DNA from: an uncultured Clostridia bacterium
Lineage (GTDB): Bacteria; Bacillota; Clostridia; Christensenellales; UBA3700
NCBI GenBank assembly: GCA_947037025.1
Contig: CAMQSU010000002.1
Span: 1-64,000, forward strand
Direction: 5' to 3'
DNA length: 64,000 nucleotides
Shown here: positions 1-64,000 of the stretch, piece after piece
How positions within the stretch are numbered: position 1 is the first letter of the stretch
Layout of the letters: every line of letters begins with the position of its first letter
Notes under the pieces: generated by a model
Database searches by the model: none
The model's input: only the letters and a program-made list of their open reading frames with translations
What the model was told of the DNA's origin: nothing
Made by a program: the position numbers and the translations under genes

Positions 1-327
1 ATGAGTTATGTTGATGGTGGAGCAGTAACTTATACAAGATGGTGGGGGTTCGATATAAGATTAACCAATGCGGATTGTATTTTGATGGGTAACATATCAA
101 CTGCAGTAGGAATGCTTGCTTCAATTGGGGGCGTTATGGGAGGTTACATAGGTACCGCCATAGGTTTATCGTTGGGTCTTAATGCAGGAGTTATTAGTTT
201 AGCATTGGGGATGGTTAATAAAGGTAATGGAGTGAAAATTAAATTGAGTTGGCTAAAGATACCTTTAATGCTAGGATCATTTAGTACAGCTAGTGCGATT
301 TTTTGTTCAGGAATGAGAAGTTTGTAA
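1..327 (+). CDS. Bacteriocin-like Gly-rich hydrophobic protein (C-terminal part, 5' end probably outside the window)
   Basis: The reading frame is open from the first base to a TAA at 325-327, so the true start may lie left of the window and no ribosome binding site can be judged. Visible are a WWG motif followed by a short strand (RWWGFDIRLT, residues 13-22), a long Gly/Ala/Ile/Leu-rich hydrophobic stretch (about residues 33-72) with GG and GxxxG spacing, and a second strand NKGNGVKIKLSW (73-84). WWG...IxL plus a hydrophobic core plus GxGVxIxxxW is a pattern I recall from small secreted bacteriocin-like proteins of Gram-positives; this is memory, not a search. A small two-helix protein follows after 13 bases, as an immunity gene would. 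It could also be the tail of an unrelated membrane protein. Confidence 0.45.
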   Translation: MSYVDGGAVTYTRWWGFDIRLTNADCILMGNISTAVGMLASIGGVMGGYIGTAIGLSLGLNAGVISLALGMVNKGNGVKIKLSWLKIPLMLGSFSTASAIFCSGMRSL

Positions 328-340
328 AAGGAGGTGACAT

Positions 341-550
341 ATGAAAAATAAATTATTGAAATATTTATTAATAGGGCTTTCGATAGTAGGTTTTTCTATT
401 TCAATTATTTTGATTTCGATTGGATATAGTTTAGAATTAAATCTGTATTTTTCAATAGGATATATCATATCCGGAATTACAACTATTGCAACGTGTATTT
501 CTATATTCGCATTTAAGATAATTAAAGAAAAAAATGATAAAGTTGACTGA
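341..550 (+). CDS. Small two-helix membrane protein, candidate immunity protein
   Basis: 69 residues starting at ATG 341 behind a near-perfect Shine-Dalgarno (AAAGGAGGTGA, 327-337). Two hydrophobic segments (about residues 7-27 and 33-58) are joined by a short loop, and the C-terminus is lysine-rich and probably cytoplasmic. Two short TM helices with a charged tail, placed 13 bases after a bacteriocin-like gene on the same strand, fit a small immunity protein. No family is recognised, so function is inferred from position and size only. Confidence 0.5.
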   Translation: MKNKLLKYLLIGLSIVGFSISIILISIGYSLELNLYFSIGYIISGITTIATCISIFAFKIIKEKNDKVD

Positions 551-555
551 GATGA

Positions 556-870
556 AGGAGAGGGTTTAAGTGTCTGCCTATTGACTATACATGTAATAGT
601 AATCCGACTGATAACATTGTCGATGCTTCTCATATATTGTTTTTAGATAGTGATGCTTGAACAATCTGTGTAGTCATCAACCTGTATTTTTTGGACGGCA
701 CTAGTGTTAAAGTAAAAGATGAGCATGCATTTTGGAATAGCACTTTGAATAAGTACGTATTCCTCAGAGATGATGGTTTAAAATATATTGGAGATTCATT
801 CAACAAGCAAACAACAGATAGTAACGGGAATATGACTTCATTAAATGTAGAACTAGATGGTGAAAAGTAG
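556..870 (+). pseudogene. Remnant of a small gene with an in-frame TGA
   Basis: Frame 1 from 556 to the TAG at 868-870 reads as a protein-like sequence without a usable start and with one TGA at 658-660. The part after the stop (about 69 codons; contains FLDGTSVKVKDEHAFW and ends NVELDGEK) has normal amino acid composition. A good ribosome binding site (GAAGGAG, 555-561) precedes it, but the nearest GTG (570) is in another frame and stops after four codons. I read this as a decayed third gene of the bacteriocin-like locus. A sequencing error is the alternative. Confidence 0.4.
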
Positions 871-947
871 ATTTAATCACTGTAATTATTCGTAAGCTAT
901 AATTTTTGTATGATTTTATATAGTATATATTAATGTCAACTAATAAA

Positions 948-978
948 TAAAAGGATAAGAGTTTTCTTATCCTTTTTT
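948..978 (+). terminator. Rho-independent terminator
   Basis: Stem AAAAGGATAAGA (949-960) pairs with TCTTATCCTTTT (965-976) around a GTTT loop, followed by Ts. It closes the bacteriocin-like transcription unit. Confidence 0.75.
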
Positions 979-1077
979 GTATTTCATATTTAACACAATG
1001 AAGTAAAACACTTTTATACTGTATAATTTACGGTGTCATTTCAATGCTTGCAACTAGCTAAATAATTATTATTGTTG

Positions 1078-1106
1078 TTGACAAGCTAATCACATCATGA
1101 TATAAT
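1078..1106 (+). promoter_or_regulatory. Sigma-A promoter
   Basis: TTGACA (1078-1083), 17-base spacer, TATAAT (1101-1106). It is a full consensus match. The next convincing start codon on this strand is 1333, which implies a leader of about 220 nt. Confidence 0.75.
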
Positions 1107-1332
1107 ATTAATAGTTAGAAATATGAAGTGGTTTTATGTGAAATCAAATATCCATATTTTCAAATGTAACCCGCATGAACTTTAATAGTTTTGCAGGTGA
1201 AGAAAGAAGGGTTAGACCTAATCGCCACTTGCGTGCGCTATGTTCAAAGGATTGCCTCATTATATAGGGTAGCGAGGTATTGATTATGGTGATAGTGGGT
1301 AATAATTAATGTAATGAATTGTGGGGTTTAAT
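1107..1332 (+). other. Long untranslated leader, unassigned
   Basis: About 225 bases lie between the consensus promoter and the membrane protein start. A 20-codon frame begins at ATG 1123 (MKWFYVKSNIH...) and stops, and further frames are broken. No riboswitch core that I know is visible. It may be a structured leader or the relic of another gene. Confidence 0.3.
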
Positions 1333-1848
1333 ATGAAAGAATTTAGCTTGAAAGCGATATTCAAAAAGATCATTATACATGATTTTATCTTTTACATTTC
1401 GGTGTTGATATGGCAGATCTCGGTGTATCTAATTAATGTTTATAATCAGAATGGGTTTTACTCTATTGGATTCCTTATCGTGAGTTTTGTTATTTGGGCA
1501 ATTTCGCATTATGAAACAAGACTTGTGACAGTAAATAATGAAAGATTTATGGGATATAAAGGATACCTAATGTATACATATAAATTGTTATCTATATTAC
1601 TGATTGGTATAACTACTGGTCTATGCTTTCTGTTTACTAGCAATTTATTGGTCATGATTTCAATTTCAGGCGTTTGGGTTTTTATACATTGGTTAATATT
1701 GTGTTTAGTAATTAAGAAATATGATAAACTGATGTTGGACAATAGGGGGATTGTATATTTAAACAACTCATTAATAGTAGAAAAATGGTATATTGAGGGG
1801 GAAATTGAAAAAAATGAACCTGATCAAGACAGCAAGGAAAATGCCTAA
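1333..1848 (+). CDS. Four-helix integral membrane protein of unknown function
   Basis: 171 residues from ATG 1333. An in-frame GTG at 1321 exists, but the GGGG at 1323-1326 sits six bases before 1333 and supports the ATG. Four hydrophobic segments are seen (approximately residues 15-34, 40-58, 84-105 and 108-128), then a hydrophilic tail ending in a Glu/Asp/Lys-rich stretch. Termini are probably cytoplasmic. The gene stands alone between the promoter at 1078 and the infC promoter at 1923. I do not recognise a family or any catalytic motif. Confidence 0.6.
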   Translation: MKEFSLKAIFKKIIIHDFIFYISVLIWQISVYLINVYNQNGFYSIGFLIVSFVIWAISHYETRLVTVNNERFMGYKGYLMYTYKLLSILLIGITTGLCFLFTSNLLVMISISGVWVFIHWLILCLVIKKYDKLMLDNRGIVYLNNSLIVEKWYIEGEIEKNEPDQDSKENA

Positions 1849-1922
1849 CTATTTAAAGTTTTGTATTATAGTTAGCATTATCGGCAAATTTTGAAAAAAA
1901 ATATAAAGTTTGTGAAATATGC

Positions 1923-1951
1923 TTGACATATTGTCGCTAGTTTGGTAATAT
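1923..1951 (+). promoter_or_regulatory. Sigma-A promoter of the infC-rpmI-rplT operon
   Basis: TTGACA (1923-1928), 17-base spacer, TAATAT (1946-1951). It lies about 165 bases ahead of infC, leaving room for the attenuator leader. Confidence 0.75.
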
Positions 1952-1957
1952 GTTAAT

Positions 1958-2113
1958 ACAAAGTAGAAGTTACCCTTCTCACCAGTCACGATTTTGTGCA
2001 CTAGGTAATTAGTTTTTATTGAGATGTTATGTCTTTATTATGAATTTTTGTGGGTGACTTTTACTAAGTTGCCCACTTTTTTTGTGGGAATTCGCTAATT
2101 GTTATAGGAGGAC
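1958..2113 (+). ncRNA. infC operon leader (L20-type attenuator)
   Basis: The roughly 155-nt transcript segment between the promoter and infC ends in an intrinsic terminator directly before the ribosome binding site. In Bacillota the infC-rpmI-rplT operon is autorepressed by L20 through such a leader (established for Bacillus subtilis). Here the long leader, the terminator and the gene order support the same design. I did not derive the L20-binding fold. Confidence 0.6.
2050..2083 (+). terminator. Attenuator terminator in the infC leader
   Basis: GTGGGTGAC (2050-2058) pairs with GTTGCCCAC (2068-2076), with G-U wobbles, around a nine-base loop. Seven Ts follow (2077-2083). It lies upstream of the operon, hence conditional termination. 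Confidence 0.7.
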
Positions 2114-2119
2114 ATGACT

Positions 2120-2635
2120 ATTAAAGAGCAAATAATGAATGACCAAATCAGATGTAGAGAGGTCAGACTTATCGGTAGTGACGGTGAGCAGTTGGGCGTA
2201 GTACCAACACTACAAGCTAAGGAAATGGCTTATGATAAAGATTTAGACATTGTTCTAATTTCTCCACAAGCTAATCCGCCGGTTGCTAAGATTATGGATT
2301 ATGGCAAGTTCAAGTTCGAGCAAGGTAAGAAAAGCAAAGAAGCGAAAAAAAATCAGAAGGTCGTTGAGCTTAAAGAGGTGTGGCTATCTGCTACTATCGA
2401 TACTAACGACATGATGACAAAAGCGAAGAGCGCAATGAAGTTCCTTGAAGCTGGTGACAGAGTTAGAGCTTCTATCCGATTAAAGGGTAGACAAATGGCT
2501 CGTCCTGAGATAGCTGTTAAGGTTATGGAAGACTTTTATGAAATCGTTAAGGATTTAGGCACTATAGAGAAAAAGCCTAACCAAGAGGGTAGAAGTATTT
2601 CAATGATCGTTGTTCCTATCGCAAAGAAACCATGA
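2120..2635 (+). CDS. infC: Translation initiation factor IF-3
   Basis: Binds the 30S subunit, prevents premature 50S joining and checks start-codon/initiator-tRNA pairing. The N-terminal domain opens with the family signature MNDQIRCREVRLIGSDGEQL, and the C-terminal domain carries RVRASIRLKGRQMA. Length of about 170 residues is typical. Start: an ATG at 2114 lies only two bases after the Shine-Dalgarno (AGGAGG, 2106-2111), whereas the in-frame ATT at 2120 is eight bases away. AUU is the known atypical start of infC in Escherichia coli and Bacillus, used for autoregulation, so I prefer 2120. First gene of infC-rpmI-rplT. Confidence 0.95.
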   Translation: MKEQIMNDQIRCREVRLIGSDGEQLGVVPTLQAKEMAYDKDLDIVLISPQANPPVAKIMDYGKFKFEQGKKSKEAKKNQKVVELKEVWLSATIDTNDMMTKAKSAMKFLEAGDRVRASIRLKGRQMARPEIAVKVMEDFYEIVKDLGTIEKKPNQEGRSISMIVVPIAKKP

Positions 2636-2666
2636 TAGCAAAAAATTCAAATTGGAGGAAAGATAA

Positions 2667-2864
2667 ATGCCAAAGGTAAAATCACATAGCGGCGCTGGTA
2701 AACGTTTTAGGTTTACTAAGAACGGCAAAATTAAAAGAGCAAAAAACAACTCAAGCCATATTTTAACTAAGAAGGCTTCAAAGAGGAAAAGAGGATTAAG
2801 GAAAGCAACTTACGTGTCTGAGACTCAAGCAAAGACTGTTAAGAAGTTACTACCTTATAGCTAA
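2667..2864 (+). CDS. rpmI: Large ribosomal subunit protein bL35
   Basis: 65 residues, very basic, matching the bL35 pattern: start [20 protein letters not shown], central [15 protein letters not shown], end [10 protein letters not shown]. It has a GGAGGA ribosome binding site and lies 31 bases after infC and 19 before rplT, in the conserved infC-rpmI-rplT order. Expression should follow the upstream L20-type attenuator. Confidence 0.97.
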
Positions 2865-2883
2865 TAGGACGGAGGTATAGAAG

Positions 2884-3240
2884 ATGAGAATTAAAAGAGG
2901 CGTCAACGCGATTAAAAAGCGTAGAAAGATAATGAAGCAAGCCAAAGGTTACTTTGGAGCAAAGAGCAAACTATACAGAGTAGCGCGTCAAGCGGTTATG
3001 AAGTCTGGTAATTATGCTTATGTTGGTAGAAAGCTTAAAAAGAGAGAGTTTAGACAGTTATGGATAGCTCGTATCAATGCTGCTGCTAGAATGAATGAGC
3101 TAACTTATAGCACATTAATGCACGGCTTAAAGCTTAACGACATTACTCTTAACCGTAAAGTCTTAGCTGACCTTGCTGTTAACGATCCTAAAGCTTTTAC
3201 AGTTTTATGTGACAAGGCTAAGGAAAAATTAGCTAAATAA
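2884..3240 (+). CDS. rplT: Large ribosomal subunit protein bL20
   Basis: 118 residues, the normal length. Begins [20 protein letters not shown] and contains the conserved [13 protein letters not shown]-type core ([20 protein letters not shown]). Needed for early 50S assembly, binding 23S rRNA through its long basic N-terminal helix. In Bacillota the free protein also represses its own operon through the leader. It is the last gene of the operon; a terminator follows within 15 bases. Confidence 0.97.
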
Positions 3241-3252
3241 TTTAAATTAATT

Positions 3253-3284
3253 AAAAACCTTTGATATTTTATCGAAGGTTTTTG
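3253..3284 (+). terminator. Terminator of infC-rpmI-rplT
   Basis: AAAAACCTTTGATA (3253-3266) pairs with TATCGAAGGTTTTT (3270-3283) around a short T loop, with one G-U pair and a T-rich 3' side. Confidence 0.8.
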
Positions 3285-3547
3285 TTTATTTCATAAGGTT
3301 ATTTGCAGCAAAAAATATGCTAATAATTTAATCAAATTACCGTTTGTATTATATTAAATAATTGCAAAAATAACATAACAGTATTCAAGCAATAAAAGTT
3401 TGTTTATTTTAATAAGTTTGTATATCAAATGTTTCATAAAAATTATTATTTATTTTTGCAATTAATATTTCATTTTGCGGATATTTGTGTTATAATTATG
3501 ATAGATAAAAGTATTATATATTTGCGTTATTATAGGAGGTCAGTTTT

Positions 3548-4294
3548 ATGATTAATATGGAGATGATTACAAGTATTTCTAACTCTACAATTTGCGGCGT
3601 TAGAAATCTAGTTCGTGATTCATCACTTCGTCAAGAATGTGGTAATTTTGTTGCTGAAGGATACAACATAGTAAAGGATATTCCAAAGGGATATATTCTA
3701 GAGTTGTTTTTAACAAAAGCAGCATTTGAAAAGCATGGTGATCTTGAATATTTGTGCGAGTTTGTGACATTAGTTTCTGATAAAGTTATGGGTGCGATTA
3801 GTGATACTAAGACGCCATCAGGTATACTTGCAGTTTGTTCAATGCCAAGAATTACTACTGGTGAGTCTAATAGAGTTATTTTATTAGACAATTTATCTGA
3901 TCCTGGTAACGTGGGTACAATACTAAGGACTGCTACTGCGTGCGGAATTACTGAAGTGTGGACATATGGTAATTGTGCTGATTTATATTCGCCAAAAGTT
4001 GTTAGAAGCTCTATGGGCGGAATATTTCATGTTACTGCTCGAAAAGTTGAAATTGAAGATATTATAGGTAGTGTTTTGGTGCTTGATATGGACGGCGAAA
4101 ACTTATACGAAATGGATTCAGTTCCACAAAGTTTTGTAATAGTTATTGGTAGTGAAAGTCGTGGTGTTAGTCCGGAAATTAGAGAGCTTGCAAGCAAGGT
4201 GATTTCGCTGCCAATGGGTGAGAATATGCAGTCATTGAATGCCGGTGTTTCGCTTAGTGTTGCACTTTATCATTTGATACATAATTTTGGTTAA
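3548..4294 (+). CDS. TrmH/SpoU-family RNA 2'-O-ribose methyltransferase
   Basis: 248 residues: a short substrate-binding N-terminal domain (about 1-95) and a SPOUT trefoil-knot domain (100-248). All three SpoU motifs are visible: DNLSDPGNVGTILRTA (motif 1, near 115), VIGSESRGVS (motif 2, near 198) and LPMGENMQSLNAGVSLSVAL (motif 3, near 222). It should methylate a ribose in rRNA or tRNA using S-adenosylmethionine; the exact position cannot be told. Placement right after rplT is a common Bacillota arrangement (ysgA-like). Ribosome binding site AGGAGG; the preceding TATAAT at 3491-3496 has an extended TG motif but a poor -35 element. Confidence 0.88.
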   Translation: MINMEMITSISNSTICGVRNLVRDSSLRQECGNFVAEGYNIVKDIPKGYILELFLTKAAFEKHGDLEYLCEFVTLVSDKVMGAISDTKTPSGILAVCSMPRITTGESNRVILLDNLSDPGNVGTILRTATACGITEVWTYGNCADLYSPKVVRSSMGGIFHVTARKVEIEDIIGSVLVLDMDGENLYEMDSVPQSFVIVIGSESRGVSPEIRELASKVISLPMGENMQSLNAGVSLSVALYHLIHNFG

Positions 4295-4573
4295 TGGTAT
4301 ATAAATTTGATAGAAGAAATTTACTATAAGTACAATTAGAAAATTTGCGTTTTCAGCGTTTGATTTAATATCATTTTGTTAAATTTTTTATATAAATTAA
4401 ATATCCGAACTCTGATGTGTTAAAAAATATTTTAGTATGATTTTTTAATGCGTGCATGTTATATAAGATGATAGAATATTATATCATTATATTAATGGAA
4501 TAAATAATTGTTTGCTAGAATATAATCTAGTAGATTTTAAATAAAAATATTTTAATTATTGGAGGGAATTGAT
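4295..4573 (+). other. AT-rich intergenic stretch
   Basis: About 280 bases with no convincing coding frame, hairpin or consensus promoter. It must contain the yebC-proA promoter, which I could not place. Confidence 0.4.
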
Positions 4574-5317
4574 ATGTCAGGTCATAGTAAGTGGGCAACA
4601 ATAAAAAGAAAAAAAGGCGTGAATGATACTAAGCGTGCGGGCGTCTTTACAAAGATTGGGCGCGAGATAGCTGTTGCGGTTAAGTGTGGCGGTGCTGATA
4701 CTGCTAGCAATAGTAGACTTCGTGACGCGATAGCAAAGGCGAAATCTAATAATATGCCTAATGATAATATCGTTAGAAGCATCAAAAAAGCTAGCGGAGA
4801 AATAGGCTCTATCAATTACGAGGAGAATGTTTATGAGGGTTACGGCGCTGGTGGTGTTGCTGTTATCGTAGAGACTTTAACAGATAACAAAAACCGTACG
4901 GCAGGCGATATTCGTCATCACTTTGATAAGTGTGGCGGTAGCATGGGTACTAATGGATGTGTATCATATATGTTCAGTAAAAAGGGTGTTATTATTGCTG
5001 ATATGGCAGGTCATGATGATGATAGTATCATGGAGCTTGCTATTGAAGCGGGTGCTGATGATGTTGTTAATCAAGGCGAATTCTGCGAAATTTTTACTGA
5101 TCCAACTGAGCTTGGCAGCGTTCGCGAGGCTTTAGAGGCAACGGGCAAAGTTGTTATAGCTGATAGTATGGTAGACTTAATCCCTGAAAATTATATTAAG
5201 CCTGATCCAAAAGCTATAGGCAGAATATTGAAACTCATTGATATGCTTGAGGATAATGATGATGTGCAAAACATTTATCATAATGCTGATCTTGATGATG
5301 TTGAGGAGGAGTTATGA
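4574..5317 (+). CDS. YebC/PmpR-family protein
   Basis: 247 residues from ATG 4574 (MSGHSKWATIKRKKG is the family's invariant start). A TTG at 4559 overlaps the ribosome binding site GGAGGG (4561-4566) and is rejected. Contains RAGVFTKIGREI, NMPNDNIVRSIKKA and GYGAGGVAVIVE, all typical. The family was annotated as transcription regulators. Recent work ties several members to ribosomes stalled on proline-rich sequence; which applies here is not visible. It overlaps proA by four bases (ATGA), so the two are translationally coupled. Confidence 0.93.
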   Translation: MSGHSKWATIKRKKGVNDTKRAGVFTKIGREIAVAVKCGGADTASNSRLRDAIAKAKSNNMPNDNIVRSIKKASGEIGSINYEENVYEGYGAGGVAVIVETLTDNKNRTAGDIRHHFDKCGGSMGTNGCVSYMFSKKGVIIADMAGHDDDSIMELAIEAGADDVVNQGEFCEIFTDPTELGSVREALEATGKVVIADSMVDLIPENYIKPDPKAIGRILKLIDMLEDNDDVQNIYHNADLDDVEEEL

Positions 5318-6639
5318 AAAATATACAGAAGTTAGCAATGCTTGCAAAGGCTAGTTCTTATAAGCTTAGTGCTATGAGTGATAGCGATAAAAACAAAATT
5401 TTAATCGCTATTGCAAATGAAATTACTGCATCATCTGATGAAATATTAAAAGCAAACATTATTGATATTAACGCATTGAGCGGAAATAATGCCTCATTCC
5501 GTGACAGGCTTTTGCTAAATCCTGCAAGAATTAACGCTATGTGCGAAGGGCTTAGACAAATTGCAAAGTTGCCTAATCCTATCGGCGAAGTTGTTGATGT
5601 TTGGACTAATAAAGATGGGCTTGAAATTAGTAAAGTTCGCGCTGCACTTGGTGTAGTAGGTGTCATTTATGAGGCTAGACCGAACGTGACTATAGATGTT
5701 GCTGCTTTGTGTATCAAGGCTGGAAATGCAGTTATTTTGCGTGGTGGCAGTGATGCTATTAATAGCAATAGAGCACTTTATATGGCGATGACTAGGGCTA
5801 TTGAGAGTGTTGGATTTAGCGGAGATATTGTAATGTTTGTAGATGATACGGATAGATCAGTCACTCTAGATATGCTAAAGCTTGGCAAGTATATTGATGT
5901 AGTTATCCCTCGTGGAGGCAATGAGCTGAAAAACTTGGTTATGGAAAATGCTAATATGCCTGTCATTGCAAGTGCGGGTGGAAATTGTCATTTGTATGTG
6001 GATAGCAGTGCTGATATTGATATGGCAATTAAAGTTATTCTTAATGCAAAAACGCAGCGTCCAACAGTGTGTAATGCACTAGAGCAGTTGCTGATTTCTC
6101 GTGATATTATCGATTCCGCAGTGCCTAATATATTTGCAGCACTTAAAAATGCCGGCGTGATAATTAAGGCTTGTGCTGAAAGTATTTCAGTTTATAACAG
6201 CAGTGATATGAGCAGCGAAGAATGTAGAATGTTTTGCTCTGGCAGTAATAGTGGAAGTGAAGAATGTGAAATTTATTGTGCCGGTGTGGAGCAAGCAACA
6301 GATAAAGATTATTACACAGAGCATCTTGGCATGGAAATAAGCGTGAAGATAGTGAGCGGAGTTGAAGAGGCTATTGAGAGAATTAACGAGCATAACACTT
6401 CTCATAGTGATGGCATAATATCAAGCGATAAAAAAAATATTGATTTGTTTACAAGCTGCGTGGATTCTGGGTGTATATATGTAAATGCTTCTACTAGATT
6501 TACCGATGGTTTTGAGTTTGGATTTGGTGCTGAAATTGGGATCAGTACTCAAAAGTTGCACGCACGAGGACCTTTAGGATTAAGGCAACTTACTAGTGAA
6601 AAATATATTTGTGTAGGCAACGGAACAATTAGAAAGTAA
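5314..6639 (+). CDS. proA: Gamma-glutamyl phosphate reductase with a Cys-rich insertion
   Basis: Reduces gamma-glutamyl phosphate to glutamate semialdehyde with NADPH, the second step of proline synthesis. The aldehyde-dehydrogenase fold is clear: VIYEARPNVTIDVAALCIKAGNAVILRGG, IPRGGNELKNLV, and the catalytic Cys in QRPTVCNALEQLL; the C-terminal end EIGISTQKLHARGPLGL is intact. At 441 residues it is about 25 longer than usual. Residues about 296-325 hold an extra segment with a near-duplication, SEECRMFCSGS and SEECEIYCAG, just before the normal YYTEHLG. No proB is visible in the window. It follows yebC with ATGA overlap and ends before a strong terminator. Confidence 0.93.
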   Translation: MKNIQKLAMLAKASSYKLSAMSDSDKNKILIAIANEITASSDEILKANIIDINALSGNNASFRDRLLLNPARINAMCEGLRQIAKLPNPIGEVVDVWTNKDGLEISKVRAALGVVGVIYEARPNVTIDVAALCIKAGNAVILRGGSDAINSNRALYMAMTRAIESVGFSGDIVMFVDDTDRSVTLDMLKLGKYIDVVIPRGGNELKNLVMENANMPVIASAGGNCHLYVDSSADIDMAIKVILNAKTQRPTVCNALEQLLISRDIIDSAVPNIFAALKNAGVIIKACAESISVYNSSDMSSEECRMFCSGSNSGSEECEIYCAGVEQATDKDYYTEHLGMEISVKIVSGVEEAIERINEHNTSHSDGIISSDKKNIDLFTSCVDSGCIYVNASTRFTDGFEFGFGAEIGISTQKLHARGPLGLRQLTSEKYICVGNGTIRK

Positions 6640-6679
6640 TTGTTTAATTGTAATAAATATATATTAAATATAAGATAAA

Positions 6680-6716
6680 AATACAGCAACTTTAAGCAAG
6701 TTGCTGTATTTTTTTA
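6680..6716 (+). terminator. Terminator after proA
   Basis: AATACAGCAACTT (6680-6692) and AAGTTGCTGTATT (6698-6710) form a perfect 13-bp stem with a five-base loop, then a T run. Confidence 0.9.
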
Positions 6717-6815
6717 CTATTTATAGTATTGTTAATTCAGTAGCTGAACATGTCCGTTTAAATTGATATAAACATTTTAGGGAATATTATTGAGAAGTCA
6801 GAGAATTAAATGCAA

Positions 6816-7412
6816 TTATGCGTTATCCTCAATTTTAATCATTACGAAGCCTTGTGGAGCTTGGCAAAGTGGACATTTGTCCCATGCTTCTTTAAGAGTT
6901 TGCTCATGTCCACAACTTTTACACTTCCATTTAGTAGCAGTAGTTTTCTTGTATAGTGTGCCATTTTTTAGTTGAGTGTATAATTGAGTAAATAACATTT
7001 TGTGGCAAGTTTCTACATTAATAAGATTCTCGAAGAATTTAGCAATGTCCTCAAATCCTTCAGCGCGTGCAACTTTTGCAAACTCAGGATATACTTTAGT
7101 GCTTTCAATCTCCTCATCAGAAGCGGAAAGTTTTAAATTCTCTTCCAAAGATTGTAACTTCTGCTTGAATGGGTAGCCAGTGCAAATGTCGATATTCTTA
7201 ATTTCATTTGGCTCTAACGCATCTAAGAAACTGAATATCATTCTTGCATGATTAAACTCATTTGTAGCAACTAGTTTGATCATATCAGACATGTCTGTGT
7301 AACCCTCACTTTTTGCTAACTTTGCTAGCATGTCATATCTGTTTCTTGCACATGACTCGCCTACGTATGCTTTTGCTAAATTGTCCCAAGTTTTACTTTT
7401 ATTGTTATTCAT
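6816..7412 (-). CDS. Rubrerythrin
   Basis: 198 residues. An N-terminal ferritin-like diiron domain is followed by a C-terminal rubredoxin-type domain with CKSCG (CxxC) and CPLCQ (CxxC). The diiron domain shows YVGESCARNRYDMLAKLA, ATNEFNHAR and VETCHKMLF in the expected order. Rubrerythrins reduce peroxide in anaerobes, which fits an oxygen-sensitive host. The start is ATG 7412 (MNNNKSKTW): GGAGG lies eight bases ahead of it, while the in-frame ATG at 7427 would overlap that site. Monocistronic, with its own promoter at 7510-7538. Confidence 0.93.
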   Translation of the reverse strand: MNNNKSKTWDNLAKAYVGESCARNRYDMLAKLAKSEGYTDMSDMIKLVATNEFNHARMIFSFLDALEPNEIKNIDICTGYPFKQKLQSLEENLKLSASDEEIESTKVYPEFAKVARAEGFEDIAKFFENLINVETCHKMLFTQLYTQLKNGTLYKKTTATKWKCKSCGHEQTLKEAWDKCPLCQAPQGFVMIKIEDNA

Positions 7413-7509
7413 TATAGTATCCTCCATATGATAGTTAGATTATGTGCAGCAATTTGGTCTTTATACTATCAAATACGAATTATTTTATATTTATCATTAC
7501 AATTGCTAT

Positions 7510-7538
7510 ATAATACACAAAAGTGCATAAAGTTGTAA
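7510..7538 (-). promoter_or_regulatory. Probable rubrerythrin promoter
   Basis: On the minus strand TTACAA (7533-7538), 17-base spacer, TATTAT (7510-7515), about 98 bases before the start codon. No obvious PerR-type dyad was confirmed. Confidence 0.45.
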
Positions 7539-7715
7539 TAATATTGCATTTGAAGTCTTTAATTTGCACTTTCCATTTTTTTCGTGTGAATAGATTTATT
7601 ATAAAATTATTTCATCATATGGTATAATATGGTGTATTTATCTTTATTATATACAAATATATAATACATTTATATATAAAAAGTATAAATAATCAAAAAA
7701 AGATGTAAAAAAGTA

Positions 7716-7744
7716 TTGTAATCTATTTATATATGTGATATAAT
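7716..7744 (+). promoter_or_regulatory. Promoter of the YdbC-like gene
   Basis: TTGTAA (7716-7721), 17-base spacer, TATAAT (7739-7744), then GGAGGA and the start codon at 7776. Confidence 0.6.
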
Positions 7745-7775
7745 TATTGTATCTTAATATTACGGAGGAAATTTT

Positions 7776-8000
7776 ATGGCTGAGTTTAATTATGAAGTAG
7801 TCAAAAATGTAGGTTTATTGTCAGAGTCAAGCAAGGGCTGGAAAAAAGAGTTGAATTTAATCAGCTGGAATGAGAAAGACCCGAAATATGATATCAGAGA
7901 GTGGTCTCCTGATGGGACTAAAATGGGTAAAGGCGTTACTTTATCAAAAGAAGAAGTTGTAGCTCTTAAAAGCTTGCTTATTAATTTTGAGATTGAGTAA
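7776..8000 (+). CDS. YdbC/PC4-like single-stranded-DNA-binding protein
   Basis: 74 residues. The pattern GWKKELNLISWN...KYDIREWSPDGTKMGKGVTLSKEE matches the YdbC family of Bacillota, which has a PC4-type fold and binds single-stranded nucleic acid as a dimer. Its cellular role is poorly defined and I infer none beyond binding. Single-gene unit with its own promoter and a terminator-like hairpin 67 bases downstream. Confidence 0.85.
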   Translation: MAEFNYEVVKNVGLLSESSKGWKKELNLISWNEKDPKYDIREWSPDGTKMGKGVTLSKEEVVALKSLLINFEIE

Positions 8001-8066
8001 TTAATTTTATTTAATGAATTAAATATTTTATTAGTAGGCAGATGCTGACTTTTAGAATTTGAAAAT

Positions 8067-8096
8067 AACAGTTGAATTTATTCTGCTGTTTTTTTT
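8067..8096 (+). terminator. Probable terminator after the YdbC-like gene
   Basis: AACAGTTGAAT and ATTCTGCTGTT (8067-8090) pair with one mismatch around two Ts, followed by a run of Ts. Confidence 0.55.
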
Positions 8097-8220
8097 ATGT
8101 TTAAATTGATGTTTTACGTGAGAAAAAGCATTTATTAACAGTTTGTTTATATATCAATCTTTAGGTGTAATATATTGCACAACCAATTTAATTAATTTGC
8201 ATATTTTCCCCCTCATTAGT

Positions 8221-8249
8221 TTGACTTAGAAGAATAAAAGGAGTATAAT
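8221..8249 (+). promoter_or_regulatory. Promoter of the antiporter gene
   Basis: TTGACT (8221-8226), 17-base spacer, TATAAT (8244-8249). The roughly 70-nt leader contains a small hairpin CGCTCA-AG-TGAGCG (8299-8312) immediately before the GGGAGG ribosome binding site. Confidence 0.7.
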
Positions 8250-8324
8250 TAATTAAGCTTAGAAGTTATTCTATGCTCGATTTTTCATGTTAAGTAATCG
8301 CTCAAGTGAGCGTGGGAGGTATAT

Positions 8325-9656
8325 ATGTTTGCAAACTTAATTAACTCAGCGGGCGGTACAATTAATGTAGATGTTCTTGCTGGATTCGATGTTACTATTT
8401 TCTTATACCTAGGAATTATACTGATTTCTACTAAAATTGGTGGTATGATTTGTAGGAAATTTGGACTCCCGCAAGTAGTAGGAGCTTTGCTAGCTGGTAT
8501 TATTATTGGTCCAGTGTGTTTAGGCTGGGTTACATTTGATTCACCTTACGATGTAAATGGTAAAATTATAGAGGCTATGGCTCAAATTGGTGTTTTGCTG
8601 ATTATGTTCTCTGCCGGTCTTGATACTAACATGAAAGAAATTAAAAAGAATGGTGTTCCGAGTCTAGTTATTACTTCTTTCGGTGTTATTGTTCCGCTAA
8701 TATTTGGATTTTTGGTAGGTTGGGGTATTGATAAAGGTTTTGCTCCACTTACTACTACTGATGATGTTTTGCATGTTCTTTTCTTTGGTATTTTGCTAAC
8801 TGCAACATCTGTTGGTATCACCGTTGAAGTACTTAAGGAATTAGGTAAGTTAAAAGGTAAAGTCGGATCAAGCGTGCTTTCTGCCGCTATTCTTGATGAT
8901 ATTATCGGAATTGTAATTTTATCTATAGCAATCAGTATTAAGGGTGGCAGTTCAGGTGCAGTAGATGCGCCTTCTATCACTGAAACTATTGTTAAAGTTT
9001 TATTGTTCTTCGTTTTTGCTCTGATTGCGGGTGGTGTTATCCATTACGCTTTCAAGTGGCTTTCAGGTCACTTCCCAGTAACTCGTAGGCTTCCTATTTT
9101 TGGTCTTGTAATTTGTTTCTTTTTCGCTTGGATATCAGAGCATGTCTTCGGAGTTGCATCAATTACTGGTGCGTTCGTTGCCGGTGTTGTAATGAGTAAC
9201 ATGAAAGGAACGCATTATGTTGAGAAAAAAATTGATACAAGCTCCTATATGCTTTTTGGGCCGATCTTCTTTGCAAATATCGGTTTGACCATGGATTTTA
9301 GCACTTTTGATGTGAGTATGCTCGGCTTTACTGCCGCATTCGTTGTAATGGGATTGCTTTCTAAAGTTCTCGGTTGCGGCGCAGGCGCATTGCTTTGTAA
9401 GTTTTCACCGCAAGACTCTATTAGGGTTGGTTTTGGTATGATGGCACGTGGCGAGGTAGTTTTGATAGTTGCCCAGCGAGGAATTGCAGCGGGAATAATT
9501 GGCGCTGCTTATATGTTCCCTGTAATTATTCTAATAGTAGTATCTAGCTTCTTGACTCCAATTGCACTTAAGATGCTTTACAAGAAAGATAATGCTTCGC
9601 CTCTTGAGCGAGAGGGCATTGAACCTCCTCCTTTTATAGAGCCTAATATCATTTGA
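8325..9656 (+). CDS. Monovalent cation:proton antiporter, CPA2 family
   Basis: 443 residues with about 12-13 hydrophobic segments, the KefB/NapA-type Na+/H+ exchanger fold. Family features: FGLPQVVGALLAGIIIGP near residue 48, and AAILDDIIGIVIL near 188, where the paired Asp-Asp are the ion/proton-binding residues. Also GAFVAGVVMSN near 286 and GFGMMARGEVVLIVAQRG near 365. There is no C-terminal RCK/TrkA-N domain, so it is the membrane module only, ending in a short hydrophilic tail. It should exchange Na+ or K+ for protons for pH and salt homeostasis; ion specificity cannot be read. Single gene between its own promoter and terminator. Confidence 0.9.
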   Translation: MFANLINSAGGTINVDVLAGFDVTIFLYLGIILISTKIGGMICRKFGLPQVVGALLAGIIIGPVCLGWVTFDSPYDVNGKIIEAMAQIGVLLIMFSAGLDTNMKEIKKNGVPSLVITSFGVIVPLIFGFLVGWGIDKGFAPLTTTDDVLHVLFFGILLTATSVGITVEVLKELGKLKGKVGSSVLSAAILDDIIGIVILSIAISIKGGSSGAVDAPSITETIVKVLLFFVFALIAGGVIHYAFKWLSGHFPVTRRLPIFGLVICFFFAWISEHVFGVASITGAFVAGVVMSNMKGTHYVEKKIDTSSYMLFGPIFFANIGLTMDFSTFDVSMLGFTAAFVVMGLLSKVLGCGAGALLCKFSPQDSIRVGFGMMARGEVVLIVAQRGIAAGIIGAAYMFPVIILIVVSSFLTPIALKMLYKKDNASPLEREGIEPPPFIEPNII

Positions 9657-9688
9657 TTTCTACTATAATTTAATTAAATATACAGCTT

Positions 9689-9723
9689 AAATAGCATCAC
9701 TTTATATGAGGGTGCTATTTTTT
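9689..9723 (+). terminator. Terminator after the antiporter gene
   Basis: AATAGCATC and GGTGCTATT (9690-9719) pair with one wobble and are followed by Ts. Confidence 0.7.
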
Positions 9724-9826
9724 GTATGTTTGCAATCTAATTTGAATACTACATTTTGTTGTGAAAATTTAAATATTAAGTATATATCGCATTTTATATC
9801 TCAAACTATGTCTAGGAGGGTGTTGA

Positions 9827-10918
9827 ATGTATAATAAATTTAGATCGATGAATTACAAAGTGATGATTATTGTATCACTAATTATAACTATGATAGCTTT
9901 GATGACTTTGCCACTAGCCCTTAGTGGTAGTAATCAAATTAATTTAGATAGCAATGGTTTAGACCCGCTGCAATCAGTGCAGCAGACTGCAAATAAAGGT
10001 AAAAGCGTGTACTTAGGCGGTACGGCACTCGGTATTGATATGAGAGTTAATGGTCTAATTATATCAGGAATATTGCCAGTCGTAACAGCAAGTGGAGTTT
10101 GCACTCCGCTTGAAGGCTTTGGCATAACAAAGGGGGATATATTAGAAAGTCTTAACGGCACTTCTGTTAAATCTATGAGTGATATTACTACTGTGCTAGA
10201 TAGTTTGACTTCACCGAATATTGATATGGCAATTTGTCGTAATGGCGAAAAACTTCATGTTAACGGCGAAGCAGTTCTTGATTCCGTATCAGGAAAGTAT
10301 CGAATTGGTCTTGCAATGACGGAGAATGTTGAGGGTATTGGTACTCTAACTTTCGTTGATCCTGAAGATGGTAGATATGGTTCGTTAGGTCACGTTATAG
10401 CAAATAATAGCAACGGCGATAGATATAGTGATGTGCATGGCAAAATTCATGCGGCTAGAATTTATGGTGTTGATAAAGGTACTAAAGGTCATGCGGGGCA
10501 GTTAATTGGTGCTTTTGATAAAGGAAGAATTTTTGGTGAGCTTGATAAAAATGAGGATCACGGGGTATTTGGAAAATATTTAGCAAACACAGATGATATG
10601 AAATTAGTGCAGGTTGCATCAAGAAATGAAGTGAAATCTGGCAAGGCGGAGATAGTAACTTCTGTATTTACAGGCGTTCCTACTCACTATACTATTGAGA
10701 TTGTTAGAGCATATAAACAGGATAAAGAAAAAGTTAAGGGTATGATGATAAAAGTTACTGACCCAAGATTGATTGACGTTTCTGGTGGAATTGTTCAGGG
10801 TATGAGTGGTAGCCCGATACTTCAAAAAGGTAAATTAATTGGTGCTGTTACTCATGTTATGGTGGCTGATGCAACTAAGGGCTACGCAACTTATGTAGAT
10901 TGGATGATAGATAAATAA
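9827..10918 (+). CDS. spoIVB: SpoIVB peptidase (stage IV sporulation serine protease)
   Basis: 363 residues: an N-terminal membrane anchor (residues 11-32), a PDZ domain (about 70-145) and an S55 peptidase domain (150-363). The catalytic-serine motif GIVQGMSGSPILQKGKLIGA near residue 330 and the end THVMVADATKGYATYVDWMI are diagnostic. Also typical are GLAMTENVEGIGTLTFVDPE and YGSLGHVI with the catalytic His. In Bacillus it is made in the forespore and cleaves SpoIVFA, releasing pro-sigma-K processing. Ribosome binding site AGGAGGG. It stands directly before a Spo0A-type gene, the canonical spoIVB-spo0A order. Confidence 0.95.
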   Translation: MYNKFRSMNYKVMIIVSLIITMIALMTLPLALSGSNQINLDSNGLDPLQSVQQTANKGKSVYLGGTALGIDMRVNGLIISGILPVVTASGVCTPLEGFGITKGDILESLNGTSVKSMSDITTVLDSLTSPNIDMAICRNGEKLHVNGEAVLDSVSGKYRIGLAMTENVEGIGTLTFVDPEDGRYGSLGHVIANNSNGDRYSDVHGKIHAARIYGVDKGTKGHAGQLIGAFDKGRIFGELDKNEDHGVFGKYLANTDDMKLVQVASRNEVKSGKAEIVTSVFTGVPTHYTIEIVRAYKQDKEKVKGMMIKVTDPRLIDVSGGIVQGMSGSPILQKGKLIGAVTHVMVADATKGYATYVDWMIDK

Positions 10919-11157
10919 GAAGTATTCAGTCTGTTTTAATTAGTTTTTATTGCAGCAATAAGATTGAGCTGCAAATAGATAAATTTTGAATATTTGTTAA
11001 TTATGCTGTCATTATTAGAATTATAGTATTGATTTAGGAAATAAATCGCGATAATATATTTTTCATTCTACAAAATAATACAAAATATTACAAATTGCTG
11101 CAAAAAGTGTCATCGCCTTAATTAATTATGTATGTTATAATTATTAGAGGTGAAAAT

Positions 11158-11487
11158 ATGGAAATTTCGGAATTATTAATTAGGTTAGGTTTTAGGTCTA
11201 ACAATTTAGGTTTTAGGTATTTAGTTGACCTGATTTCAAGAGGATTAAAGGGAGATGAAATTGAGCCGTTATCTCGTAAGGGGTATACTCTTCTTAGCGA
11301 AATCACGGGTAAAAGTGTCGGCTGCATCGAGAAAGATATTCAGAACTGCATCAACAGTGCGTGGCTGTATGGTAACAGCGATATGCTGTATAAAATATTC
11401 GGAGATACTATATCCGATGTTAAAGGCAAGCCTACAAACAAGCAATTTATCTATACTATTATCGAAAAAATTAAATACTCAAGCTAA
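11158..11487 (+). CDS. Receiverless Spo0A: stand-alone Spo0A C-terminal DNA-binding domain
   Basis: 109 residues from ATG 11158 (GAGGTG ahead; the frame opens at 11128 without a better start). The whole protein aligns with the Spo0A effector domain: LGFRYLVDLISRGLKG, then the recognition region SVGCIEKDIQNCINSAWLYG, then IFGDTISDVKGKPTNKQFIY, the family's most conserved stretch. There is no CheY-like receiver; the 239 bases between spoIVB and this gene contain no remnant of one. Standard Spo0A is about 260-270 residues and is switched on by receiver phosphorylation. Aligned without gaps, Arg/His positions of the Bacillus recognition helix are Lys, Gln and Asn here, so the target site may differ. 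Position after spoIVB says it descends from the true spo0A. Confidence 0.85.
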   Translation: MEISELLIRLGFRSNNLGFRYLVDLISRGLKGDEIEPLSRKGYTLLSEITGKSVGCIEKDIQNCINSAWLYGNSDMLYKIFGDTISDVKGKPTNKQFIYTIIEKIKYSS

Positions 11488-11564
11488 TATAAATAAACTG
11501 CAATAAAATATTCTTTTTATAATGTTGGTATATTTATCCGTTACTGCCAGTATAGTATATAGAT

Positions 11565-12191
11565 ATGCAGATTAAATTTAACAGGGTATGTAACAATTTA
11601 TTGACTGAGGTAAAACTCTTTATTAAAAACCGTAGAAGCAATTTGCTTGTGCTTCTTGCTGTAATTGTCGCAGGTTTGGTGTTAGGGATTATCCTTACTT
11701 CAGCACGTGATGATATTGACGGTAATAGCATTAATTATATTGTACTAATTACTAAAGGTGAGTATAATATAGTTGGTACTTGTATTAAAATTATACTGCT
11801 GACAATACTAGGTCATGCGTTAATATGTTGTAGCTGCTTTCATAAATTTTTGTGCGTCAGTCCTTATATTACATTGTTTTATGCGGCGTATAGGTTTGGT
11901 GTAAGGCTTGTAAGTATAGTTGTTATTGATAAGTTCTCTGGGGTGATTTGCCTTATAACTTATATCATACCGCTATACCTCGTGATACTCGGTAGCTATC
12001 TTGTGCTAGCTTGCATGATGAGAAATTTGATCATTGAAGGCGGTTACTATCATAGGTGCAACTGTTGTTACGGCAGAGTAGTAAAGTTAATATGCCGTAA
12101 GGCATTGTTTTTAAATTGTTGGTGTATGCCGCTAGTGATTATTGTTACGATATTCATACCGTGCATTGCATCATTTATTATTGTCGTTTAG
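11565..12191 (+). CDS. SpoIIM-like membrane protein
   Basis: 208 residues with about five hydrophobic segments (residues 26-47, 66-90, 95-115, 118-150 and 180-207). The length fits SpoIIM (DUF95), a part of the forespore-engulfment machine with SpoIID and SpoIIP. Sequence identity is not obvious by eye. The call rests on topology, length and position between a spo0A-type gene and a deoB-type gene, which is where spoIIM sits in Bacillus and Clostridium. The C-terminal part is unusually Cys-rich (CNCCYG, CRK, CWC). No Shine-Dalgarno is visible before ATG 11565. A terminator follows after about 50 bases. Confidence 0.55.
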   Translation: MQIKFNRVCNNLLTEVKLFIKNRRSNLLVLLAVIVAGLVLGIILTSARDDIDGNSINYIVLITKGEYNIVGTCIKIILLTILGHALICCSCFHKFLCVSPYITLFYAAYRFGVRLVSIVVIDKFSGVICLITYIIPLYLVILGSYLVLACMMRNLIIEGGYYHRCNCCYGRVVKLICRKALFLNCWCMPLVIIVTIFIPCIASFIIVV

Positions 12192-12242
12192 CGTGCAGTC
12201 ATAGGCTGTGCATATACGTATTAATATATAAAATCAACAGAT

Positions 12243-12279
12243 AAAAGTCATGTAGGTTATTTAATCTATGTGGCTTTTT
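12243..12279 (+). terminator. Terminator after the SpoIIM-like gene
   Basis: AAAAGTCATGTAG (12243-12255) pairs with CTATGTGGCTTTT (12266-12278) through 13 positions including G-U pairs, with a ten-base loop and a T-rich end. The next promoter begins four bases later. Confidence 0.7.
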
Positions 12280-12282
12280 GTA

Positions 12283-12311
12283 TTGACATTATAGAGATTA
12301 TGGATTATAAT
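12283..12311 (+). promoter_or_regulatory. Consensus promoter that predicts a leaderless mRNA
   Basis: TTGACA (12283-12288), exactly 17 bases, TATAAT (12306-12311). The ATG of the DeoB-like gene is at 12318, only seven bases after the -10 element, so transcription should begin at or next to the start codon. No Shine-Dalgarno is present between them. Confidence 0.7.
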
Positions 12312-12317
12312 AAACAT

Positions 12318-13289
12318 ATGAAAACTTATTTATTTATCATTAATGGATTGGGTGTTGGTGATTTGCCAGACTGCTCAAATTATAATAATCGTGGGTATAA
12401 TACTTGTGAAAATTTAATAGAAGATTTACCACTTGTTAGCTTTAGATTGCTAGGGCTTTATAATGTCGCACGCTTAAATACTAATGAAAGTGACACTGTA
12501 ATGGCTACATTTGCAAGAGGCAGAATGCTGACAAATAAGACAGGATTTGCTGACGGCATAACAGAGATTTTAGGAAATATTAGGCATCACAAGGATGATG
12601 AAACTAGCACTATTGTTGAGGATATAAAAACAAGACTTAACAAGAGTGGAGTTAAAACATCTGAAATTGGATCGGGAGAAAACTTCAATGTCGACTATGT
12701 AGCTAAAACGGACGACGAGGTAATGAACTATATTTCAAACTTAGAGGAAGATAAAGATGGTGTAATAATTGCCGAGTATAATGACTTTGCAAATTCACTT
12801 TTGCTTGGCGATAAGGATGCTGCTGGTAAAGCTATTATAAACATTGATAATTGGCTAGGGCTATTTATGAATTATATTTGTGACGATGATCTTTTAATTG
12901 TAACAGGAAATCACGGTGTAAGCTGCGATGATAAATTTATCACAAGAGAATATGTACCGATTATGATGTTTACAAGGCGATGTCCTATTGCAAGAGATTT
13001 GCAAACAGTGCAGGGTCTTAATGTTATTGCGTATACTATTGCAGAGAGTATGGGAGTTTATAAAAGTGAAAAGGCTATGATGTCAACAAGAATTTCTTCA
13101 AGCTACACTGTTGATATTAGCATTGCAAAAATGAAATCTATCTTGGCCACATCTGTGGTTGCAGGAAAGCGTGATGCAGTGAAAACTTTAAAAAAACTTA
13201 GAAGTGGGTTATCACATATTTCAACAAAAATAGATGAAAAAAAGACTATAGTAAAAACGCCAAAAATTAAAAAATTATCGATAAAATAA
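12318..13289 (+). CDS. Degenerate phosphopentomutase-like protein (DeoB/Drm homologue, probably not catalytic)
   Basis: 323 residues from ATG 12318; DeoB is usually about 390. The N-terminus IINGLGVGDLPDCSNYNNRG corresponds to the alkaline-phosphatase-superfamily start of DeoB (xxxDSxGxGxxPD), but the metal-binding Asp is Asn9. Near residue 196 the equivalent of TADHG is VTGNHG, and the equivalent of DHTREYVPLL is FITREYVPIM. One Asp and one His metal ligand are therefore changed there too, and the phosphoacceptor Thr context is not recognisable. The cap domain seems shortened. A basic Lys-rich tail (KTLKKLRSGL... to KIKKLSIK) is added. Its place between the spoIIM-like gene and dacF is the classic drm/deoB position. 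Any role is likely non-catalytic. Confidence 0.75.
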   Translation: MKTYLFIINGLGVGDLPDCSNYNNRGYNTCENLIEDLPLVSFRLLGLYNVARLNTNESDTVMATFARGRMLTNKTGFADGITEILGNIRHHKDDETSTIVEDIKTRLNKSGVKTSEIGSGENFNVDYVAKTDDEVMNYISNLEEDKDGVIIAEYNDFANSLLLGDKDAAGKAIINIDNWLGLFMNYICDDDLLIVTGNHGVSCDDKFITREYVPIMMFTRRCPIARDLQTVQGLNVIAYTIAESMGVYKSEKAMMSTRISSSYTVDISIAKMKSILATSVVAGKRDAVKTLKKLRSGLSHISTKIDEKKTIVKTPKIKKLSIK

Positions 13290-13829
13290 ACGCAATAATA
13301 CAATAGAAAAACTTATTAATTTAACATAGTTATAAGGAATATTTTAGACGCAATATATCGCTATTTTGCTAATAATTAATTAATAATAAATGATGAAAAA
13401 AATTTAAATAAATCTATTAATTTTTGAGGCATTATAATTATGAAATTCGATATAATTTACTATTTAGCTTAGTTAGATTGGATATATTGCATATGTATGT
13501 TAAAAAAAGTTAATAATTCATTCGCACAATGGTATTTCTATTGTGCGATATTTGTTTATAAAAACAATAATTTTTACAAATAAATAATGAATTATTTTAT
13601 TAATTATATGTCAATTAATAATAAATTATATTTTGCTAATTATTTATAAAGTGTTATTAATAATTATTTAAATTATTTATCAGCAAATATCTATTAAAAA
13701 GCAGCAAAAAAATTAGGAAAAATATAATGTATTTAATAATAATTGCAACATTAATATTATCAACACATGCACAAATATAATAGTATTAATTGGCAATTTA
13801 TGCACAAGATACTATTAGTGAGGTATATG
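13290..13829 (+). other. Very AT-rich intergenic region with one hairpin
   Basis: About 540 bases without a credible gene. One clear hairpin, TCGCACAAT/ATTGTGCGA (13522-13530 with 13540-13548), has only a weak T run after it and may end the DeoB-like transcript. The dacF promoter must be here, but several equally weak TATAAT-like words occur. Confidence 0.5.
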
Positions 13830-14966
13830 ATGAAAAAAATAATTTCAGTAATAATAGTTGCAGTAATTGCTATAACTGCAATAGCACTAACAGGGATGAA
13901 GTCGCAAGGTGATATAGTCATTGATGCTGAATGCAGTTATTTAGTTGATTATGATAGTGGTCTTGTGTTAGTAGATAAAGGATCTGATATTAAGCGACCT
14001 ATAGCGAGCATGGTTAAAGTAATGACTTTGTTATTGACTTTTGAAGCGATTGATAGAGGTGAGCTTAATTATGATGATTTGGTTGTGATTTCTCATGAGG
14101 CAGCAGCTCAAATCGGGTCAGAAATGTTTCTTGATGAAGGTGCAAGTTATAGTGTCAGCGACATTATAAAAGGTGTAGTAACTATGAGTGCTAATGATGG
14201 ATCGGTTGCACTTGCAGAAAGGATTGCTGGCTCTGAATCTGCCTTTGTAGGCTTGATGAATGCACGTGCTGCTGAGCTTGGTATGGTAGGTACTCTATAT
14301 GCAAACTGTTCGGGTTTGCCATCAGAGGGGGATCAATTTTCGACAGCTAAAGATGTTACTCTAGTTATGATGGAGCTTACTCGCCATAAAAAGTATTATG
14401 AGTATAGCGGAATTTGGCTTGAGGATTACACTCATCCATCTGGTAGAGTTACGCAGCTTGCAAATACCAACAAGTTAATTAGGCATTATAAAGGTTGTGA
14501 TAGTGGTAAAACTGGTTACACGGATAGTGCTAAGTTCTGTTTAACTTCATCAGCAAGTCGTGACGGTATGAGAGTAGTCGGAACAGTTATGGGCGCAGAT
14601 AATAGCAAGGCAAGATTTAGGAGTATGACTAATATGTTTAACTATGCTTTTGGATCATATAAGAGAGAGCTTTATTTATCGGCTGAAAAGCCACTAAGTG
14701 TAGAGGTAAAAGTTACTGGCGGAAAGGTAGATAAAATTGTGCCGATAATTGCTAGAGATTTAGCACTTGTTGTGCCTAAAAATGCTGGTAATTATGTGAT
14801 AAAATATGACTTACTTGATAGTGTTAAAGCACCGATTGCGGTAGGTCAAAAGTTAGGAACAGTCAGTGTTATGGATGGAGAAAAAGTTTTATATACCGTA
14901 GATGTTGTGTCAAATGAACTTGTTAAAAAAGCAAGTATTTGGGATATTATTGACAAAATAGTATAA
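13830..14966 (+). CDS. dacF: D-alanyl-D-alanine carboxypeptidase (DacF-type PBP)
   Basis: 378 residues from ATG 13830 (MKKIISVIIVAVIAITAIAL, a signal peptide). GTGAGG at 13818-13823 sits six bases ahead, and the in-frame ATG 13767 has no such site. All three penicillin-binding motifs of the S11 family are present: SxxK as SMVK near residue 60, SxN as SAN near 118, and KTG in SGKTGYTDSAKF near 226. A beta-rich PBP5 C-terminal domain (about 280-355) and a short amphipathic end (ASIWDIIDKIV) follow. It trims terminal D-Ala from peptidoglycan pentapeptides. Gene order spoIIM-like, deoB-like, dacF matches Bacillus subtilis, where dacF is a forespore gene. Confidence 0.9.
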   Translation: MKKIISVIIVAVIAITAIALTGMKSQGDIVIDAECSYLVDYDSGLVLVDKGSDIKRPIASMVKVMTLLLTFEAIDRGELNYDDLVVISHEAAAQIGSEMFLDEGASYSVSDIIKGVVTMSANDGSVALAERIAGSESAFVGLMNARAAELGMVGTLYANCSGLPSEGDQFSTAKDVTLVMMELTRHKKYYEYSGIWLEDYTHPSGRVTQLANTNKLIRHYKGCDSGKTGYTDSAKFCLTSSASRDGMRVVGTVMGADNSKARFRSMTNMFNYAFGSYKRELYLSAEKPLSVEVKVTGGKVDKIVPIIARDLALVVPKNAGNYVIKYDLLDSVKAPIAVGQKLGTVSVMDGEKVLYTVDVVSNELVKKASIWDIIDKIV

Positions 14967-15050
14967 ACAAATGGATAAGTATATTTAGCTTGATATGATA
15001 GGAAAACATTGAGTATTTAATGATAAAATATATTTGTTTTAATAATTAAT

Positions 15051-15092
15051 GCCATAGTAACAAGAATTAACTTTTACTATGGCGTTTTTTTT
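15051..15092 (+). terminator. Terminator after dacF
   Basis: GCCATAGTAA (15051-15060) and TTACTATGGC (15074-15083) are perfectly complementary and are followed by a run of eight Ts. Confidence 0.85.
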
Positions 15093-15133
15093 GCAAAATT
15101 GACAGAAATTTGTATAATATTAGCTAAAAATCA

Positions 15134-15161
15134 TTGCAAGTTAGTCAAAATGTGGTATAAT
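15134..15161 (+). promoter_or_regulatory. Promoter of the FGGY kinase/flavoenzyme operon
   Basis: TTGCAA (15134-15139), 16-base spacer, TATAAT (15156-15161). Confidence 0.6.
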
Positions 15162-15202
15162 GTATTTATCTATACAAGGGGAGTAGCATTTGCTACATCA
15201 TT

Positions 15203-16756
15203 ATGGGAGAAAAATTAGCGTTAGTGTTCGATATGGGCACACAGAGTACTCGAGCTTTCCTATTCAATCAGAAAGGGGATTTGGTGTTAATGCATAAAGT
15301 TATGACTGAAGCATTTTACTCTACTCAAATTGGATTTGCAGAAAAAAATACTGAAGATTATTGGGATGGTATCGTTGAATCGTCGAAAGGGCTTAAAGCT
15401 ATTGCGGGTGATTTGTGGGATGATATTATCGGAATGTCTGTTACTAGCATAAGGAATACTTATGCATTTTTGGATGAAAATAATGTTCCAGTTCGACCTG
15501 CTATCACTTGGCTTGACCAAAGGCTTGCGAGTCCTAATCAAAAATTTACTACCTTTAACAAAGTGTGCTTTAAGACAGTATCAATGTATCGCACGGCTTA
15601 TAAGCAAAGACGTTTATCGCCATCTACTTGGATGAAAGAGAATCAGCCTGAAATTTGGGAGAAGACTAAGAGCTTCACTATTTTGTCAGCATATATAAAT
15701 TTTAAATTATCGGGTAGGCTTGTTGATGTCACTGCTTCTCAAGCAGGTAGATTGCCTTATAATTACAAAAAGAGTCGTTGGCAAAAAGAGAATGAGCTGA
15801 CTTTTTCTGTATACAATGTAGAGAAGGAAAAGTTATGCCCACTAATTAAGCCGGGCGAACTTATTGGCATAATTTCTCGCGAGGTTGCGGATGTGACTGG
15901 TATTCCTGAGGGATTGGAGATTTTTGCAAGCGGCAGTGATAAGGCTTGTGAGACTTTGGGTGCGGGTGCATCAAAACCTGATGTTGCATCAATCAGCTAC
16001 GGCACTACTGCTACAATTCAGCTAACTACTAAAAAATATGTAGAACCACAAAAATTTATGCCAGCTTATAACAGCATCATGGATGGACACTTCAATCCGG
16101 AAAGGCAAGTCTTTAGAGGGTTCTGGCTTGTTACTTGGTTTAAGAATGAGTTTGGTTTAGAGGAAACTATTAAAGCGGAAGAAATGGGAATCACTCCGGA
16201 AACTGTTCTTGATATGAAAATTAAAGATATTCCAGCAGGATCTGACGGGCTAATGGTTCAGCCGTACTGGGCGCCAGGTTTGAAAATTCCTGAGTCTAAA
16301 GGTACTGTTATTGGATTCCGTGATTGTCATACAAAAGCACATTTCTATAAGGCGATAATTGAGGGTATTGGCTACACGCTATTCGAAGGATTAAAGTACA
16401 TGGAAAAGAAAAGCGGTCAGAAAGTCAAAAAATTATCTGTATCTGGTGGCGGCGCTCAAAGTGATATCATTTGCCAAATAACGGCGGATATGTTTGGGTT
16501 GCCTGTATATCGTGTGCAGACTTCTGAGACGAGCGGTCTTGGCGCTTCGATGATTGTATTTGTTAAAAAGGGTGTTTTCAAGAACTACGATGAATGCAGT
16601 AACAAGATGATTCATTTTAAGGAAGAGTTTATTCCTGATCGTGAAAATAATAAAATTTACAGTAAGCTTTATAATGAAGTATATAAAAATATTTATAGCA
16701 AGCTGAAACCATTATATATGAAACTTTATGATGATGGTAGCAATCCAGTTGTTTAA
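15203..16756 (+). CDS. FGGY-family carbohydrate kinase
   Basis: 517 residues, two actin-like domains. Phosphate-binding DMGTQSTRAF at the N-terminus (residues 10-19), a FGGY domain II with SGSDKACETLGAGA near 250 and SYGTTATIQL near 270, and the adenosine-binding LSVSGGGAQSDIICQITADM near 415. It uses ATP to phosphorylate a polyol or ketose; substrate (xylulose, glycerol or other) cannot be read. It is followed after eight bases by an alkyl-DHAP-synthase-like gene, so a glycerol- or DHAP-type substrate is an attractive but unproved idea. The ribosome binding site AAGGGGAG (15176-15183) is 19 bases from the ATG, with a small hairpin between them. Confidence 0.88.
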   Translation: MGEKLALVFDMGTQSTRAFLFNQKGDLVLMHKVMTEAFYSTQIGFAEKNTEDYWDGIVESSKGLKAIAGDLWDDIIGMSVTSIRNTYAFLDENNVPVRPAITWLDQRLASPNQKFTTFNKVCFKTVSMYRTAYKQRRLSPSTWMKENQPEIWEKTKSFTILSAYINFKLSGRLVDVTASQAGRLPYNYKKSRWQKENELTFSVYNVEKEKLCPLIKPGELIGIISREVADVTGIPEGLEIFASGSDKACETLGAGASKPDVASISYGTTATIQLTTKKYVEPQKFMPAYNSIMDGHFNPERQVFRGFWLVTWFKNEFGLEETIKAEEMGITPETVLDMKIKDIPAGSDGLMVQPYWAPGLKIPESKGTVIGFRDCHTKAHFYKAIIEGIGYTLFEGLKYMEKKSGQKVKKLSVSGGGAQSDIICQITADMFGLPVYRVQTSETSGLGASMIVFVKKGVFKNYDECSNKMIHFKEEFIPDRENNKIYSKLYNEVYKNIYSKLKPLYMKLYDDGSNPVV

Positions 16757-16764
16757 GGAGTTGT

Positions 16765-19065
16765 ATGAAGTATAAGGATTATAAACCCGTTTGGAGAACT
16801 AGTGTTAATGAGCGTAACAGCTATCGTACGCTTTTTCGCTGGGGTAATCCGAATTATAGAAGTGAGCCGTCAGAAGAATTTTACGAGTTTATTAAGGAAA
16901 GGCTTTGCCTAACTAATGAAGATTTTATGCTTCAGTCTAAAGTCGGAGATAACTTAATAACTATAGATATCAAGTCAGCTTTATCTAAGGCGGACATTAA
17001 AGAGTTTACGGATATCGTTGGTAAAGTTAATGTCGGCATAGATACCTTATCAAGAGTCAAATCCACTTATGCTAAGGGCGTGCTTGATAGCATGCGCTTG
17101 CGTTCGGAAATTATTGAAAATGTACCTGATATTGTGCTGTCACCTAGTTCGGAAGAACAAATTACTATGATTTTAAAGTATTGTAACAGACATAGTATCC
17201 CTGTATATTCTGCAGGCGGTAACACTAACACTACAAGATCAAATGAGTCATATAAGGGCGGCGTGAAAATTGACTTTAAGCGTAACTATAACAAGGTTAT
17301 TTCATTTAGTGAAATTGATCAAACTGTTACGGTAATGCCCGGTATCACAGGTCCACAACTAGAAAATATTCTTAACAATGCTAATGATTATTTTACTAAC
17401 GTATCAGGTCGGTTCACTTGCGGGCATTTTCCTGAGTCTTTCGAGTTTTCTACTGTTGGTGGATGGGTTTCTACTCGTAGTATTGGTCAAGCAAGCCTTA
17501 GATATGGCGGAGTAGACGATATTTTAATTTCTGCAAAGTATTTAACGCCAAAAGGGATTGTTGATACAAGCACTTGTAACCGAAATGTAGGTATGCCATC
17601 ATTTGACGAAATTATGATGGGTAGCGATGGTAACTATGCATTACTGCTTAGCTGCACTCTAAAGGTTAGAAAATATACGTACGATAACAAAAAGTTTTTT
17701 GCATACATTATGAGTGATTGGGATACGGCTGTTAGGTGCGTTAGGGAAATTGTTCAGCGTGAGAGTGGTCTGCCAAGCGTGCTAAAATTGTGCGATGTTG
17801 ATAGTACGGAGCTTATGGTTCGCATGAGTAAGTTGGTTAATAAAGGACCAATTGCTAGTGTTCTTGAAAGGTTTGGTAGTGCTAGAGGTACTAGATGTAT
17901 GGTGCTAGGTTATAGCGAGGGCGAGAAGTTTTTTAGTGGATACGTTAAAAGAAGTGTTTCTCGTGTTTGTCAGCGTTTCGGTGCTTATACTGCCACTGGT
18001 AGGCTAAGCAAAAAATGGGAAAAAGTTAGATTTAATAATGCATATATTCGTGATATTTTGCAAGATTATGATATTATTATGGACGAAATTACTAGTTATG
18101 TTTCTTGGTCAAGTATGCAGGAAGTTTATTTGATCGTTAAAGAATTCTTTAACGATATTGATGTTTTAAGTATGATTCAGTTATATGATATTTCTGCACA
18201 AGGTGCTATGATGTCATTGACTTATATGAACAGGTTTAAGAGTATGGAAGAATATACTGCTTTCCATGGCGAAGTTTTAGATATGCTGCTTATGGCTGGT
18301 GCTAAAAGTCCGCAGTCACATTCAGTTGGTCAAACTAGCAATGAAACTGTCAATAATCTTCCGGAAATTTATGTGTCTACATTAAAGGCAATTAAAAGAC
18401 ATTTAGATCCTAAAGGCATTCTTAATCCAATTTCTTTTAAGCATAACGATGTTAGAAAAGACACGTATGCAGATGTTGATAGGCATGCTGTCAGTTTAGA
18501 AGAAAGACGGAAGGAGGAAAAGAATTTAGAAAAGACGGCAAAAGAAATAAAAGTTAGTAAAAATAAGAAGACCACGGAAAAGGCTACTAAGAATGAAAAG
18601 ATTTCAGTAGCAAATAAAGTTGTAAAGGGTGGTAAATCTAATAAAGATTTGGTTGATACTCATTCAGCAGAAGAGATTAACACACCAATTAAAACTGAAA
18701 TTATCATAAACAAAAAGCAAGCTGCTGATGAGGCAAATGTGGCTGAAGTTGCTGGGTTTGTGCAAGTAGTGGACTTGGATTTATCTGATAATGCTGCTCA
18801 AAACGATAATATAAAAGAAGAAAAATTCGATAATGTAGATGAAGCTGAAGTTGTTGATGTAGAGGCAGCTGAAGTTGATAATGCAAAAGCAGATGAAGTT
18901 ATTAATTTAGAAGAATATAAAATTGATAACGAAGAAGAAGTAATTGATGTTACTGAAGAAGCAAATATTGAAGCTACAGCAGAAGTTCATGATGTTGATT
19001 TGCAGATATCAGTAGATGGTTCAACTAACATTGAAGAAACGCTACTGGATACGGAAAATAAATAA
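16765..19065 (+). CDS. Alkyldihydroxyacetonephosphate-synthase-like FAD-binding protein with long acidic tail
   Basis: 766 residues. The N-terminal half is a PCMH-type FAD domain: PDIVLSPSSEEQITMIL near 121, AGGNTNTTRSN near 150, and GHFPESFEFSTVGGWVSTRS (220-239), which closely recalls the alkyl-DHAP synthase signature; YLTPKGIVDT follows. The cap domain ends in HLDPKGILNPISF near 550. In the animal enzyme an SHHHGVGK-type stretch carries catalytic His residues; here it reads PQSHSVGQ, so only one His remains and chemistry may differ. From about residue 565 a 200-residue Lys-rich then Glu/Asp/Val-rich low-complexity tail is added, absent from known enzymes. Co-transcribed with the FGGY kinase. 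Alkyl-DHAP synthase would imply ether lipids; a generic FAD oxidase is the alternative. Confidence 0.8.
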   Translation: MKYKDYKPVWRTSVNERNSYRTLFRWGNPNYRSEPSEEFYEFIKERLCLTNEDFMLQSKVGDNLITIDIKSALSKADIKEFTDIVGKVNVGIDTLSRVKSTYAKGVLDSMRLRSEIIENVPDIVLSPSSEEQITMILKYCNRHSIPVYSAGGNTNTTRSNESYKGGVKIDFKRNYNKVISFSEIDQTVTVMPGITGPQLENILNNANDYFTNVSGRFTCGHFPESFEFSTVGGWVSTRSIGQASLRYGGVDDILISAKYLTPKGIVDTSTCNRNVGMPSFDEIMMGSDGNYALLLSCTLKVRKYTYDNKKFFAYIMSDWDTAVRCVREIVQRESGLPSVLKLCDVDSTELMVRMSKLVNKGPIASVLERFGSARGTRCMVLGYSEGEKFFSGYVKRSVSRVCQRFGAYTATGRLSKKWEKVRFNNAYIRDILQDYDIIMDEITSYVSWSSMQEVYLIVKEFFNDIDVLSMIQLYDISAQGAMMSLTYMNRFKSMEEYTAFHGEVLDMLLMAGAKSPQSHSVGQTSNETVNNLPEIYVSTLKAIKRHLDPKGILNPISFKHNDVRKDTYADVDRHAVSLEERRKEEKNLEKTAKEIKVSKNKKTTEKATKNEKISVANKVVKGGKSNKDLVDTHSAEEINTPIKTEIIINKKQAADEANVAEVAGFVQVVDLDLSDNAAQNDNIKEEKFDNVDEAEVVDVEAAEVDNAKADEVINLEEYKIDNEEEVIDVTEEANIEATAEVHDVDLQISVDGSTNIEETLLDTENK

Positions 19066-19133
19066 TGTTGCTAATTTAATTAAAATTTAAGTATAGATTT
19101 GCATTAATTGCAATGAATACAATTGTTATTAAT

Positions 19134-19175
19134 AAAAAAACCGCTTATGCAAGGAGTTGCATAAGCGGTTTTTTT
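19134..19175 (+). terminator. Strong terminator closing the kinase/flavoenzyme operon
   Basis: A run of As plus CCGCTTATGCAA (19134-19152) pairs perfectly with TTGCATAAGCGG plus Ts (19157-19175) around GGAG. Confidence 0.93.
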
Positions 19176-19592
19176 AGTGCTCAAAATAGTATAATTCAAT
19201 ATATTATGTGTTTTTGTTAGCGTTTTTATAATGCATATAAACATGTTAAATGACAAAGTAATGGTAAATATTGTCATAAAACATTAAGCAGTGAGATTTC
19301 TAATATATAATATACATAAGGTATTAAGCGGTTATATGTATTAGTTTGCATAGGGTTGAAGGCTGCAGGTAGGTGCATAGTGCGTAGTATTTTGTAAAAT
19401 GTTATTTATTGAATAAATTCAATAAATAACTAGTTTTTAGAAATAATATTTCATAAACTGAATAAATATGACATATTTCGACAAAAATTACCGCTAAATG
19501 CACCGATTTTATATTGCTTATGTTGACTTTTAGTTGAAATAAGCAATATAATTTAGTATCAAATCAAAAATAATAAAATCATTGGAGGATAT
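19176..19592 (+). other. Left boundary region of the virion cluster, with a perfect 30-bp palindrome
   Basis: About 415 bases without a gene. GTTATTTATTGAAT (19401-19414) is the exact reverse complement of 19417-19430, separated by AA. No direct repeat pairing this region with the right end at about 31.5-33.1 kb was found by eye, so attachment sites are not shown. Confidence 0.6.
19509..19552 (+). promoter_or_regulatory. Promoter embedded in a 13-bp dyad (operator-like)
   Basis: TTATATTGCTTAT (19509-19521) and ATAAGCAATATAA (19539-19551) are perfect inverted repeats 17 bases apart. TTGACT (19523-19528) lies between the arms, and TATAAT (19547-19552), 18 bases on, overlaps the right arm. A dimeric regulator bound here would block the promoter of the sigma-like gene. 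Confidence 0.65.
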
Positions 19593-20165
19593 ATGGATAA
19601 GTATTTATGGCAAAAAACATTGTTAGAGCTATATGGGGGATATAAAACATGTATTGCAACTTGCGACAATAAATTAACAAGATTGGTTAGAAATGCTTTT
19701 GGTAATAGCAATTCTACTTTTGACCAACTTGACGATATGCGTGTAGTTGTTCTTAGAAAAAAACACTGTCAATTTGCAAAGGCGATTATAGAAAAGTCAA
19801 TCAATAATATAAAACCAGCAGAGCAAAGTGTGCTTTACTGGAGGTATATGAGAGGTACGCAGTTTCAAGATATAGCAGATAAGCTGAACTTGCCAATTAG
19901 GCAAGTATTTAGAAGATATGACAAAGAATTGGCTTTTTTTGCATCAAGACTTGCTGTTGAAGGATATAGTACGGAGCGTATAGAAGCTGAATTTGGTAGT
20001 GATGATTATTTTAATATTGCCTACGAAAAGGTTTGTCTAAAGAGAGCAAATGTAGCGAAGAAACCTATTGTATCGTGTTTAATATCTCTAGAAAATGCTA
20101 GTGATAGTATTATTAAAAAGAATAGAAATAGAATTAGCAGTGACAATATTCTACTGGATATATAG
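19593..20165 (+). CDS. Sigma-70 region-4-like/HTH regulator of the virion cluster
   Basis: 190 residues. The centre reads IKPAEQSVLYWRYMRGTQFQDIADKLNLPIRQVFRRYDKELAF (residues about 75-117), which has the layout of sigma-70 region 4: helix, ALRYxxG-like turn, DIAxKLxLP helix-turn-helix, recognition helix. No sigma region 2 is evident, so it resembles small phage late-gene activators more than a complete sigma factor. Good ribosome binding site (TTGGAGGA). It is the first gene of the cluster and has its own operator-like promoter. The HTH is a confident reading, the late-activator role an inference. Confidence 0.6.
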   Translation: MDKYLWQKTLLELYGGYKTCIATCDNKLTRLVRNAFGNSNSTFDQLDDMRVVVLRKKHCQFAKAIIEKSINNIKPAEQSVLYWRYMRGTQFQDIADKLNLPIRQVFRRYDKELAFFASRLAVEGYSTERIEAEFGSDDYFNIAYEKVCLKRANVAKKPIVSCLISLENASDSIIKKNRNRISSDNILLDI

Positions 20166-20173
20166 TCGGCAAT

Positions 20174-20968
20174 TTATACTTCATAGAAGTCATCTCTTGA
20201 TGGCTTCTTTTTGCCCGTCGGCTTATATATTAGGAATACTATTAATACAGCAAGCAAACATAAAAGTGTTATTAAAACTATTCTTACTACATTTGCATTG
20301 TCGACTTCTGGCACTGGAACATCTGGATTTAGGTCTGCGTCTGGTAGTATAGGTGACATATCAGGGTCTATCGGGTTTGGGTTTTTATCTACAAACACTG
20401 TGGGGGTATACTCGGCTGTGCTTACAAATCCAATACGCGGCAAATCTTCTACAGTTCTTACAAACATATAATCAGTGATTTCCGCATAGGCTACAAATTT
20501 TAACTTAATTTCGGTGCTAATAGGTCCGCCAGTTTTATCGTATTCATATAGCTTTGTATATATTCCATTAGAGGATAAGCCTGTTTTAGAGGATAAACTT
20601 TCATTAAATATAAAGTGTGGATTGGTAGTGCTAGAAATAGTTTTTTTGCTCAAAGATGAGCTGTCGACTTTGCCTTCTACACCGTTATAAGTTACATATT
20701 TATAAATTACTCCATCTTTTTCCATGTCAGGTTTATCAGTCGATTTTACGTAAAATGTGTCGGGGATTTTAATTTCACCTTCTATGCCTTCAGTAGTAAT
20801 TTCCATTACCGCTGGTTGCTTTACAAGATAATATCCTTCAGTTTCTGCGAAGCAAACATCGATATTAAACTGAATTAATATAATGCTAATTATTAGCATC
20901 GCTATTATGAATCCGGCGCTTATTTGTGGTTTGCTTGCTTTTAATAGTTTGTTGCTTAGTGTTATCAT
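20174..20968 (-). CDS. Secreted, C-terminally anchored surface protein with SH3-like segments
   Basis: 264 residues: a signal or anchor segment (about 18-40, ending CFAETEG), two beta-rich stretches resembling bacterial SH3 modules (about 43-110 and 130-190; TFYVKSTDKPD, IYTKLYEYDKTGGP), a Pro/Asp-rich spacer (195-222), a TM helix (about 226-247) and a short basic cytoplasmic tail ending DDFYEV. The same order (signal, extracellular part, SH3-like modules, TM, short tail) occurs in the 834-residue protein at 50180-52684. It is convergent with the sigma-like gene (eight-base gap) and on the opposite strand from the virion genes, so it may be a cargo gene. Function unknown. Confidence 0.6.
   Translation of the reverse strand: MITLSNKLLKASKPQISAGFIIAMLIISIILIQFNIDVCFAETEGYYLVKQPAVMEITTEGIEGEIKIPDTFYVKSTDKPDMEKDGVIYKYVTYNGVEGKVDSSSLSKKTISSTTNPHFIFNESLSSKTGLSSNGIYTKLYEYDKTGGPISTEIKLKFVAYAEITDYMFVRTVEDLPRIGFVSTAEYTPTVFVDKNPNPIDPDMSPILPDADLNPDVPVPEVDNANVVRIVLITLLCLLAVLIVFLIYKPTGKKKPSRDDFYEV
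20186..20212 (+). terminator. Terminator of the regulator gene, located inside the opposing gene
   Basis: GAAGTCATC (20186-20194) pairs with GATGGCTTC (20199-20207) with one wobble around TCTT, then five Ts. On the other strand these bases encode the C-terminal residues of the reverse gene. Confidence 0.7.
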
Positions 20969-21184
20969 AATTCTCCTGTTTTTATATCGTTAGTATATAT
21001 TAATATATCAAGTTGGGCAGATATTTGCCTTCCAATTCATGTAGTTAGATTTGCTATTATTAAGTTTTTTGTCATAACCATATTGCTATTAGCTAAAGTT
21101 GTGGGAAAATGATTGTATCAGCAGCATTATCAATATTTGAGATGGTGCTGTATATTTAAAATAATTTTTGTGGGGGTGTTTGCC

Positions 21185-22606
21185 GTGTCTAAGGTCATAT
21201 TGCATAAGCTAATTAAACTGGAAAAAGAACAGACAAGGCGTGCTAGCATTAACAAATTGCTTACTTACAATACCGGCGATATTGTGCATGATAAACAGCT
21301 TGCTTTTCATAAATGCAATAAGCGTAATCGTTGGGTGTTTGGCGGAAATCGGAGTGGTAAAACTGAATGTGGCGCTGTGGAAGTTGTCTGGTGGGCTAGG
21401 GGAAATCATCCTTATAGAGAAAACCGATCAAATACCTGTGGCTGGGTTGTTTCATTATCTTATGAGGTGCAGCGCGATGTTGCCCAAGCTAAGATTTTGA
21501 ATTATCTCAATCCTGAGTGGATTAGTGATATAGTAATGCAGCAAGGTCGAAAAGGTGCACCTGAGTATGGAATAATTGACCATATTGTCATTAAAAATAT
21601 TTATGGTGGACTTAGTAAAATAGGATTTAAAAGCTGCGATCAAGGTAGAGAAAAGTTTCAAGGTGCATCGCTTGACTATGTTTGGTTTGATGAAGAGCCG
21701 CCATTTGATATTTATGAGGAATGTAGAATGCGTGTGCTTGATAGGGCTGGCGATGTTTGGGGGACGATGACTCCGCTTAAGGGTTTGACATGGGTATATG
21801 ATGAAATTTATCTAAACCGAACGGAAAATCCTGAAGTTTGGCATATCCATATAGAGTGGGCGGATAATCCTTATCTAGATAAAAAAGAGGTTAGTTTGTT
21901 AACTTCTACAATGAGTGGAGAGTCAGTTGATGCTAGAAGGTTTGGGCATTTTCAGTGTGATGTTGGGCTTGTTTATCCGGAATTTGATATGACAGTTCAC
22001 GTAGTTGAACCGTTTTCAGTCCCGTATGAGTGGCAAGATAATATCAGTATTGACCCCGGACTTAACAATCCGCTAGCGTGCTTGTTTTTTGCAGTTGATT
22101 ATGATGGTAATATTTATGTAGTCGGCGAACATTACGAGGCGGGGCGTGATATTGATTATCATTCAGCGAAAATATTTGACCTTGCAGAGTCGCTAGGCTG
22201 GCATAGAGATAATCGAGGTAGGCTAATGGCGATAATCGATAGTGCAGCAACGCAGCATACTCTTGCTTCGGCTAAAAGTGTTGCTGAGCTGTTTTATGAT
22301 AAAGGCATCGTTGTTAATACTAATGTGAATAAAGATATGTTTAGTGGTATTGCTAAAATGAAAGAATATTTGAAAGCAAGGCCGCAGCGAGTTTTTATAT
22401 TCAAAAATTGCAGTAATCTAATTAGAGAGTTAAAATCTTATTGGTGGTCGAAGGGAGATAATCCGAGAAAGGTTGATGATCACACTTTGGATGCAATGCG
22501 TTATTATGTAATGACTAAGCCAAGCGTAGCAGAGGGCAAAATTCGTGAGGTTAGCGAAATTGAAAAAGATAAAGTGCGACTAATGCGTAAGCAGCGTGCA
22601 AGATAA
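21185..22606 (+). CDS. Phage terminase large subunit (TerL)
   Basis: 473 residues from GTG 21185, eight bases after GGGGG; the open frame upstream to 21113 has no ribosome binding site. ATPase domain: Walker A FGGNRSGKT near residue 50, Walker B LDYVWFDEEPP near 165 with the catalytic Glu pair, and the coupling motif TPLKG near 196. RNase-H-like nuclease domain: SIDPGLNNPLACLFF near 285 and DHTLDAMRYYVM near the C-terminus carry the acidic metal-binding residues. All motor and nuclease motifs look intact. It drives DNA into the prohead through the portal encoded 1.1 kb downstream. First gene of the structural operon. Confidence 0.93.
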   Translation: MSKVILHKLIKLEKEQTRRASINKLLTYNTGDIVHDKQLAFHKCNKRNRWVFGGNRSGKTECGAVEVVWWARGNHPYRENRSNTCGWVVSLSYEVQRDVAQAKILNYLNPEWISDIVMQQGRKGAPEYGIIDHIVIKNIYGGLSKIGFKSCDQGREKFQGASLDYVWFDEEPPFDIYEECRMRVLDRAGDVWGTMTPLKGLTWVYDEIYLNRTENPEVWHIHIEWADNPYLDKKEVSLLTSTMSGESVDARRFGHFQCDVGLVYPEFDMTVHVVEPFSVPYEWQDNISIDPGLNNPLACLFFAVDYDGNIYVVGEHYEAGRDIDYHSAKIFDLAESLGWHRDNRGRLMAIIDSAATQHTLASAKSVAELFYDKGIVVNTNVNKDMFSGIAKMKEYLKARPQRVFIFKNCSNLIRELKSYWWSKGDNPRKVDDHTLDAMRYYVMTKPSVAEGKIREVSEIEKDKVRLMRKQRAR

Positions 22607-22663
22607 TCAAAATATAAAATCAAGAAATTTTAGCATCGTTTATAGGGGGTGTGATTAGTATAA

Positions 22664-23059
22664 ATGGCGAATAATATAATACAAAAGAGTGAAATTAAAA
22701 GTGCTGATAAGGTAGCAAATACTAAAAAAATCACTAAAAAGGTTAAAGTGGTAAATGCAGGAAGGCAGCGAGAAAATGCTAAAGTCGATAGAGATATTGT
22801 ACTTAATACACTTTATAAAAAGGGTGTAGGATACAATACTAAAGAGATTGTTGAGGAGTATGCAAGTGATGAAAAAGGCGGCGAAATGATTAAGCGGAAA
22901 GTAACGAAAAAGCGAGTTCCGCCTGATATATCTGCGTTGAAAACATACCTTGAATATACTAAGGTTGAAAATGAATTTGATAGCATGACAGATACACAAT
23001 TAGAGATAGAGAAAACTAGATTACTAAAACTGCTAAAGGCAGAGGAGGAAAACAAATGA
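22664..23059 (+). CDS. Candidate terminase small subunit (TerS C-terminal-like)
   Basis: 131 residues, strongly basic N-terminus. The second half has the order GVGYNTKEIVEEY, KRKVTKKRVPPDISALKTYL, then SMTDTQLEIEKTRLLKLLK. I recall similar strings in the C-terminal half of small terminase subunits of Bacillota phages, where GY-x-EEY, K-x-VPPD-x-xA and a terminal helix recur. The N-terminal DNA-binding HTH of such proteins is not evident, so this could be a shortened TerS or another head-assembly protein. It overlaps the next gene by four bases (ATGA). Confidence 0.45.
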   Translation: MANNIIQKSEIKSADKVANTKKITKKVKVVNAGRQRENAKVDRDIVLNTLYKKGVGYNTKEIVEEYASDEKGGEMIKRKVTKKRVPPDISALKTYLEYTKVENEFDSMTDTQLEIEKTRLLKLLKAEEENK

Positions 23060-23280
23060 AACTAGAAAAAGTGACTAATAAAGTAAGGTGCGACTTCGGT
23101 TTATGTAGGAAGGACGCGGCTTTTGTTGCAACCGATGATGGTGTAATGCCGCGTAGGAGAATATATTTATGTGCCGATTGCGTAAATGATATTTATAAAT
23201 TGATTGGTGGAGAAATTGTACCTAAAAGCCCGATTAATGTTATTAGCCGTGCAGAAAAAAGAAGAGGAGAGACGCTATGA
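23056..23280 (+). CDS. Small zinc-ribbon-like protein
   Basis: 74 residues with CDFGLC (residues 13-18) and LCADC (about 40-44), two Cys pairs suitable for one zinc ion. Overlaps of four bases with the genes on both sides (ATGA) place it in a tightly coupled terminase-portal string. No family is recognised. Similar tiny zinc proteins are common between terminase and portal genes in phages. Confidence 0.65.
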   Translation: MKLEKVTNKVRCDFGLCRKDAAFVATDDGVMPRRRIYLCADCVNDIYKLIGGEIVPKSPINVISRAEKRRGETL

Positions 23281-25151
23281 AAAATACGGAGTATGTAGAA
23301 GATATTGTAGCAAATCTTTTGCATGAGTTTAGCGAGCTATCAGAGGCAAGGCGACCTATTGAGGCGCAGTGGCGACTTAATATGAACTTTATGAAAGGTA
23401 ATCAATATTGTGAAATTAGTCCGATTGGAGATGTTGAGGATTACGGCAAACAGTACTTCTGGCAGGAGCGAGAAGTCTTTAATCATATCGCCCCAATCAT
23501 TGAAACTAGGCTTGCTAAACTTGGTAGGGTTAAGGCGACAATTAGTGTTAGACCGTATAGTTCTGATGATGCTGATGTCAATGTTGCTAAACTCTCAACT
23601 GGTGTTCTTAGAACAATTAGCGAGGAAAATAATATCGGTGAGCTGATAAATAATAGCAATATTTGGTCGGAAATATGCGGTAGTGTTTTCTATAAAGTCG
23701 TATGGGATGAGGATAAAGGCGTTACTATCGGGCAAAATAAAAGCAAGAAAATAATCAAAGAAGGGGATGTAAATCTTATTGTTTGTCCCCCTCATGAAAT
23801 TTTTCCTGATAAGCTATCAGCTAGTAGTATTGATGAATGCAAGTTTTTAATCCATGCAAAAATATACTCTGTTGAGGATGTGAAGGAAATGTTTGGTATT
23901 GATGTTGACGGTCATGCTTATGATGTATTCTCTATTGATTCTGTTACTAGTGGTGGCGGTCTTGGGTACAGTGCAAGCACTCAACGAATGTCGCAGGTTA
24001 GCCGAGATAATTCTGTATTGGTTCTTGAAAAGTTTGAGCGTCCTACTAATGATTACCCTCAAGGTAGACATGTTTTAGTGGCGGGTGATAAGCTAGTTAG
24101 TGATGGTGAACTGCCGTATGTTACGGAAAAAGATGGTGGAAAAGGCTTGCCATTTGCAAGGAAAGTAGCACTTGATGATATTACTAATTTTTATGGTCAG
24201 AGCGTTATTGAAAGGATAATTCCCCTTCAAAGAGCATACAACGGAGTAAAGAATAAAAAGCATGAATTTATGAATAGAATTGCTATGGGAGTGCTTGCAA
24301 TAGAGGACGGTTCTGTAGATACTGATAACTTAGAAGAAGAAGGATTATCACCCGGCAAAGTGCTTATTTATAGGCAAGGTTGTGCCCCTCCACGTATGCT
24401 GAATATGGGGTCAGTTCCTAATGATTTTCATCAAGAAGAAATAAGACTAGAGTCTGAATTTGTAAGGATATCAGGCGTTTCAGAGTTTATGAGAAATTCA
24501 TCATTGCCGCAAAATGTAACTAGCGGTGTTGCAATTAGTATGATACAAGAGCAAGATGATACAAGGCTTTCAATGTCTGCTGAATCTATAAGAAGTGCAG
24601 TCAAAAGAGTTGGTCAATTGATACTTAGGCTATATAAACAATTTGCAAATAATAACAGGCTAAAGAGAGTTGCCGGCGATAATGGCGATGTTCAAGTAAT
24701 TTATTTTAAGGGATCTGATTTAGCATCAGATGACTTAGTTTTTGATACGGATAATGAGCTAAATGAAACGCCAGCAAGTCGCAGAAGTATGGTATACGAG
24801 CTAATTCGCATGGGAATGTTTCGTGATGATGATGGCAAGATGGACGATAGAACGAGAGTGAAATTGCTTGATATGCTTGGCTTTGGAAACTGGGAAAGTG
24901 CTAGAGATATTGACGAGTGCCATATGATTCGTGCTGAGCGTGAAAATATAGATATTCGTGAAAAAGATATCATGCCAATAGAGTATGACAATCATGAATT
25001 GCATATTGCAGAGCATATAAAAGCTGTGATTTGCGAGAAGTCAGACCTTATGTATATTGAAAGGCTTGACGGTCATATTAAAGCACATCAAATGATGAGT
25101 TTTCATGTTGACAGTATCGCAGCGAGTGTAGATGCTAGTGCTCAAATGTAA
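23277..25151 (+). CDS. Phage portal protein, P22-like
   Basis: 624 residues, a length typical of podovirus (P22-type) portals. An N-terminal stretch AQWRLNMNFMKGNQYC and FNHIAPIIETRLAKLGRVKATISVRP opens the family. The middle shows GSVFYKVVWDE, NLIVCPPHEIFPDKLS, NFYGQSVIERIIPLQRAYNGVKNKKHEFMNR and VTSGVAISMIQEQDDTRLSMS, the region of the portal stem. It forms the dodecameric ring at one vertex for DNA entry and exit. ATGA overlap with the preceding gene. No truncation is visible. Confidence 0.85.
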   Translation: MKNTEYVEDIVANLLHEFSELSEARRPIEAQWRLNMNFMKGNQYCEISPIGDVEDYGKQYFWQEREVFNHIAPIIETRLAKLGRVKATISVRPYSSDDADVNVAKLSTGVLRTISEENNIGELINNSNIWSEICGSVFYKVVWDEDKGVTIGQNKSKKIIKEGDVNLIVCPPHEIFPDKLSASSIDECKFLIHAKIYSVEDVKEMFGIDVDGHAYDVFSIDSVTSGGGLGYSASTQRMSQVSRDNSVLVLEKFERPTNDYPQGRHVLVAGDKLVSDGELPYVTEKDGGKGLPFARKVALDDITNFYGQSVIERIIPLQRAYNGVKNKKHEFMNRIAMGVLAIEDGSVDTDNLEEEGLSPGKVLIYRQGCAPPRMLNMGSVPNDFHQEEIRLESEFVRISGVSEFMRNSSLPQNVTSGVAISMIQEQDDTRLSMSAESIRSAVKRVGQLILRLYKQFANNNRLKRVAGDNGDVQVIYFKGSDLASDDLVFDTDNELNETPASRRSMVYELIRMGMFRDDDGKMDDRTRVKLLDMLGFGNWESARDIDECHMIRAERENIDIREKDIMPIEYDNHELHIAEHIKAVICEKSDLMYIERLDGHIKAHQMMSFHVDSIAASVDASAQM

Positions 25152-25430
25152 TACAATCTGCAAAGATATAAAGTATAATAACAATTGATGCATTATAAAT
25201 CATGGTAATAAAATTAAATAATATTGATATTTACATATAATTTAGTCTGTAAATCAAATATGATATCATAATATCTGTCTATAATTACCATGTTATGTAA
25301 TTCCAAAATATAATATAATAGCTATGTGATTAGTGTGAATATTAAATTATTTATGCAAGCTAATCACTAAATTAAAAAGTATTGTGGCAGGCTATGCAGT
25401 CTGTCATTTTATATAAAACGGAGGTCACAA
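25152..25430 (+). promoter_or_regulatory. Structured leader between portal and capsid genes
   Basis: 279 bases without a gene inside an otherwise packed operon. Contains CATGGTAAT/ATTACCATG (25201-25209 with 25284-25292), GTGATTAG/CTAATCAC around 25327-25372, and a possible promoter TTACCA-N18-TATAAT (25285-25314). The scaffold gene follows with a strong ribosome binding site (CGGAGGT). A separate high-level capsid promoter would make sense but is inferred. Confidence 0.4.
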
Positions 25431-26033
25431 ATGCAAGAGAATCACCTAGAACAAGTAGTAGACTGTTCACCAATTATTGGCGGCGAGGCGGAGAGCGTAA
25501 AGCTAGAAACTGCTAAGGCTAAATCAATTATGGACAATGAATCAGGCGCTACCTCTTATGGTAAATTTAAGTCAGCGGAATGCTTATTGAATGCATATAA
25601 GCAGTTAGAAAAAGAGTTTACGAAAAAAAGCCAAACGCTTAGGACGTTCCAAGAGTCGCAAATTAATGTTGACGACACTATCAGTGGCATGATAAGCGTA
25701 AACCCTCAATTATCTAACTATGCAGACGAGCTAAAGGCGGCAATAACATCGGGCAGTAACTCTAGTATTAAACTAGCAGAGTGTCTGAATGGCAGAGTCA
25801 CTGAACCTTGCCATATTATAAATGATAAAAAATTTCTAGATAAATATGTGTACAGCAATGCTGATATAAGGGGCAAGATTATTGCCGAATATCTAGATAA
25901 TTTACAAGACAGACGGTCGCCAATGACCATTAATGGTCGTGGTAATGCATATGTATCCCCAGCGTACAAACCGCATTCGCTTGATGAAGCGAGCAAGCTG
26001 GCAAAAAAATATATAGAGAATAGGAGAATTTAA
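25431..26033 (+). CDS. Probable capsid scaffolding protein
   Basis: 200 residues, hydrophilic, helix-rich with a coiled-coil-like centre (about residues 45-75, YKQLEKEFTKKSQTLRTFQE) and a basic C-terminal end. Its place directly before the major capsid gene, its size and its composition fit a scaffold that is expelled before DNA packaging. No motif proves it. It is three bases ahead of the capsid gene, so the two are co-translated. Confidence 0.6.
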   Translation: MQENHLEQVVDCSPIIGGEAESVKLETAKAKSIMDNESGATSYGKFKSAECLLNAYKQLEKEFTKKSQTLRTFQESQINVDDTISGMISVNPQLSNYADELKAAITSGSNSSIKLAECLNGRVTEPCHIINDKKFLDKYVYSNADIRGKIIAEYLDNLQDRRSPMTINGRGNAYVSPAYKPHSLDEASKLAKKYIENRRI

Positions 26034-26036
26034 TTT

Positions 26037-27197
26037 ATGGTTAATTTACAAACTGCTGATAAAGCATTAAAAAGCGTCTACTTAGGCGTAGTTTCAGAGC
26101 AACTAAATATGTCATGTAATCCACTTCTTACAAAGATAGAGCAAACATCTTCAGATGTTTGGGGAAAGGAGATTATTAAGGTAGTATCATACGGCATTAA
26201 TGGCGGTATCGGTGCTGGCGATGAGAGCGGAGCACTGCCAATGGCTGCAGGTAACAACTATGCTCAGTTCAAGTTAGAGCTTAAAAATTTATATGGAAGT
26301 ATTGAGATAAGTGATAAAGCAATCCGTGCATCGCAAAGCAATGCTGGCGCATTCGTAAACTTGTTAAATGCGGAGATGGAAGGACTTCTAAAAGCATCAA
26401 GATATAATCTTGGTAGAATGCTTTATGGCGATGGTACTGGTAAGCTTACTACTATTTCAGCGGTAACTTCTGGTGCTACAAATTCATTTAATGTAGCTAG
26501 CACAAAATGCCTCGCTATTGGTATGGTGATAGATATTATCGCCGTTGATGGTACAAAGAAAGTGACACAAGCAAGAATTCTTGATATCAATATATCGACT
26601 ATGCTTGTTAAGCTTGATAAGCAAATTACTGGTGTTGCTGTTGCAGATTGCATTTATATCCAGAACTCTCAAGGTTATGAGTTGACAGGTTTGGGTGCGA
26701 TTTTTGGCAAGGGTGATATTTACGGTCTTAGCCGCACGGATAACTCTTGGCTTAATCCTTTTGAGACTAAACATGCAGCACCGCTTACAATGAGTGCTAT
26801 GCAAGAAGCTATTGATCATGTTGATGAGGCAAGTGGTAGTGAAATAGATTTTATTACTTGTTCGTATGATGTTAAGAAAGCGTATATCAACAATTTATCT
26901 GATAACAGAATGAATATCGATTATATGAATCTTGATGGCGGCTTTAAAGCTTTAAGCTACAATGGCATACCTGTTATGAGTGATAAATTTATTGCCGAAG
27001 GCGAGATGTATCTGCTTAATTCTAAAGACTTCAAAATGCACCAACTTTGTGATTGGAGATGGCTTGAGGGTGAGGCAGGAAATGTTATCAAACAGAAACA
27101 TGGCAGTCCTACATATACTGCAACTCTTGTTAAATATGCAGATATCGTTTGTGATAGACCTTGTGGTCAAGCTAAAATAACAGGCATCACGGGCTAA
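26037..27197 (+). CDS. Major capsid protein
   Basis: 386 residues. Begins MVNLQTADKALKSVYLGVVS, then has long beta/alpha-mixed sequence: VVSYGINGGIGAGDESGALP, FKLELKNLYGSIEISDKAI, a helical SRYNLGRMLYGDGTG (spine-helix-like) and a C-terminal GIPVMSDKFIAEGEMYLLNS followed by HQLCDWRW. This is the usual course of HK97-fold capsid proteins in Bacillota phages annotated simply as major capsid protein. Position after the scaffold and before the connectors supports it. No N-terminal protease gene is seen, so maturation cleavage is not expected. Confidence 0.8.
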   Translation: MVNLQTADKALKSVYLGVVSEQLNMSCNPLLTKIEQTSSDVWGKEIIKVVSYGINGGIGAGDESGALPMAAGNNYAQFKLELKNLYGSIEISDKAIRASQSNAGAFVNLLNAEMEGLLKASRYNLGRMLYGDGTGKLTTISAVTSGATNSFNVASTKCLAIGMVIDIIAVDGTKKVTQARILDINISTMLVKLDKQITGVAVADCIYIQNSQGYELTGLGAIFGKGDIYGLSRTDNSWLNPFETKHAAPLTMSAMQEAIDHVDEASGSEIDFITCSYDVKKAYINNLSDNRMNIDYMNLDGGFKALSYNGIPVMSDKFIAEGEMYLLNSKDFKMHQLCDWRWLEGEAGNVIKQKHGSPTYTATLVKYADIVCDRPCGQAKITGITG

Positions 27198-27202
27198 TAA
27201 TT

Positions 27203-27571
27203 ATGAGAGGATTAGTGCTGATAAGCGAAAATGTTCATGATATTCCGCAGCGGATATGCGAGATTGATGCAAGGTATATGGTGTACTATAACAAGATAAA
27301 ATCGAGATATGAGATACATGCACGGGGGCATTCCCCAAGCTTGCAGCTCGTGTTGCCGTATAGACAATTGGATATAAGATCGGTCGATTATGTTAATATG
27401 ACTAGGGTCGATAGGCAGCTAGATAATATTGGTAATATTGATGCTGAGAATGAGCAAATGATGTCAGAAAAAGTTAGTGCTATCCTCGATAAAATGCAGT
27501 ATAAGACGAAAAGTCTTATGAGTTATATTAGCAGCGGGGGTGAGGACATTCCCGCGTATGAGGAGCTTTAA
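27203..27571 (+). CDS. Small head-region protein of unknown function
   Basis: 122 residues. Contains IPQRICEIDARYMVYYNKIKSRYEIH and SLQLVLPYRQLDIRSVDY, a pattern I have seen beside capsid genes in Bacillota phages; role not known. A charged helical C-terminal half (NAENEQMMSEKVSAILDKM-like) may be a coiled coil. It starts five bases after the capsid stop and ends one base before the next start. Confidence 0.55.
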   Translation: MRGLVLISENVHDIPQRICEIDARYMVYYNKIKSRYEIHARGHSPSLQLVLPYRQLDIRSVDYVNMTRVDRQLDNIGNIDAENEQMMSEKVSAILDKMQYKTKSLMSYISSGGEDIPAYEEL

Positions 27572-27572
27572 T

Positions 27573-28115
27573 ATGAGAGTGGATAGCGTAGTAAAACAAG
27601 TATTAGTTAGACTAGGCATTGACGCTAGATATAACCTCGGGCTTTTGCCGACGGATGATGAGCTGATTATTACTATTGTTAGATGTTTAAATATGGTAGT
27701 CGGCGAGATTGCAAGTGACTATTTAGAAGTTAGAAAAGTTGAGGATGTTGAGGTGATAAACAAAATCATCGACTACGACAATTTTTCCGAAAGACTTATA
27801 AATGTTAAAAAAGTTGAGCAATCTGGCGGACGAAATATTAATTATAGGCTGTATCCAGACCATTTAATGGTTGAGTCGGATGGCGTGGTTAGTGTAGAGT
27901 ATTGTTATTTGCCTTGCGAAGTTGAGCTTGATGACGAGATAATGCTGTCGCCAAGAATCACGGAGCTACTACTTATAAATGGCGTGCTAGGAGAGTACTG
28001 CATGATAAATGGCAGATATGAAGATAGCATGCTTTATGATAAAAGATATAGGGAAATGATTAAGTTAGCCGTAATGCCTACTAAGGAAATAAGGTTAAAG
28101 GCGAGGAGGTGGTAA
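27573..28115 (+). CDS. Head-tail adaptor, P22 gp4-like
   Basis: 180 residues from ATG 27573 (MRVDSVVKQVLVRLGI); an in-frame TTG-type opening at 27540 lies inside the previous gene. The helical N-terminal part (LGIDARYNLGLLPTDDELIITIVRCLNMVVGEIASDY) and a beta insertion resemble head-completion proteins that attach under the portal. P22 gp4 is 166 residues. The order portal, scaffold, capsid, adaptor, hub is that of P22. Assignment is by size, fold impression and position. Confidence 0.55.
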   Translation: MRVDSVVKQVLVRLGIDARYNLGLLPTDDELIITIVRCLNMVVGEIASDYLEVRKVEDVEVINKIIDYDNFSERLINVKKVEQSGGRNINYRLYPDHLMVESDGVVSVEYCYLPCEVELDDEIMLSPRITELLLINGVLGEYCMINGRYEDSMLYDKRYREMIKLAVMPTKEIRLKARRW

Positions 28116-28116
28116 T

Positions 28117-29517
28117 ATGTCAAAACGCATAAGTTACATAAGACCGCCAAAGATATATAGATCATTGCTTGCAATATTTGACGGGGTCAGTGAAGAAGTT
28201 TATTCGACTACATTGCCTGTCAAAATAGCAGAGATACAAGAAAATTTATCTGAACAGAATGGTGCATTAGTACAGACAATGAAGCTAAATAAAGTGCAAG
28301 TCAAAAAGTTTAATACTGCAAGTCATAAGGCTTACAGGCTGCTTGCGGTGCATTATAAAAAAAATCAAGAAGATATGCCGCCTACTATGCTTTTAGGTAG
28401 TAGTGACGGTACTGTTTTAGTTAAAACTGTTAATAGCGAAGTTGTAATGACTCAGGATGCAATTGTTTTTCCAACTAGCAATTATATGAATTTTCAGCTT
28501 GAAGGAGTAAGTTATATTATTATGCCGGATAGTGAAAATAATCTAATTAGTTATGATGGAGAAACATTTGAATATCATTCAATAGGGCATAGTTTTGAGC
28601 ATGTTATAAATCATGATATGCGTGCATTTGCAAGTAAAAAAGGTGAAAGTGTACTGTACTTTAGTGATGACTTTGACCCTTATAATTGGAAGACTAGCAT
28701 TGAGGAAGGAGGATACATAAATATGTCAGGAGAAAATGGTGACATCACTGATATTTTGAGTATTAACCAATCACTTATTGTAGTCCAAGAGCGTGGGATG
28801 AGCAAAGTTTCGGCATTTACTGATCAGTCAGAGTTTATTGTAAAATGCATTAATATCGAAAATGATATTATACCAAATAGCGTTGTCAGTGCAGTTGATA
28901 GATTGATTTATTGCTCTAGTATGGGCATTGGATTGTTCAACGGCTATGAGAGTAAAATATATTGTCGTGAACTTGCAAGTAAACTGAAAGGCAAAAAAAT
29001 CAATGGTACATATTTAGATGGTAAATGCTATTTTAATCTTTATGATGATAGTGCAACAGGTGGCGTTGAAATATTAGTTATTGACATTAGTACAATGAAA
29101 TATCATTTTATTGCTCATGAAACAGGCAATAATATTGCAACAATCAGAAACGGTGCAAATAAAAATATAATCACTTATTATAGCAGCGATGACATTTTGC
29201 AAGAAGATAAAAACTATATATATTACTTATCATCGAATACCGCACCTAGTAATATGCTGTGGCGTAGTGGTGATATTGATTTTGGAAAATCAGGCGTATA
29301 TAAGGTAATTAAAAACATTATTTTTGGCGGTGAAAGCAAAATTCTTTTTCGCATAATATGTGATGGCGAAAGCTATTCATACAATGTGGGCGAGGAGCGT
29401 AGAGTTTTAGTGAACTTACGTGGTAGAGAGTTTCAGTTTGAAATGAAACCACAAGGTCATAAGATTAAAGTGCCGTCACCGATTATAGAATATCAGCTGA
29501 TTGAAACAATCCTGTAA
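28117..29517 (+). CDS. Tail hub/packaged-DNA stabilisation protein, P22 gp10-like
   Basis: 466 residues, almost the length of P22 gp10 (472). Nearly all-beta with recurring short blades (MLLGSSDGTVLVKTV, NLISYDGETFEYHS, KGESVLYFSDDFDPYNWKTS, IVVQERGMSKVSAF), suggesting the beta-propeller of the podovirus hub that plugs the portal after packaging. It begins one base after the adaptor gene. No tail-fibre-binding segment is evident. Function by analogy of length, fold and order. Confidence 0.6.
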   Translation: MSKRISYIRPPKIYRSLLAIFDGVSEEVYSTTLPVKIAEIQENLSEQNGALVQTMKLNKVQVKKFNTASHKAYRLLAVHYKKNQEDMPPTMLLGSSDGTVLVKTVNSEVVMTQDAIVFPTSNYMNFQLEGVSYIIMPDSENNLISYDGETFEYHSIGHSFEHVINHDMRAFASKKGESVLYFSDDFDPYNWKTSIEEGGYINMSGENGDITDILSINQSLIVVQERGMSKVSAFTDQSEFIVKCINIENDIIPNSVVSAVDRLIYCSSMGIGLFNGYESKIYCRELASKLKGKKINGTYLDGKCYFNLYDDSATGGVEILVIDISTMKYHFIAHETGNNIATIRNGANKNIITYYSSDDILQEDKNYIYYLSSNTAPSNMLWRSGDIDFGKSGVYKVIKNIIFGGESKILFRIICDGESYSYNVGEERRVLVNLRGREFQFEMKPQGHKIKVPSPIIEYQLIETIL

Positions 29518-29525
29518 TTTGCATA

Positions 29526-29591
29526 GTGATTATATTGCTTGCTTTAGTAGTGGTAATTATGGTGTGGCTTGCGGCTAATATAGGTGATTGA
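29526..29591 (+). CDS. Possible 21-residue transmembrane micropeptide
   Basis: GTG 29526 opens a frame encoding 21 residues, MIILLALVVVIMVWLAANIGD, with TGA at 29589-29591 overlapping the ribosome binding site of the next gene. It is a single membrane helix. No Shine-Dalgarno precedes it, so translation would depend on coupling to the gene that ends at 29517. Too short to prove, but the composition is not what random AT-rich DNA gives. Confidence 0.3.
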   Translation: MIILLALVVVIMVWLAANIGD

Positions 29592-29599
29592 GGAGTAGT

Positions 29600-29971
29600 A
29601 TGAGTGAATTTAATAAGCTTAGATATAGGGTAGATGATATAGAACTAGATGTGGAGCGGATTAAAAATTTGCTAACTAGAACGAAATGCCTTGACATGAA
29701 TGTAGGCAGCGATGGCATGATCAATTGCAGCTGCGCATGCAGCGTGTCTAGCGGTAGTGTATCATATGAGATTTTAGCGGATGAGGGCAGTAATGTTAAA
29801 ATATTGCTTTCTACAAATGGTGAAGTCGTTATAGAAAAATTAGGAAAAATGGCTAGTGGTGAGATGCTAGTTAAGAGTAGAAAAATAAATAGTATACAGC
29901 TTAGTATTACAGGGTCAGGGCTTAGCATGGCTAGGCTCAGGCTGACTGGTGCAGGGCTGAAAATAACTTAG
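29600..29971 (+). CDS. Small virion-region protein with coiled-coil N-terminus
   Basis: 123 residues from ATG 29600, with GAGGAG just ahead; the upstream TTG 29588 overlaps that site. The N-terminal helix (FNKLRYRVDDIELDVERIKNLL) has heptad character, then a Cys/Ser patch (CSCACSVSSGS) and a beta-rich end. Could be a tail or minor head component. Not recognised. Confidence 0.5.
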   Translation: MSEFNKLRYRVDDIELDVERIKNLLTRTKCLDMNVGSDGMINCSCACSVSSGSVSYEILADEGSNVKILLSTNGEVVIEKLGKMASGEMLVKSRKINSIQLSITGSGLSMARLRLTGAGLKIT

Positions 29972-29985
29972 GAGGTAGAGTATAA

Positions 29986-30948
29986 ATGGGAATATTTGAT
30001 TCAATAGGCGATTGGTTTAGTGGAGGAAGTAGCTCGGAAGATTATAAGGAAGATCAGTTAAATATGAATAAAGAGATTGCTGCTCAAGAGGCTGAAGAAC
30101 GAGCTAGAATAGAGAGAGAAAAGCAAGCCTATGTTGACATGTTTGAGCCTGATGATAAGGAGTTTATATATAAACAATTTGAAGGACTTACTGAAGAGGA
30201 AATGAAGAAAATTGCAGAGAGTACATATAATGACTTTTATAATGAGGGAATTAATTCCGTAGAGTCAGAGTACAATAATGCAATTAGTGACGCGGATAAA
30301 GATATAATTTCAGCTGAGCAAGAGTCAAAGGATAATAGCGACACTGTGAAGGATAATCTTGAAGATGACACTAAGGATTTTAGAGATACTGCATACAAGA
30401 GCGGCATACTTGACTCATCAATAGTCGGCAGCAAAAACACGCAACTTGATGGGCTTGCTGATGAGGATCTTGACGATATAATAAAGGCGCTAGAGGCAGA
30501 TTTATTAGAAGCTAACGAGTATAAAAAGAAGGCAGCGCAAGATAAAAAATCGAATGCAGATGACTTGCTAAGTGATTATAATAACAAAGTCAACAAACAC
30601 GTAAACGGGCAGTCAAGTGCACAAGATAATGAGCAAAAGAAAATAGATTCTCACAATAGTTCTGTTAAGAGTGAAGAGAAAAAATTTGAACAGTATAAGA
30701 AAGATTTAGCTATTGAAAAAAGTCTTGAGTATGACTCAGAGCTTGATAAGAAGTATAAAGAAGAATCTAGATACGGCTATACTGGAGACCGCAAAGCACA
30801 TTATGACAAAAGGGTGGCAACAGCTAAAGCATTTTATGATAAGTACGACAAAAAAGACGTGCTTGACATGATAAAATCAAATCCGCAATTGCCTGAACTG
30901 TTAGGTTATGAATATTCAAAATTCATAGATAGTTATAGAAATGCCTAG
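29986..30948 (+). CDS. Helical, highly charged virion protein (ejection or needle candidate)
   Basis: 320 residues. Starts MGIFDSIGDWFSGGSSSE, an amphipathic Gly/Ser-rich start often seen in internal or ejected virion proteins. The rest is Lys/Glu/Asp/Gln-rich and predicted coiled coil through most of residues 20-300. No enzymatic motif. Placement after the hub gene and before the holins is where P22-like phages keep needle or ejection genes. It overlaps the holin gene by eight bases. Function unproved. Confidence 0.5.
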   Translation: MGIFDSIGDWFSGGSSSEDYKEDQLNMNKEIAAQEAEERARIEREKQAYVDMFEPDDKEFIYKQFEGLTEEEMKKIAESTYNDFYNEGINSVESEYNNAISDADKDIISAEQESKDNSDTVKDNLEDDTKDFRDTAYKSGILDSSIVGSKNTQLDGLADEDLDDIIKALEADLLEANEYKKKAAQDKKSNADDLLSDYNNKVNKHVNGQSSAQDNEQKKIDSHNSSVKSEEKKFEQYKKDLAIEKSLEYDSELDKKYKEESRYGYTGDRKAHYDKRVATAKAFYDKYDKKDVLDMIKSNPQLPELLGYEYSKFIDSYRNA

Positions 30949-31171
30949 TGAGTTTATTGCAATAATTGCAAAGAGCGGTATATTTGCAATAATGTTCGTA
31001 TCATTATTGTTTTATATTTTATCTGATGCTAAAAAGCGTGAGACGAAGTATCAAGATTTAATAACTAAGCTTGCGGATGAGCTTGTTATTGTTAAAGATA
31101 TTGATACTAATGTTAAAGAAATTAATAGCAAGATTGTCTTGCCTATTAGGTTATACAAGGAGCGATTATGA
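30941..31171 (+). CDS. BhlA/UviB-type holin-like protein
   Basis: 76 residues: one N-terminal membrane helix (KSGIFAIMFVSLLFYILSDA, about 11-30) followed directly by a charged coiled-coil tail (KKRETKYQDLITKLADEL). This matches the BhlA/UviB pattern (xGIWAxLFVxLLFYVL then KREExYQxxI). Such proteins permeabilise the membrane in Bacillus and are linked to bacteriocin release in Clostridium. Overlaps both neighbours. Confidence 0.75.
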   Translation: MPSEFIAIIAKSGIFAIMFVSLLFYILSDAKKRETKYQDLITKLADELVIVKDIDTNVKEINSKIVLPIRLYKERL

Positions 31172-31368
31172 AAGAAAAATTAAGTAATTATGGACTGTGG
31201 GTTAGTTTAGCAGGGTGCGTAATCATGATATTGCAAGCGTGCGGATTGAAGTTTGATGTTCCGTATGTAAATGAGATTATAACAGCAGTATTGGGAGTGT
31301 TTGTAACTCTTGGAATTGTTAGCAACCCAAGTAGCGGAAATGGCTACAATGATAGCAATAAAGATTAA
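31168..31368 (+). CDS. Phage holin, phi-LC3-like
   Basis: 66 residues with two hydrophobic segments (about 7-25 and 34-52) and the characteristic exit GIVSNPSSGNGYNDSNKD, equivalent to the GIVxDPTTxGxxDS tail of phi-LC3-family holins. It overlaps the BhlA-like gene by four bases. In complete phages an endolysin gene comes next; here the operon ends with a terminator and none follows. Confidence 0.75.
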   Translation: MKEKLSNYGLWVSLAGCVIMILQACGLKFDVPYVNEIITAVLGVFVTLGIVSNPSSGNGYNDSNKD

Positions 31369-31440
31369 GTAATAATAAAATAATATTATATTATATATTG
31401 ATAAATTTTACCATAAATTATAGTATAAATTATTATTAAT

Positions 31441-31485
31441 ATAGCCGGGCAAGTTATTAAAAAATAACTAGCTTGGCTATTTTTT
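31441..31485 (+). terminator. Terminator closing the virion operon
   Basis: 31441-31458 pairs with 31463-31480 through 18 positions (one mismatch, two G-U) around four As, followed by Ts. Confidence 0.85.
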
Positions 31486-31588
31486 CATTTTAATATTTTT
31501 GACTTATTTTATTGGTATTATTGCTTTTAAATTAATCACAAAAAAACTAATTTATGCATATGATTTATAGTGATGTAAGGAGGTAATT

Positions 31589-32446
31589 ATGTCAATAAAT
31601 GATAAATTTAAATTAAGTTATAGTGAGCAGTTTTTAATTGATGGTATTGAAGAGCAGGATATTAATCTTGATCTTGATGATGCCGTTGTCGTAGGTGGTT
31701 CGCTTACTGGTCAGGTTACTGATAATGATGGGTTTCCAGTTGAGGATGTAACTGTTAAAATATTTGATGCTGCAGGTAAACCGTTTAGACATACTTTAAC
31801 TGATAGTAATGGTAACTATTCATTTGATAACTTACCACAAGGTAATTATACAGTTACTGCTGCAAAAAAGAAATATATATTATCGGTTGGTAACAACATC
31901 GTATTAGGTAATAACGAGCTTAAAATTTTAGACCTTAAAATATTAGAAGATACTACTAAAGATTTAACAGCTATTGCAGGTGTAGTATTTGATAATAATA
32001 GCAAAAATGTTATTAGCGATGCTTTTGTAGTTGTACAAGATAGTGAAGGAGTTACTGTTGCAACAACAGTAACTGCAGCTGATGGCGAGTATGTATTTTA
32101 TGACTTACCAGCTAATGAATACAAAGTATTTGCAACAAAAGACGGATATATTCCTAATTCAGCGGTAGAAGTATCAACTAGAGAAAATGCACTTGTTAAT
32201 GCCTTTATAAAGCTTTCTAATGATCCAAAGACAAATAGCGGTACTATCAGTGGTATTGTTAAAAATAATAATAACATTGTTCCTAATTGTTTTGTTGGAT
32301 TATATGACATAATAAGCAACGAAGGTATTGATGTTGAGCGTTTAGTTAGTGTTACTAAAACTAACAGTAATGGCGCTTATATGTTTGGCAAAGTCGGTTC
32401 TGGCAATTACAAAGTAAAAGCAAAATTAAACGGTAGAAATATCTAA
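31589..32446 (+). CDS. Protein with three carboxypeptidase-regulatory-like (beta-sandwich) repeats
   Basis: 285 residues without a signal peptide. After an N-terminal segment (KLSYSEQFLIDGIEEQDINL) come three domains of about 80 residues, each of the form GxVxDxxGxPVxxVxVxIxD...T(D/N)xxGxYxFxxLPxGxYxVxAxKxGY: about 36-110, 127-205 and 220-285. That is the CarboxypepD_reg/SpaA-like fold used in surface stalks and some phage decoration or fibre proteins. It follows the virion terminator by about 100 bases, so it may be outside the phage operon. Ribosome binding site AAGGAGG. It shares a DGIEE motif with the next gene. Confidence 0.7.
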   Translation: MSINDKFKLSYSEQFLIDGIEEQDINLDLDDAVVVGGSLTGQVTDNDGFPVEDVTVKIFDAAGKPFRHTLTDSNGNYSFDNLPQGNYTVTAAKKKYILSVGNNIVLGNNELKILDLKILEDTTKDLTAIAGVVFDNNSKNVISDAFVVVQDSEGVTVATTVTAADGEYVFYDLPANEYKVFATKDGYIPNSAVEVSTRENALVNAFIKLSNDPKTNSGTISGIVKNNNNIVPNCFVGLYDIISNEGIDVERLVSVTKTNSNGAYMFGKVGSGNYKVKAKLNGRNI

Positions 32447-32447
32447 T

Positions 32448-33056
32448 ATGATTCAATCAAGTGACAAAATGCGACTTGATGGAATAGAAGAGTTAGAGCA
32501 TTTCTTTGACTTTTACTATAATAACAATCATATTATAATAAGCGTTCTGCACAAGGATTTTCCTTGTGCAGAATGTTGCCGTTGCAAAAAGTGCTTTTGT
32601 GATTATAACAACTATAATTTCAATAATGATCAGACTATATATTGCAGTGCTAATCATATAAATAACTGCTTAAATAAAAATGAAAATTTGCAAAGAATAA
32701 CGTGCAATAATCCTTGCAATAACTCGTGTAAAAATGTTTGCAGAAAACGCAAAAAAGCTTGCAATAATTGCTATGAAAATTATTCTGTTTTTCCTAATAT
32801 AAATACTGACTATTTTTGCAATAATAATTGTAAAAATAAGCGTAATTTCTGCCGAAAAAATGCTATGGTATATATTGAAGATATTATAAATAAAACATTA
32901 ATATGCAAGCGGATAAAAATCAATTATCTAGCTGAAGTTATTACTGATTTGCCAGAGTCTTATTACAAGATATGGTGCGAAAGTGATAATCTTATATCGG
33001 AAGCAATGTATATATCTATACCTTGCAAAGATAATAAGCTGAACATTTATATATAG
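32448..33056 (+). CDS. Cys/Asn-rich protein of unknown function
   Basis: 202 residues, one base after the previous gene and so probably co-transcribed. Residues about 40-145 contain over 25 cysteines in short motifs (CAECCRCKKCFC, CNNPCNNSCKNVC, CNNCYENY) mixed with Asn, like spore-coat, metal-binding or disulfide-matrix proteins. The N-terminus KMRLDGIEELEHFFDF echoes FLIDGIEEQDINLD of the preceding protein, suggesting a common targeting or docking motif. The C-terminal 60 residues look like an ordinary small domain. No signal peptide. Real but unassigned. Confidence 0.55.
   Translation: MIQSSDKMRLDGIEELEHFFDFYYNNNHIIISVLHKDFPCAECCRCKKCFCDYNNYNFNNDQTIYCSANHINNCLNKNENLQRITCNNPCNNSCKNVCRKRKKACNNCYENYSVFPNINTDYFCNNNCKNKRNFCRKNAMVYIEDIINKTLICKRIKINYLAEVITDLPESYYKIWCESDNLISEAMYISIPCKDNKLNIYI
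32545..32573 (+). repeat. Perfect 13-bp hairpin inside the Cys-rich gene
   Basis: TTCTGCACAAGGA (32545-32557) is the exact reverse complement of 32561-32573, with a TTT loop. It lies about 100 bases into the coding sequence and has no T run, so it is not a simple terminator. Confidence 0.7.
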
Positions 33057-33080
33057 TAAATATAATAAACTAATTTGCAA

Positions 33081-33109
33081 TTGACAGTAGTAAGTATATG
33101 TGTTATAAT
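33081..33109 (+). promoter_or_regulatory. Promoter of the BspA-like lipoprotein gene
   Basis: TTGACA (33081-33086), 17-base spacer, TATAAT (33104-33109); GAGGGG and the start codon follow about 45 bases later. Confidence 0.8.
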
Positions 33110-33156
33110 ATAATGGTAAATAATACTAAAATATTTTTCAAACGAGGGGATAAATA

Positions 33157-36057
33157 ATGAATAAATCTAAAATCTTTAGCGTCGCAATTGCATGTATGTT
33201 AACTTTCACATTATCTATTGGCGTACTAGCTGGATGTGTAACAGAGAGTGAAAAAGCGAAGATGTATAAGATTGTTTTTTACAATGTAGATGAAGTACAT
33301 AGTACAATTAGTACTGAAGCAGATGCTAAAATAACATTGCCTGAAGCACCTATTAAAGAAGGATATTTTTTTTCTGGGTGGTTTTTTGATGAAGACTTGT
33401 GGCTAGAGCCGTTTCACACTAATTCATTAACTGAGAAAAATTTAACAGAAGATGATAATGTTTATGCAAAGTGGGTTAAAGATACATCTATGTATAAAAC
33501 ATTAAAATTTAATTCAAATAGCGGATCAGCGGTTACGGATGTAAAAGATGAAGAAATTGAAAAACCGCCAATAACTAATAGAGATTCTTACAATTTTGAT
33601 GGATGGTACACAGATAGTGGATTTGCGACAGCGTCAAAGGTAGAGTTTCCTTATTCAATAACATCAGATGTAACCTTTTATGCAAAATGGATCAAAATGG
33701 AAACGGAAGGATTTGAGTTTGAGAAAAAAGGCGAATCATATTCAATTACAGGGTATAATGGAACTAGTTCAGTAGTTTCAATGCCAGATACATATAAGGG
33801 ATTGCCTGTAACACATATTAGTGATAGTGTATTTGTAAGAAATAACAATATAACTAAGGTTATAATGCCTAACTTGATTACGTATATTCATGGAATTATA
33901 TTTTACGATTGTAAAAATCTAGAAACTGTTGTTCTACCTAGAAATTCATCTGGTGATCCCGATAATTTGTTTTTAAAGTGCTTTAGCCTTGCTAATGTAG
34001 AAGTAAATGCATATGATAAAAATTATAGTAGCGTGGATGGGGTCGTTTTTAATTATGATAAAACGAAAATAGTATATTATCCTATCGGCAGACAAGCGAC
34101 AACTTATACGATTCCAGCAAGTGTTGAACGCATTGGTACTAATGCATTTGGTGGTAGCCAACATTTAGTAAATATGATAATTCCGGCTACCATTATAGAT
34201 TTAGGTGCTGCAGCTTTTGATGAATGCGTAAATTTAACAAGTGTAGTTATTAAAAGCTCTATTTCAGATATAAAAGAACGTACATTTAGTGACTGCAGAA
34301 GTTTGAAAAGCGTAGAAATGCCAAATAGTCTTAAAAGCATAAGCGCGTCTGCATTTAGTCGTTGCACAAGTTTGGAGAATGTGCAAATTCCTAGTAGTGT
34401 TGAATCTATAGGATCATATGCATTTAGTGGTTGCACAAGTTTAGAGAGCATGCAAATCCCTAGTGGTGTTGCGTCTATAGGATTAAATGCATTTTCTAAT
34501 TGCACAAATTTAAAGAGTGTAGAACTTATAGATGGAGTTCGAGTTATTAAGGATGAAGCATTTAGTGGATGTATAAGCCTTAAATCTATAAATTTGCCTA
34601 GCAGCCTTCTTATTATCGAAAATAATGCATTTGAAAATTGTAAAATACTGGCTAATGTAGTATTTCCGGATAATCTAAAAGTGATTGGCACAGAAGCTTT
34701 TAAAAATTGCAGTAGTATTCAAAATTTAGTTATACCTGCAAGCGTGATAAAAATTGAAAACGCAGCTTTTGATCACTGTGATATGCTAGTAATCAGAACA
34801 GTTTTGGCAGTACCCAATTCTGAATGGAACGCACAATGGACAGGTACATCTAGTACAGGAGCCCTTATACCTATAATATGGGATAGCAATAATAATAGTT
34901 CAAATACAGATAGTGATGGTAATATATATTACAATAAAGATGGCATTACCTATCAGCTTAAAAACAATGTTGCAAAAATATATTCAATTGATAATAATTC
35001 TGTGCAATTAGTTATACCTGCAATCATAACTGTTGATGAGGTTAATTATCCGCTAACGGACATTAATATTTCAATGTTCAATTATTGCAATAGTTTAACA
35101 AGCATAACATTAGAAGGTGCTCATGCTAATTTTAGCAGTGATGAAAATGGCGTACTGTATAATGCGGATAAAACGGAATTGATAATTTATCCAAGCGGCA
35201 AACCAGCAATAGAATATACTATTCCAGATAGTGTAACTACTGTTAGTAGTAGAGCGTTTTTGAATTGCACAGCTTTGCAAACTTTAAATTTAGGTAAAAA
35301 CATAATAATTTTTGATTCAAGTATTAAAGGATGCACAGGGCTAAACGAATTTGTTGTCGATGCAGGTAATGCAAACTATAGCAGTGATGAGTACGGTGTT
35401 TTATTCAATAAGGATAAATCAATATTAAGAAGATATCCTATCGGGGCAAAAGCAAAATCATATAACATTCCTGAGGGAGTAACTAGTATTACGCCAGATG
35501 CATTTGCTGGTTGTGCAAATTTAATTGATGTTAAAATACCTTCAAGCCTTGTAATTATCAGTTACAGATCATTTACAGATTTTGTTGGTTTAAAAAGTAT
35601 CATTATACCAAACACAGTAACTGGGATTGATGCGCACGCATTTAGTGGATGTGTTAATCTGATAGATGTAAAAATTGGTGATAATGTTACTAGTATAGGT
35701 GATTTTGCATTTAATAGATGTTATAGTTTAAGCAAAATAAATATACCAGATGGTATTACCGTTATAGAGAGCTTTACATTTTCCGAGTGTAGTAATCTCA
35801 GGTTTCTAAATCTTCCTACATCTCTTACAACAATCCACAGATATGCATTCAATAGATGTAGTGCATTTGAGTTTTTAATCATTCCGATAAGTGTCATAAT
35901 TATTGATGAATATGCTTTTAATAGAAATATAGATTTATTTGTAGAAGCTTTAAGCCCTCCAGTTGGATGGGAAAATATTGAAGAAGAAGTTGGGTATATT
36001 CATTGGGGCGGAACATGGTATATGCATCCTAATGGATTCCCTACTCCTAATAAATGA
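33157..36057 (+). CDS. BspA-type leucine-rich-repeat surface lipoprotein with InlB-type repeats
   Basis: 966 residues. A lipoprotein signal ends in the lipobox VLAGC (Cys27). Two Listeria-Bacteroides (InlB B-type) repeats follow: IVFYNVDEVHS to GYFFSGWFFDE (about 41-105) and LKFNSNSGSAVTD to YNFDGWYTDSG (about 113-178). From about residue 200 come some 25 BspA-like LRR_5 repeats of the form AFxxCxxLxxVxIPxSVxxIGxxAF, interrupted near 585-610 by a Ser/Asn-rich linker. Such proteins are exposed adhesins or ligand binders, common in gut and oral anaerobes. It has its own consensus promoter. There is no sortase signal; anchoring is by lipid. Confidence 0.9.
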   Translation: MNKSKIFSVAIACMLTFTLSIGVLAGCVTESEKAKMYKIVFYNVDEVHSTISTEADAKITLPEAPIKEGYFFSGWFFDEDLWLEPFHTNSLTEKNLTEDDNVYAKWVKDTSMYKTLKFNSNSGSAVTDVKDEEIEKPPITNRDSYNFDGWYTDSGFATASKVEFPYSITSDVTFYAKWIKMETEGFEFEKKGESYSITGYNGTSSVVSMPDTYKGLPVTHISDSVFVRNNNITKVIMPNLITYIHGIIFYDCKNLETVVLPRNSSGDPDNLFLKCFSLANVEVNAYDKNYSSVDGVVFNYDKTKIVYYPIGRQATTYTIPASVERIGTNAFGGSQHLVNMIIPATIIDLGAAAFDECVNLTSVVIKSSISDIKERTFSDCRSLKSVEMPNSLKSISASAFSRCTSLENVQIPSSVESIGSYAFSGCTSLESMQIPSGVASIGLNAFSNCTNLKSVELIDGVRVIKDEAFSGCISLKSINLPSSLLIIENNAFENCKILANVVFPDNLKVIGTEAFKNCSSIQNLVIPASVIKIENAAFDHCDMLVIRTVLAVPNSEWNAQWTGTSSTGALIPIIWDSNNNSSNTDSDGNIYYNKDGITYQLKNNVAKIYSIDNNSVQLVIPAIITVDEVNYPLTDINISMFNYCNSLTSITLEGAHANFSSDENGVLYNADKTELIIYPSGKPAIEYTIPDSVTTVSSRAFLNCTALQTLNLGKNIIIFDSSIKGCTGLNEFVVDAGNANYSSDEYGVLFNKDKSILRRYPIGAKAKSYNIPEGVTSITPDAFAGCANLIDVKIPSSLVIISYRSFTDFVGLKSIIIPNTVTGIDAHAFSGCVNLIDVKIGDNVTSIGDFAFNRCYSLSKINIPDGITVIESFTFSECSNLRFLNLPTSLTTIHRYAFNRCSAFEFLIIPISVIIIDEYAFNRNIDLFVEALSPPVGWENIEEEVGYIHWGGTWYMHPNGFPTPNK

Positions 36058-36104
36058 CAATTTCAGCGTCTAATAGGTATAATATAATCAAAAATAAAAA
36101 GTAG

Positions 36105-36500
36105 ATAATCTTCAATATCATTTTACTCGTATTAAGTCTTTCCTCATTTTTTACGTGCGTAGGATTGTACTTTGGCATGTATTTTGCTGACGAGCATTTG
36201 CAAGTTTAAGTAATTTTAGGTTGTGTGGCTATAGTGATTTTATGCACTTTAGTGCCATTCAGTATAAGAATGATTAGAAGTATGTATAATCGCAGAGATG
36301 CCTTGTTAAGGGGTGGACTTTCGGCAGTGCTACTAGTGAGTTTTATTCCTGTTATATGTTCTACCCAGTTTGCTAGTATTTTTCAATACACTATTCTAGG
36401 TGCTGTACTTATATCAATAATAATGATTTTATCACTTGACTTCGGGAAGGAATCTCATATTTATAAAACTGATGTGCATAATAGGCATGAAAGATTATAA
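36105..36500 (+). pseudogene. Membrane protein gene interrupted by a TAA, or a shorter GTG-started protein
   Basis: One frame from 36105 reads as hydrophobic protein sequence (SFFTCVGLYFGMYFADEHLQ), meets TAA at 36207-36209, then continues (VILGCVAIVILCTLVPFS) to the stop before 36500. The part after the stop can start at GTG 36225, giving 91 residues with three membrane helices, but without a ribosome binding site. Hydrophobic sequence on both sides of the stop in the same frame suggests a broken gene. Family unknown. Confidence 0.4.
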
Positions 36501-36517
36501 ACTAAATTTTGTGAATT

Positions 36518-36548
36518 AAAAAACACCCCTTATTGAAGGGGTGTTTTT
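36518..36548 (+). terminator. Terminator, probably bidirectional
   Basis: AAAAACACCCCTT and AAGGGGTGTTTTT (36519-36548) form a perfect stem around a short loop. It lies between the small membrane gene and the end of the acetyltransferase gene on the other strand. Confidence 0.85.
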
Positions 36549-36644
36549 GTATGTTGATTTATAATTTAAGTTGTAGTTTTAATTTATAATTTGATATAAA
36601 TCAATTACTGCTCAGATTATATGAAAGCATAACATCAGCAAACA

Positions 36645-37274
36645 TCAAAATTTATATATCATAGATTGAATATCATTTATAAGTTTGCAAGTATGGTATC
36701 CATCAGCAACTGCATGATTAATTTGCACTGTAAATGGCAGGTTGTAATCATTATCGAATTTACCCCAAGTAATTATCGGAGCAAGAAAATTTGCTGAGTA
36801 TGGCACATTCATATTCAAAGCGGAATACTTTAACCATGGAGTACATGATAAATGAAAACAATTTTCAGGTATCTCACCTAAAATAAAGCCTTTAGTATCT
36901 TTATGTTTTTCCATATCGCCTTTAACATTTTTATACATTGCTAAAAAGTTTTTATCAAACTTGCTAGAGCAGCATGAAAAAGTTTTGTCATCGCTATGGA
37001 AAATGCAGTAACTTGGATGAATAATATCATAATAGCCAAGCTCTTTATTTTCGTTAATTGCCATTTTAAATTCCTCGTTGTTATTTACAGCAAGGCTCAC
37101 TATGCATATTAGTGCAGGGTATAGTGATAACTTAGATTTAGATAAATAAGTATACAGATTTTTTATATTTATATCTGCCGTTATACTGTATGTGCAATGG
37201 TCGCTGTTAGCATAATGCTCATAATGATCGCACCTTGCATATGTTTTCATGTTAATAATATTTAATTTTTGCAT
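36645..37274 (-). CDS. Chloramphenicol acetyltransferase (CatA/type A-like)
   Basis: 209 residues, the normal length (about 207-220). The catalytic histidine motif is present as QINHAVADGYH near residue 186 (family HHAVxDGxH). Other matches are YPALICIVSLAVNNNEEF near 52, IHPSYCIFHSDDKTFSCC near 85, the substrate-Ser segment CFHLSCTPW near 137 and APIITWGKF near 164. It would transfer acetyl from acetyl-CoA to chloramphenicol, but divergence from clinical Cat proteins is considerable and some relatives act on other alcohols. It is encoded 50 bases after a DUF3592-type gene on the same strand. Confidence 0.8.
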   Translation of the reverse strand: MQKLNIINMKTYARCDHYEHYANSDHCTYSITADINIKNLYTYLSKSKLSLYPALICIVSLAVNNNEEFKMAINENKELGYYDIIHPSYCIFHSDDKTFSCCSSKFDKNFLAMYKNVKGDMEKHKDTKGFILGEIPENCFHLSCTPWLKYSALNMNVPYSANFLAPIITWGKFDNDYNLPFTVQINHAVADGYHTCKLINDIQSMIYKF

Positions 37275-37324
37275 TTGTTTTCCTTGTTATATCACTATAT
37301 CGAATATGCAATATTGCTTTTTGT

Positions 37325-38212
37325 CTATCTATTCATTTTATCATCGTTTATTTCGTCTTCTTTACCGCGTCGCATAAGTTCTTTAAGTGCAGCGTCTTCA
37401 TTCATGCTTTGCTCTGAAATGCCTTTTGCCTTATAATGATCAGCCTCTACGCGCTTCAAGCGAGTGGCTATCTTTGCTAGCATTGCAGCATGTGCTTCTG
37501 GGTCAGTCTTTTTAAGGCGTGATAGTTTTATAGTTTCAGCTACAGATGCAACTCCGGCAACAATAATTAAGCCAAATAATAGTCCTATGATGAGTGGGAA
37601 TGCCCAATGTATATCAGTGAATAATCCGCCGAAGCTTTTAATGTTAGCAACAATTACAACAATAGCTGCGAACATAGATATACCAATTAGCATGATCAAA
37701 GAATTGGTAATCCCTTGTATTGCAATATCAGGAAATTTTCTTTTTAGTCTTGGCAAAATTATAAATCCAATTAAAGTGATAAGACCGACTCCGCCACTAA
37801 CAATTATTAGAGATGTATATACCTTACTAATAATCTGTCCTGTAAAATCATCGGGATTGACAGGGTTTATCGATAAAGTTGTTCTATCTCCGATAGAATA
37901 TTGTGAAGGTGATGAATACGATGGATGACGCCTTGTGTATTCCTTGCCTTCATATGTGAATTTGAAAATAGGTGCATACTTATCTGACTCGCCTATATCA
38001 TCCGCCTCTTTTACTATAATGTCAATTACTTCTGCCTCAACATCAACATAATGAGCGATTTTTTGCGAGTGCATAATGTTAAGTGCTATAAAAGTAAATA
38101 ACAATATGAAAAGAAATATGACCGCAATATATTTGCCAATCATTTTTTTTCTGTTTGCCGGGGACGTGCTTGCTTCTTGTATATTCTCGCCTAAATTATT
38201 ATTGTTATTCAT
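37325..38212 (-). CDS. DUF3592-type membrane protein
   Basis: 295 residues. One TM helix (about 28-46), then an extracytoplasmic beta domain with VEAEVIDIIVKEADD, YAPIFKFTYEGKEYTRRHPSYSSP and YSIGDRTTLSINPVNPDDF, the hallmark of DUF3592. Three further helices follow (about 130-152, 168-190 and 203-225), then a charged cytoplasmic tail. Function of the family is unknown. Ribosome binding site GGAG before the ATG at 38212. Confidence 0.75.
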   Translation of the reverse strand: MNNNNNLGENIQEASTSPANRKKMIGKYIAVIFLFILLFTFIALNIMHSQKIAHYVDVEAEVIDIIVKEADDIGESDKYAPIFKFTYEGKEYTRRHPSYSSPSQYSIGDRTTLSINPVNPDDFTGQIISKVYTSLIIVSGGVGLITLIGFIILPRLKRKFPDIAIQGITNSLIMLIGISMFAAIVVIVANIKSFGGLFTDIHWAFPLIIGLLFGLIIVAGVASVAETIKLSRLKKTDPEAHAAMLAKIATRLKRVEADHYKAKGISEQSMNEDAALKELMRRGKEDEINDDKMNR

Positions 38213-38391
38213 AAGTTTCTCCTTAGTAGTGAAGTATTTAATATATAAATATATTTATGATTTGATATATTATAGCATGAATCACAAGTTATGTCAAATT
38301 GTTAGGTTTTGAATCATTTTCAAAAATTGATAAATTGCTATCATGTGGAATGTGCTTCAACTTAATTAATTTATCACCAGTACAAGCATAC

Positions 38392-38431
38392 AAAAATAGC
38401 TGCATCGCAAGTTAGCGGTGCAGCTATTTTA
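38392..38431 (-). terminator. Terminator of the GntR/ABC operon
   Basis: AAAAATAGCTGCATCGC (38392-38408) pairs with GCGGTGCAGCTATTTT (38415-38430), one wobble, six-base loop; on the minus strand it ends in a T run. Confidence 0.85.
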
Positions 38432-38448
38432 TATTAATTTATTTATAA

Positions 38449-38814
38449 TCAATATATGTCTTTTATGATGGATATTATGTCAGCTTTTGATAGTTCAAGG
38501 CTTTTCATAAGTCCGATAGAGCTACTAATTTTTGCAGTAGCAAGCTCAATGCGTTTGTTGTTTCGCTCGTCAGCAGTTAGGGTAGCCACGTAACAGCCTT
38601 TACCGGCAATCGTGTAAATAAACCCTTGACGTTCTAGCATCTCCCACGCTTTTTTGATAGTGATTACGCTGATAGATAACTCAAGTGCAACACCTCTGAT
38701 AGAGGGCAAGCAAAATTGAGCAGGGAGTTTCCCCGTAATTATCTGCGTTGTGATTTGCTCGTATACAATCTCATAAAGAGGTTGGTTTGTATTGTTTGTA
38801 ATTATAATATTCAT
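38449..38814 (-). CDS. GntR-family transcriptional regulator, YtrA subfamily
   Basis: 121 residues. A winged helix occupies residues 10-78 (PLYEIVYEQITTQIITGKLP, LPSIRGVALELSISVITIKK, EMLERQGFIYTIAGKGCYVA), and a short helical dimerisation tail replaces a large ligand domain. This is the YtrA type, which is typically encoded with and represses ABC exporters. It is the last gene of an operon with an ATPase and a permease. The 10-bp dyad at 40464-40498 is the likely operator. Confidence 0.9.
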   Translation of the reverse strand: MNIIITNNTNQPLYEIVYEQITTQIITGKLPAQFCLPSIRGVALELSISVITIKKAWEMLERQGFIYTIAGKGCYVATLTADERNNKRIELATAKISSSIGLMKSLELSKADIISIIKDIY

Positions 38815-38846
38815 TTATTATATCAATCCTTTTAGTGCCTCACTAA

Positions 38847-39527
38847 TTAGTTTACGCTTTGGGGAGTTATATCAAGCTTCAAAAGCAGTTTAAGTCCTAT
38901 TTTGAATCCGCCAAATGTTGAAATAAAGTAGAACGCAATTGCCCCGAAAAACAGTCCTAGTTGAGCGCCAAGGTTCTCCACATTGTTATTATTAAGTAAA
39001 AGACCTAGTGCCGTATTAGACATTGCAGAGCCACTAGAAATAAACGACATCAGGAAAAAATATAGTACCGTTATAGATATAAATGCTGCGAATGTTAAAA
39101 TGCCCGCAAATAAACGATTTTTAATATATTTAAGAGTAGAAAGTGATATGTTAAATAGTCCAAAAATAAATATTAAAATAGTGAAGAAGCTAATGCAAAT
39201 AATATCACTATCAGCATTAGTTGTGATAAGCAACGCTGACAGTAATGCGAAAAATGCAGCAAGTACTAAGTAAGAGCCTTGCAATATCATGTTGCCTATA
39301 TGGTAACTCTTGAGTATGTCACTTCTTGTTACGTTGAGTATGCACAGGTCGGACATACGAGTGGAAATAATTAAATTATATAACAAAGTAGTGTATAATA
39401 GATACATACCAGTAGACCAAATATGATTATTAGAAAACATGCCAACAGCTCCAACAAGCGTAAATAGTGTCATGAAAACTCGACCAGTGGTAATAAAGTT
39501 ATCGTGTAGCAGTGCTTTAATTTTCAT
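38847..39527 (-). CDS. ABC-transporter membrane protein (ABC-2-like)
   Basis: 226 residues with six hydrophobic segments (about 15-33, 36-52, 80-101, 105-127, 135-158 and 188-210). It overlaps the ATPase gene by 11 bases and is followed by the GntR gene, so it should be the permease partner. Sequence motifs are weak. Substrate unknown; YtrA-linked transporters often handle cell-wall antibiotics or peptides. Confidence 0.75.
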   Translation of the reverse strand: MKIKALLHDNFITTGRVFMTLFTLVGAVGMFSNNHIWSTGMYLLYTTLLYNLIISTRMSDLCILNVTRSDILKSYHIGNMILQGSYLVLAAFFALLSALLITTNADSDIICISFFTILIFIFGLFNISLSTLKYIKNRLFAGILTFAAFISITVLYFFLMSFISSGSAMSNTALGLLLNNNNVENLGAQLGLFFGAIAFYFISTFGGFKIGLKLLLKLDITPQSVN

Positions 39528-40449
39528 TGTTCGCCTCCTTTTTGTGATAGTAAACTAAAATGTCCTCAATATTCGGTCTTGTGACAACTAGTCCGTGCCC
39601 CTCTGGCAAATCAGCTGTAAGTGCAAGTCCAGTGAAGCCAAATGAATTAGTTTTGAATCCTATAAAGTGGCTTTTTACTTTCTCAAGCTCATCAACTTCG
39701 CCGCTGACAATAACATGTTCATCTAACATTTGCTCCTTTTCGCCAGTAAATTGCATTTTGCCATCAATAAGAAAAGTAATAAAGTCAGCGCACTTGTCAA
39801 GGTCGCTTGTTATATGTGTTGAGTAGAGTATGCTTACTTCGCCGCCAACTACAAGCTCTCTAAAAATATCTAGCATTTCTATTCTTGAGGCAGGGTCAAG
39901 GTTTATTGTAGGCTCGTCAAGAATTATTAACTTCGCATTGTGAGATAGTACTAATGCAAGAGAGTATTTTATTTTCATTCCATCAGATAGTTTATAAAAA
40001 CGTGCTTTATCATCAAGATTAAATTGCTTGATTAATGAGTTGTATTTTTCATCATCCCAATCCTTGAAAAACATTTTGTATCTTTTTGTATACTTGTGCA
40101 GCCTGTTGTATGGTCCTATCCCTATAGGTCCAACTAAAGCGCCTACGTGCTCTCTAAAATTAGGGTCGCAGCTTTTCTTGCCTAGTATTTCTACATCGCC
40201 GCTATCTCTTATGTATCTATCTAATATAAGATTTAATGTAACAGATTTTCCCGCTCCATTATCTCCGATTAGCCCCATTATATACCCCGATGGCAGCTCA
40301 AATGAAATGTCATTCAGCTCAAATGGTAAATGTTTTTCTTTTGCATCACTACTGCTATTTTCCGCAGAAGATGTGCTGTTTGATTTATGTATTGTTCCAA
40401 TTTTTTTAGCCTTTGCAAATTTTTTGCAAAGATTGTTAACCTTTAGCAT
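39517..40449 (-). CDS. ABC-transporter ATP-binding protein
   Basis: 310 residues from ATG 40449 (GGAGGA ahead; an upstream in-frame opening to 40512 would include the promoter and operator). Walker A GLIGDNGAGKS near 60, signature loop KLSDGMKIKYSLAL near 154 (the usual LSGGM is LSDGM), Walker B LIILDEPT near 177, switch His in YSTHITSDL near 208. An unusual Ser-rich insertion (about residues 16-40) precedes the nucleotide domain. It powers export with the overlapping permease gene. Confidence 0.92.
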   Translation of the reverse strand: MLKVNNLCKKFAKAKKIGTIHKSNSTSSAENSSSDAKEKHLPFELNDISFELPSGYIMGLIGDNGAGKSVTLNLILDRYIRDSGDVEILGKKSCDPNFREHVGALVGPIGIGPYNRLHKYTKRYKMFFKDWDDEKYNSLIKQFNLDDKARFYKLSDGMKIKYSLALVLSHNAKLIILDEPTINLDPASRIEMLDIFRELVVGGEVSILYSTHITSDLDKCADFITFLIDGKMQFTGEKEQMLDEHVIVSGEVDELEKVKSHFIGFKTNSFGFTGLALTADLPEGHGLVVTRPNIEDILVYYHKKEANNEN

Positions 40450-40463
40450 TATTGTTCCTCCTA

Positions 40464-40519
40464 TGTATACTGTGTATGTTATATATGTACAGTATACACT
40501 ACTTAATTGCATTTGTCAA
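40464..40519 (-). promoter_or_regulatory. Promoter with overlapping GntR-type operator
   Basis: Minus strand: TTGACA (40514-40519), 17-base spacer, TATACT (40491-40496). TGTATACTGT (40464-40473) and ACAGTATACA (40489-40498) form a perfect 10-bp inverted repeat, 15 bases apart, whose promoter-proximal arm contains the -10 box. Binding would block RNA polymerase. Confidence 0.8.
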
Positions 40520-40592
40520 TACAATTTTATATATTGTTATGATTCTGCAGCAAGCAATATTCATAAAATAAATTATGAGGTGAGTAACAAAA

Positions 40593-40624
40593 AAAAATGA
40601 CTGCTTGATAAAGCAGTCATTTTT
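40593..40624 (-). terminator. Terminator of the SDR gene
   Basis: AAAAATGACTGCTT (40593-40606) pairs perfectly with AAGCAGTCATTTTT (40611-40624) around GATA; flanking A and T runs make it work on either strand. Confidence 0.85.
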
Positions 40625-40704
40625 ATTATTTGTATTAATAAGGTTAGTGCAATCAATTAATTGAAATATTTCTATAATTTGCAAAACCTGTTGAGCAGAT
40701 AAAA

Positions 40705-41427
40705 TTAATTATCTTGTCTTGTATCAGTGATTTGAATTTCTCTTAAGTTAACGCCTTGTGGAAGTTCGTATGCAAACTTAATTGTGCTTGCAACATCATC
40801 AACAGTAATACTACCTACGCCAGTTGAAGCTTTCCATTCTTGGTAGCCAGCCTTAATTTGGTCACTTGATGTGTGGCTAAGTAGCTCTGTATCAACAGCA
40901 CCAGGACAGATTCTCATCACTCTAACATTGTGTGCTGATAATTCTCCTCTAGCAACTTCTGATAGTCCAACAACTCCGTACTTTGAAGCGCAGTATGCAG
41001 CGTGATCGCCAAAAGGCTTAACTCCTGCAACTGATGCGACATTGATAATTGTTCCGCATTTTCTTGCTATCATGTCATTCATTACGATTTGCATGCCGTT
41101 CAATACACCTAGTACATTAACGTCAAGCATTTGCTTCCACTCGCTAGCGTCTTGGTTTTCTAAATTGCCTAATAGCATAACGCCGGCATTATTGATAAGT
41201 AAGTCAGCTTTGCCATATTTAGCTTCCGCCTCTCTAACTGCATCCTCAAATTGTTTTTTGTCAGTAACGTCAACTTTTTTGCAAAGAGTATTGCTAAGGT
41301 TTAGCTCAGTTAGTTTTTCAACCCTCCTTGCAATCAACAATAATGGATACCCATCTTTATTAAACTTTATTGCCATAGCTTTTCCAAATCCAGAACTTGC
41401 ACCTGTAATTACAACTAATTTCTTCAT
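40705..41427 (-). CDS. Short-chain dehydrogenase/reductase
   Basis: 240 residues, classical SDR. Cofactor loop TGASSGFGKAMA (residues 8-19), with RR following the second strand (ARRVEKL), favouring NADP. NNAG motif in LLINNAGVML near 84, catalytic Ser in NVASVAGV near 134, and YxxxK as YCASK near 148. Substrate cannot be told; the family reduces many alcohols and ketones. Stand-alone gene with its own terminator. Confidence 0.9.
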   Translation of the reverse strand: MKKLVVITGASSGFGKAMAIKFNKDGYPLLLIARRVEKLTELNLSNTLCKKVDVTDKKQFEDAVREAEAKYGKADLLINNAGVMLLGNLENQDASEWKQMLDVNVLGVLNGMQIVMNDMIARKCGTIINVASVAGVKPFGDHAAYCASKYGVVGLSEVARGELSAHNVRVMRICPGAVDTELLSHTSSDQIKAGYQEWKASTGVGSITVDDVASTIKFAYELPQGVNLREIQITDTRQDN

Positions 41428-41668
41428 TTTATTTCCCCCATTAACTTTATTTAAATTTGTTATATTTGTATATAATATTTTTACATATCACTATCTATCA
41501 ATATAACATATACAACCCGTTATGTCAATAGGCAAATTGAAAATAGTTAGTTTAGTTAAGTATATTTAAAGATTAGTAGTAAATTGATATGTTCAGTCTG
41601 ATATCTTTAATATGATAAGGAAAGGTGTATTAATAATGTTCAGCTGCAAGTGCTAAAAATTAGAGCAT

Positions 41669-41697
41669 TTGACAAAATCAGTATTATGTGATATAGT
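41669..41697 (+). promoter_or_regulatory. Promoter of the two-gene membrane protein unit
   Basis: TTGACA (41669-41674), 17-base spacer, TATAGT (41692-41697). Confidence 0.7.
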
Positions 41698-41738
41698 AAA
41701 TGTAGTTATCCAATTGAATTATTATAGGAGTTATTATC

Positions 41739-42050
41739 ATGTACGATAAAAATAAAGTAATAAAAAGTCTTAAAATAATTATAAGCATGGCAATATTTGG
41801 TATGATTTTAATTTCTATATCAATAGTAATAGTTGGTTCCGTATTAGATAATCAGGAGCTTTTTGCCGTAGCGGCAATAATTATGTATTTATCTATAGGT
41901 TTGCTTGCAGTTAATAGTATTGTAGGGTTAATTGGTTTGTGGTTAGAAAGGAAAAATAAAGAAAAAATACCGAAGCTATTTGATATCTTAGCTACAGACA
42001 TTGCATCGCAGGAGGGTAATAAAAATGAAAAAACGAAAAATAAGTCCTAA
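41739..42050 (+). CDS. Small two-helix membrane protein
   Basis: 103 residues with two membrane helices (about 11-33 and 42-66) and a Lys/Glu-rich cytoplasmic tail. AGGAG ribosome binding site. It overlaps the next membrane protein gene by 26 bases. No family recognised. Confidence 0.6.
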   Translation: MYDKNKVIKSLKIIISMAIFGMILISISIVIVGSVLDNQELFAVAAIIMYLSIGLLAVNSIVGLIGLWLERKNKEKIPKLFDILATDIASQEGNKNEKTKNKS

Positions 42051-42567
42051 AGTAGTAATGTGTATAGATATTACTTCATTAGTTTTAACTATGGCCATTC
42101 TTATTTCGCTAATAGTTTTGATATGGGGTGGTAACAAAAGTGAGTATCCTTCAAGTATTATATTTCCAATAAGTCTTATGGTGGTATCGTTAGCAAATAT
42201 AATTCCTACCGTATTATCGGAAATTATGAAAGGTAATATGTATTTTGCTAATAATGAAAATTTAGTTTTAAGCAAAATTTGGTTCTATAAAATCACTGAT
42301 AAACTGATCAAGATAGTATGTATTTCTATTGTGCTAATTGCTCTTGTAATAACTATTACATTTTTAGTGCTAGGATTTACAGACGACAATGACCTTTATA
42401 TGAATATTGCAGTAACAGTGTGTTTAGTAGCTTGTGTGATAGCTTTACCTGTTAATTTATTTTTAATTGATAGGCGTGATAAACTGAGCAGAAACAAACT
42501 GATTGAAGAATTTAAAGAGGTGATTGCGCAAGAAGCAATTTCACTCGAAGAAGCGAAGTCAGAATAA
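42025..42567 (+). CDS. Four-helix membrane protein of unknown function
   Basis: 180 residues from ATG 42025 (GGAGGG at 42010-42015; the in-frame start at 42001 has no such site). Helices lie at about 14-36, 48-66, 96-116 and 127-148, with a basic N-terminus and acidic C-terminus. Translationally coupled to the small membrane protein before it, so the two may form a complex. No recognisable motif. Confidence 0.6.
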   Translation: MKKRKISPKVVMCIDITSLVLTMAILISLIVLIWGGNKSEYPSSIIFPISLMVVSLANIIPTVLSEIMKGNMYFANNENLVLSKIWFYKITDKLIKIVCISIVLIALVITITFLVLGFTDDNDLYMNIAVTVCLVACVIALPVNLFLIDRRDKLSRNKLIEEFKEVIAQEAISLEEAKSE

Positions 42568-42717
42568 TTAAATATATTAATTAATAGGTTGATTGATTAT
42601 GAATATAAAATGAGTAAAATATAATCAATACATCTATGCCTTTAGTTTATATGTATAATTATAATAGTACCAAATTTGATCGCAAAAATTTTTTAAATTA
42701 TAGATTAAATTACATGA

Positions 42718-42758
42718 AAAAAATATCGCTGAGGAGAGCATCTCCGCAGCGATATTTT
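42718..42758. terminator. Bidirectional terminator hairpin
   Basis: AAAATATCGCTG plus GGAGA pairs with TCTCC plus CAGCGATATTTT, with A and T runs on the two sides. It serves the membrane-protein unit and could end the murG transcript coming from the other side. The rest of 42568-42971 shows no gene. Confidence 0.75.
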
Positions 42759-42971
42759 ATTAACTTATTAATCTGTTTATTATCTTAATTAATCATAGAA
42801 TTTAGTGATTATTTCAGTTAATTATTACCTTAAAGCAATGAAAATAATCGACTGATATTCACTGCATTTTATTATAAAAGTTGTTATAATATATTGTATG
42901 ATTAATAACAATTATATATCAAATTTTTAGCATGAATTTAATCTTTTTTTTTATCAGAATTATCGTTTAAT

Positions 42972-44006
42972 TTATTTAGCTTTTTTCAAATTTTTTGCCG
43001 CAATAATTTCTGATACTATTCTTTTAGGAGTTGCTACATCATACTTAGATTCAGGTGCTGGTGCATCTAAAACATCGCTTATATTTTTTAGTAATAATTC
43101 GCCATTCAAAAGGTCTTGATCAATAGTCATATATCCAGACTTTTCGGCATTGATTATCTGATCGCCTCTAGAGCAACTAATAGGTAGTGGGATTAAGATT
43201 GCACGCTTGCCTATTGCGCAAAGCTCTGCAATTACACCAGCACCCGCTCTTGATATTACAAGGTCGCAAGCAGCATAATAATCACCAATATTTTCAGCGT
43301 ATTCAATAGGGTAGTAACCTATTTGATTAATATCTTCTAGCTTGCCACTACCAGTAATATGAATAATGTTATATAGTTTAGTAAGGTTTGTGATATTATC
43401 TATAATCACTTTATTCACACTGCTAGCGCCTAAGCTTCCGCCAATAATTAATATATTTTTCATATCAGGGCGTAGATTGCAATTGTCTGCAACTTTTTTG
43501 CTGTTTCCTGTTAGTAATTCTATGCGAAGGGGGTTTTGTATCTGTACATACTTACTAGGCTTATCATTAGGAACGCAAGGCATAATGATGCGTTTTGCAC
43601 TTCTCGCAGATATTTTATTTGCAACGCCAAGAGAGTTGTCCGACTCATGAACGACTACAGGGATTCCAAGCATTTGCGCTGCGATAGTAGTCGGAAGTGA
43701 TACATAACCACCTTTAGAGAAAACGACATCAGGTGCTAGCGTTTTAAGAAGTTTTTTTGCATGAAAAATTGCCTTAGGTAAAATATAAGGAATTGCAAGG
43801 TTTTTGCTAATGCTACCTCTAGTTAGTTTTATAGCTGGAGTAGAGTGGAATTCAAGATGGTATTCCGCTGCAATTTTTTGCTCCAGACTATCCTTCTCGC
43901 CAATGTAATATATCTTGTCAAAGTGGCGTCTTAGTTCAGGTAATAGTGCGATACTTGGTAAAATATGGCCGCAACTCCCCCCGCCTGTTAATACGATTTT
44001 TTGCAT
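42972..44006 (-). CDS. murG: MurG glycosyltransferase
   Basis: UDP-GlcNAc:undecaprenyl-PP-MurNAc-peptide GlcNAc transferase, which converts lipid I to lipid II at the inner face of the membrane. 344 residues, slightly short. The N-terminal domain has the family loop LTGGGSCGHILPSIAL (TGGGxxGH), FSKGGYVSLPTTIAA near 95 and VVHESDNSLGVANK near 117. The C-terminal domain has IIGGSLGASSVNKV near 186 and VISRAGAGVIAEL near 249. It lies alone, outside any division/cell-wall cluster, which may mean it is a second copy. Confidence 0.92.
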   Translation of the reverse strand: MQKIVLTGGGSCGHILPSIALLPELRRHFDKIYYIGEKDSLEQKIAAEYHLEFHSTPAIKLTRGSISKNLAIPYILPKAIFHAKKLLKTLAPDVVFSKGGYVSLPTTIAAQMLGIPVVVHESDNSLGVANKISARSAKRIIMPCVPNDKPSKYVQIQNPLRIELLTGNSKKVADNCNLRPDMKNILIIGGSLGASSVNKVIIDNITNLTKLYNIIHITGSGKLEDINQIGYYPIEYAENIGDYYAACDLVISRAGAGVIAELCAIGKRAILIPLPISCSRGDQIINAEKSGYMTIDQDLLNGELLLKNISDVLDAPAPESKYDVATPKRIVSEIIAAKNLKKAK

Positions 44007-44254
44007 ATATTTCCTCCTCTTTTTATATAGTATATTTGCAAATAAGCAAATTATGCCTAATTGCGTAAATGTTTCATATAATCTCTTGTATTATTTTATG
44101 AAATAGTGTAGTATATAAGTATAAGATAAGCTCATATATATATGATGAGCAATAAATGATTGACGCTACATGTAATTATGTTGTGCAATGCTAGCAAAAT
44201 CATTAACTAAAGTTTAAAATAAGTTATAATAATTTGTATTGCAAGGGGTGTATT

Positions 44255-45265
44255 ATGAATATCAGAAAAGTTACAGGACATAAGGGAAGAGTATTCAATA
44301 GCTATATTTGGGAGGATGTTCAATCTCCTAAAGGGGTAATTCAGTTGATTCATGGCATGGCTGAGCATGTGGAAAGGTATGATCACTTTGCCCAGTTTCT
44401 TAATTTCAACGGCTACATAGTCGTCGGAAGCGACCTTAGAGGACATGGTAAAACAGCAGCAGAAAATAATAGCATTGGCGTATGTGAGCAAGGTGATTCT
44501 TTCACAGATAACATGAGAGACCAAATTTTACTTACTAAAGATATCAAAGCTAAGTATAATTTGCCAGTTGTGATTTTTGGTCACAGTTACGGTTCATTTG
44601 TATCGCAGGCGTATATTCAACAGGCTAGCAGCGAGGTTGCAGCGGTAGTGTTATGCGGGTCTGCTAAGCAGTCAGGAGTGTTAGTTGCAGCAGGTAGAAA
44701 GCTAGCATGTATCCAAGCGGTTGTATGCGACAAAAATAAGCCCGCTAAATTAATTAGCGGTATGACGTTTGGTCCATTCGATGCTAAGTTTAGTCATGAA
44801 AAGACTGTCAACGCTTGGTTATCTACTGACCTTTCAGAGTGCGAAAAGTATAACAATGACAAGCTGTGCGGTTTTAAAATGTCGATAGATTTTTACAGAA
44901 GTTTATTTGTTTCACTTAAAAAATTGTATACAGCAGCTAACATGAAAAAGATTAAATCCGATCTGCCGATATATATAATCAGCGGTGACATGGACCCTGT
45001 CGGCGGATACGGAAAGCTTACAGAGAAGCTATATAAAGAGTATGTGAAAGCAGGAATCATAGATATTAATATGAAGCTATACAAAGGCTCAAGACATGAG
45101 ATTCTAAATGACGCAATGCGTGACGAAGTTATGTTTGATGTGCTAGCGTTTGCAGATAGAGTTATTGGGGCAGAAAGCTCTCCTATCATCAACGCAAAAG
45201 CAGCGGATAGTAGCGAAAATATTACACAATTAGAAACTAGTGAAGTTGCAAGTACTGAGGCATAA
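44255..45265 (+). CDS. Alpha/beta hydrolase, lysophospholipase/monoacylglycerol-lipase-like
   Basis: 337 residues from ATG 44255 (AAGGGGTG ahead). Features of the Hydrolase_4 family: LIHGMAEHVERYDHFAQFL near 30 (oxyanion HGM, YDxFA), nucleophile elbow IFGHSYGSFVSQ near 107, acid ISGDMDPVGGYG near 244 and catalytic His in GSRHEILNDA near 278. The triad is complete. It should cleave acyl esters of small lipids. The last 35 residues are a Ser/Glu/Ala-rich extension. Possible promoter TTAACT-N16-TATAAT at 44203-44230. Confidence 0.88.
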   Translation: MNIRKVTGHKGRVFNSYIWEDVQSPKGVIQLIHGMAEHVERYDHFAQFLNFNGYIVVGSDLRGHGKTAAENNSIGVCEQGDSFTDNMRDQILLTKDIKAKYNLPVVIFGHSYGSFVSQAYIQQASSEVAAVVLCGSAKQSGVLVAAGRKLACIQAVVCDKNKPAKLISGMTFGPFDAKFSHEKTVNAWLSTDLSECEKYNNDKLCGFKMSIDFYRSLFVSLKKLYTAANMKKIKSDLPIYIISGDMDPVGGYGKLTEKLYKEYVKAGIIDINMKLYKGSRHEILNDAMRDEVMFDVLAFADRVIGAESSPIINAKAADSSENITQLETSEVASTEA

Positions 45266-45582
45266 TGAAATGATATATGCTGCAAGTATTTAAGCGTCAT
45301 ATAAAGATGAGCGTGGCATAATAGTCGCGCTTAGTCTTTGCAAAAATATCAATAAATATGTGCGAGTTTTTATATAAAATATTACACAGTAAAATTTTAT
45401 AAAATCGAAATAAATTAAAGAATAAATCGCATGCACATTTAAGTTATAGTTAACACGTAATAATGCATATTAATGTGCATATAAAATAAATAAATTAATA
45501 TTACCAAATATTACTTGATTTTTCAGGTAAAAATGGTATATAATGTATGAATTGATAATTACTGGAAACTAAGGAGAAATTA
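45266..45582 (+). promoter_or_regulatory. Intergenic region with probable parE promoter
   Basis: 317 bases without a gene. TTGATT (45515-45520), 18-base spacer, TATAAT (45539-45544) precede parE by about 40 bases. A weak GC-containing hairpin near 45310-45335 lacks a T run. Confidence 0.5.
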
Positions 45583-47556
45583 ATGGCAAAAGTAAATAAC
45601 AACACAGAATATACATCAAAGAGCATCGACGTACTAGAAGGGTTAGAAGCGGTTCGTGTTAGACCTGGAATGTACATAGGCGACACTTCATCAAAAGGAT
45701 TGCACCATATCATTTGGGAGATTGTTGATAACAGTATCGATGAAGTCGCGAATGGATACGGAAATACAATTGACATAATAATACATAAAGATGAGAGTGT
45801 AACAGTCAGTGATAATGGACGAGGAATCCCCGTTGACATACATGAAAAGTTAAATGTACCTGCAGTGGAGTTAGTATTTACAAAGCTTCACTCAGGTGCT
45901 AAGTTTGGCGGCGATAGTTCATATAATTATTCTGGTGGTCTACATGGTGTAGGATCAGCAGTTACTAATGCGTTGTCAAGATGGCTTAATGTTACAGTAT
46001 ATAGAGATGATCAAGCGCACACAATGCAGTTCCATTCTCCGGAAGTGCAAGGCAAAGTCAGAAGTGGTATCAAGAAGAAAAACTTGACAGTTGCAGAGTG
46101 CAGAAAAGATAAGCGTGGAACAAAAGTTGACTTTTTGCCAGATGACAGAGTGTTCGGCAAAAACAGACTTATATATGATATCATCAACAAAAGAATAAGA
46201 GAGCTTGCATTTTTGAACAACTCGCTAATAATTTCATTAACCGATGAGCGAGAAGACGGCGATGTTTTAGAGGCAAGAAGTGTAAAATATCATTTTGATG
46301 GTGGGCTAGTTGATTTCGTACTATATCAAAATGAAAGCAAGAAAGCAGTATATGAAACGCCAATTCATTTTGAAGGAATGCAAGATAAGCTAGGTGTAAA
46401 AATTGCTTTACAGCATACGGATGGCAATGAGAGTTTGAGCAGTTTTGTAAACAACATCCCGACTACTGAAGGCGGAATACATGAGGCGAGCTTAAAGTTA
46501 GGACTTACAAGAGCGATGACGGATTTTGCTAAAACTAATGGAATGCTAAAAGATAAAGACAACACGCTAATTGGCGATGACTTTAGAGATGGACTTACTG
46601 TCGTAATGCTTGTCAACATGATTGACCCAGAGTTTGAAGGTCAAACAAAATCGAAGTTAAGCAACGCATGGATTAAAAAGCCACTTGAGGAGTTAATCTA
46701 TAATGGGCTATTAGATAGCATGAAAAAGTTGCCAAAGCAAGTGCTTGTTGATATATATTCAAAAGCACTACTTGCAAGAAAAGAGCGTGAAAGATTGCAA
46801 AACAGCAAGGATGTAAATAAGCAGCTAAGAGAGATATCAAGCAATAAGCTAATCGGAAAATTATCACCATGCTTAGGCAAGAATGCTAGCAAAAACGAAA
46901 TTTTTATAGTTGAGGGTGACTCGGCTGGCGGTTCAGCGAAAAGTGGAAGAGATAGAAACACACAAGCGATTCTTCCGCTAAAAGGCAAGCCTCTTAATGT
47001 TGAGAAGGCGAAGCTTGATAGAGCGCTTGATAACGAAGAAATCCGCACAATAATCAGTGCATTAGGCACCGGCGTGCACAAAAATTTCAATATAGATAAT
47101 TTGAAGTATGATAAAGTAATAATCCTAGCGGATGCCGATCAAGACGGAGCACACATAAGGGCAATACTGTTGACATTTTTCTATCGCTACATGCGAGAGT
47201 TGATCACGGAAGGTCATGTATACATAGGAATGCCGCCATTATATAAGGTGGAAAACAAAGGCGAAATACATTATGTCTATGACGATGTAAAGTTACAAGA
47301 GTTGCTTGATAGTCTTAACGGCAAAAAAGTATTACAACGTTACAAAGGATTAGGCGAGATGAACCCAGAACAACTATGGGAGACAACATTGAACCCAGAA
47401 AAACGAGCATTAATTAAAGTAATGGTAGATGATATTGCTGATGCTGATAAACTTATTACAACGTTAATGGGTGACAATGCAAATGCTAGAAAAGAGTATA
47501 TAAACAAGCACGCAAACTTTAATAAAGCAGATAATTTTGATGAGATAGGAGGATAA
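45583..47556 (+). CDS. parE: Type IIA topoisomerase ATPase subunit, ParE-like
   Basis: 657 residues. GHKL ATPase domain: [20 protein letters not shown] near 22, [10 protein letters not shown] near 50 (catalytic Glu and Mg-binding Asn), [15 protein letters not shown] near 76 and [14 protein letters not shown] near 115. The Toprim domain has [17 protein letters not shown] near 440 and [19 protein letters not shown] near 522. The C-terminal end [20 protein letters not shown] is intact. With the adjacent A subunit it passes duplex DNA through a double-strand break. I favour topo IV over gyrase from the ParC-like partner, but GyrB cannot be excluded. Confidence 0.88.
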
Positions 47557-47561
47557 TAATT

Positions 47562-49997
47562 GTGGCAAAAACAGAGAAGATATCGCAAGAAGTAATCCTT
47601 GAGAGCGACATAGCGGAAGTTATGCACAAGTCAATGATGCCGTATTCTGAGTATGTAATATTAGATAGAGCATTACCACGAGTTGAGGATGGACTAAAGC
47701 CAGTACAAAGGCGAATATTATATACAATGATGGAGCTAGGAATCACTCCTGACAAACCTCACAAAAAAAGTGCAAGGATAGTCGGCGATTGTTTAGGAAA
47801 GTACCATCCGCATGGAGACAGTTCCGTGTATGGTGCGACGGTTAGGATGGCGCAGCACTTTAATATGAGTGGAATGCTAGTTGACGGACATGGCAATTTT
47901 GGCAGTGTAGATGGAGACCCACCGGCAGCGATGAGGTATACGGAAGTTAGACTTCAACCGCTTGCAATGGAAATGTTAAGAGATATAGATAAAGATACAG
48001 TCGATTGGGGCTTAAACTTTGACGATACACTAAAAGAGCCAAAAACCCTACCGGGAAGATACCCTAATTTGCTAGTAAATGGTGCATCGGGAATAGCAGT
48101 TGGACTTGCGACAAATATTCCTCCGCATAATATTACTGAGGTAATTGACGGAGTATGTGCATATATTGACAATCCTAAAATGTCATTAGATAACATGATG
48201 GAGTACATTAAAGCACCAGATTTTCCAACGGGCGGAAGGCTTTTAGTCGGAGAAGATTTAAGGCGTGCATACGAAACAGGAAAAGGCAAAGTAACAGTGC
48301 GAGCTAAAGTGGAGATAGAAAAAGACGGGGACAAGCATTCTTTACTTATAACTGAATTACCTTTCCAAGTAAATAAAGCGGTCTTAGTCGAAAATATTGA
48401 TAGATTAAGAGAATTCAAAAAGGAAGTATTTGGTAATATAGCGGATGTTATTGACGCATCAGATAGACAAGGAATGAGGATTATAATCAAGCTTAAGCGT
48501 GAGGCAAATCCTGTAAAAATACTTGAGTTATTATATAAACACACTTCACTATCACAAAATTTTAATATAAATATCGTTGCGATAGCAGAAGGAAAGCCAC
48601 AGCAGTTAGGACTTTTAGACTTAGTAAAATATTACGTAGTCTATCAAAAAAGCGTTATTTACAGACGCAGTCAATATGATTTAGCATTAGCAAAAGCGCG
48701 CGAGCATATTTTGCGAGGAATAATAATTGCGATAGATAACATTGATGAAGTTATCAAGATTATCCGCAGTTCTGCATCAGTGACAGATAGTAAAACAAAG
48801 CTAAGAGAAAGGTTTGGCATTTCTGAGAAACAAGCACAAGCGATACTAGATATTAGGCTTGCTAGGCTTGCGAAATTAGAGGTTAATAATCTTAGACAAG
48901 AAATTGCTGAGCTAGAGGAAAAAATAGCATTTTTGACTGAGATTGTCAAGAGTCCTAAAAGACAATTAAGTATTGTGAAGCAGGAGATTTTAGAGATACG
49001 CAAAAGGTTCAAAATGGAGCGACGTTCTCTAATTTTCATTGACGGAATAGAGCAAAAAGTACATGTATTTGATGTTAATAAAGTAGAAGAGAGATCAGGT
49101 ATTGCGATACTTGCAAACTCAGGAAGCGTTAAATTCCTATCGCAAAAAGCGTACAATATGGCAAATAAAGCTATCGAAGTTTGTACTTCTGATGATATTG
49201 TCAAGCGTGCAATCAACTGCAATAACTTGTCACCGATTTATGTATTTACATCAAAAGGTAATATATCTTCATTTAATATAGATAGTTTATCTGATGATAA
49301 ATGGAGAAACAAAGGGACTAAAATGTCAAAGCTTGTGCCAGATCTTGCTAGTGATGATATTGTAGTTTCAATGTTTACTGAGGCGGAGCTGAAAGAGAAT
49401 AATATACTTGCAATGACAAAAAATGGAATCCTGAAAGTATCGGCTGGAGCGGAGTACATCGTTGGTAAAAAAGTATATCAGGGTATTACTCTAAAGGGCG
49501 ATGATGAAGTTATTTCATATGAGTCAATGCAGACAGGCAAAAGCATATTGCTAGTATCAAGCGAAGGAATATCGTTAAATTTGGAATCAGATGTACCTAT
49601 TCAAGGCAGAAAGGCAAGTGGAGTAATCGGTATGTCGCTTAAAGATAATGACAAAGTCGTATTTGCAAGCCAGATTGATGACGAAGGTGAAATTATTGTT
49701 GTAACAGATAAGGGCTTTGCAAAGAGAGTTATCTCAGGGCTTATAAAGACATCAGTCCGTAACAGAAAAGGCAATAAAATTCATGATTTTAATGATAAAA
49801 ATGGAAGCAGAATAGCATTTGTTAGTCATGTTAAAAATCCTATCGAGTTTGCAATTATCGGGGAAAATAACGAAGTAACTAGCGTTAGCAGTGAAGATTG
49901 TAAGATCGAGAGCATGAACTCTCGTGGTAAGCTTATTAAAAATATTGCAGGTGATATTAAGTGTATTTTATCACATAATATAATCGATCAAAAGTAA
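47562..49997 (+). CDS. parC: Type IIA topoisomerase breakage-reunion subunit, ParC-like
   Basis: 811 residues from GTG 47562, eight bases after AGGAGG. Winged-helix region [20 protein letters not shown] near 34, QRDR helix [19 protein letters not shown] (80-98), active-site Tyr126 in [11 protein letters not shown], and the tower/C-gate with the coiled coil ending [18 protein letters not shown] beta-pinwheel C-terminal domain follows; no clean GyrA box (QRRGGKG) is found, only VRNRKGNK, which argues for ParC. Residue 91, equivalent to E. coli GyrA Asp87, is Gly instead of Asp/Glu. Co-transcribed with parE. Confidence 0.88.
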
Positions 49998-50021
49998 TAT
50001 TACAATTTAATTTACAAAATA

Positions 50022-50056
50022 AAAAACATACGAGAGTTTGCACTCTCGTATGTTTT
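50022..50056 (+). terminator. Terminator of parE-parC
   Basis: AAAAACATACGAGAG (50022-50036) and CTCTCGTATGTTTTT (50042-50056) are perfectly complementary. Confidence 0.9.
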
Positions 50057-50179
50057 TATTTCGCAAGTTACTTCCAATTAATAACGCTTATAATTTAATT
50101 CAGGCTATATAAATTGATACTCACTTTTATTTATATTACAAATAGTCTATAAAAAACCGATATTTTCACCGAGCTTTTA

Positions 50180-52684
50180 CTACTCTTTATATTCATCAGC
50201 TTGTTTTTTAACCTTGTTACGCTTCATAAGAAAAAGCAGTAAACCAATTAATCCAAATGCAGCAATGCACGAGCAGGTAACAGATATTGCAATAATTTGA
50301 CTTGGGGTAAGCCCAGCCTCTTGCAAGTTTTCAGTCAGCACATAACCAATTTGCTCTTTGTAGTTAACCCTTGTAAAAGTTGAATCTGGGTCATATTCGC
50401 CATAAATCTGAATATCTAAACCATCATCAATATCTTTGAATATAATCTCTGAAGATATGTCAGGCTTTGAATACAATTTTATTTTCTCGCCTACGTTCTT
50501 AGCCTTAGTTTTAAGGAAAACAATGCTAGATTCTGGCTGAGAAGGTGCAACATGGTCAATATACTTAGTCTGAATATAGCCAGTTTTTTTGGTGCCAGCC
50601 TCAGTGAACTCTATTTTATACCAGTCCCAAACCCCCTTATCTTTTGAAACAGCATCAGTAGCTGCAAGCATTGATAGAGTGGTAACTACTTGTTGAGATG
50701 CTAGAGTTGTAGTTTTAGGAGCGGTTACAGAAGGGTATGCAAATACGTCAGTTTTATTGAATGGAGACATGCTTGCTTCGTCCATATCAACATTACTAAA
50801 AGGTGCAGTAAGGTACGATTTAAGGACATATTCTTTAAGATTAGTTGTTGCATAAGTAACGTAATAATAATCACCAACTTCAGCAAGCAAAAGCACTGTC
50901 TCATTCTTTTTAAGTGATCTAGCAGTTTGAAGATTGTCAGGTACAGTTAATGCTAGTGCATGATCAGAATTAACCATCGCAACTTGCATTACAGTCCAGT
51001 CAGTCGGAGGTGAGTAGCTTGAGTTTTCTATTGAAATAATTTCATCACTAGTAATCTTGTATAGTAAATGTTTATCTTTAGATACGATATACATTTCACC
51101 GTTATTTATATTAATTGTAGTGGAAATATTTCCGCTAACTGCAGTAGATTTAAGCAGTGTAATCGGATCGCTGTAGCTGCCGCCATCGCTACTATTAAAA
51201 GTACATTTTTTGACACTATTAGTGTCAGTCAAATAAAGATTACCGATATAATCAAAATTATGAATACTGTCTGGAGAAGGGGATTTGTAACTTTTTACAA
51301 GTTGCATTGTCTCTAAATTATATTTAGCTATTTCCGCATCAGCACTTACAGGATTTATTGCATAAAGTAAATTTGTACCAAGCGGAACTACAATAGAAGT
51401 TATCGTAGATGTGCCAGAAATTTTATTTGCAACTTGATTGTTATTGTTGCTATCAATAATAATAATATCTGTTTTTGTTAGTGAAATGACATAGTCGCCA
51501 TATGTTTCTAAATCAGCAGAATCTTTACTACCAGTAACGAGTTTCGCAGTATTTCCAGTAACTTCATAGACTAATTTATCCTCACCGATTATAAACACTT
51601 TGCCTGATTTTGTGACAGTAACTTTATTAGGAGCAATGTTTAGCGTAATTTTGCTAGTAACATTACTTACTGAGTTATGTATAATAATACGATTATTCTT
51701 ATTGTCAGCAATATAAATTTCGTTGCCATGATATGCAACATCGGTAGGAGAGTCTAATCTTTTCAATCCGTCACCGCTATCACCGTAATAATTCGATTCA
51801 ACAAGTGTGGTAGTATCCAAAATTCGAACTTTATTTTCAGCAGGAGCAGTTGCAAGTAAATTGCCATCAAAAACAGTAATACTTGTTGTACTAGGATTCA
51901 AAGTCTCGCTTGTCACTGGTTTTTTCTCATCTATCTTATAACTACTGATATTTGTATTAGTCGCAATAAATGCAAGATTTCCAGATATGAAATAGTCAAC
52001 GATATCATTAGTGGCAGTTAAAATCATAACAAACATAGTGTCAACAATTTTAAATATATCTCTGCCTGTAGCAACGTAAGTAATATTGTCAAAAGTGTGA
52101 ATTTCAGCCAGTGATTCGGTATCGCCGCTAATAGTAGTAGAGCTTTTAGATACTAGGTTATTCCCTTTAATTTCGCAATTATGAAGAACATCATTAACAG
52201 TTACCATAAATGTAGAGCTACCACTAGAAATAGATCTAGGAGTAGTGTCAACATCTCCGACCATAAGAGGCAAAGCTTTAATTACATTGGTTGAAATATC
52301 CATATGAACTAATTTTTTGCCGATAGCAGTTGCAGAAACTAGCATGATTAAATCATTACCAATCATAGCTATTTGAGATATATTATAGTCATTAGATAGA
52401 TCAGCGCTAGTCGTTAAAATATTAGGGTAGTCAGTGCCAACCCCACCTTTATTTATGAATAAGTCTTTGTCATTTGCGACAACCAAAGTATCTCCAACAC
52501 TAGCTGTTAGCTTTGGATCATTTAGACTCATATAATATTCTTGGTCAGTAATAGTTTCTATTGTTGCCTCGCGACTTGATGCATTCTGATTATTTTCATT
52601 AGCAAAAGCAGTAGAAGCCGGCAGAGCGGAAAGCCCTGACGCCATCATAACACAGACAACAATTATAGTATAGATTTTATTCAT
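50180..52684 (-). CDS. Secreted, membrane-anchored protein with propeller-like and SH3-like domains
   Basis: 834 residues. Signal peptide (residues 1-28, ending PASTAFANEN). Residues about 60-560 form repeated short beta units such as DSPTDVAYHGNEIYIADNKN and NNRIIIHN, typical of NHL/beta-propeller sequences. Residues about 590-790 hold three SH3-like modules (LKKNETVLLLAEVGDYYYVT, WDWYKIEFTEAGTKKTGYIQ, KIKLYSKPDISSEIIFKD). A TM helix (about 800-823) and a basic tail end the protein. The architecture resembles the 264-residue protein at 20174. Probably binds cell wall or extracellular ligands; function unknown. Confidence 0.7.
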   Translation of the reverse strand: MNKIYTIIVVCVMMASGLSALPASTAFANENNQNASSREATIETITDQEYYMSLNDPKLTASVGDTLVVANDKDLFINKGGVGTDYPNILTTSADLSNDYNISQIAMIGNDLIMLVSATAIGKKLVHMDISTNVIKALPLMVGDVDTTPRSISSGSSTFMVTVNDVLHNCEIKGNNLVSKSSTTISGDTESLAEIHTFDNITYVATGRDIFKIVDTMFVMILTATNDIVDYFISGNLAFIATNTNISSYKIDEKKPVTSETLNPSTTSITVFDGNLLATAPAENKVRILDTTTLVESNYYGDSGDGLKRLDSPTDVAYHGNEIYIADNKNNRIIIHNSVSNVTSKITLNIAPNKVTVTKSGKVFIIGEDKLVYEVTGNTAKLVTGSKDSADLETYGDYVISLTKTDIIIIDSNNNNQVANKISGTSTITSIVVPLGTNLLYAINPVSADAEIAKYNLETMQLVKSYKSPSPDSIHNFDYIGNLYLTDTNSVKKCTFNSSDGGSYSDPITLLKSTAVSGNISTTININNGEMYIVSKDKHLLYKITSDEIISIENSSYSPPTDWTVMQVAMVNSDHALALTVPDNLQTARSLKKNETVLLLAEVGDYYYVTYATTNLKEYVLKSYLTAPFSNVDMDEASMSPFNKTDVFAYPSVTAPKTTTLASQQVVTTLSMLAATDAVSKDKGVWDWYKIEFTEAGTKKTGYIQTKYIDHVAPSQPESSIVFLKTKAKNVGEKIKLYSKPDISSEIIFKDIDDGLDIQIYGEYDPDSTFTRVNYKEQIGYVLTENLQEAGLTPSQIIAISVTCSCIAAFGLIGLLLFLMKRNKVKKQADEYKE

Positions 52685-52714
52685 TTATTTTCCCTCGCGT
52701 ACATTATTAGTTAT

Positions 52715-52743
52715 ATTATACAACAAAAGAGGATAAATGTAAA
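52715..52743 (-). promoter_or_regulatory. Promoter of the propeller/SH3 protein gene
   Basis: Minus strand TTTACA (52738-52743), 17-base spacer, TATAAT (52715-52720), 31 bases ahead of the start codon. Confidence 0.65.
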
Positions 52744-52771
52744 TGTTTTTTCGTGTAAATTGTTAATTGTC

Positions 52772-52800
52772 TTGCAACTCATGTGTTTTTATGGTACAAT
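52772..52800 (+). promoter_or_regulatory. Promoter of the alphaCTD-like/WG-repeat gene
   Basis: TTGCAA (52772-52777), 17-base spacer, TACAAT (52795-52800); divergent from the promoter at 52715-52743. Confidence 0.65.
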
Positions 52801-52858
52801 ATATTTGATAACTAAGTAAATTAAACAAATATTAAATGATTAATTATAAGGAGTGGCT

Positions 52859-54172
52859 ATGTCAGATAATCAAACTAGCAGATTCAAATATATAGAAGAC
52901 AGTTACGAGCCTAAGGGCGAAGCGGAACATTTCAATAAGAAAATCGAGGGATTAGGGCTATCAATTGAGACAGCAGCAGCATTAGCTGAAGCAGGACTTT
53001 CAAGTGTTGGCGACCTTTGCCGTATTCAAATGCGACACCTTTACCGTATAAAAGCTCTTAGGAAAAAGAATGTTTTTGAAGTGTTGAGAAAGCTGCAATC
53101 AATGCAGCTAGATTTTATGCGAGTACCAAAAGCAGACCCAGTTGAGGCGGAAGTTGCTGCATCTTCTGATGTTGCAGTGGCTAATGCTAATAAGCAAAAT
53201 AACAATTTAAAAGCTGCTAAAAACAACCGCGAAGGAAATCAAAACAACCGTGATTGCAAACCAGTACAAAACAACCGTGATGGCAAGCCAGTGCAAAACA
53301 ATCGTGACGGCAAGCCAGTGCAAAACAATCGTGACGGCAAGCCAGTACAAAACAATCGTGATGGCAAGCCAGTACAAAACAATCGTGATGGCAAAAGTAA
53401 TGTTGCAACGGATAAAAATAAAGCTAATAGCAATGTGAAATCAGAGAGTAAATGGGGTAAGCCTAATGTTGCAACAGGCGGCAAGTCGCTTGAGAGCAAG
53501 TGGGGCAAGCCAAATATAGGAACGGGAGAAGGAAATAACAATCAACCTCGCCGTGACAAGCATAATGATAGAGAGAAAAACAATCGCACAGGAGAAGGAA
53601 GTCGAGAGCGTCGTGAAAAGTTTGATACTAGAAGCGGTAAACCAGTAGTTGCAGCTAAGGGCAAGCAATCACCGCAAGACTTAGGCACATCTCCAACAGG
53701 GTATATTGTGAAAAACAGGATGCTAAAGGAAGAGCGTAGCAAAAGTATAGAGAAAAAAATAAGTGCAATACAACCACTGAAGAATGAGGATGGACTTTAC
53801 AAGTTCTATCGTTCTGGAAAGTGGGGATATAAAGATGAAAAAAGTGGCATAGTTATTGAGCCAACATATACAGAAGCATTTAATTTTCGAGAGGGAATGG
53901 CATGTGTGGAGCTTGATGAAAGATGCGGATTTATCGACAAGAAAGGTGAATTTATCGTCAAAATCAAGTATGACAGTGCGTGCAGTTTTTCTGAAGGTTT
54001 AGCGGCAGTTACAGCTGGAGAAAAGTGTGCCTATATTGATAAAACGGGCGAGTTAGTTTTCCCGTTTGAATATCAAGCAGCAACTTCATTTGTAAATGAC
54101 ATAGCTCTAGTTAAAAAAGACGGCAAGTGGGGTTATATGGATAGACACACTGGCGAGATAAGATTAAGATAG
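52859..54172 (+). CDS. Fusion of an RNA-polymerase alphaCTD-like HhH domain to WG beta-repeats
   Basis: 437 residues from ATG 52859 (AAGGAG five bases ahead; an in-frame GTG at 52853 overlaps it). Residues about 28-85 have the alphaCTD layout: GLGLSIETAAALAEAGLSSV, GDLCRIQMRHLYRIKALRKK, NVFEVLRKL. Matched to the E. coli alphaCTD without gaps, DNA contacts are changed: Arg265 to Glu37, Asn268 to Ala40, Gly296 to Arg68; only the Lys298 position is kept. Residues 100-290 are a basic, Asn/Lys/Arg-rich linker with six copies of QNNRDGKPV. Residues about 310-437 are WG repeats (KWGYKDEKSG, CGFIDKKGEF, CAYIDKTGEL, KWGYMDRHTG). I know no such fusion; protein-protein or RNA binding is possible. Confidence 0.75.
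   Translation: MSDNQTSRFKYIEDSYEPKGEAEHFNKKIEGLGLSIETAAALAEAGLSSVGDLCRIQMRHLYRIKALRKKNVFEVLRKLQSMQLDFMRVPKADPVEAEVAASSDVAVANANKQNNNLKAAKNNREGNQNNRDCKPVQNNRDGKPVQNNRDGKPVQNNRDGKPVQNNRDGKPVQNNRDGKSNVATDKNKANSNVKSESKWGKPNVATGGKSLESKWGKPNIGTGEGNNNQPRRDKHNDREKNNRTGEGSRERREKFDTRSGKPVVAAKGKQSPQDLGTSPTGYIVKNRMLKEERSKSIEKKISAIQPLKNEDGLYKFYRSGKWGYKDEKSGIVIEPTYTEAFNFREGMACVELDERCGFIDKKGEFIVKIKYDSACSFSEGLAAVTAGEKCAYIDKTGELVFPFEYQAATSFVNDIALVKKDGKWGYMDRHTGEIRLR
53240..53395 (+). repeat. 27-bp in-frame tandem repeat (about 5.8 copies)
   Basis: Five 27-bp units (53240-53374) and a partial sixth encode QNNRDGKPV each. Copies differ only at third codon positions plus one Gly-to-Cys change in the first, showing recent expansion under selection for the peptide. 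Confidence 0.9.
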
Positions 54173-54214
54173 TTTTTAATCATTAAACTATTTTAGTTAA
54201 AATAGCAATTAAAT

Positions 54215-54249
54215 AAAAAGCTAGCAAGAATAACTTGATAGCTTTTTTT
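54215..54249 (+). terminator. Terminator after the alphaCTD-like/WG gene
   Basis: AAAAAGCTA-G-CAAG pairs with CTTG-A-TAGCTTTTT around AATAA, followed by more Ts. Confidence 0.8.
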
Positions 54250-54295
54250 ATTGCTACAATTAGATTGATTAGACTGCTTGTTATTATTAGCAAAT

Positions 54296-54324
54296 TTGCT
54301 ATTTTGTAAAATGTATGATATAAT
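54296..54324 (+). promoter_or_regulatory. Promoter of the multi-helix membrane protein gene
   Basis: TTGCTA (54296-54301), 17-base spacer, TATAAT (54319-54324), 30 bases before the start codon. Confidence 0.6.
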
Positions 54325-54354
54325 AAATAATGAACAATATTTTAGGGGAAAATT

Positions 54355-55731
54355 ATGTCAACAGATAATAATGATAATGAATGTCACTTAAATTCATATA
54401 ATGAAAACAATCAAACTGATCCAAAAAAATCATCTGATAATTGCGGCAAATTGCATGTTGCAAGTCTAATAGATAGTGAAATCAGCGATGAAAATATGCG
54501 AAATAATGTCCATAATGATGATATTAGTCATGAGCATAATATAACCCAAATTAAGTTAAATAATGAAAGCCTATGCGAGCATGACAGCAAAAATAAAAGT
54601 CAATTGACGGCATATTATATTAAAGTTTCAGCCGTTATTGCGTGCGTTCTTGCAGCAATTGGAGTTTCGCTAATATGGCATGATAACCTATTATCCATGT
54701 TATTTACGATTGCAATGCCACTTTTTGCACTTAATATAATAAGTTTCTTCAAAAAACAGTTGAAAAGTGATAATAATTATAAGTTTTTTAATTTGGTAGT
54801 AGAATTACCAAAGTCAAATATATTATACTTTATATTAGGATATATATTTTCTGTAGTATATTTGATTGAAGTGGAAATGGATACAGTATTTAAGTTTGCA
54901 TATATTGATTATGTAGTTTACTTTATGTCTATACCATCAATCTTATACATGATAATTCAATCGGTCATGATAGATGAGAAAACTGAAATGAAAAGAGATG
55001 AAAGAAATTCACGTATAGAGAAGGAAAATGAGGAATATGCTAGTAAAAAAAATGCTGAACATCAAGTTTCTGTAGACAAATTGAGTAGTAGGTATAAAAT
55101 TTGCGCTGCATATTATAGTATGAGTTCATTAAAAAGGTATTACATTAAACAAGCAGTTATGCAATTGTTTTTTATAGTATTGTTTTTCTTTTTTATAATA
55201 TTAGATGTGACAATATTTAGTAGTAGTTTGTTTTTGATATTTTGTATATCAGGAGCAGGTTTTATTAACAAAGATAAGGTGATTTATAATAGTAATGGTA
55301 AGCTAAAAGATTTGACCGATCTAGCTGCTAAATCAGCGATAATTTCTAATATAGTAATATCAATAATTTTTGCAATATTAATGAAAACATCTGTGGAGAT
55401 CGCGAAAAGCATAGTTATTATAGTTATGTTAATACCTAGTGTAATTTGTTCAATGATAAATTGGATAATTATAAATGACAAAGACTTCAGCCCAACTTCT
55501 ACTCAGTCAATATTAGATGCGGGAGACTTGGCTGATAGTGCAAATATGCAAAATGAAATCAATGAAGCAGGCGGTGAAGAAATTGTTAATGATGATAGCG
55601 TGACAATTAATGATGATGGAGAACCAATTAATGATATTGATAATAGCGAAACAGATATTGATAATACTGAAATAGATATTGATGATAGTAAAACAATTGA
55701 CGATAAAAAAATAAATAAAAGCAATAAATAA
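54355..55731 (+). CDS. Multi-helix membrane protein with hydrophilic ends
   Basis: 458 residues. An Asn/Asp/Ser-rich soluble N-terminus (1-82) is followed by roughly eight membrane helices between residues 86 and 375, with a charged coiled-coil-like loop (about 215-250, KRDERNSRIEKENEEYASKK). The acidic tail (about 390-458) has near-repeats of DNSETDIDNTEIDIDD. No transporter or enzyme signature is recognised. GGGG ribosome binding site; single gene flanked by promoter and terminator. Confidence 0.6.
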   Translation: MSTDNNDNECHLNSYNENNQTDPKKSSDNCGKLHVASLIDSEISDENMRNNVHNDDISHEHNITQIKLNNESLCEHDSKNKSQLTAYYIKVSAVIACVLAAIGVSLIWHDNLLSMLFTIAMPLFALNIISFFKKQLKSDNNYKFFNLVVELPKSNILYFILGYIFSVVYLIEVEMDTVFKFAYIDYVVYFMSIPSILYMIIQSVMIDEKTEMKRDERNSRIEKENEEYASKKNAEHQVSVDKLSSRYKICAAYYSMSSLKRYYIKQAVMQLFFIVLFFFFIILDVTIFSSSLFLIFCISGAGFINKDKVIYNSNGKLKDLTDLAAKSAIISNIVISIIFAILMKTSVEIAKSIVIIVMLIPSVICSMINWIIINDKDFSPTSTQSILDAGDLADSANMQNEINEAGGEEIVNDDSVTINDDGEPINDIDNSETDIDNTEIDIDDSKTIDDKKINKSNK

Positions 55732-55755
55732 TCAAAATTTAATGCACTTAAGCAT

Positions 55756-55792
55756 AAAAAAGCACCTAAACTTTGTAGTTTAGGTGCTTTTA
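55756..55792 (+). terminator. Terminator after the multi-helix membrane protein gene
   Basis: AAAAGCACCTAAACT and AGTTTAGGTGCTTTT form a perfect stem with a four-base loop (about 55757-55791). Confidence 0.88.
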
Positions 55793-55841
55793 TTTTATTA
55801 ATAATGTTGTTTTTAGTAGTCACTGTGCATGTATAAATTCG

Positions 55842-55959
55842 CTCCACGGCGTTCGTGGCGCTCCACAACGTTCGTGGCACTCCACGGCATTCCGTGACAC
55901 GATGTTCGTGTCACGCAAGTAAACTAACTATACCCAAATCAATATGCGGGATTCCGTGG
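55842..55959 (-). repeat. Array of short hairpin-forming repeats behind gdhA
   Basis: Three directly adjacent 19-bp units (55842-55860, 55861-55879, 55880-55898), all starting CTCCAC, each form a short hairpin such as CCACG-N5-CGTGG. A fourth, perfect hairpin GTGACACGA-TGT-TCGTGTCAC covers 55894-55914, and a fragment ATTCCGTGG (55951-55959) touches the gdhA stop codon. GC content is far above the surroundings. On the minus strand the array is in the 3' untranslated region of gdhA. Confidence 0.75.
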
Positions 55960-57330
<1,371 letters not shown>

Positions 57331-57341
57331 TTATTAATATA

Positions 57342-57370
57342 AGTATATCCTAATAATAATAATTGTGCAA
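57342..57370 (-). promoter_or_regulatory. gdhA promoter
   Basis: Minus strand TTGCAC (57365-57370), 17-base spacer, TATACT (57342-57347), 36 bases ahead of the start codon. Confidence 0.65.
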
Positions 57371-57713
57371 TGAATTTTGTGTAATTTATTGACGAAAAGA
57401 GTGATTTATTTTATATAGTTGTTATAACTACCGCTTATAATGCGATTTGCAAACGCGTAATATTGCGCACGTTAAGTAGTACTGTTAATATAATAAAATA
57501 AAATACAATAATATATATATATCATTATTACTAGCTGTACATTTGAGTGCAGATATGCAATTTACATGCATCTAAATTAATTTACGCAATGCTGATATCT
57601 ACAATGTTTAATAGTAAACAAGCAAAGATGTTCGGTTTATGTATTATAAATAGCGCTATTTCAGCAAATTAAGGATACCTTTGCAAAAATGATAATAAAT
57701 ATAGTTGATATTA
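57371..57713 (+). other. AT-rich divergent intergenic region
   Basis: About 340 bases between the gdhA promoter and the riboswitch promoter. No coding frame or clear hairpin is seen; a short AT repeat occurs near 57513-57524. Confidence 0.4.
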
Positions 57714-57742
57714 TTGACAATCTAGTTAAATATTGCTATAAT
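57714..57742 (+). promoter_or_regulatory. Promoter of the riboswitch-controlled ATPase gene
   Basis: TTGACA (57714-57719), 17-base spacer, TATAAT (57737-57742). Transcription should begin just upstream of the riboswitch. Confidence 0.85.
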
Positions 57743-57759
57743 AAACGTACATAAGTTAT

Positions 57760-57853
57760 AGAAAGGGAGTAGTTAAAAATCTATTATCACCAACACGCTT
57801 TGAGTTCAAAGCTGGTAATAGATACCTAATAACATTAAGGTGACAAGACTTTT
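57760..57853 (+). ncRNA. yybP-ykoY-type manganese riboswitch
   Basis: AGAAAGGGAGTAG (57760-57772) at the 5' side and ACATTAAGGTGACAAGACTTT (57832 onward) at the 3' side match the conserved P1/J strands of yybP-ykoY (AAGGGGAGUAG ... CAAGACUUU), with the two arms AAAG/CTTT closing P1. An internal stem CTATTATCAC/GCTGGTAATAG lies between. The family senses Mn2+ and is known upstream of P-type cation ATPases, which is the gene here. The aptamer 3' strand overlaps the terminator's 5' arm, predicting an ON switch when metal is bound. Confidence 0.8.
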
Positions 57854-57917
57854 TATACATCAAATTAGGCTGGAGTTATATCTAGCCTGATCATTTGATG
57901 TATAGAGTCTTTTTTTA
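57845..57917 (+). terminator. Riboswitch expression-platform terminator
   Basis: AAGACT plus ATACATCAAAT (57845-57865) pairs with ATTTGATGTAT plus AGTCTT (57893-57911); an inner AGGCT/AGCCT stem and a run of Ts follow the pattern. AAGACT (57845-57850) is shared with riboswitch helix P1, so the two structures exclude each other. Confidence 0.85.
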
Positions 57918-57941
57918 TTTTATAATTGTAGTGGAGGGTTT

Positions 57942-60635
57942 ATGGCAATATTTTTTAATAAGTCGGTAGATGAAACACTGGTGCAAGTCAACTCGACAAA
58001 ATCAGGTCTATCAAGCGATGGTGCACTAGAGTCAAGAGAGATCAATGGAAAAAACGTACTAGAAGAAAGCAAGAAAAAGAGTGTTTTAATTGTTTTTCTT
58101 GAGCAGTTTAAGGATTTATTAGTTATCATTCTTATGCTTGCGGCAATCATATCAGGTGTTGCTGGCGAGTGGGCAGGAATGGGAGTAATACTTTTTGTAA
58201 TCTTGATGAATGCTGTACTTGGTACCGTTCAGTTTGTCAAGGCAGAAAAATCTTTATCCGCACTAAAGGCAATGTCTGCGCCTAGTTGTAAGGTTATCCG
58301 CGATGGTAACATAACAATTTTGCCGTCTGAAGATGTCGTTGTTGGCGATATTATCGTGCTTGAAGCGGGTGATCTTATAGTTGCAGATGGTAGAATTATT
58401 GATAACTTTAGCTTGCAAGTGAATGAGAGTTCGCTTACTGGTGAGTCTACAGCAGTACAGAAAAATGCTGATGTAATCAGCAGTGAACAAGTTGCGTTGG
58501 GCGATCAGCTTAACATGGTGTTTAGCGGTTCACTTGTAACTTACGGCAGGGCAATGATGGTTGTAACTGCAACAGGAATGATGACAGAGTTAGGCAAAAT
58601 TGCAACGCTTATGAATCAAACTGCAGCTAAACTTACACCGCTGCAAAAGAGCCTGAACAAGTTCAGTAAGACCCTTGCGCTAGTCGTGCTTGGTATTAGT
58701 GTACTAGTGTTCGGATTAACATTATTTAATCAATTTCCTGTGGAAGGTGGGGTGACTGTATGGGACGCTATACTAAGTTCATTCACATTCGCAGTAGCGC
58801 TAGCAGTAGCAGCAATTCCGGAAGCATTAAGCAGTATTGTTACAATAGTGCAAGCAATGGGAACGCAGAAAATGGCTAAGCAGCATGCAATCATTAAGGA
58901 TTTATCAGCAGTAGAAACATTAGGAGCTGTAAGTGTAATTTGCTCTGACAAAACAGGTACATTGACGCAGAATAAAATGACTACTCAAGATGTGTATATA
59001 GGCGGCAGAGTCAAGCGAGGAGAGGAGCTTGTACCTGATGAATATGCTGACAAAATGCTTATTCATGCAATGACATTAGTTAACGATAGCACTCATCAAA
59101 CGGAGGAGGAAATCGGCGATCCAACGGAGATTGCATTAACTAATTTAATTAGAAAGTTAGGGTATAATGAAGTTGATGCAAGGCTAGCAAATCCTCGTAT
59201 AAGCGAGATAGCATTTGACTCTGAGCGTAAGCTTATGAGTATATTAGTTAAGATTGATGATGTTAAATATATGATTACAAAAGGCGCGCTAGATGTAATG
59301 ATTTATCGAACAACTAACATGATAATGCGTGACGATATACGTCAAATTACTGAGGACGATAAAAACAATATAATCGCGGCAAATCTTGAAATGTCTTCTC
59401 GTGGGTTAAGAGTTCTTGCATTTGGATTTAAAAAGTTTGAAGCGGATAACTTTACTATTAATGATGAAAAAGAATTCACTTTCTTAGGGTTAGTTAGTAT
59501 GATAGATCCACCAAGAGAGGAGAGCAAGCTTGCGGTAGCAGATGCAAAACTTGCGGGAATAAATACAATCATGATAACAGGTGACCACAAGATAACAGCA
59601 TCAGCAATAGCAACTAGTATAGGCATAATGGAAGAAGGCGATTTAGCTGTTGAGGGTGTCGAATTAGATAAAATGTCAGATGATCAGTTAGGGATAATTC
59701 TTGAGAAAGTTTCTGTATATGCAAGAGTATCTCCAGAGCACAAAATAAGGATAGTAGGTCAATGGCAGGCAAGGGGAAACATAGTTGCGATGACAGGTGA
59801 TGGTGTTAATGATGCGCCAGCATTAAAGAAAGCAGATATCGGGGTTGCAATGGGTATCACGGGAACGGAAGTTAGTAAGGATGCAGCAAGTATGATTCTA
59901 ACTGATGATAACTTTGCAACAATAGTTAAAAGCGTGACTAATGGCCGTAACGTATATGCAAATATTCGTAACGCGATAATGTTCCTTCTATCAGGAAACA
60001 TGGCAGCAATATTATGCGTATTACTAACGTCCGTTATGGACTGGGCAGTACCATTTACAACAATCCATTTACTATTTATTAATCTACTTACTGATAGTTT
60101 ACCAGCAATCGCTATTGGCATGGAGCCAGCTTGCAAAGGTTTATTATACGAAAGTCCACGAGATCCAAAGCAGTCTATATTATCAAAGGCAGTAATAATT
60201 AGCATAGTAACAAACGGTATGATTATATTCATGTCTACAATCGGATCATATTCTATAGGATACTTTAATTTTAATATATCAGCAGAGCAAGCTGGAGAGT
60301 TTGCTGCAACGCTTGCATTTATTACAATTACGCTTGCAAGACTTTTCCACGGATTTAACAGTCGAGGAAAGGATAGTATATTTAAGCTAGGTATCAGTTC
60401 AAATAAGTATTCTGTTATTGCATTCTTTACTGGAGTAGTTTTACTTTCTGCAGTTGTGTTTATACCGGGAATCAATTCATTATTTGATATTTCACCGCTA
60501 CTTATTACCTACCCAGAAGTTATCGGATACGCTGTACTTTTAGCACTTGCTCCAACGGTAATTATTCAGGCAGTAAGAGTATCAATTGAAATGTATAATA
60601 AAATAAAAGAAAAGAATATAATCAGCCCAATTTAA
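57942..60635 (+). CDS. P-type cation-transporting ATPase (Ca2+/Mn2+ exporter type)
   Basis: 897 residues, P2 ATPase. Order: cation-ATPase N-terminal domain (1-70); actuator with VNESSLTGEST near 165; M4 region AVAAIPEALSSIVTIVQA near 287; phosphorylation motif ICSDKTGTLTQNKMTTQD near 332; nucleotide domain with TKGALDVMIYR near 445; hinge MTGDGVNDAPALKKADIGVAMG near 618; C-terminal helices with NLLTDSLPAIAIG near 710. All catalytic residues are present. It expels Ca2+ or Mn2+ using ATP. The upstream yybP-ykoY-type riboswitch points to Mn2+ detoxification, as for its known P-type ATPase targets. Confidence 0.93.
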   Translation: MAIFFNKSVDETLVQVNSTKSGLSSDGALESREINGKNVLEESKKKSVLIVFLEQFKDLLVIILMLAAIISGVAGEWAGMGVILFVILMNAVLGTVQFVKAEKSLSALKAMSAPSCKVIRDGNITILPSEDVVVGDIIVLEAGDLIVADGRIIDNFSLQVNESSLTGESTAVQKNADVISSEQVALGDQLNMVFSGSLVTYGRAMMVVTATGMMTELGKIATLMNQTAAKLTPLQKSLNKFSKTLALVVLGISVLVFGLTLFNQFPVEGGVTVWDAILSSFTFAVALAVAAIPEALSSIVTIVQAMGTQKMAKQHAIIKDLSAVETLGAVSVICSDKTGTLTQNKMTTQDVYIGGRVKRGEELVPDEYADKMLIHAMTLVNDSTHQTEEEIGDPTEIALTNLIRKLGYNEVDARLANPRISEIAFDSERKLMSILVKIDDVKYMITKGALDVMIYRTTNMIMRDDIRQITEDDKNNIIAANLEMSSRGLRVLAFGFKKFEADNFTINDEKEFTFLGLVSMIDPPREESKLAVADAKLAGINTIMITGDHKITASAIATSIGIMEEGDLAVEGVELDKMSDDQLGIILEKVSVYARVSPEHKIRIVGQWQARGNIVAMTGDGVNDAPALKKADIGVAMGITGTEVSKDAASMILTDDNFATIVKSVTNGRNVYANIRNAIMFLLSGNMAAILCVLLTSVMDWAVPFTTIHLLFINLLTDSLPAIAIGMEPACKGLLYESPRDPKQSILSKAVIISIVTNGMIIFMSTIGSYSIGYFNFNISAEQAGEFAATLAFITITLARLFHGFNSRGKDSIFKLGISSNKYSVIAFFTGVVLLSAVVFIPGINSLFDISPLLITYPEVIGYAVLLALAPTVIIQAVRVSIEMYNKIKEKNIISPI

Positions 60636-60866
60636 TTATATATTTTAAGCAATTTAATTTGCTATAATTTAACTAGTTGTTTTTACCTATTATTTTTTAA
60701 TATAAATGCGTAAAAAAAAGGTCGAAAAACATTTAATAAAATCATAGGAATTTCTTATGATTTTATTACTATTAATGCGGCAATTTAACTATAAAAAATG
60801 TAATAAAAAATGCAGCAAAATTTATAAAAATTATTAATACTAACGCAACAAAAAAGAGGTGCATAA
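60636..60866 (+). terminator. Intergenic region with terminator-like hairpin
   Basis: AATAAAATCATA (60735-60746) pairs with TATGATTTTATT near 60756-60767 with a near-perfect inner part. It is mostly A-T and lacks a clean T run, so termination is only probable. Nothing else is seen in this stretch. Confidence 0.45.
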
Positions 60867-61709
60867 TTGATTAAGAAAATATTAGAAAAATATAGTGTTC
60901 AGTATTGCGCAGTTATGGATGGAGAAGTCAGCCACATTATTATTATGTTGCCTTATTTGCCATATAAATCATATCCTGATAACTGTGCTAATATTGATGC
61001 TTTTTATCATTCATCTAATAAACTTTATCATATATGTAAGGATATTATAAGTGACTTTAAATTGAGTAATATTGAAGTCGTAAATACAGGTTACTTAAAC
61101 TTAAAAAAACTTGCAGAGCAAGGCGGCTTAGGCACAATATTAAATAACCAGTTGGTAGCAACTCGTGACCATGGCAGCAAAATAACACTGCAAGATATCA
61201 CGATCCGTGCAACCTTTGAGCATAATCCAAAGCTAAAAGTTGCAGCATGCGATGCTAGTTGTAGGGGGTGTGACAATGCATGCCCAACGGGGGCGCTTTG
61301 TGCAGGTGCGTTTGATAGAGCAAAGTGTTTAAGACATATGCAAGACAATCCAGATTCAGTAGTTTTAAAAATGTCAAAAAGGGTTTTAGGGTGTGAGGAA
61401 TGTCAGCGAGCGTGTCCGCATAATAGTAAAGTTGATGCGTGTGATATGCCGGCAGAGGTTGCAGCAGTGCTTGATATTGATAGTCTAATTTGCTCAATTG
61501 CACAAGGCAAAAAAAGCATGAGCGATTTCGCAAATATATTTGGCTACAATTATTCAAGGCCAAGCTGGATTGCAAAACTTGTTATATATTCGCTCATGTC
61601 AGCGTCCGATTATTCGCACTCTGAAAGTGTTAGCAAATTACTTAATCATCAAAATCAACAGCTGATAGTACTTGCAAAATCATATTTGACAAAATGTGAC
61701 AGTAACTAA
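60867..61709 (+). CDS. QueG-like double-[4Fe-4S] protein
   Basis: 280 residues, from TTG 60867 with AGAGGTG five bases ahead. Residues about 130-150 (CDASCRGCDNACPTGAL) and 168-180 (GCEECQRACPHN) form two ferredoxin-type Cys clusters in the spacing used by epoxyqueuosine reductase, with AEQGGLGTILNNQLVATRDHG upstream corresponding to its AxxAGLGWxGKNxxLI region. QueG (cobalamin-dependent last step of queuosine synthesis in tRNA) is usually 310-380 residues; the N-terminal domain here is shortened. A HEAT-like helical end (SKLLNHQNQQLIVLAKSYL) also fits. Either a compact QueG or a related reductase. Confidence 0.7.
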   Translation: MIKKILEKYSVQYCAVMDGEVSHIIIMLPYLPYKSYPDNCANIDAFYHSSNKLYHICKDIISDFKLSNIEVVNTGYLNLKKLAEQGGLGTILNNQLVATRDHGSKITLQDITIRATFEHNPKLKVAACDASCRGCDNACPTGALCAGAFDRAKCLRHMQDNPDSVVLKMSKRVLGCEECQRACPHNSKVDACDMPAEVAAVLDIDSLICSIAQGKKSMSDFANIFGYNYSRPSWIAKLVIYSLMSASDYSHSESVSKLLNHQNQQLIVLAKSYLTKCDSN

Positions 61710-61725
61710 AATAATAACCTAAATT

Positions 61726-61765
61726 CGTCCCTCTAATATATGCTATAATCGCATATGGAGGGACG
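61726..61765 (+). promoter_or_regulatory. Hairpin that masks a ribosome binding site
   Basis: CGTCCCTC (61726-61733) is the exact complement of GAGGGACG (61758-61765), and ATATGC/GCATAT (61738-61743 with 61751-61756) extends the stem. The Shine-Dalgarno GGAGGG (61757-61762) of the next gene is inside the paired arm. Confidence 0.7.
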
Positions 61766-61771
61766 TTTTAT

Positions 61772-62944
61772 ATGATAATGAAATACGATTGTGAGTGTGG
61801 CACTGTCCACAGCTCAAAGATAAATAAGTTAATAATTGTTGAATCTGGAGTAGTCGGAGTAAGTGAAATTATTCGCAAAATTATAAGGGCAGGAACGGTA
61901 AATATCATAGCTTGTGTAATTGCGGAAGATTACGCAAGAGGACTAAAATTGCTTATGGAAAAAAGCGGTTATTTAAGTAATGTATATTTATTTGAGGAGA
62001 GCGAAGATGAGTTTGCAGCTAATGTTGAAAAGACGATAGATGTAGCATCGATTAGTGACCTTACAGTGTATGTAGGAGATGAGTATATTTCACGGTTAGT
62101 TACTGGTGGAAACTCGGTATTTGTTTTAACGTCTATCGCATCAAGCACGGCAATTAGCAGTAGCAAATCGACAGTTATTGTTGATAAAATTGCTATCATG
62201 AAATGTCCGTTTAATCACATTGCAAGCGGGTATGGAAAGCTGATAACAAAGCTGCTTTGCGTGCTTGATTACAGGGCATGGACAGCAAGTCAGAAAGATA
62301 AAAAATGCAATGATATTCTAAACCAAATTGAAGGCTGTATACTTAGGCTCTTTGATAGCAGATACGTCTATTATAAAGACGGAGATTTTGTGCGTGATTT
62401 AACAAACTGTTTTATTCAAGTTGCCGTCTATGAGAGTATGCTTGATAGCTCAGAGATGCTCCACAATTATGATATTGTGAGCAGCAATCTTCAAGCTGTC
62501 GTAGGAAGAAAACTTTTACTTGGCGAGTGCGAAATGATTGTTGGTTGGTATTCGTTTAACATTTTGCGTGCAGTGCTAACTCATGGCGGAGCTGATTTGT
62601 TTTACCCCGCTGACATTATTGCCGATGCTGAATTAATATCACTTTTAACAAAGCGTAAGTTAAAAAATGTTGTTGGAAATATAGAAATAATTAAATCGAG
62701 CGAAGTTGATAGGCTTGCATATGTGCTTGAAGAATATCGCATAGATATTGTGGATTATATTAATGGAATCTGGGACAGCTTGAATTTAGCGATGAAAAAT
62801 TATCGCCGCATATATTATGATGCAGGACTTGAGCTATCAGGAAGTATCTCCTTAGAAAAGTTGTCAAAGGTTGTATGCAGCAGTTTTTGCGAGCAAAAAT
62901 ATTTCAGCATTGTCAAATTGCTAAGAACTCGTGGAGAAATTTAA
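61772..62944 (+). CDS. Degenerate AraM/glycerol-1-phosphate-dehydrogenase-like protein
   Basis: 390 residues, the AraM length. N-terminus KYDCECGTVHSSKINKLIIV matches the AraM start (CECGxxH...). Residues 145-170, CPFNHIASGYGKLITKLLCV then LDYRAW, align with the AraM stretch APxxxIAAGFGDxxxKxxSLADWK. The metal-binding Asp of GFGD is Lys156 here, and the His motifs (SGGEHHxSH and LHG) have no counterpart (ESMLDSSEMLHNYD, LLLGECEMI). The GSGTIHD cofactor loop is also altered. So the fold is likely conserved but activity (sn-glycerol-1-phosphate from DHAP) is doubtful. Co-transcribed with the QueG-like gene; its ribosome binding site is in a hairpin. Confidence 0.7.
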   Translation: MIMKYDCECGTVHSSKINKLIIVESGVVGVSEIIRKIIRAGTVNIIACVIAEDYARGLKLLMEKSGYLSNVYLFEESEDEFAANVEKTIDVASISDLTVYVGDEYISRLVTGGNSVFVLTSIASSTAISSSKSTVIVDKIAIMKCPFNHIASGYGKLITKLLCVLDYRAWTASQKDKKCNDILNQIEGCILRLFDSRYVYYKDGDFVRDLTNCFIQVAVYESMLDSSEMLHNYDIVSSNLQAVVGRKLLLGECEMIVGWYSFNILRAVLTHGGADLFYPADIIADAELISLLTKRKLKNVVGNIEIIKSSEVDRLAYVLEEYRIDIVDYINGIWDSLNLAMKNYRRIYYDAGLELSGSISLEKLSKVVCSSFCEQKYFSIVKLLRTRGEI

Positions 62945-63017
62945 TGCAAACTAAATCAGAGTATAATTGCAAAGATTTCGATTTTTATAAAAATTAAATA
63001 TAGATAACAAATAAAAC

Positions 63018-63052
63018 ATATCGCCATGCAGCTAACAGCTGAATGGCGATAT
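63018..63052. terminator. Convergent terminator hairpin
   Basis: ATATCGCCAT (63018-63027) pairs with ATGGCGATAT (63043-63052), with an inner CAGCT/AGCTG stem. It lies between two convergent genes. Confidence 0.75.
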
Positions 63053-63138
63053 CTACTTTTAATGTAATAATTATGCAGCATAATAGATGCATTGTAGTAT
63101 TTGACTTTTATTAAGCACATAACTATTTTTAAAAATTA

Positions 63139-64000
63139 TTATTCTTTTTTATCCCCTAAAGTATCATCAGTATTAGCATCACGTGCGTCTTGATTTACAT
63201 TTTTTATTGCAGCCAAATCATCATTGTCTAATTTGCTAACATTTGACGAGCTGCCGCTAGATGTGGAAGAAGTTTTTAATTGTTCATCAAACATGCCGTA
63301 CTTTCCATAATAACTTTGTGAGCGAGTACGAAGCATGCAAACAATAGCAAGAACCACATTAATTACACCTAGAGTAATGTAGTAAATTTTGAACGGGATC
63401 AAAAGTGACATTAAAAACAATACGGTTGCGACAAATAAATAGCGTTTCACATTTACCCTTGCGAAAATGATATTAAATATTTCGGTGGAAAGATTTCTTT
63501 TTATTTTTATATTTTCAGGAACAGCAGGCAGCATGTTTTTACCTTTCAGCATTTTAAATATGACTGAGAGCGGAACGAATACAACTTCTTTAGAATAATT
63601 GTGCATAATCAGTTGGCATTTTCTATCAATCTCGCGAGCAACAAAATATATTTTATCAACGCCTAGTGATTTTGCTTTAAGATGAAGTTTCAACACCTCA
63701 TCGTTGCCAATCGCCCCAAATTTGATTGAGGGAATAATTGCAATATCTTTTTCAAGGTATTTGCCTAGCAGAACGCCGTCACCTTGTATAAAATTGTATG
63801 ATGGCATTGCTACTGAAATAGTTTGCAGTATGTAGTCAATCCCTTGGGTAATGCAAAAAAGTTCAAATGATTTGTAGTTTATGTGTTTAGCGCTCTTGCC
63901 AGATAATACTTTAATTATTAAGCTGATTAATATTGTAGCGGCAGCACTGATAGCTAGGTTGTACCAAATTACTGGCACGAATGCAAGAAGAATTAAAACA
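63139..64000 (-). CDS. Membrane protein of unknown function, 5' end outside the window
   Basis: The frame continues upstream of GTG 63978 to the window edge with hydrophobic codons (VLILLAFVP...), so the gene is cut and the first helix is incomplete. Visible: a TM helix at the start, a soluble domain of about 150 residues (SFELFCITQGIDYILQTISV, GDGVLLGKYLEKDIAIIPSI, GVDKIYFVAREIDRKCQLIM) of alpha/beta character, two further helices (near residues 178-215 of the visible part) and a Ser/Asp-rich cytoplasmic tail ending LGDKKE. Family not recognised. Confidence 0.6.
   Translation of the reverse strand, partial: VLILLAFVPVIWYNLAISAAATILISLIIKVLSGKSAKHINYKSFELFCITQGIDYILQTISVAMPSYNFIQGDGVLLGKYLEKDIAIIPSIKFGAIGNDEVLKLHLKAKSLGVDKIYFVAREIDRKCQLIMHNYSKEVVFVPLSVIFKMLKGKNMLPAVPENIKIKRNLSTEIFNIIFARVNVKRYLFVATVLFLMSLLIPFKIYYITLGVINVVLAIVCMLRTRSQSYYGKYGMFDEQLKTSSTSSGSSSNVSKLDNDDLAAIKNVNQDARDANTDDTLGDKKE

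Follow-up and report, generated by a model that had tools for sequence, protein, structure and literature searches.

A vertically inherited podovirus-type packaging cluster, likely a domesticated gene transfer agent-like element, in an order of uncultured gut Clostridia

An intact podovirus-type packaging and virion gene cluster lies between host genes at positions 19593-31368 of the window, the whole 64,000-nucleotide stretch of DNA that was analysed. This cluster is likely a host-domesticated podovirus, carried as a vertically inherited gene transfer agent (GTA)-like element in this Clostridia order. Our data show its gene content, its vertical descent, its fixed locus, selection on every gene tested and the lack of self-propagation genes. 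Particle formation, random packaging, release via a hydrolase encoded elsewhere and DNA delivery are inferred, and neither particles nor packaged DNA have so far been observed for this organism.

The cluster spans about 10-12 kb. All of its genes are on the plus strand except one minus-strand gene (20174-20968), all frames are open, and neighbouring genes mostly touch or overlap, forming one tight operon with the following features:

19593..20165, plus strand: sigma-region-4-like transcription regulator (PHROG 36, 1.4e-7; same position in 25 loci)
20174..20968, minus strand: secreted single-pass membrane protein (same position and minus strand in all 24 loci having it)
21113..22606, plus strand: large terminase, TerL (true start probably GTG 21185; Pfam Terminase_6N/6C and motifs)
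22664..23059, plus strand: small terminase, TerS (PHROG 309, 3.4e-6)
23056..23280, plus strand: small conserved protein in the TerS-portal interval (kept in 20 loci)
23277..25151, plus strand: portal, P22 type (P22_portal PF16510, 7.7e-24; PHROG 156, 4.5e-39)
25431..26033, plus strand: probable scaffold (portal-MCP interval, 26 loci)
26037..27197, plus strand: major capsid protein (MCP), predicted HK97 fold (PHROG 14242, 4.1e-50; AF2/Foldseek)
27203..27571, plus strand: connector-region protein (kept in 22 loci; function inferred from position)
27540..28115, plus strand: probable head-tail adaptor (weak PHROG 2377 matches in relatives; precedes the hub)
28117..29517, plus strand: tail hub (nozzle), predicted beta-propeller with P22 gp10-like fold (AF2 and Foldseek)
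29588..29971, plus strand: short variable protein 3' of the hub (genus-specific versions at the same position)
29986..30948, plus strand: coiled-coil virion protein DUF7934 (PF25588, 3.3e-10; 27 loci)
30941..31171, plus strand: BhlA-type holin (PF10960, 1.9e-14)
31168..31368, plus strand: second small membrane protein, phage holin 1-like (PF04531, 0.0027; 22 loci)

The upstream flank consists of host genes, among them a sugar-kinase-like gene and an FAD oxidase, while downstream lie genes for LRR and other surface proteins, with murG, a hydrolase gene, parE and parC from 42972 onward. No integrase, repressor, replication or endolysin genes were recognised in the cluster or its immediate flanks. 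The window contains no tyrosine integrase, the single match in the assembly (1.62 Mb, 73.6% complete) being on a different contig, and neither tRNAs nor Rfam matches were found in it. Within the cluster itself, we recognised no endolysin, clear receptor-binding protein or capsid-size redirecting gene and found no contractile sheath gene; the rest of the genome was outside the scope of the endolysin and receptor-binding protein search.

TerL matches Terminase_6N (2.7e-11) and 6C (4.6e-7), and its Walker A (GGNRSGKTE) and Walker B (FDEEP) motifs, as well as the nuclease aspartates D314, D376, D456 and D460, are invariant or nearly so among 17 relatives, bearing out an earlier claim that all catalytic motifs are present. 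The annotated TTG start at 21113 is likely too early; GTG 21185 agrees with the relatives. TerS is approximately 85-105 residues long in most relatives and matches PHROG 309 in 16 of 18, the window protein aligning only to residues 194-244 of the 319-residue profile. No helix-turn-helix family was matched by Pfam in TerS from these 18 relatives, although a missing profile match does not prove absence. Open reading frames of 83-88 codons also lie 3' of TerL in two related prophage-like loci, and these have no match to the TerS profile. Because short frames follow TerL in prophage-like loci too, the short TerS may predate domestication, which we regard as possible only.

The AF2 model of the MCP (pLDDT 85.8) gave Foldseek matches to the Pa223, Mic1 and HK97 capsids, predicting an HK97 fold, and that of the tail hub (pLDDT 83.5) matched Pa223 (1.9e-20), VP1 (1.7e-14) and P22 gp10 (1e-13). 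Other assignments rest on less. For the scaffold, the connector and the second holin, the names come from position or weak matches and are hence inferred; the second holin match falls under the Pfam cut-off. Evidence for the adaptor is weak, with PHROG 2377 matched by 2 of 17 relatives (best 1.7e-6). The short variable protein at 29588..29971 is a candidate tail tip or receptor part, again by inference. The sigma-region-4-like regulator, which stays next to TerL in split clusters as well (see below), is likely a dedicated activator of the cluster.

The protein encoded at 20174-20968, divergently from TerL, has a signal peptide, an SH3-like outer domain and a C-terminal transmembrane segment. 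A viral-contig protein at the equivalent position matched SH3_3 at 1.6e-5, below the Pfam cut-off. The gene is conserved along with the cluster, and upstream alignment revealed only a likely -10 box, in some genera. Profiles of this protein and of TerS, run against 20 loci from outgroup phages and prophages, gave no match at 1e-3. The membrane protein might serve as a partner at the cell surface or in regulation.

A sequence-only reading of this DNA had listed TerL, a TerS-like protein, portal, scaffold, capsid, adaptor, hub, coiled-coil protein, two holins and a sigma-like regulator, and had stated that integrase, repressor, replication and endolysin genes are lacking. Both statements held for the cluster, all the listed genes being present in the one operon, with only weak support for the adaptor, positional support for the scaffold and a sub-threshold match for the second holin; the minus-strand membrane protein had been omitted. 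The same reading called the cluster P22-like, which is only loosely right: the resemblance to P22 holds for the portal and tail hub, but among sequenced phages the nearest are actinophages of the Jasminevirus type (Arthrobacter phage Jasmine and Microbacterium phage Shocker), with about 22-29% identity in portal and MCP. These phages carry TerL, portal, a scaffold-position gene (unnamed in both) and MCP in the identical order. Unlike the cluster, however, they have genomes of 45-47 kb with annotated endolysins and, in Shocker, annotated replication genes (DNA polymerase/helicase); for Jasmine, the comparison covered the first half of the genome. Viral contigs above approximately 45% capsid identity were mostly this same cluster, among those whose layout was examined, and viral-contig relatives at 33% identity, which carry very large extra proteins, are possibly real phages. 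Related prophage-like modules in other families show capsid identities of 31-37%. One viral contig (L137), which has an endolysin beside the cluster, was excluded: its TerL lacks the first part and it may be an assembly join.

Within the family, 30 of 35 genomes have one and only one copy of the capsid gene, which is missing only from genus g6; capsid identity is 75-85% within the genus and about 54-63% within the family. Among 396 genomes sampled evenly from the order, 235 carry the gene, almost all as a single copy, and they represent 72 of 142 genera. The distribution is patchy across the order: besides g6, all 18 genomes of family f27 and many other members have no capsid gene. TerL was found in 55 of the 59 genomes of family f26. 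One genome (G021) has an in-frame stop inside the capsid gene.

Gene order is the same across about 33 loci, and five genera have a common housekeeping neighbourhood (murG, hydrolase, parE and parC, with ileS-rlmI-rluD upstream). Downstream of the cluster, genera g1, g2 and g4 have murG, the hydrolase gene and parE, and g4 also has ileS, rlmI and rluD on the upstream side. Genus g3 has murG and parE within about 16 kb of the cluster, while g5 has parE-parC immediately upstream and murC downstream. The g6 genome G012, which has lost TerL and capsid, retains rlmI-rluD, an intact minus-strand membrane gene amid other genes, and then hydrolase-parE-parC. This locus is the same site minus the particle genes.

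The cluster has been inherited vertically under purifying selection and not via repeated infection, as shown by congruence with rpoB, correlated distances, the shared locus and low dN/dS. For 29 genomes, the tree of TerL, portal and MCP has 20 of 26 splits in common with the rpoB tree; random relabelling left at most 3 shared splits, and relabelling within genera only, at most 13. Mantel tests of nine cluster genes against rpoB distances gave r values of 0.80-0.94, with 0 of 1000 permutations as high. Pairwise dN/dS in ten genes was 0.02-0.36 for all computable pairs, barring one zero-dN pair; no ratio is given where dS was saturated. The maximum, 0.36, belongs to the scaffold. TerL and portal have values of ~0.02-0.06, and these two together with TerS (about 0.02-0.11) are among the most constrained part of the cluster. 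Genes for the trees and dN/dS were called by homology, greedy ORF calling having swapped some antisense frames for genes.

In some lineages the cluster is divided. Six species of genus g31 (family f26), a genus with reduced genomes (0.8-1.2 Mb, near complete), carry it as two intact loci, with 39-104 kb separating TerL and capsid. In the four of these species for which both sites were examined, the regulator and TerL are at one site and TerS, portal, capsid, hub and holin at the other, and the membrane gene was recognised at the regulator/TerL site in three. The remaining f26 genera have an unsplit cluster, and in genus g89 of family f70, TerL is likewise separate from the scaffold-capsid block. 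In this divided state, inheritance as a single prophage or mobile unit would not be possible, whereas a host-run system can be passed on in this way.

What might such a system do? In the scheme we envisage, the sigma-like gene would switch the operon on, and capsid, scaffold and portal would assemble a small head. By analogy with RcGTA and FpGTA, TerL and a TerS without the sequence-specific DNA-binding part would fill that head with any available host DNA; the packaging would be unselected because TerS is reduced and has no recognisable DNA-binding domain. The gp10-like hub would then close a short tail, the holins and a host cell-wall hydrolase would release the particles, and released particles would pass DNA to relatives.

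The strongest rival is a domesticated particle kept for another use, such as killing competitors in the manner of PBSX, or protecting or disposing of DNA, with host DNA perhaps packaged but not productively injected. Such a particle would give the same vertical signal and selection, holins are present, no receptor-binding protein was recognised in the cluster, and this possibility is left open even for FpGTA (PMC12946183). We nonetheless consider it unlikely: a pure tail-based killer needs no packaging, yet TerL, TerS and portal are highly constrained (dN/dS about 0.02-0.11), and the hub is of the short-tailed type with no contractile sheath found.

Less credible still, and very unlikely in our judgement, is an ordinary or defective prophage remnant that is old by chance. 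The genes are of tailed-phage origin, and there are the related prophage-like modules in other families (31-37% capsid identity), but the cluster occurs as a single copy at the same locus, follows the host tree across genera and families, has no integrase or replication genes and is under strong purifying selection. A phage satellite relying on a helper would account for the size of about 10-12 kb and the absence of replication genes. It is all but excluded by the full set of terminase, portal, capsid and tail hub that the cluster itself encodes, the lack of any recognised integrase or capsid-size redirecting gene, and the vertical, fixed location. Family-wide single copy, conserved neighbourhood, host-tree congruence and purifying selection led us to reject both the decayed prophage and the satellite. 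These had been two of the three options in the sequence-only reading, a freshly decayed prophage and a satellite, and both failed; the third, a domesticated particle producer comparable to GTAs, is supported. That reading had named a cluster sporadic or absent in close relatives, with att-site scars, as refuting domestication, and this check, when run, did not refute it. It had also asked for the same locus under purifying selection in relatives, which was found (five genera; dN/dS 0.02-0.36).

If, as we favour, a GTA-like cluster is inherited order-wide, then capsid-mediated gene exchange, or another particle use, is a standing trait of these uncultured gut Clostridia. A recent study described three events of GTA-like packaging in Christensenellaceae (HGM11616 and QANA01), with a GTA gene search that covered Onthomonas, Gemmiger and Faecalibacterium MAGs (PMC12946183). 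Its sections on packaging, gene identification and discussion name no Christensenellaceae GTA genes, and it was the only open-access paper we found on Christensenellales together with GTAs or domesticated prophages. A bolder reading takes the cluster for a podovirus-type GTA that was domesticated independently and is carried order-wide by uncultured gut Clostridia, complete with its own sigma-like activator and a conserved membrane protein at the cell surface. In this reading it is also the genetic source of the Christensenellaceae packaging seen in human faeces (PMC12946183). On present evidence we lean slightly against this reading as a whole. Its link to those events is no more than plausible, as HGM11616 and QANA01 were not matched to the genomes studied here; the cluster supplies defined genes for checking against existing faecal particle sequencing.

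Set against known categories, the cluster fails as a temperate prophage, which would need an integrase, a repressor and replication genes. It also fails as a phage satellite (a helper's capsid, with integrase or capsid redirection), since it has its own capsid, portal and terminase. Four traits of a GTA are present: tailed-phage head, packaging and tail genes, no integration or replication genes recognised in the cluster or its immediate flanks, vertical co-evolution with the host at a fixed location, and selection maintaining the genes. A further GTA trait, accessory genes at separate loci, may have a counterpart in the split clusters of f26 genus g31. RcGTA of Rhodobacter capsulatus shares a structural cluster and vertical inheritance (PMC11841831). 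Its TerS has no N-terminal DNA-binding domain (PMC6854486), a loss proposed as a mark of GTA-type TerS (PMC6854486); in the TerS of the cluster, no such domain was recognised by profile. RcGTA is siphovirus-like. The cluster, unlike RcGTA, is short-tailed, although the proteins were not compared directly.

The closest known system in kind, with no sequence comparison made, is FpGTA of Faecalibacterium, a podovirus-like GTA of Gram-positive bacteria that packages 8.4-8.9 kb of DNA (PMC12946183). FpGTA shares with the cluster an operon of ~10.5 kb with TerL, portal, scaffold, capsid and a TerS without an obvious DNA-binding domain; it likewise has no replication genes and is near-ubiquitous in its own genus (PMC12946183). 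It differs in its host lineage and in having a second operon of 5.5 kb with a receptor-binding protein and an endolysin (PMC12946183). The cluster described here, unlike FpGTA, extends over a large part of an order, and some species carry it as two separate loci.

Between the window cluster and the host gene murG lies a spacer of ~11 kb (window 31589-42900) that holds genes for surface proteins along with other genes; its content includes carboxypeptidase-regulatory repeats and BspA-type LRR. In the two other genomes of the genus, no such spacer lies between the cluster and murG. A surface protein was also observed at the split site of genus g31, where TerL lies 39-104 kb from the capsid gene; in three of the four genomes read (loci L305, L306, and L307), the gene next after TerL, and adjoining it, encodes this ~800-aa protein, which carries a membrane anchor at its C-terminus.

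Three cluster-bearing viral contigs carry restriction-modification or other defence-type genes directly 3' of the capsid gene, in the place expected for the connector and hub genes:

Defence-type genes 3' of the capsid gene in viral contigs
L124, 11700-20300
L105, 6600-15300
L140, 6000-12800

Locus L204 (genome G182) harbors two capsid genes in tandem (8035-10367) within an otherwise normal cluster, and the capsid gene of the lone genome G021 (L025; G021:C1:445895-447058) is interrupted by one in-frame TGA.

Genome G012 of genus g6 retains an intact minus-strand membrane gene at the ancestral site (L301, 8127-8909), with TerL and capsid lost. At L312 (genome G057, 1400-3600), a truncated TerL immediately adjoins the coiled-coil DUF7934 gene, a layout resembling that of a mid-cluster deletion, and this locus is likely a decaying copy of the cluster.
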